Shown here: in pieces, positions 1 to 21,889 of the stretch
Layout: the number at the start of each line of letters is the position of its first letter
Numbering within the stretch: the first letter of the stretch is position 1
Origin: a virus
Direction: 5' to 3' (one strand)
Length of the DNA stretch: 21,889 nt
IMG/VR virus record: IMGVR_UViG_3300032299_001363
Location: 1-21,889 of that record
Made by a program: the position numbers and the translations under genes
Notes under the pieces: model-generated
Seen by the model: the letters and a program-made list of their open reading frames with translations, nothing else
Databases searched by the model: none
Told to the model about the DNA's origin: nothing

Positions 1-1
1 A

Positions 2-1666
2 CCTTCAATGAGGTCAATGCAATTTGGTGGTAAACCAATTGAGATTTCTCCAAACAGAATCTACAACTGTGCTTACCTTCCTATTGACCACTTGGACGCA
101 TTCTCAGAAACAATGTTCTTGTTGTTGGGTGGAACTGGTGTTGGATACTCAGTTCAAAAACATCACGTAGAAAAACTTCCTGAAATTAGAAAACCAAACC
201 CAAATAGAACAAGAAGATTCTTGGTTGGTGATTCTATTGAAGGTTGGGCTGACGCAATTAAAGTATTAATGAAATCTTACTTTGGTGAGAACTTGTCAAC
301 ACCTGAATTTGATTTTTCAGATGTTAGACCAAAAGGAGCTCAACTTGTAACATCAGGTGGCAAAGCACCAGGTCCTCAACCATTGAAAGATTGTATCCAC
401 AAATTGAAAGGTATGTTGGATTCTAAAGAAGATGGTGAAAGATTATCACCAATTGAAGTACACGACATGATATGTCACATCGCAGACGCAGTTCTTGCAG
501 GTGGTATTCGTAGAGCGGCTTTGATATCATTGTTTTCAGCGGATGACAACGATATGATTGCTTGTAAGTCAGGTGCTTGGTGGGAGGCAAACCCACAAAG
601 AGGTAGAGCTAACAACTCAGCAACTTTGGTTAGACACAAAATTACAAGAGATTTCTTTATGGATTTGTGGAAAAGAGTTGAAGCATCAGGGGCGGGTGAA
701 CCTGGTATCTACTTCACAAACGATAAAGATTGGGGAACAAACCCATGTTGTGAAATCGCATTAAGACCAAATCAATTCTGTAACTTGTGTGAGGTAAATG
801 TTTCTGACATTGAATCACAAGAGGATTTAAACAACCGTGTTAAAGCGGCGGCTTTTATCGGAACACTTCAAGCAGGGTATACTGATTTCCATTATTTAAG
901 AGATATTTGGAAACGTACAACTGAAAAAGAAGCATTGATTGGTGTATCAATGACAGGTATCGGTTCTGGTGTTGTGTTAGGTTATAACATGAAAGAAGCT
1001 GCGAAACTTGTTAAAGAAGAAAACGCAAGAGTTGCTGAGTTGATTGGTATTAACAAATCGGCTCGTACAACTACCGTAAAACCCGCAGGGACAACATCTC
1101 TGACATTAGGAACATCTTCAGGTATCCACGCATGGCACAACGATTACTACATCCGTAGAGTTCGTGTTGGTAAGAACGAAGCAATCTACCAATACTTGGC
1201 AGTGTATCACCCTGAGTTGGTCGAAGATGAATTTTTCCGTCCACACGATACGGCAGTTATTTCAGTTCCACAAAAATCTCCTGAAGGAGCAATTTTGAGA
1301 ACAGAATCTCCATTCCAATTGTTGGACCGTGTTAAAAAAATTACACAAGAGTGGGTAAGACCTGGTCACAGAACTGGTTCAAACACACACAACGTATCAG
1401 CAACAATCAGTTTGAAAAACGAAGATTGGGAATTGGCGGGTGAGTGGATGTGGGAAAACCGTGACTTCTACAATGGTTTATCTGTATTACCTTATGATGG
1501 TGGAAGTTACATTCAAGCACCATTTGAAGATTGTACAAAAGAAGAATACGAAAGATTATTCTCTAAACTACACACAATTGACTTATCAAAAGTTGTTGAA
1601 TTACAAGACAACACAGATTTGAGTGGTGAGTTGGCATGTGCTGGTGGAGCTTGTGAAATTAAATAA
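2..1666 (+). CDS. nrdJ: Class II (B12-dependent) ribonucleoside-triphosphate reductase, 5' end cut by window
   Basis: This enzyme reduces ribonucleotides to deoxyribonucleotides using adenosylcobalamin to make a thiyl radical. The frame is open to the window edge, so the ATG at 8 is internal and the N-terminus lies upstream. Counting from that Met, the visible residues match the family layout. Cys21 follows Tyr-Asn. The thiyl-radical site is Asn-Pro-Cys247-Cys-Glu249, and Cys258 lies 11 residues later, the same spacing as C408/E410/C419 in the Lactobacillus leichmannii enzyme. A C-terminal CX4C pair (Cys544, Cys549) would be the redox shuttle. A Pro-Ala-Gly-Thr-Thr-Ser loop at 359-364 is also typical. 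The gene ends in TAA, overlapping a small Cys-rich frame. The G+C content looks higher than in the structural genes. No intein or intron is visible. The family is secure; that it is phage-borne is inferred from its neighbours. Confidence 0.93.
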   Translation, partial: PSMRSMQFGGKPIEISPNRIYNCAYLPIDHLDAFSETMFLLLGGTGVGYSVQKHHVEKLPEIRKPNPNRTRRFLVGDSIEGWADAIKVLMKSYFGENLSTPEFDFSDVRPKGAQLVTSGGKAPGPQPLKDCIHKLKGMLDSKEDGERLSPIEVHDMICHIADAVLAGGIRRAALISLFSADDNDMIACKSGAWWEANPQRGRANNSATLVRHKITRDFFMDLWKRVEASGAGEPGIYFTNDKDWGTNPCCEIALRPNQFCNLCEVNVSDIESQEDLNNRVKAAAFIGTLQAGYTDFHYLRDIWKRTTEKEALIGVSMTGIGSGVVLGYNMKEAAKLVKEENARVAELIGINKSARTTTVKPAGTTSLTLGTSSGIHAWHNDYYIRRVRVGKNEAIYQYLAVYHPELVEDEFFRPHDTAVISVPQKSPEGAILRTESPFQLLDRVKKITQEWVRPGHRTGSNTHNVSATISLKNEDWELAGEWMWENRDFYNGLSVLPYDGGSYIQAPFEDCTKEEYERLFSKLHTIDLSKVVELQDNTDLSGELACAGGACEIK

Positions 1667-1865
1667 AGAAGATATAAAAACATCTAATGAGGGGGGGAGT
1701 GAACAACTTTCCCCTTCTTATTTTTATATTGAAAATGGAAAATATGTTTTTACAAAAGAATTTCATTTAAATCGAGGACACTGTTGCGGAAATCAATGCC
1801 GTCACTGCCCTTTTTTTCCTGCTTACAAAAAAGGAAACACAACTATATTTATAGACAATGGCTAA
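1653..1865 (+). CDS. Small Cys-rich DUF5522-like protein
   Basis: The frame encodes a short protein whose core, an Asn-Gly / Val-Phe-Thr / Tyr-or-Phe-His-Leu block followed by Arg-Gly-His-Cys-Cys-Gly-Asn-x-Cys-Arg-His-Cys-Pro, matches what I recall of DUF5522, a family of roughly 50-60 residues common in Bacteroidetes. Its four cysteines (CC-x3-C-x2-C) suggest metal binding, but no function is established. The start is uncertain because there is no in-frame ATG. I chose GTG 1653, which has GGTGG just upstream. GTG 1623 is also open. If the seven-G run at 1691-1697 really had eight Gs, ATG 1687 would be the start and would give a protein of about 59 residues. The stop overlaps the next gene by 8 bases, and the 5' end overlaps the reductase by 14. 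It could be a host-derived accessory gene. Confidence 0.62.
   Translation: MKLNKEDIKTSNEGGSEQLSPSYFYIENGKYVFTKEFHLNRGHCCGNQCRHCPFFPAYKKGNTTIFIDNG
1846..1853 (+). promoter_or_regulatory. TATTTATA motif ahead of gp25-like gene
   Basis: The octamer TATTTATA ends 4 bases before the ATG at 1858. It is one member of a set of TATTTA-type motifs found ahead of several cluster-leading genes in this window. Here it overlaps the 3' end of the Cys-rich gene. A promoter role is inference. If it acts as a -10 element, the transcript would be nearly leaderless. Confidence 0.3.
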
Positions 1866-2319
1866 TGGTAAAACATATGGTTTAAGTTTCCCCTTTGTTG
1901 ATTCTTTCAACGGAAAGTATTTGGACTTAACGGATTATGCTGCTGAGGAAATCAGAAGTAATTTAATTCATTTATTATTAACAAGAAAAGGGTCAAGATA
2001 TTTTTTACCTGATTTTGGTACAAGATTGTATGAATATATCTTTGAACCATTGGACGGACCTACATTTAGAAATATTGAATCTGAGATTAGAGATTCAGTC
2101 GAAAGGTTCATGCCACAATTACAATTAACAAATATTTCAATTACTGCACCAACAACTGAAGCTGCTGGTGAGACTGTAACCACGGCAGGAAATGTTGTGA
2201 ATCCCGAATTAACCCTACCAAATCAGAACGTATCTGAATATACCGCAAAAGTAAGAATTGACTATTCTATCAGTAATGATGTTTTCAATTCAAAAGATTT
2301 TGTTATTATCAATATTTAA
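1858..2319 (+). CDS. gp25: Baseplate wedge protein, gp25/lysozyme-like (GPW_gp25 family)
   Basis: This is a T4 gp25-type baseplate wedge subunit, which joins the sheath-facing side of the baseplate in contractile tails. The diagnostic block spans residues 29-64: a helix with Glu-Glu-Ile-Arg-x-Asn-Leu, then Leu-Leu-Leu-Thr-Arg-Lys-Gly-Ser-Arg, then Pro-Asp-Phe-Gly-Thr-Arg-Leu and an acidic Glu-Pro. The protein has 153 residues against about 132 in T4. The excess is a Thr/Asn-rich loop at about 97-128. The ATG is chosen because it starts the conserved N-terminus and overlaps the preceding stop by 8 bases. There is no Shine-Dalgarno sequence. The next gene follows after 5 bases and encodes the gp6-like partner, the arrangement seen in many T4-type phages. 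Confidence 0.93.
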   Translation: MANGKTYGLSFPFVDSFNGKYLDLTDYAAEEIRSNLIHLLLTRKGSRYFLPDFGTRLYEYIFEPLDGPTFRNIESEIRDSVERFMPQLQLTNISITAPTTEAAGETVTTAGNVVNPELTLPNQNVSEYTAKVRIDYSISNDVFNSKDFVIINI

Positions 2320-2324
2320 CATAA

Positions 2325-4166
2325 ATGGCTCAAAGAAAAATTTCATACACGGTAAGAGATTTCCAAGCAATTCGTCAGGAACTTATCAATTATACGAGAA
2401 CGTATTATCCAGAATTAATTGACAACTTCAACGACGCTTCGGTTTTTTCTGTGTTTTTGGATTTGAACGCAGCCGTTGCTGATAACTTACATTATCATAT
2501 TGATAGAAGTATTCAAGAAACTGTTCTTCAATATGCACAACAACGTTCATCAATTTATAATATCGCAAGAACTTATGGATTAAAAATTCCTGGTCAAAGA
2601 CCATCTGTTGCCTTGGTTGATTTTTCAATTACAGTACCAGCGTTTGGTGATAAAGAAGATGAAAGATACTTGGGTATCTTAAGACGTGGTAGTCAGGTTA
2701 ACGGAGCGGGACAAGTATTTGAAACAATATATGATGTAAACTTTGCATCACCATTTAACCAAGATGGTTTTCCAAATAGATTAAAAATACCAAATTTTGA
2801 TGCCAACAATAACCTTATTAATTACACAATCACAAAAAGAGAAACTGTGGTTAATGGTATTACAAAGGTATTCAAAAGAGTTATTACACCAAATGACGTG
2901 AGACCTTTCTTTGAATTTTTCTTACCTGAAAAAAACGTGTTGGGTATTACATCGATTATTCAGAGAGAAGGTACCGCATATTCAAACGTACCAACATCTC
3001 AAGAATTTTTAAGTCCAAATGGAAGATGGTATGAAGTACAAGCCTTGGCTGAAGATAGAGTGTTTATTGCTGACCCATCAAAACCATCTGATGACCCAGC
3101 AATTAAAGTTGGGACTTATATTCAAACACAAGACAGATTTATTACAGAATACACACCTGAAGGTTTTATGAAAATTACTTTTGGTGGAGGAACCAATACT
3201 GCTGAAGACCAATTAAGACAATTCACAACTTTGGATGTTCCTTTGAAAATTCAAAGATATCAAAACAACTCAATGTCTTTGGGTAATACACCACAAGCAA
3301 ATACCACAATGTTCATTCAGTATAGAATTGGTGGTGGTTTGGCAACAAACTTGGGTGTGAATACAATTACACAAATTGGGGCGGTTGATTTTTCAGTTGT
3401 CGGTCCATCTGATATAATCAACAACCAAGTTATTAATTCACTGACTTGTAATAACGTAACTGCAGCAATCGGTGGTGCAGGTTATCCATCAACTGAAGAA
3501 GTTAGAAATTATGTAACATTTAATTTCGCAGCTCAAAACAGAGCGGTAACGATTCATGATTACGAAGCGATTATAAGAAACATGCCTGGTGAGTTTGGAG
3601 CTCCTGCTAAAGTATCAATTACTGAAAATAATAATAAGATTAATGTTCAGGTTTTATCGTATGATGCGAGTGGTAATTTAACATCAGATGTTTCACAAAC
3701 ATTGAAACAAAACTTGGCGGAATATTTATCAAACTATCGAATGATTAATGATTATGTAACCATTGGTAGTGCTCAGGTTATTGACTTGGGTGTTGAAGTA
3801 TCTATCGTATTAGATTCGGCACAAAACTCAGGTGTTGTTATTTCAAATGTTATTGATAGAGTTACGACATTCTTTAGTCCTGCTGTAAGAGGATTAGGTG
3901 AGAATATTGTTCTTTCAGAATTAAGTAGAATTATCCAAGCAGAAAATGGTGTTATCAGTTTGACGGACCTTTCAATTTATGGAAAGGTTGGGGGACAATA
4001 TAGTTCTGCACAAACATCGATGCCATATTCAGATGATGCGACAAAGAAAATATCATTAACGGATAACACAATATTTGCTGAACCAAATCAAATCTACCAA
4101 ATAAGGTTCCCATCTAAAGACATTGTGGTTAGAGTTAAGAATTATCAGACAACTACATTTAGTTGA
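2325..4166 (+). CDS. gp6: Baseplate wedge protein, gp6/baseplate J-like
   Basis: This is a T4 gp6-type subunit that forms the ring of the inner baseplate and clamps the wedge proteins. The N-terminal 90 residues carry the family pattern: Tyr-Thr-Val-Arg-Asp-Phe, a Tyr-Pro-Glu-Leu block, then a helix with Asn-Leu-His-Tyr-His-Ile-Asp and the Ala-Arg-x-Tyr-Gly-Leu-Lys motif. A J-like core includes Phe-Gly-Gly-Gly-Thr (286-290) and Arg-Ile-Gly-Gly-Gly-Leu-Ala-Thr-Asn-Leu-Gly (334-344). A block with Arg-Ala-Val-Thr-Ile-His-Asp-Tyr-Glu (406-414) follows. Its length of 613 residues is close to the 660 of T4 gp6. It ends in TGA. It lies 5 bases after the gp25-like gene and is probably co-transcribed with it. 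A TATTTAA at 2313-2319 includes the upstream stop codon. Confidence 0.92.
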   Translation: MAQRKISYTVRDFQAIRQELINYTRTYYPELIDNFNDASVFSVFLDLNAAVADNLHYHIDRSIQETVLQYAQQRSSIYNIARTYGLKIPGQRPSVALVDFSITVPAFGDKEDERYLGILRRGSQVNGAGQVFETIYDVNFASPFNQDGFPNRLKIPNFDANNNLINYTITKRETVVNGITKVFKRVITPNDVRPFFEFFLPEKNVLGITSIIQREGTAYSNVPTSQEFLSPNGRWYEVQALAEDRVFIADPSKPSDDPAIKVGTYIQTQDRFITEYTPEGFMKITFGGGTNTAEDQLRQFTTLDVPLKIQRYQNNSMSLGNTPQANTTMFIQYRIGGGLATNLGVNTITQIGAVDFSVVGPSDIINNQVINSLTCNNVTAAIGGAGYPSTEEVRNYVTFNFAAQNRAVTIHDYEAIIRNMPGEFGAPAKVSITENNNKINVQVLSYDASGNLTSDVSQTLKQNLAEYLSNYRMINDYVTIGSAQVIDLGVEVSIVLDSAQNSGVVISNVIDRVTTFFSPAVRGLGENIVLSELSRIIQAENGVISLTDLSIYGKVGGQYSSAQTSMPYSDDATKKISLTDNTIFAEPNQIYQIRFPSKDIVVRVKNYQTTTFS

Positions 4167-4194
4167 TGATTTATTTTATAATATCCCTTCTTAT

Positions 4195-4235
4195 TATTTA
4201 GAAAATAGTGCATAAACTATTTATCAATAAAAGAA
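4195..4235 (+). promoter_or_regulatory. Two TATTTA(G/T) motifs in the 73-base gap ahead of the 1593-aa gene
   Basis: The gap 4167-4239 has TATTTAG at 4195-4201 and TATTTAT at 4218-4224. The second extends into an 18-base block (4218-4235) that matches the block at 12580-12597 at 14 of 18 positions. The start codon is at 4240. The rest of the gap is A/T-rich with no convincing terminator hairpin. A promoter role is inferred from position and recurrence only. Confidence 0.38.
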
Positions 4236-4239
4236 CAGG

Positions 4240-7200
4240 ATGCCTGAAACAATTAGAATAAAAACACAGGTCGGGGTCGACAGAGAAATTAATATTCAAT
4301 TAGACCAAGATTTTGAACAACTTGAAATACTTTCGTTAAAAGTAAGGTCGGAAGACGTTTACACAAGAATGTGTGCCGATTATGGTATTGTAGTTGGTCG
4401 TGTGGTTGCCAATGGAGGTTACGGGGTTCCAAATGTTAAGGTTTCGGTATTTGTTCCATTAACAGAAGATGATGCCAACAATGAGATTATTTCAACATTA
4501 TATCCTTATACATCATTAACCGATGTTAATGAAGATGGTTATAGATATAATTTATTACCTTACGAACAACAATATACCGGTCACATACCAACAGGAACTT
4601 TTCCAACAAGAAATGATGTATTAACAAACCCAGCCGTTATTGAAGTATATGACAAATATTATAAATTCACTGTAAAAACAAACGGAAGTGGTGACTATAT
4701 GATTATGGGGGTTCCTGTCGGAACTCATACTTTAGTAATGGATTGTGATTTATCAGACATCGGTCCTTTTTCACAATCACCACAAGATTTAATCCGTATG
4801 GGTAGGGCAAGTGCCGACCAATTAGATGGAGTCAATTTTAAGTCATCAACAAACCTATATTCATTACCACAAATTGTTAATATCAATCAAAGTGTGGATG
4901 TTAATCCATTTTGGGGACAACCTGAAATTTGTCAAATTAACATTGCAAGAAATGATTTTGATTTAAGAAGTGTAGGTATCAATATCCAACCAAGTGCAAT
5001 ATTCATGGGTTCTTTGGTGACAGGTATTGATGATGAGGCGGTTGAAAAGAATTGTAAACCACCAAGAGATATGGGTAATCTTTGTAATTTATCTGTGGGA
5101 CCTGGTGAAATTATTAGTGTTAGACAAACAATATTCCAAGATACTCAAGGAAGACCAATATTGGAACAAGGTACATTACCACAAGGTGGTAAAGTTATTG
5201 ATGGTGATGGTACTTGGGTTTTGGATGTCCCTATGAATTTGAATTATGTTGTTACAAATGAATTTGGTGAACAAGTATTCAGTCAAGACCCAACAGTAGG
5301 TATTCCAACAAAAGGAAAATATAGATTCAAAGTAAAATACACGCAACCAACAAGTTTTGAAACTGAGGAAGTAAGACGAGGTTATTTTTTAGTACCAAAT
5401 ATTAAAGAATATGGTTGGGTGAATGCTGATAATGACCCGGCATATATTATAGATACTGATGATATTAATTATAAAAAATTCTTAGGTTCGTATTATTTTG
5501 GAACTGATTGGAGTGGATATACAAATCAAGCCGATGCGATTGCATGTAAAGATACGTTTTATGAAATGGACTATAATAAAGTTTATACCGTATCACAACA
5601 TTATGACCAATATAAAAAAGGATTTAATAGGTCTAAATTTATTGGTATAAAAGAAATTACTGATTCATCATGTGCTAGTGAAAACAATAAATACCCAGCA
5701 ACTGACGGTGTTCAAAGTTTTGACTTTTTTGTGTTTTTATTAAACATATTATTACCAATAAACTATTATATATTATTGGTACTTGTCCCCGTTTTACACG
5801 TTTTGGCTTTTATTTGGCCACTTTTTAGACTTTTATTCACGTTTGTTTATGGTGTTATTGCTTGGATTATTTACGGAATTTGTAAGGTTGTTGATGCGAT
5901 TCCTGGAATTAGTCTTGATTGTCAACAACCACCATCATTTGGTGATATTTTTGACACTATTGGTGAACCATTCAAAAAAATAACACTACCAAGTATCAGT
6001 TACCCCGAGTGTCAGTTGTGTGATTGTGGTGGTAGTGAAGAGACTGGAAACAACCCAACAACACAAGATGTTGAACAAGAGTCATCGTCTAATGTTGTTT
6101 CGCCAAACGCCGATTTTTTTACGTCAACAAATTGGATAACGGGTGATGAAACATTTCAAATCACATTGGCTGGTACTGGTTTTAACAATGCAACATTAAA
6201 GACACCTGTTTATCAACCAACAAATAGTGGATATAGTTTTATTAATAATTTACCAATTTGGGAAACTGTAAATAAGTTTAACTTAAAATCAAAATATTTT
6301 GATTCAGATGTTTATCCAGGTTCAAATAGAATAAAAGTTGTTGTCGAACCAACATTAAATGGAACAAACCCTAATTTATTTCACTATGATAATGTTATGG
6401 TATTATTTGTTGACCCAGGTATTTCATCAAATTTAACCTCAGGTCAATTATTAAGTTTCCAACAATCACAACTTTCAAATGACCCTAACCCTAAGGCGGT
6501 ATCAACAGGTGATACTACAGGTATTACAGGAACAACCAAACAAGGTCAAACAATTCAAGTTAATTATGCTGACCCAACAACACAGACATTAAAAACTGTA
6601 AATTATGTATTGAGTGGTGCATCAAGTGCTCAAACCACTAATTACAAGTTTTCAAGTGATATTGAGTACTTCCAAGTAATTACAGGAACAACGTATGACG
6701 AGTTTGTTACAAATAATTCTAACACATTATCAAGTAGTTTATATAATCAAATTTCACAACAAATAACTTTCTTCAAAAATCAAGGTGTTGATATTGATAC
6801 AAATAGTTATGGTAATTATTTAGAAAATTGGGCTGGTGGAAATTTAGGTATGATATTTTTAGTTAGAGGTGTTGACCCTAACAGTGGTAGAAAGAAAATT
6901 AAATACGACTTATCAAGAATTTTTGGTAACAATGGATGGGGTAATCAAGTAATTACTGGTGATTTTTATTTGAATATTCCGGTACAACCTGGGTTGAAAA
7001 ATGTTAGACACGATGAATTTACAGACAATATTCAAAACAATTCGGGTTATTTGTATTATCCATCGTATACATTTACTGCAGGAACCCAATACTCGGCATA
7101 TACTACAAACTTACAACAATATTATTCATCATTAGACCAAAAACAAATTAATGTATTCAAACCAACATCGAATAATAATACATTATTAACTATTTCAATG

Positions 7201-9021
7201 GTTAATGTTGGTGGTTCAGGTGAATTATTAGCAAAACAATTTACACCAAATGGGGTTGGATATAAAGGAAGTGAATATATCGAAGGTGGTTCATATGTTT
7301 ATTATAATCCATACGCAACGGTTACACCTTTTAATGGTGATAATAATAATGGTATGTTACCGGCTATTTATTTTGCACCAAAATATCCCGCAAAAAATTT
7401 GACAATGTACAGTCAAAGATTGGTAATGAGAAGTGATAGATTGCCAACTGGTACACAACCTGAAATAAATGAAAATAATAATTATGCGGGTCAAGCTTCA
7501 GATAATTTAACATATGTTACAGTAACTGATAATGGAAATTCGGCAATCACGGGAAGTGCTTCAGGCGCCGGTGGAGTTAATCCAACAGATAATCCTGATG
7601 TGACTACAGGTGGAACAATTAACAAGGTAATTGATTCTTTCTCATGTGCTGGTATGGTTGATTTATCATGTTATACAAATCAAAATGGTGAGTTTATTGT
7701 TTTACCAAGTACTAATGCATGTAATAATAATTCTGGCGGTGAAATAGTAAAAAATGGTTGTTATGTTTTGGTAAACACACCTATATTAACATTAGCAAGT
7801 GATTGGGCGTCTTTATACCAGTGGTTACAAAGATTTAGAATGAATTTTGCAATTTGTAGAGGTGTGTTATCACATACCTTTGTAAACTCTTGGGTTAATG
7901 GTTCATTATTTGCGTTCCCATTTACATCCAAAGTATTTTTTGATTCAAACAACAGACCATTTAATAGAAGAGTGTCGAGAAATTTAATCACAGGTAACAG
8001 AGAAGTTAATTATTTGTTTTGTGGTGACCTTTTAATGTTTGAACCAACATCAAATAATTTTTACTATCGCTCAAGCCCATATAACGGAACTAATTTTGTT
8101 GGTGGAAGAGCGTCAACATCTTTCTCACAACCAGTTAATACTAAAAACATTTTGTTCCCAACAACATTATTGGACATGGGTCCTAAATATTTTTGGCAGA
8201 GTGAGGTAAATAAAGACCCTAATTATTTTGGATACCAAATGAATAAATTCAATTCAACTTCTTGGAGTGATGATTCTAATTTGTTACAACTTTTTGTTGT
8301 GTCAAGATTAGTTAATCAGAGTTTCTTACAAAGTCTCACAGGTGCAATTTTAGGTGTTGGTGGTGTTGGAGCATTATTCAGTAGACGTGAAGATAGAGTT
8401 GATGGTGATTTTGCTCAAATGTTACAAATTAATTCACAATACGGTATTGTACCATTTACTGCGGAAAATTATCCTGATGACCCAAATGTTGTTGGAGACA
8501 ACCCAATTTATGTTGGTGGTGATAAGAATGGTGGTCCCGTGTTTGGTGTTTTTTATAGTGGTTATAGTGAAAATAGAGATTTAATATCACCAAGAAGAAT
8601 TGATAGAACATTTACAGGTACTACGTTAGTTGCGGATTACTTGGGAACCAAATCGCAAGAAGTTCCTTTTTATAAGTGGAACAATAATGCGTGGTTAAGA
8701 GGAGAACCAACTATTTTTGGTAGTCAAGACAATGAATGGTATACATATGGTGGAAACCCAATTGTCGACAGTAAAAAATACCAAGAATTTGATAGAAGGC
8801 TACAACCCTTTTTCCAAGGTAATAATAACTTGATACAAAATGCTTATGGGTATATCTACCAAAGGAATCTTGATGGTACTTATAATAAAGTACCAACAAC
8901 ACCAACAAATGAACGCACACTAACAAGTGCTCCATGGTATTTTTACTTTGGATTAAAAAGAGGAAAAACCGCAATGGATAAATACGTACAACAATATTTA
9001 GGAACAGAACCAAATGAGTGA
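4240..9021 (+). CDS. Giant structural-type protein with carboxypeptidase-regulatory-like N-terminus and hydrophobic segment
   Basis: I cannot assign a named family to this 1593-residue protein. Its place directly after gp6 and within a run of structural genes suggests a tail or baseplate component. Residues 48-170 resemble a carboxypeptidase-regulatory/transthyretin-like beta domain: Val-Gly-Arg-Val-Val-Ala-Asn-Gly, a Pro-Asn-Val-Lys-Val-Ser-Val strand, a Thr-Asp-Val-Asn-Glu-Asp-Gly-Tyr turn, then Gly-Asp-Tyr and Val-Pro-Val-Gly-Thr-His. Residues 496-551 are almost wholly hydrophobic, long enough for two membrane helices. Cys591, Cys594 and Cys596 form CxxCxC. The remaining 950 or so residues are Asn/Thr/Tyr-rich beta-type sequence, with a Gly-rich hydrophobic patch at 1365-1379 and a C-terminal Tyr-Phe-Tyr-Phe-Gly-Leu-Lys-Arg-Gly-Lys-Thr-Ala motif. 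There is no signal peptide. The stop overlaps the next start by 8 bases. Confidence 0.8.
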   Translation: MPETIRIKTQVGVDREINIQLDQDFEQLEILSLKVRSEDVYTRMCADYGIVVGRVVANGGYGVPNVKVSVFVPLTEDDANNEIISTLYPYTSLTDVNEDGYRYNLLPYEQQYTGHIPTGTFPTRNDVLTNPAVIEVYDKYYKFTVKTNGSGDYMIMGVPVGTHTLVMDCDLSDIGPFSQSPQDLIRMGRASADQLDGVNFKSSTNLYSLPQIVNINQSVDVNPFWGQPEICQINIARNDFDLRSVGINIQPSAIFMGSLVTGIDDEAVEKNCKPPRDMGNLCNLSVGPGEIISVRQTIFQDTQGRPILEQGTLPQGGKVIDGDGTWVLDVPMNLNYVVTNEFGEQVFSQDPTVGIPTKGKYRFKVKYTQPTSFETEEVRRGYFLVPNIKEYGWVNADNDPAYIIDTDDINYKKFLGSYYFGTDWSGYTNQADAIACKDTFYEMDYNKVYTVSQHYDQYKKGFNRSKFIGIKEITDSSCASENNKYPATDGVQSFDFFVFLLNILLPINYYILLVLVPVLHVLAFIWPLFRLLFTFVYGVIAWIIYGICKVVDAIPGISLDCQQPPSFGDIFDTIGEPFKKITLPSISYPECQLCDCGGSEETGNNPTTQDVEQESSSNVVSPNADFFTSTNWITGDETFQITLAGTGFNNATLKTPVYQPTNSGYSFINNLPIWETVNKFNLKSKYFDSDVYPGSNRIKVVVEPTLNGTNPNLFHYDNVMVLFVDPGISSNLTSGQLLSFQQSQLSNDPNPKAVSTGDTTGITGTTKQGQTIQVNYADPTTQTLKTVNYVLSGASSAQTTNYKFSSDIEYFQVITGTTYDEFVTNNSNTLSSSLYNQISQQITFFKNQGVDIDTNSYGNYLENWAGGNLGMIFLVRGVDPNSGRKKIKYDLSRIFGNNGWGNQVITGDFYLNIPVQPGLKNVRHDEFTDNIQNNSGYLYYPSYTFTAGTQYSAYTTNLQQYYSSLDQKQINVFKPTSNNNTLLTISMVNVGGSGELLAKQFTPNGVGYKGSEYIEGGSYVYYNPYATVTPFNGDNNNGMLPAIYFAPKYPAKNLTMYSQRLVMRSDRLPTGTQPEINENNNYAGQASDNLTYVTVTDNGNSAITGSASGAGGVNPTDNPDVTTGGTINKVIDSFSCAGMVDLSCYTNQNGEFIVLPSTNACNNNSGGEIVKNGCYVLVNTPILTLASDWASLYQWLQRFRMNFAICRGVLSHTFVNSWVNGSLFAFPFTSKVFFDSNNRPFNRRVSRNLITGNREVNYLFCGDLLMFEPTSNNFYYRSSPYNGTNFVGGRASTSFSQPVNTKNILFPTTLLDMGPKYFWQSEVNKDPNYFGYQMNKFNSTSWSDDSNLLQLFVVSRLVNQSFLQSLTGAILGVGGVGALFSRREDRVDGDFAQMLQINSQYGIVPFTAENYPDDPNVVGDNPIYVGGDKNGGPVFGVFYSGYSENRDLISPRRIDRTFTGTTLVADYLGTKSQEVPFYKWNNNAWLRGEPTIFGSQDNEWYTYGGNPIVDSKKYQEFDRRLQPFFQGNNNLIQNAYGYIYQRNLDGTYNKVPTTPTNERTLTSAPWYFYFGLKRGKTAMDKYVQQYLGTEPNE
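5725..5892 (+). other. Hydrophobic, membrane-like segment inside the 1593-aa protein
   Basis: Residues 496-551 contain only two charged or strongly basic positions (His520, Arg530) and are rich in Leu, Ile, Val and Phe. Prolines at 506, 517 and 527 break the segment. It is followed by Lys549 and Asp552. By eye it could form two or three membrane-spanning helices, which is unusual for a structural protein made in the cytoplasm. It is the only such stretch in the window. Confidence 0.7.
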
Positions 9022-10720
9022 GAGTAGTTTTGTGGTTGTTAAGCCGGACTTAAGGTATAAGTCAGCGCCAAACACAGATATTGTTTTGCAAACAGAACTA
9101 TTGCAAACACAGTCTGAGGTTATCGATTATGATAGAACAGTGTCGTTAAATCTTGTCAATGTTTTTGATGGTGAAAGACAAAAATCAATATCATTTAGAC
9201 CAACAATTAAGATTTCATACATATATGAAAACAACTTAATTGGTTTTACTTATTATAATATTTTTAGAGATAATCTTTATTATATTAACCCTGAAAAATC
9301 TTTAACTAATGGTATTTGGAGTGGGTTACCAACTTATCAGGAATTTGAATTTATTAGAACTGATGTTGATAACAAACAACTTCCATTTGAAGCCAAAAGT
9401 GCATCAACATACAATTGGAGTATTGTTATGTCATATCCATATGAAAATGACTATACGGTCCCGATGCAATATTATTTCACAAACGGAACAAGTTTGAATC
9501 CTTGGTTATCAGGAGATGGAATACCATTTTCAATTACACAAGGTTCCGATAATGGTTTTCCTGTGATTCAATGTACTTGTCCTGTATCACATGGTTTAAC
9601 TGTTGGTGAATGGGTTGAATTTTCATTTAGTTATGATACAACTAATCTATTTCAAGTTTATAGTTTAGGTAATGGAGCCCTTGGTTCAGATGCAAACATC
9701 TTTAATCTATCAAACGTTGGTTATACAGGTTCAACGTTTAATACTGGTAGTCAAGGTGTGTTCAAACGAATAATAGATATTAATAATTCAGGTGAAACCA
9801 AATCAAGATATTATGTAAGAATCCACAAGGTTATTACAGACCCCCACGATTCAATCATTACCAATAATGGATTTGAATTAAATCCATTCCAAGATTTAGG
9901 TTTTTATCAGTTTTCGTCATTAACACCAAATAAAATTGGTAGGGTTACAAACTTCCAAAGTTCAAAGACATATAACGTTACCATGGCTCGTGATTTACTA
10001 ATCAATAACCAATTGGATAACAACAAGAAACCTGTAACACAAATTTTTGCGTCATTTCAATTCAATGGATATATGGGATGGTTTAACCAATTAAGACGTG
10101 GTTGGAAATTCAACATGTTACCGGGTCAAACAAATCCTTGGTGGAGTCAAACAAATAATAATTCATTGGAGAACGTTCAAACATCGGGATACTCAAAGAC
10201 ACAAAATGTTGGTTTAGGTATCAATGTTACATATGATTTCACAGTTAATTTACCAAGAAATAGTGGTGACACAATGTATGGTGATTGGTGTGAATGGAAC
10301 GACATTGAACAGGTTGAGAGAGTCATTTCTCCTTATATGAATAAGATGACGTATTATGGAAAAGCATTTAACACATCACCTGTAAACAACTCAAACCCTA
10401 ACGGATATTATTATCAAACTCATTACCCAATCACACTAAAGGTATTTTCAGATTATACTGAAAGTGCTGGTTCAACCTTTGTTGAGGGGGTACCGAATTA
10501 TGCTTATTTCTCAAATAACTTGCAACAATGGATATGGAGAGATATATACTCATATGGATATATTGATAGTTTAGGAAGGGGGGTTGACTATCCTTTCTTA
10601 AATGAATCACACTATCCATTTACAAATATACCTTTTAGACTTTATCCTGAAGGTGCGTCATTTGACATAACTGACTTGTATCAGATTGTAGAACAACCGT
10701 TGATAGATGGATGCGAATAA
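9014..10720 (+). CDS. Unknown phage structural-type protein (568 aa)
   Basis: I do not recognise the family. The protein is soluble in character, with no signal peptide or membrane segment, and is rich in Tyr, Asn and Trp. Visible blocks include Cys-Thr-Cys-Pro-x-Ser-His-Gly-Leu-Thr-Val-Gly-Glu (187-199), which resembles the 'His-Gly-x-x-x-Gly-Asp' turns of phage beta-sandwich proteins. There is also a Trp-rich region (355-378), a Gly-Asp-Trp-Cys-Glu-Trp-Asn motif (423-429), and an aromatic C-terminal block with Gly-Val-Asp-Tyr-Pro-Phe-Leu-Asn (523-530). The ATG overlaps the preceding gene by 8 bases, and its own stop overlaps the next gene by 14. This suggests coupled translation with the 1593-residue protein and a shared structure such as a baseplate or tail appendage. 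Confidence 0.78.
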   Translation: MSESSFVVVKPDLRYKSAPNTDIVLQTELLQTQSEVIDYDRTVSLNLVNVFDGERQKSISFRPTIKISYIYENNLIGFTYYNIFRDNLYYINPEKSLTNGIWSGLPTYQEFEFIRTDVDNKQLPFEAKSASTYNWSIVMSYPYENDYTVPMQYYFTNGTSLNPWLSGDGIPFSITQGSDNGFPVIQCTCPVSHGLTVGEWVEFSFSYDTTNLFQVYSLGNGALGSDANIFNLSNVGYTGSTFNTGSQGVFKRIIDINNSGETKSRYYVRIHKVITDPHDSIITNNGFELNPFQDLGFYQFSSLTPNKIGRVTNFQSSKTYNVTMARDLLINNQLDNNKKPVTQIFASFQFNGYMGWFNQLRRGWKFNMLPGQTNPWWSQTNNNSLENVQTSGYSKTQNVGLGINVTYDFTVNLPRNSGDTMYGDWCEWNDIEQVERVISPYMNKMTYYGKAFNTSPVNNSNPNGYYYQTHYPITLKVFSDYTESAGSTFVEGVPNYAYFSNNLQQWIWRDIYSYGYIDSLGRGVDYPFLNESHYPFTNIPFRLYPEGASFDITDLYQIVEQPLIDGCE

Positions 10721-11486
10721 AATAAGAGTTGTCTTTAACAACCGAGAAAAAGACATTGTTCTACCATTGGAACAGATTTGGGATTTTGGTGGAAACCAAG
10801 AAGCAATTGAAGAATACGAAACTTCCATCATTGAAAAGATTCTAAACAAAGGTGATGACTTTGAGGTTACACGATTTGACCATGCGGTTTATGACAATAC
10901 AAAGACATCATTAAATTATGAATTTTATTTTAATCAGGGGGATGCGACATCACCTTCTTGGATTAATTCATATTTGGCGAAGTTTACGGACAATCAAGTT
11001 TATTATTTTGAACCACCTTTTACAAAATCTTTTTGGAAGATTGATTATTATGATAGTCCAACAACAAGAACACAAAAAGCGTATATTACAACTATACTTC
11101 CCGTCCAACAAGGATTTGTTACACCAGCCGTGTTAAATAACACAACAACCGTTACAATTAAAAAACCAAAATATAGTTTGGATTATATTGGTGACAAAGA
11201 AGGGTTTTTTATTTATTGGTTAAAGAAAAGGGATTTCTTAAATATAAACACATTTTATATGACGGCCAAGTTCTTTGATGCAAACACTGGTCAGTTTATT
11301 AAAATGATGAGAGTTAAGCAAAGTGATTTGGGTGGCGGAACAAGTTTCCCACCTGAGGAATATTTTTATTATAAAGTTGATTTGGATTATATAACACAAA
11401 CTTTCAAAGTGTTTAATTACCCAAATGGAAATAGAGTCGGTGGTGTAACAAACCCCATAAAATGGTATGAATACGTAAACCCATAA
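10707..11486 (+). CDS. Unknown phage structural-type protein (259 aa)
   Basis: No family is recognised. The protein starts with a charged region (residues 1-60, with an acidic helix-like stretch around Glu-Glu-Tyr-Glu-Thr at 35-39). It continues with an aromatic beta-rich body containing Tyr-Tyr-Phe-Glu-Pro-Pro-Phe-Thr-Lys-Ser-Phe-Trp and a Leu-Pro-Val-Gln-Gln-Gly turn. It has no cysteine-rich motif, signal peptide or membrane segment. The ATG at 10707 is preferred over the overlapping out-of-frame ATG at 10711. It overlaps the upstream gene by 14 bases and shares one base with the next start (TAATG). This tight coupling suggests the product belongs to the same complex as its neighbours. Confidence 0.75.
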   Translation: MDANKIRVVFNNREKDIVLPLEQIWDFGGNQEAIEEYETSIIEKILNKGDDFEVTRFDHAVYDNTKTSLNYEFYFNQGDATSPSWINSYLAKFTDNQVYYFEPPFTKSFWKIDYYDSPTTRTQKAYITTILPVQQGFVTPAVLNNTTTVTIKKPKYSLDYIGDKEGFFIYWLKKRDFLNINTFYMTAKFFDANTGQFIKMMRVKQSDLGGGTSFPPEEYFYYKVDLDYITQTFKVFNYPNGNRVGGVTNPIKWYEYVNP

Positions 11487-12565
11487 TGGAAACACAAGTA
11501 ATGAGAATCAGGGTGTCTCCTGAGGTATTAAAGACAATCATTCATGATGTTACTTATTCAGGTGAAACTTATGGAGTGTATTCATCAATGACCCAAACTT
11601 TAACGGGTAATACAAATTATACATCACTACTTACAGGACTTACCGTTCCAATTCTATTGGTTCAGAACACCGTGGACTTGGGATACTATTCTACATTTGA
11701 TGGTGCAATCTCACAACAAAATGTTGTAACCAATTTTATTTTTTCATCTACAACAACAAACCCTTATTTGTGGAATGTGTATAATACTGCTGATATTGAA
11801 TTTAATTCATATTTGGAGTTATCACAATACACAATAGATTGGGGGGATGGTTCACCTATTGAACCAATTACATCTTATACACCTAATTCTATTTCACACG
11901 TTTATGCTGCCATTCCAAAAGAATATACAATTACTTTATCACAATTTAATCCTTGGGGTAATACAAATGTACAGAAAAAAATTCAAACACCATATGTTAA
12001 TGTACCAAATTTTAATCCACAAGGAACTGCATACTTTACACCAAATACAGGTTCATGGTCTGCAACACCAATATCGTATGATTACATATTCACAGGTGAT
12101 TCCGTTAATTTAGTTGATGACCAAGTATCATCGGCGTATGTTACAGTACCATTTGTGGTTAGTGGATATACAACATCAAGAATCAGTGACTTGGCACAAT
12201 ACGGTGCGGTTAAATACCCGTTATTGGTTCCTGTACAAAAAAATGGTGAAGATTATGGTATAATAACTGAAATGAATTTGGTGTATACTGCTTACACAAT
12301 TCAAAATGTTGACTATTATGATTATGCCAACGGGGATACAATTTACTTCATTCAATCATCAGGATTAACTGAAGATTGGATGGTTCAGGACCCATTAGTA
12401 AAAGATGAATTACTTTTAGGAATAATTTCTCAAGCAGAAGTACAATCAAATGTATTCATTGAACGAGGAAAAAACTCAGCCTATGAAAGAGTCCAAAGAA
12501 TAGGTGAGGTAGACAACCTTGGGGACTTAATAAATTATGGGTATCGATTCTTTAATGTTACATAA
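11486..12565 (+). CDS. Structural-type protein with a PKD domain (359 aa)
   Basis: The central part matches a PKD (polycystic kidney disease, Ig-like) domain. Residues 116-123 give Thr-Ile-Asp-Trp-Gly-Asp-Gly-Ser, 138-140 give His-Val-Tyr, and 147-151 give Tyr-Thr-Ile-Thr-Leu, the usual order of strands. PKD domains mediate protein or carbohydrate contacts in surface proteins. The flanking regions (1-100 and 165-359) are not recognised. The C-terminal 75 residues, with Asp-Glu-Leu-Leu-Leu-Gly-Ile-Ile and Glu-Arg-Gly-Lys-Asn-Ser-Ala-Tyr-Glu-Arg-Val, look like a folded assembly domain. There is no signal peptide or membrane segment. The start shares a base with the preceding stop (TAATG). It is the last gene before a 53-base gap. 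Confidence 0.78.
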   Translation: METQVMRIRVSPEVLKTIIHDVTYSGETYGVYSSMTQTLTGNTNYTSLLTGLTVPILLVQNTVDLGYYSTFDGAISQQNVVTNFIFSSTTTNPYLWNVYNTADIEFNSYLELSQYTIDWGDGSPIEPITSYTPNSISHVYAAIPKEYTITLSQFNPWGNTNVQKKIQTPYVNVPNFNPQGTAYFTPNTGSWSATPISYDYIFTGDSVNLVDDQVSSAYVTVPFVVSGYTTSRISDLAQYGAVKYPLLVPVQKNGEDYGIITEMNLVYTAYTIQNVDYYDYANGDTIYFIQSSGLTEDWMVQDPLVKDELLLGIISQAEVQSNVFIERGKNSAYERVQRIGEVDNLGDLINYGYRFFNVT

Positions 12566-12579
12566 AAAAATAAAAATGG

Positions 12580-12597
12580 TATTTATTAGTAAAACCA
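12580..12597 (+). promoter_or_regulatory. TATTTATTA motif in the 53-base gap ahead of the 302-aa gene
   Basis: The gap 12566-12618 carries TATTTATTAGTAAAACCA. It matches the block at 4218 at 14 of 18 positions and the block at 19360 at 13 of 18. It ends 21 bases before the ATG at 12619. A GGT...ACC pairing across it is too weak to call a terminator. A promoter role is inferred. Confidence 0.38.
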
Positions 12598-12618
12598 ATA
12601 AGAATTAAATAGACTAAA

Positions 12619-13527
12619 ATGGCAACAGGAACATACGGAACCATAAGACCGGCTGATGTATCACCCGAAGATGTGCAAATCATCATGAACTACACTCCAT
12701 CGAGAGATGTGACAAATGACTTTGTGTTAACACAATTGGATGCTACATCTATTTTAAGACCATATTTCAATAATGCCGCCACAGGTGGTAATACAAATGA
12801 AATACTTGGTGGATTATATAACTTAAGATTACCAGCCGAAACATTTACTCAACTTGGTATATACACATTGTATATTAGACCTGCAGAAATTAGAACATCA
12901 ATTACAGATTGTGGTGTTTTATCGGCACTTCCAAACGTAAAAGGTATTGTAATTGATTTATCAAACGTACCAAGTCAATTTGCAAATAAATTTATTGCTC
13001 AAGGACTTGTTGGATATAGAGTTGAATATCTAAATGCTGACGGTAGTAAAATACCAAATTTCTTTAGAATTGTAACGTCAAATTTTTATTGTGAACCTGT
13101 TATTCAAAATTTAACAAATACACAACAAAAGGCGGTAAGATATAGATACACTGAAGGACAAACTAATTTGGTTTTCTGTACACTATCTCCAAGTTCATCA
13201 CCAACAAACAAACCAAACGCAACACCATTTATTGGTCAACCTGCACAAAGTATTATTTTATCAAACACATATTTTAATCCTTTGACTTTAGAAGTACAAG
13301 TATCACAATATGATATTGATACGTTGGGTATTGCACTTTATGGTAACCAAACCAAATCTATGGAAGATGGTATCTACACAATTTACGACACCCAAAATAA
13401 CATTTACTCACAATTTAACCTTTACGAAATTAAAGATGACTTTAACAATCTTCTTTATGAAGTTAAAGAGAATAGAAATACAAACATTGATTTCAGTAAG
13501 AGTTACACTAATATCACAGGACAATAA
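12619..13527 (+). CDS. Unknown phage structural-type protein (302 aa)
   Basis: I do not recognise a family. The 302 residues are Thr/Asn-rich with alternating hydrophobic positions. There are two well-separated cysteines in the first half (98 and 158), and a Tyr-Thr-Leu-Tyr-Ile-Arg-Pro-Ala-Glu block (82-90). A Thr-Leu-Ser-Pro-Ser-Ser-Ser-Pro-Thr linker near residue 190 separates two halves. No signal peptide or membrane segment is seen. The gene opens a new unit after a 53-base gap and ends in TAATG, sharing a base with the gp7-like gene. It may therefore be made in step with that wedge protein. A role as a baseplate or fibre-connecting subunit is inference from position only. Confidence 0.75.
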   Translation: MATGTYGTIRPADVSPEDVQIIMNYTPSRDVTNDFVLTQLDATSILRPYFNNAATGGNTNEILGGLYNLRLPAETFTQLGIYTLYIRPAEIRTSITDCGVLSALPNVKGIVIDLSNVPSQFANKFIAQGLVGYRVEYLNADGSKIPNFFRIVTSNFYCEPVIQNLTNTQQKAVRYRYTEGQTNLVFCTLSPSSSPTNKPNATPFIGQPAQSIILSNTYFNPLTLEVQVSQYDIDTLGIALYGNQTKSMEDGIYTIYDTQNNIYSQFNLYEIKDDFNNLLYEVKENRNTNIDFSKSYTNITGQ

Positions 13528-16481
13528 TGGCTAAGAAGTACATCCCAATTGGCGCGTCAGGAGCACAAACACCATTTGATAATTTGGTGGGTAATCAGAC
13601 TGTGCAAGGTGGTGGACTTACACAAGGTAACTTTGAATGGAGTTATGGTATATCTGAAAAGAACAATAGAAATTTTAACATTGGTGTTTTCCAATTACCT
13701 GTTTCATTAGAAGATTTGAATCTTGAATCTGTTAATCAGTCAAGAGAATTAATTGCAAAAGAATATAGGGTTTACCCAAATTTTGATTTATCAAATGTTA
13801 CAAATTTTACAATATTTGGTTCATTACAAAAAAGATTTGAGGTATCGGTTCAAAGAATAATTAATTTCTTTCCCGCAGGTATTGAAGTTGATGATTACTA
13901 TTATGATTTTACATCAGGTGATACAGCAACTGGAATTACATATAGTTCTGTTTCAAATGAAACGGAATTAACAATTAATGTTAGTAGAATAAAGAATCCA
14001 TTCTCATTAGATTATTCTACTAATTCAAAAATTAATTTACAAAATAGAGAACAAGAATTTTCTCCATTAAGAGATTTAACAAACACATATAGAAATTATT
14101 CGTTAGTTGTTGATGATATTCCTTATCAAGTTATTGATTTAACACCATCAAATAGTTTATATAGTGGTGTAATAAAATTGGTGGTTATTGGTGACCCATT
14201 TAGTGGTGCAAGTACGACTGTTAAATCATTAGTTATTAGACCAAATGATTACTATGTTGAAAAAGCCTTTTCTGAGAATTTTGATGAGGTTGAAAAATTC
14301 TTACTAAATAGATTAGCACAACCACCATATACGGCAACATTTAATGTACCTATTCAAACTGATGGAGGTGCTGTTGAATTACAAAATGCCACAGTTACTT
14401 GGCCAAAAGATGGTTTATGGAACTTAGATATTAGAACACCTTTATTTACGACTTATCTTGAAAAGTTAAACATAATTGGTGTTGATTTTGATGCGTATAA
14501 GACAAACTTAATAACCAGGTTTATGGTTACAGATTCTTTATTGGAGTTTGATACACCTGACCACAAAGTTGCTAAAGTATTACAAATTTACGGTAGAAGT
14601 TTTGACCAAATAAAAATATTCATAGACGCGTTGGCGTATATGAATTCGGTCAACTACACACCGGGTAATGATATTCCGTCAATGTTATTGAAGAACTTGG
14701 CTGAAACATTAGGTTGGTCACCAAACATTTCACCAATAACAAATGAGGATTTCTTAAATTCTGTTTACGCTGCTACAGGTGTAACACAATACGCAGGATT
14801 TTCAAGAGAGTTAACACCATCAGAATTAAATTATCAATTCTATAGAAACTTAATTCTTAATTCGGCTTATTTGTTTAAGTCAAAAGGTACAAGACGCTCA
14901 ATTGAGTTTACCTTAAGATTAGTGGGTGCTCCTGATGCCTTAGTTGAGTTTAATGAGTATGTTTACGTTGCGGACCAAAGAATTAATATGAGAGAATTTA
15001 ACACACAATTCGCTCAAATTACTGGTGGTACATATGTTGAAGATACTACATCTTACAATTCAGGTGTTACATTTTCAATTTACGGAACTCAATATAGTGG
15101 ATTCACATCATCAACGGAAACTTTTTTAGTTACTGAAACAAGAGATAGTTATCCTGTTGATGAGTTTGGTTATCCACAAGCTCCTGCCAATACTGAAAAT
15201 TATTTCTTTGAAAAGGGTGCTGGATGGTTTGAATCGACACCACAACACAGAAGTCCTGAAGTTGTAAATCAAACTTCATCTGTTTTTACAGGTAATAGTC
15301 CAAACGTTCAAACAACCTTACAACCATTTAGTTATGGACAAGAATATTTCAACAGATTTAGAAATTTCCCATACATGAATTTGGGATTCAATTTGAAGTT
15401 AGTTCCTGACAATAAAAAAAGTTGGCAACCACCTGTATTAAGAGTAAGTACCCAATCAGGATATAATGCTTATTATGTTGTACCATCAGATAATTTGGTG
15501 TTAAATGCAAAGAATGTTGATTTGTTCTTAAACCCTGGTCAAGGTATTCTGTATAACATATGGTCAATGTCAAAAGATTACAACTACCCAATACCAAATA
15601 GCGGTATGACACCAACTTATCCAAGTTATGGTAGTTATGATTGGACATTTATCAATCCACAACCAAACAAGAAGACATTTTTTGAGTTTGCTCAAACATT
15701 TGTTCAACAAACAATAAATGCTAGAACAAGATGGTATTCGTCAGATGGTAAAACCAGTGGATATCCTGATTTATTAAACATTTATTACAATTACTTGTTG
15801 TCAGATGAGAATGTTGGTATTCCTAACGATAATTTCACATATCAAAAACTTATTGAGTATGTTGATGGATTGGGTCCATATTGGATTCGTCTGACACAAC
15901 AAATGATTGCCGCGTCAACAATTTGGAATACTGGTACAAGATTAGAAAACTCACCACTCCAAAGACAAAAATTTGTTTATAGAAGACAAAGTGGTTGTCA
16001 ATTAGTTCCTATTACAAATGACCCATGTATCGCTCAAGGTCAGTTATTTAGTTATGATTGTACCACTGAAAGTGCTTCATGTTTAATATATCCTTGGATT
16101 GGAAATCAAGTATCGGATGTTAGTTCTTTTTCACAAGTATTATATTCTGTTTTATATAATTACTTAAATACACAAGGATATCAATTGTCGCAATGTTTAA
16201 CAGATACACTGTATTCACAGTGGTATGTTGATGTTAAGATTAATGGTTCTCAAGTAATACAAAGTAAATTTTTTGAAGGTTATGGGACTTCACAAGTTCC
16301 AACCAATAATCAATGGAAAGCCGCATTGTTATTTAATTTATCACAATTAATTAACGAAGGATATTATTTCTATGTGAATGGAAATACTGTAACCGTATAT
16401 AATTTAACTTGTGTTGGTACAACTGAAGTTACTACCATACAAATAAACGTTGGTGTTAATATAGACATTACTTGCCAATAA
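13527..16481 (+). CDS. Baseplate wedge candidate with gp7/P2 gpI-like segment and duplicated C-terminal domain
   Basis: Residues 386-480 resemble the region shared by P2 gpI-type tail proteins and the C-terminal part of T4 gp7. The segment has a Leu-Leu-Lys-Asn-Leu-Ala-Glu-Thr-Leu-Gly-Trp helix, an Arg-Asn-Leu-Ile-Leu-Asn-Ser-Ala helix, then Lys-Ser-Lys-Gly-Thr-Arg-Arg-Ser-Ile-Glu and Leu-Arg-Leu-Val-Gly-Ala. That pattern marks proteins linking the baseplate hub or wedge to fibres. The length (984) is near the 1032 of T4 gp7. Residues 866-984 form a separate domain that recurs in the next gene's C-terminus. The remainder is beta-rich and not recognised. The start shares a base with the upstream stop. 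The gp7 role is likely but unproved; a tail-protein-I role in a long wedge protein is the alternative. Confidence 0.78.
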   Translation: MAKKYIPIGASGAQTPFDNLVGNQTVQGGGLTQGNFEWSYGISEKNNRNFNIGVFQLPVSLEDLNLESVNQSRELIAKEYRVYPNFDLSNVTNFTIFGSLQKRFEVSVQRIINFFPAGIEVDDYYYDFTSGDTATGITYSSVSNETELTINVSRIKNPFSLDYSTNSKINLQNREQEFSPLRDLTNTYRNYSLVVDDIPYQVIDLTPSNSLYSGVIKLVVIGDPFSGASTTVKSLVIRPNDYYVEKAFSENFDEVEKFLLNRLAQPPYTATFNVPIQTDGGAVELQNATVTWPKDGLWNLDIRTPLFTTYLEKLNIIGVDFDAYKTNLITRFMVTDSLLEFDTPDHKVAKVLQIYGRSFDQIKIFIDALAYMNSVNYTPGNDIPSMLLKNLAETLGWSPNISPITNEDFLNSVYAATGVTQYAGFSRELTPSELNYQFYRNLILNSAYLFKSKGTRRSIEFTLRLVGAPDALVEFNEYVYVADQRINMREFNTQFAQITGGTYVEDTTSYNSGVTFSIYGTQYSGFTSSTETFLVTETRDSYPVDEFGYPQAPANTENYFFEKGAGWFESTPQHRSPEVVNQTSSVFTGNSPNVQTTLQPFSYGQEYFNRFRNFPYMNLGFNLKLVPDNKKSWQPPVLRVSTQSGYNAYYVVPSDNLVLNAKNVDLFLNPGQGILYNIWSMSKDYNYPIPNSGMTPTYPSYGSYDWTFINPQPNKKTFFEFAQTFVQQTINARTRWYSSDGKTSGYPDLLNIYYNYLLSDENVGIPNDNFTYQKLIEYVDGLGPYWIRLTQQMIAASTIWNTGTRLENSPLQRQKFVYRRQSGCQLVPITNDPCIAQGQLFSYDCTTESASCLIYPWIGNQVSDVSSFSQVLYSVLYNYLNTQGYQLSQCLTDTLYSQWYVDVKINGSQVIQSKFFEGYGTSQVPTNNQWKAALLFNLSQLINEGYYFYVNGNTVTVYNLTCVGTTEVTTIQINVGVNIDITCQ
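16122..16478 (+). repeat. Copy 1 of a C-terminal domain shared by two adjacent proteins
   Basis: Residues 866-984 of the gp7-like protein align by eye with residues 711-833 of the following SprB-like protein. Shared positions in order are Cys-Leu, Tyr-x-x-x-Val-x-Val-x-Gly, Gln-Ser-x-Phe, a Gly, Pro-Thr-x-x-x-Trp-x-x-Ala, a Leu-Leu pair, Asn-x-Val-Thr or Ser-x-Val-Ile-Thr, and a terminal Ile-x-Cys. The similarity is at the protein level; the DNA is not closely alike. Confidence 0.65.
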
Positions 16482-16493
16482 ATTAAAATTTAG

Positions 16494-16500
16494 TATTTAG
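16494..16500 (+). promoter_or_regulatory. TATTTAG motif ahead of SprB-like fibre gene
   Basis: The 23-base gap 16482-16504 contains TATTTAG ending 4 bases before the ATG at 16505. It is a weaker member of the recurrent TATTTA set. The same heptamer occurs at 4195. Regulatory function is inference. Confidence 0.22.
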
Positions 16501-16504
16501 AGAT

Positions 16505-19006
16505 ATGGCTTGTAGTACTTGTATTAGGTGGATGGTTTGGAACGAATCGGATTCCAATCAAACATTTTATTATTATGATTGTAATGATGGAACAACATTA
16601 TTAAGTTCACTTATTGGTGCTGGTCAATTTTCTAGTGTTTGTGGATGCCAAGCAAGTGGTTCTTATGCTTCAAGTATTGACGTTTATATTGAAGATGGTG
16701 GTACAGGATATATCAACTACAATGGTTTCCTTTTACCACCTTGTGAGCTTACACCATCACCAAGTATAACGCCAAGTTTATTTCCAACAAGAACACCAAA
16801 TTACACACCGACTCAAACACCAACCGTTACTGCAACACCAACTTTAACACCAACACAAACAGTAACACCAAGTAATTACCCAACTCCAACACCAACGTTA
16901 AGTGGTTTTGGTAATGGAAACGCTTTCGCCTATAACTTAAACATAACAGGTACTTGTGTATCATCATTGGGTGCCATTCAAATCACAGCATCAGGTGGAA
17001 CAACACCTTATACTTTTGATTGGTACGACCCTGAATTAGGTGTTGGGTCTTATAAAGATAATTTACCTGCGGGTGTTTATTATATTAGAGCCAACGACGC
17101 TACAGCACCTGTAAATAATGAATTTTATATAACTGCGATAGTTGATGATTCGTTAGGTGTTGATTTTATTAACATAACAAATACGACTTGTGGATTAGAT
17201 AACGGTAGTATGACAGTATCGGCAGATACAAGTAATTTGAACATCACTTACTACATCTACAACAATGGAAATTTAATTGCAACTCAAAGTACTAACAATG
17301 GTATTGCGATTTTTGATTCATTATCTGCAGGAACTTATTCAGTAACGGCAATTAGTGATGGTGGATGTACGGCAACTACAGAAACCTGTATTGTTTATTC
17401 ATCAAATACACTAGACTTTGGATTCTACATTGTAAATGATACACAATGTGCTAGCCCAACAGGTAAAGTTTATGTAACAGGGGTTACAGGTAACTCACCA
17501 TTCACATATTTGTGGAGTGACTCAACAACAGGAACATCAATTACGGGTTTGACTCAAGGTGTTTATACTTGTACTGTAACTTCAGGTGATGGTTGTGTAC
17601 AAACAAAATCCGCTACAGTTGATTATGTACCTTCAGTCGGATTAGGTTCTTGGAGTGCTCAGACACCAACTTGTTTTACATCGGACGGAGCCTTGTTATT
17701 AACAATAACAGGTGGAACAGGTCCATATTTTTACTCAGGTTCAAACGGAACTTTTGTAGTTACTTACGCTCAGGATTATTTGTTCACAGGTTTGTCTGCA
17801 GGACTATTCAGTGTATTGGTTACAGATGCTGCACTTTGTAAAATCCAATTCGACACTACAATCCAAACGCCAAATTCTTTTTATAGTGTAGAAATTGATA
17901 CCGTAAACTCATCATGTAGTAGTACCAATGGTCAAATTTTGGTTTCTTTAGTTGGGGGTTCAGTCCCTTATACATATACGTTAGTAAAACCAGATTCAAG
18001 TACGGTTAGTATTACATCAAATTCTGAAGTTCAAACATTTATCAATTTAAGTAGTGGTGATTATACAGTTTTTATCCAAGATGGTAGCAATTGTTCATAT
18101 TCTCAAGATGTTTCAATAATTGCTGAAAATTTATATAGTGTAACAACATCATATACTGGTGGAACTTGTAGTAATAATGATGGTACAATTGGGTTATTAT
18201 TATCAACAGGTGGAACGGCACCTTACTTATTCCAATTAAGTGATGGTTCGTCAATTAATTCATCGTCATTATATGTGACCTTTAATTCGTTAACATCAGG
18301 TAATTATACCTACACAGTTACCGACTCAAATGGATGTACTCAAACAGGTATTGTAACACTCCCAATATCATCTAATGTTAATTTCTCATTATATCCAACA
18401 ACATGTGGAACAGGTGACACGGGAAGTATTACCGCTTTGATTACATCAGGAGAACCACCATTTACATTCTTATGGTCAGATAATATTCCAAGTAATCCTC
18501 AAAACATTTATGTTTCAGGTCTTACGGGTGGAACATACTCTTTAACAATCACCGATAGTAATAATTGTGTTCAAACAAGAAATACAACAATTAGTTGTAA
18601 TGCCATTCAGTCAACCTATCAAATTTATACAATGTGTGAAACTGATTTTACTTTCACATCAGGTACACAACGTGGAATATTACAAATGTTAAATGAAGGT
18701 TTTAATGATTTAACATTGGGAAATACAAATTGTTTATTAAGTTCTGCGGTTTATGTTGCAGAAGTTGTTGTAAGTGGAAACACATATCAACAATCTTTTT
18801 ATACAGGAACAACATTGTTAGATATACCAACAGACCAAAATTGGTATGACGCGGTTGAAACATTATTATTAACAATACCAGGTGTTTCTGCAGTATCTGT
18901 GGATACAAATTCAAGTGTAATAACAATTCAAACAGAGGGAGACCTTGCAAATCAACAAGTGGTAATTGATTTGATAATTCAATATGATATTAATTGTGAA
19001 TCGTAA
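16505..19006 (+). CDS. Fibre/adhesin with seven SprB-like repeats
   Basis: This 833-residue protein is probably a tail-fibre or receptor-binding adhesin. Residues 1-81 form a Cys-rich head (CxxC at 3-6; Cys26, 46, 48, 80). Residues 82-133 are a Thr-Pro-rich linker. Residues 141-700 hold seven repeats of 75-85 residues with the SprB pattern: Thr-x-Cys, an Asn/Asp-Gly-x-Ile strand, Gly-Gly-Thr-x-Pro-Tyr-Thr-Tyr, Leu-x-x-Gly-x-Tyr-x-Val-x-Val-x-Asp, then Gly-Cys or Asn-Cys. Residues 711-833 repeat the C-terminal domain of the upstream gp7-like protein. SprB is a cell-surface gliding adhesin of flavobacteria. There is no signal peptide or type IX secretion C-terminal domain here, which fits a virion protein rather than a secreted one. 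The stop shares a base with the next start. Confidence 0.82.
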   Translation: MACSTCIRWMVWNESDSNQTFYYYDCNDGTTLLSSLIGAGQFSSVCGCQASGSYASSIDVYIEDGGTGYINYNGFLLPPCELTPSPSITPSLFPTRTPNYTPTQTPTVTATPTLTPTQTVTPSNYPTPTPTLSGFGNGNAFAYNLNITGTCVSSLGAIQITASGGTTPYTFDWYDPELGVGSYKDNLPAGVYYIRANDATAPVNNEFYITAIVDDSLGVDFINITNTTCGLDNGSMTVSADTSNLNITYYIYNNGNLIATQSTNNGIAIFDSLSAGTYSVTAISDGGCTATTETCIVYSSNTLDFGFYIVNDTQCASPTGKVYVTGVTGNSPFTYLWSDSTTGTSITGLTQGVYTCTVTSGDGCVQTKSATVDYVPSVGLGSWSAQTPTCFTSDGALLLTITGGTGPYFYSGSNGTFVVTYAQDYLFTGLSAGLFSVLVTDAALCKIQFDTTIQTPNSFYSVEIDTVNSSCSSTNGQILVSLVGGSVPYTYTLVKPDSSTVSITSNSEVQTFINLSSGDYTVFIQDGSNCSYSQDVSIIAENLYSVTTSYTGGTCSNNDGTIGLLLSTGGTAPYLFQLSDGSSINSSSLYVTFNSLTSGNYTYTVTDSNGCTQTGIVTLPISSNVNFSLYPTTCGTGDTGSITALITSGEPPFTFLWSDNIPSNPQNIYVSGLTGGTYSLTITDSNNCVQTRNTTISCNAIQSTYQIYTMCETDFTFTSGTQRGILQMLNEGFNDLTLGNTNCLLSSAVYVAEVVVSGNTYQQSFYTGTTLLDIPTDQNWYDAVETLLLTIPGVSAVSVDTNSSVITIQTEGDLANQQVVIDLIIQYDINCES
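16748..16903 (+). repeat. Thr-Pro-rich linker coding region
   Basis: Residues 82-133 of the SprB-like protein are mostly Thr, Pro, Ser and Val in Thr-Pro-Thr or Thr-Pro-Ser steps, coded mainly by ACACCAAC-type hexamers. It resembles the longer tract at 19638-20069 in both protein and DNA. It probably forms an extended stalk. Confidence 0.8.
16925..18604 (+). repeat. Seven-unit SprB-like repeat array
   Basis: Approximate units by residue are 141-216, 217-301, 302-376, 377-457, 458-542, 543-623 and 624-700. Each keeps one early and one late cysteine, which are a possible disulfide pair. The units have diverged enough that the DNA shows no long perfect repeats, so the array is old rather than recently amplified. 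Confidence 0.75.
18635..19003 (+). repeat. Copy 2 of the shared C-terminal domain
   Basis: Residues 711-833 of the SprB-like protein correspond to residues 866-984 of the gp7-like protein. A helix-like lead is followed by Cys-Leu, Val-x-Val-x-Gly, Gln-Gln-Ser-Phe, Pro-Thr-Asp-Gln-Asn-Trp-x-x-Ala and a terminal Asp-Ile-Asn-Cys. Both copies end within two residues of the stop codon. Confidence 0.65.
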
Positions 19007-19308
19007 TGGCAAGAATACAAATTGATTCGATAACGGGGTCATCACCTTACGATGTATATGTTTCAGATGTTTATGGAAATAATACAACATTTATCGGTAC
19101 AATAGGAACTTCAGTACCACCAACACAATTTTATTATTTACCATCTATTTTTAATTACGCGCCGGCAATTATGTTAACAATAACTGACGCTGATGGGTGT
19201 GAAAAATTTGAAATAATTGAATGTAGATATGGTTGTGGATTTGCGATTCAGATAGTTGCAACCGATTGTATTTTCACAATTGGATTCGACCCACCAAACA
19301 ATCCTTAA
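19006..19308 (+). CDS. Small unknown protein of fibre cluster (100 aa)
   Basis: The family is unknown. Residues 9-65 form a beta-rich unit: Ser-Ser-Pro-Tyr-Asp-Val-Tyr-Val-Ser, a Thr-Thr-Phe-Ile-Gly strand, Ile-Met-Leu-Thr-Ile-Thr-Asp-Ala-Asp-Gly-Cys. It parallels residues 43-83 of the next protein and recalls the end of a SprB-like repeat (Thr-Asp-x-x-Gly-Cys). Cysteines lie at 65, 73, 77 and 88. The start shares a base with the SprB-like stop (TAATG), so translation is probably coupled. It is too short to be a fibre by itself. A cap, linker or small accessory subunit of the fibre is a reasonable guess. Confidence 0.68.
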   Translation: MARIQIDSITGSSPYDVYVSDVYGNNTTFIGTIGTSVPPTQFYYLPSIFNYAPAIMLTITDADGCEKFEIIECRYGCGFAIQIVATDCIFTIGFDPPNNP

Positions 19309-19359
19309 ATAACTTAAGGTAAAAATAGAATTAATATTCTCAAAAGCACAAACTCATTG

Positions 19360-19377
19360 TATTTATTAAGAAATTAA
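19360..19377 (+). promoter_or_regulatory. TATTTATTA motif in the 77-base gap ahead of the 429-aa gene
   Basis: The gap 19309-19385 carries TATTTATTAAGAAATTAA, a relative of the blocks at 4218 and 12580, ending 8 bases before the ATG. The gap also holds AGAAT-TAAT-ATTCT (19327-19340), a 5-base-pair hairpin without a T-run. A promoter role is inferred from recurrence. Confidence 0.35.
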
Positions 19378-19385
19378 TTCTAAGA

Positions 19386-20675
19386 ATGGCTGAAATTTAT
19401 GATATTATTGTGGTTAATGAGGCGGACGGATGTTTGAATTCGGTGACCAATCAATATACAATCACAGGATGTGACCAAACAGTTGTCGTTAAATTTGACG
19501 GAACAAATAATGCCGTTGGTCCATTTGATATTTATACAGGTTCCACAGGAACTACAGCCATTTACACAGGTGTTACAAGAACTGAAATGATATATGGGGT
19601 GGTATTAACACTTAGTGACCCATCGGCATTTTGTGGTACTCCTACACCAACAGTTACACCAACAGTTACTCCAACACCTCAAACACCAACACCTACGCAA
19701 TCGCCAAGTTTAACACCGACTAAAACTGTTACACCTTCAGTTAGTGTGACAATAACATCAACACCTACAGTAACACCAACTTACACACCAACAAATACTT
19801 TAACACCAACACCAAGTGTTACTAAAACTGCCACACCATCAGTGACTCCAACAAATACTGCGAGTCCAACGGTAACTCCAAGTAATACCGTAACTAAGAC
19901 ACCAACGGTAACGCCAACTAAAACCGTAACACAAACACCTACAGTTACGGCTAGTAATACACAAACTCCAAGTGTCACGCCAACTAATACTCAGACACCA
20001 ACAGTAACACCAACAAAAACCGCAACACCAACACCAACATTAACACAAACACCTACAGCAACTCCACCACCATTACAAGCATTAATATTTATGGAGTCTG
20101 GTGATGACGCTCTTGCAACTGGTACAATTTATAGTGATGTTGTAACATATATGATTACAACAGGTGCAACAAGTTGGTTTGGATTCCAAACAAGTGGATT
20201 ACCAAACTTTGCTAATCCTGCGGATATTGTTGATTTCAAACTTTGGATGGATTGGCCTGGATTTGTGACAGGAACAACAAACGTACCACCAACTATTCAA
20301 CAATCAATTCCTCAAACTGGTGGTGGGACTGACGCGTATGGTAACTCAATAGAGGCTTATAAATTCTTAACAACACAAATTGCTGCGAATACAACTACAG
20401 GTAATATTTATTACGTAGTGTTAGCACCATATTCAATGACAAATAATCAGGTATATTCAAATATAGGTATTAGTTATACAAATACACCAACAGTATTAAT
20501 AACAACAACTACTGACAGTGGTGTTAGAAGTGTAAATATTGGATATACAGGTCCTTATTGGGCAAATACTAATTACAGAGTTTACTCACAATCTCCAAAT
20601 AACGGATTTAATGTGGGTGCTGCTGGAGTAACAGATTCAACAAATAACTATTTCCGAGGAGGAACATTAATATAA
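19386..20675 (+). CDS. Mucin-like stalked fibre protein (429 aa)
   Basis: This is probably a fibre or adhesin. Residues 1-84 form a small beta-type head with Cys16, Cys29 and Cys83, and Gly-Pro-Phe-Asp-Ile-Tyr-Thr-Gly similar to the preceding 100-residue protein. Residues 85-228 are a stalk of about 144 residues made almost only of Thr, Pro, Ser, Val, Lys, Gln and Asn in Thr-Pro steps, like mucin stalks that carry O-glycans. Residues 230-429 form a globular tip that I do not recognise, with Trp264, Trp287, Trp290 and Trp392 and many Thr/Asn. There is no signal peptide or membrane anchor. It follows a 77-base gap with a TATTTATTA motif and precedes the collagen-like gene by 16 bases. The C-terminal tip is the likely ligand-binding part, by inference. 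Confidence 0.78.
19638..20069 (+). repeat. Thr-Pro stalk coding region
   Basis: About 430 bases of degenerate hexamer and longer repeats code for the Thr-Pro stalk (residues 85-228). Units such as ACACCAACAGTAACACC recur with third-base variation. The tract is a likely site for slippage or recombination, including with the shorter tract at 16748-16903. Confidence 0.85.
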
Positions 20676-20691
20676 CATATAGAAAGATAAC

Positions 20692-21889
20692 ATGAGTATT
20701 CCGTATAAAAATCCCACGTCAGGTGTAGTAGTATCATCACCATCATCAGTATTAAGGACAGATACTTTTGGAACAACATTTAGTGTTACCAATACAGGTG
20801 GATATATGGAAGTGTGGACACTTTCAGATTTAAATTACTCAACTTTTGGTGGAACTGGAAATATTAATAACTCCGGAAATACAATTCCTGTTACTTTTTT
20901 TAAAAGAACCGCACTTGCAATATCAGATAGATTAACCATTAATAGTGATGCTATATCTTCAGGTAGAAGAAGACTTGGTATGTTGGTTTATGTTCATGAA
21001 AATGAACAAACTTATCAATATAATATTAATGGTTACGATGCATTGTGGGATGCGGCTGTTGCTGACAATTGTATTGTAACTGCAGACACATCATATACTG
21101 TTTATAATAGAGTTGGTGGTGTTGAAAAAGCCTCAGGTCAAGCCCTTATCGCTGCTTGGACAGGTTCTACAATTGAAGGTATTAGTGGAGCTACAAGAAT
21201 AAGTGCAAATTGGAGAGTTTATTATAATGAAGGTATTACCATAACAGGTGGTACATACTATTCTGGTACAAGTATTTTAGATTTAACAAATTCAACGGGT
21301 GGTACATTTAGTGTTTCAGGATTTACGGCACCAATTACAGGTGGAACTTATAATTCAGGATTAGGAACATTAGAACTTAATAGTGCTAATGGTGGCGTTG
21401 TAACAATTACAGGATTTACAACAGGTGGTGGTGGAAGCCCACTTAGTGTTGGTGATGGTAATACATTGGTAAACAATGTTACAGGAATGACCTTCAGTGG
21501 TGCTTCAGTCATAAATAATGGTAGTGGTGCTATTACAGTTGTTATAACTGGTAGTACAGGTACTTCAGGTACTAGTGGTACGTCAGGTATTAGTGGTGTT
21601 GATGGTTCATCAGGTACTAGTGGTACGTCAGGTATTAGTGGTGTTGATGGTTCATCAGGTACTAGTGGTACGTCAGGTATTAGTGGTGTTGATGGTTCAT
21701 CAGGTTCTTCAGGAACAAGTGGAACATCAGGAACAAGTGGAACATCAGGCTCAAGTGGAACATCAGGAACAAGTGGAACATCAGGCTCAAGTGGAACATC
21801 AGGTTCAAGTGGTGAAAGAGGTACATCAGGTTCTAGTGGAACAAGTGGTTCTTCAGGAACATCAGGTTCAAGTGGTGAAAGCGGAACAT
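20692..21889 (+). CDS. Collagen-like fibre protein, 3' end cut by window
   Basis: The frame starts at ATG 20692, 16 bases after the previous stop, and runs open for 399 codons to the window edge. Residues 1-180 form an unrecognised N-terminal region, probably for attachment, with a motif Asp-Ala-Leu-Trp-Asp-Ala-Ala. Residues 184-245 are two 31-residue Ile-Thr-Gly-Gly-Thr-Tyr repeats of beta type. From residue 287 to the edge the protein is an unbroken Gly-X-Y repeat of at least 37 triplets (GTS, GIS, GVD, GSS, GER, GES), the collagen triple-helix signature without proline. Collagen-like stretches are known in phage tail fibres, where they trimerise and extend the fibre. The receptor-binding end is likely beyond the window. 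There is no signal peptide. Confidence 0.85.
   Translation, partial: MSIPYKNPTSGVVVSSPSSVLRTDTFGTTFSVTNTGGYMEVWTLSDLNYSTFGGTGNINNSGNTIPVTFFKRTALAISDRLTINSDAISSGRRRLGMLVYVHENEQTYQYNINGYDALWDAAVADNCIVTADTSYTVYNRVGGVEKASGQALIAAWTGSTIEGISGATRISANWRVYYNEGITITGGTYYSGTSILDLTNSTGGTFSVSGFTAPITGGTYNSGLGTLELNSANGGVVTITGFTTGGGGSPLSVGDGNTLVNNVTGMTFSGASVINNGSGAITVVITGSTGTSGTSGTSGISGVDGSSGTSGTSGISGVDGSSGTSGTSGISGVDGSSGSSGTSGTSGTSGTSGSSGTSGTSGTSGSSGTSGSSGERGTSGSSGTSGSSGTSGSSGESGT
21241..21426 (+). repeat. Two 31-residue Ile-Thr-Gly-Gly-Thr repeats
   Basis: Residues 184-214 and 215-245 of the collagen-like protein align with one another: Ile-Thr-Gly-Gly-Thr-Tyr, a Ser-Gly turn, a Leu-x-Leu strand, Gly-Gly, then Val-x-Gly-Phe or Ile-Thr-Gly-Phe. 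The regular beta pattern suggests a small stacked-strand shaft just before the collagen-like part. Confidence 0.65.
21565..21699 (+). repeat. Perfect 45-base tandem repeat, three copies
   Basis: Three identical copies lie at 21565-21609, 21610-21654 and 21655-21699. Each codes for 15 residues (five Gly-X-Y triplets including one GVD). Perfect DNA identity points to recent expansion, and the unit keeps the reading frame. Confidence 0.95.
21730..21801 (+). repeat. Perfect 36-base tandem repeat, two copies
   Basis: Copies at 21730-21765 and 21766-21801 are identical. They code for four Gly-X-Y triplets each and use GGA/ACA/TCA codons, unlike the GGT/ACT/AGT codons of the 45-base unit upstream. 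Partial copies flank them. Confidence 0.9.

What the first reader, a model, noticed from the sequence alone, without database searches (positions are those of the whole stretch)
16122..19003. Same C-terminal domain on a wedge protein and on the neighbouring fibre
The last 119 residues of the gp7-like protein and the last 123 of the SprB-like protein share an ordered set of conserved positions (Cys-Leu, Val-x-Val-x-Gly, Gln-Ser-x-Phe, Pro-Thr...Trp..Ala, terminal Ile-x-Cys). I know of no named domain with this pattern. A domain on both partners could pair the fibre with the baseplate, for example by forming a mixed oligomer, and would be an attachment tag that could be moved between fibres.
Basis: partly seen in the sequence, partly recalled or inferred. 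Interest (0 to 1): 0.6.

Follow-up and report, generated by a model that had tools for sequence, protein, structure and literature searches.

The report
Twin domains on phage baseplate and fibre
A baseplate protein and the fibre gene next to it, in a large and mostly uncultured group of aquatic phages, end in two ancient copies of the same previously unnamed protein domain, most likely the two halves of the joint that holds the fibre on the baseplate.

Summary
The last ~135 residues of the wedge-type protein (13527-16481) and the last 131 of the SprB-repeat fibre (16505-19006) are homologous: profile-profile probability 97.3%, E 2e-11; 100 column-shuffled controls stay far below. Both predicted folds have the same beta-alpha-beta-beta-alpha-beta-beta-beta order. 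Pfam and PHROGs hold no family for it.

Among 210 IMG/VR loci, all 171 that hold both copies have exactly one of each, on adjacent genes. Seventeen records of 67-295 kb hold these two copies only. Each class is one clade (support 100/100): one old duplication, no exchange.

What moves is the other end: the fibre's N-terminal cap is swapped between genomes while stalk, C-terminal domain and wedge copy stay together. This points to a fibre anchored by its C-terminal side. In eight contigs the wedge copy is a separate 166-residue gene, so it works as an independent part.

Docking of the two domains is the best explanation (about 0.5) but direct contact is not shown; co-evolution tests were inconclusive. 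'gp7-like' means 'baseplate protein beside gp25/gp6': the T4 gp7 profile does not match, and a P2 gpI-type motif is only suggestive.

The parts
13527..16481 (+). Wedge-type baseplate gene, 984 aa ('gp7-like'); core residues 1 to about 830, linker, then the C-terminal domain
   Evidence: ORF. It lies downstream of gp25-like (1858-2319) and gp6-like (2325-4166) genes with PHROG hits. The core is homologous to 1265-1400 aa proteins beside gp6 in Microcystis phage Mel-JY01, Flavobacterium phage immuto and LR756508.
16020..16073 (+). Linker of the wedge protein, including the motif GQLFSYDC that goes with the domain when it is a separate gene
   Evidence: Motif at residue 838; same motif inside the free-standing 166-aa ORFs.
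16074..16478 (+). Wedge copy of the shared domain (residues 850-984)
   Evidence: Profile A1; hhalign against A2 97.3%; AF2 model pLDDT 89.
16505..19006 (+). SprB-repeat fibre gene, 833 aa
   Evidence: Pfam SprB E 8.4e-25, five stretches.
16505..16744 (+). N-terminal cap (residues 1-80), an exchanged cassette
   Evidence: 88.8% identical to the cap of L012 while the stalk is 62.4%; unrelated to the cap of L002 whose stalk is 88.5% identical.
16745..16897 (+). Thr/Pro-rich linker
   Evidence: Sequence.
16901..18598 (+). SprB-repeat stalk
   Evidence: Pfam SprB.
18611..19003 (+). Fibre copy of the shared domain (residues 703-833)
   Evidence: Profile A2; AF2 model pLDDT 83; best BFVD match a 714-aa 'SprB repeat' phage protein, E 5.9e-12, TM 0.90.

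Best explanation
One domain gene was duplicated once, early in this phage group. One copy sits at the end of a wedge-type baseplate protein, the other at the C-terminal side of the SprB-repeat fibre encoded by the next gene. Most likely the two paralogous domains form the joint (a mixed dimer or higher oligomer) by which the fibre is held on the baseplate, with its C-terminal side near the virion and its exchangeable N-terminal cap at the outer end. Shown: homology, same predicted fold, strict one-to-one adjacency, single old duplication without exchange, cap exchange at the opposite end, and a natural free-standing form of the wedge copy. Inferred: physical contact between the two domains, stoichiometry, fibre polarity, and baseplate location.
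For: Profile homology with controls; same order of secondary structure and the same top two BFVD proteins for both models. In all 171 loci holding both, exactly one of each, the fibre start -16 to +37 bases from the end of the wedge-copy ORF; only these two places in 17 large records. Two clades at 100/100. Related phages whose wedge homologue lacks the domain also show no fibre copy. N-terminal caps exchanged while stalk, fibre domain and wedge domain co-inherit. In eight contigs the wedge copy is a free-standing 166-aa gene between wedge gene and fibre, so it functions as a separate polypeptide there. An extra cysteine near the start of each domain is present in both or absent from both in 96 of 99 distinct pairs. 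T4 precedent: the fibre socket gp9 binds a gp7 domain (PMC3004832).
Against: No direct evidence of contact. Partial distance correlation between the two domains (0.44, or 0.27 with the stalk also controlled) is no higher than between wedge domain and stalk (0.50), and mutual information between the two is not above wedge-core background. Both domains evolve faster than the wedge core and slightly faster than the stalk (mean distances 1.04, 1.00, 0.57, 0.90), which does not look like an especially conserved interface. About a quarter of unique fibres carry a further stretch, mostly a Thr/Pro linker and head, after the domain, so exchanged parts are not only at the N-terminus. The third-cysteine pattern rests on about three changes in the tree, too few to test.
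Confidence: 0.5

Rival explanations
1. Both domains bind the same third baseplate protein side by side, or each forms its own homo-oligomer, and do not bind each other; the duplication reflects re-use of a binding part.
For: Co-evolution between the two domains is no stronger than with the neighbouring stalk or core. The free-standing form shows that the wedge copy must bind something, not that it is the fibre.
Against: Every partner pair is on adjacent genes and one-to-one, and no third protein carries the domain; the extra cysteine comes and goes on both partners together.
Confidence: 0.27
2. The domain is an adhesion or receptor-binding head that was duplicated onto two exposed proteins and has no structural role in assembly.
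For: Both copies evolve faster than the wedge core; Thr/Pro-linked heads of other kinds are appended at several places in these proteins, including the wedge C-terminus in most of the eight contigs.
Against: No exchange of the domain between lineages or with other genes, whereas the N-terminal caps, which look like receptor heads, are exchanged freely; domain length and both cysteines are nearly constant.
Confidence: 0.13
3. Tandem duplication without shared function: neighbouring genes share a domain only because of how it was duplicated.
For: The genes are adjacent.
Against: Retention on both genes through divergence down to about 20% wedge-domain identity, across 99 distinct pairs, including after the wedge copy became a separate gene.
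Confidence: 0.07

Closest known systems
Phage T4 gp10/gp11/gp12 and gp9 attachment set, and the T4 gp10-like XD domains of CBA120 tailspike TSP4 (PMC8825819)
   Same: One domain type found on a baseplate protein and on a host-recognition protein, used for docking; T4 gp9, the long tail fibre socket, binds a gp7 domain (PMC3004832).
   Different: The XD2/XD3 domains are beta jellyrolls on the N-terminal part of the spikes; this domain is alpha/beta with two helices and sits on the C-terminal side of the fibre.
SprB-repeat proteins (Pfam PF13573)
   Same: The stalk of the fibre is made of SprB repeats.
   Different: The Pfam family covers the repeat only; the C-terminal domain, cap and phage context are not part of it.
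P2 gpI / T4 gp7 wedge proteins
   Same: Gene order after gp25 and gp6; a 'kGT..ai...l...G'-type motif; the subthreshold best place of Pfam Tail_P2_I lies in this ORF in three large genomes.
   Different: No significant match to T4 gp7 or P2 gpI profiles; the C-terminal domain is absent from T4 gp7 by these searches.
T7-type nozzle protein (gp12) platform region and Y-family polymerase little finger
   Same: Similar arrangement of strands and helices (gp12-type Z 4.8-4.9, rmsd 3.3-3.8 over 81-86; little finger Z 7.2, rmsd 3.7 over 106).
   Different: Scores are within what unrelated models reach; no sequence similarity; no claim of kinship.

Membership tests
T4 gp7 (baseplate wedge) | Sequence profile match to gp7 | tested here: not met
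   hhalign against 26 T4-type gp7 sequences: probability 0.8%; no Pfam or PHROG gp7 hit.
T4 gp7 (baseplate wedge) | Gene order gp25-gp6-(wedge genes)-fibre | tested here: met
   gp25-like and gp6-like genes by PHROGs, similar order in Mel-JY01 and immuto.
P2 gpI (Pfam Tail_P2_I) | Match to the Tail_P2_I model or gpI profile | tested here: inconclusive
   PF09684 below cut-off, E 0.07-0.11, only match in three large genomes and in this ORF, none in the window; gpI profile 0.1% but in register on the shared motif.
SprB-repeat protein (PF13573) | SprB repeats above Pfam cut-off | tested here: met
   86.6 bits against a cut-off of 28, five stretches.
T4 gp10-like XD attachment domains | Beta jellyroll fold | tested here: not met
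   The models contain helices of 16 and 18 residues (wedge copy) and of 13 and 13 residues (fibre copy), plus strands.
T4 gp10-like XD attachment domains | Same domain on baseplate protein and on recognition protein | tested here: met
T4 gp10-like XD attachment domains | Demonstrated docking between partners | not testable with these tools
   No heteromer prediction or binding assay available.
Any named domain family for the C-terminal domain | Significant Pfam or PHROG match | tested here: not met
   Pfam: none better than E 0.025 for the wedge copy; PHROGs: best 0.0011-0.0015 in isolated members, 0.017 for the window's fibre copy, families of unknown function or 'virion structural protein'.

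The most novel reading that the evidence does not exclude
A fibre-to-baseplate joint made of two paralogous domains from one old duplication, holding a fibre by its C-terminal side so that N-terminal tips can be exchanged freely, in some lineages with an inter-chain disulfide between the two halves, and in one lineage with the wedge half as a separate adaptor protein.
Probability: 0.4. Interest if true: 0.62.

Novelty: new variant of a known kind. Interest (0 to 1): 0.5.

Why it matters
How fibres of uncultured Bacteroidota-type phages are attached is unknown. This gives a pair of domains, a predicted polarity opposite to the usual N-terminal anchoring, a natural separate-gene version that can be expressed alone, and a set of exchangeable N-terminal caps that are candidate host-recognition parts. 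It turns an anonymous structural region shared by hundreds of aquatic phage contigs into a directly testable docking model.

Tried and rejected
Searches of isolated phages (tblastn, 50,697 records) with the wedge protein and with the fibre domain found nothing; a scan of 84,980 bacterial and archaeal species genomes with the fibre profile found no relative. Foldseek against PDB gave no significant match for the wedge copy (best E 0.084); the second look gave only middling Z values. A missing match is not evidence of a new fold. T4 gp7 and P2 gpI profile comparisons did not reach significance. Distance-correlation and mutual-information tests for contact between the domains were inconclusive because neighbouring regions give equal signal. 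The idea that the co-occurring third cysteines prove a disulfide was not accepted: only about three changes on the tree, and wedge Cys4 could pair with Cys113 within the domain. Literature searches found no paper on SprB-repeat phage fibres; the 'moraphage' lineage (PMC12619734) has predicted Bacteroidota hosts but could not be compared.

Full report
What was checked. The window is a 21.9-kb virus record with a gp25-like gene (1858-2319), a gp6-like gene (2325-4166; PHROG baseplate wedge, E 3e-22), several large structural genes without family matches, the 984-aa 'gp7-like' gene (13527-16481), the 833-aa SprB-repeat fibre (16505-19006) and further Thr/Pro-rich and Ser-Gly-Thr-rich tail genes. 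The two C-terminal regions named in the finding were compared with each other and with relatives.

The shared domain is real. BLASTP of the two sequences alone gives only E 0.006. IMG/VR scans returned 41 relatives of the fibre domain and 80 of the wedge protein, and a scan with the fibre profile found 318 stretches encoding a relative, of which 80 loci were kept. The two profiles match with hhalign probability 97.3%, E 2.1e-11, score 68.8, against a maximum of 21.1 in 100 column shuffles and 17.3 or less for other windows of the same proteins. AlphaFold2 gives the same order of main elements for both: strand, helix, two strands, helix, three strands (the fibre copy has one extra short helix). 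Searched against viral models, both have the same best hit, a 714-aa 'SprB repeat' phage protein (fibre copy E 5.9e-12, wedge copy E 1.2e-5) and the same second hit, a 985-aa uncharacterised protein. Two cysteines are present in every member of both alignments: residues 41 and 134 (wedge) and 41 and 129 (fibre).

Distribution. In 210 loci (some from the same contigs), 171 hold both domains; each of these has exactly one of each class and the fibre begins -16 to +37 bases from the end of the ORF that carries the wedge copy. In 17 records of 67-295 kb the two profiles find these two places and no other; the records may be incomplete. The bacterial and archaeal genome collection gave no relative. 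Phages Mel-JY01, immuto and LR756508, whose wedge homologue is recognisable (hhalign 96.5%), show neither copy in the regions examined, so the pair seems to be a feature of this group.

History. In a tree of 31 wedge-type and 30 fibre-type domains each type is one side of a branch with support 100/100: one old duplication, no exchange. This is against a movable tag.

What moves instead. Between close relatives the fibre stalk and C-terminal domain agree while the N-terminal cap is replaced: window and L002 share 88.5% (stalk) and 90.8% (domain) with unrelated caps; window and L012 share 88.8% in the cap but 62.4% in the stalk; L012 and L007 share 94.3% and 95.4% with unrelated caps. In most phages the exchanged end of a fibre is the receptor end and the conserved end is the virion end (general knowledge), so this fibre is probably anchored by its C-terminal side. 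A caution: 27 of 109 unique complete fibres carry 31-422 further residues after the domain, mostly a Thr/Pro linker and another small head.

A natural separation. In L072, L086, L097 and L119, and in a dedicated scan in eight contigs (L325-L332, which include those four), the wedge copy is a separate ORF of exactly 166 residues between the wedge gene and the fibre, with its own start and stop codons upstream of it. In most of these the wedge protein ends instead in a Thr/Pro linker, usually with a variable head. The core-gene tree places three of them (L072, L097, L119) together, as sister to the window's group, so fission is most simply derived. The domain therefore acts as an independent part.

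Contact between the two domains is not shown. Distances of the two domains correlate after controlling for core genes (0.44) but the wedge domain correlates as much with the stalk (0.50). Mutual information is not above background. One detail is suggestive: an additional cysteine near the start of the wedge domain (residue 4) and of the fibre domain (residue 9) is present in both or neither in 96 of 99 distinct pairs, with three losses in the same places on the tree. Three events are too few for a test, and wedge Cys4 could pair with Cys113 inside its own domain.

Identity of the wedge protein. T4 gp7 (probability 0.8%) and P2 gpI (0.1%) profiles do not match. The gpI alignment falls in register on RNLILNSAYLFKSKGTRRSIEF, and the Pfam Tail_P2_I model has its only, subthreshold, match in this ORF in three large genomes. 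'Wedge-type baseplate protein, possibly gpI-like' is the fair name.

Known precedents. In T4 the long-tail-fibre socket gp9 binds a gp7 domain (PMC3004832). In phage CBA120 the tailspike TSP4 carries domains of the same fold as the T4 baseplate protein gp10, used for docking (PMC8825819). Sharing a docking domain between baseplate and recognition protein is thus a known kind of arrangement; the domain, its alpha/beta fold, its C-terminal position on the fibre and the strict adjacent-gene pairing are different here.

Verdict. Observation confirmed; interpretation partly supported; docking by a paralogous domain pair is the best explanation at about 0.5.

Noticed in passing
L072, L097, L327, L328, L329-L332 (wedge gene C-termini): Where the wedge copy of the domain is a separate gene, the wedge protein itself mostly ends in a Thr/Pro-rich linker, usually with a variable small domain after it, as if the freed end had become a display site.
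   Followed up: partly
window 5716-5883 (within 4240-9021): The 1593-aa structural protein holds a stretch of about 56 mostly hydrophobic residues that looks like two membrane-spanning segments, unusual for a virion protein; T4 gp7 is annotated with a predicted membrane segment too.
   Followed up: no
window 19386-20675 and 16745-16897: Thr/Pro-rich linkers joining small domains occur in several neighbouring genes and at different positions in relatives; they seem to be a general connector for exchangeable heads in this phage group.
   Followed up: partly
window 20692-21888: Tail-fibre-like gene with long Ser-Gly-Thr (TSGTSGSSG) repeats, matching collagen-like tail fibre PHROGs, cut off by the contig end.
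   Followed up: no
window 1623-1865: An 80-aa ORF overlapping the end of the ribonucleotide-reductase-like gene contains a Cys-rich motif (HCCGNQCRHCPF) that could bind metal.
   Followed up: no
window 16074-16478 and 18611-19003: An extra cysteine at wedge-domain residue 4 and fibre-domain residue 9 is present in both or absent from both in 96 of 99 pairs; candidate inter-chain disulfide, too few independent events to test.
   Followed up: partly
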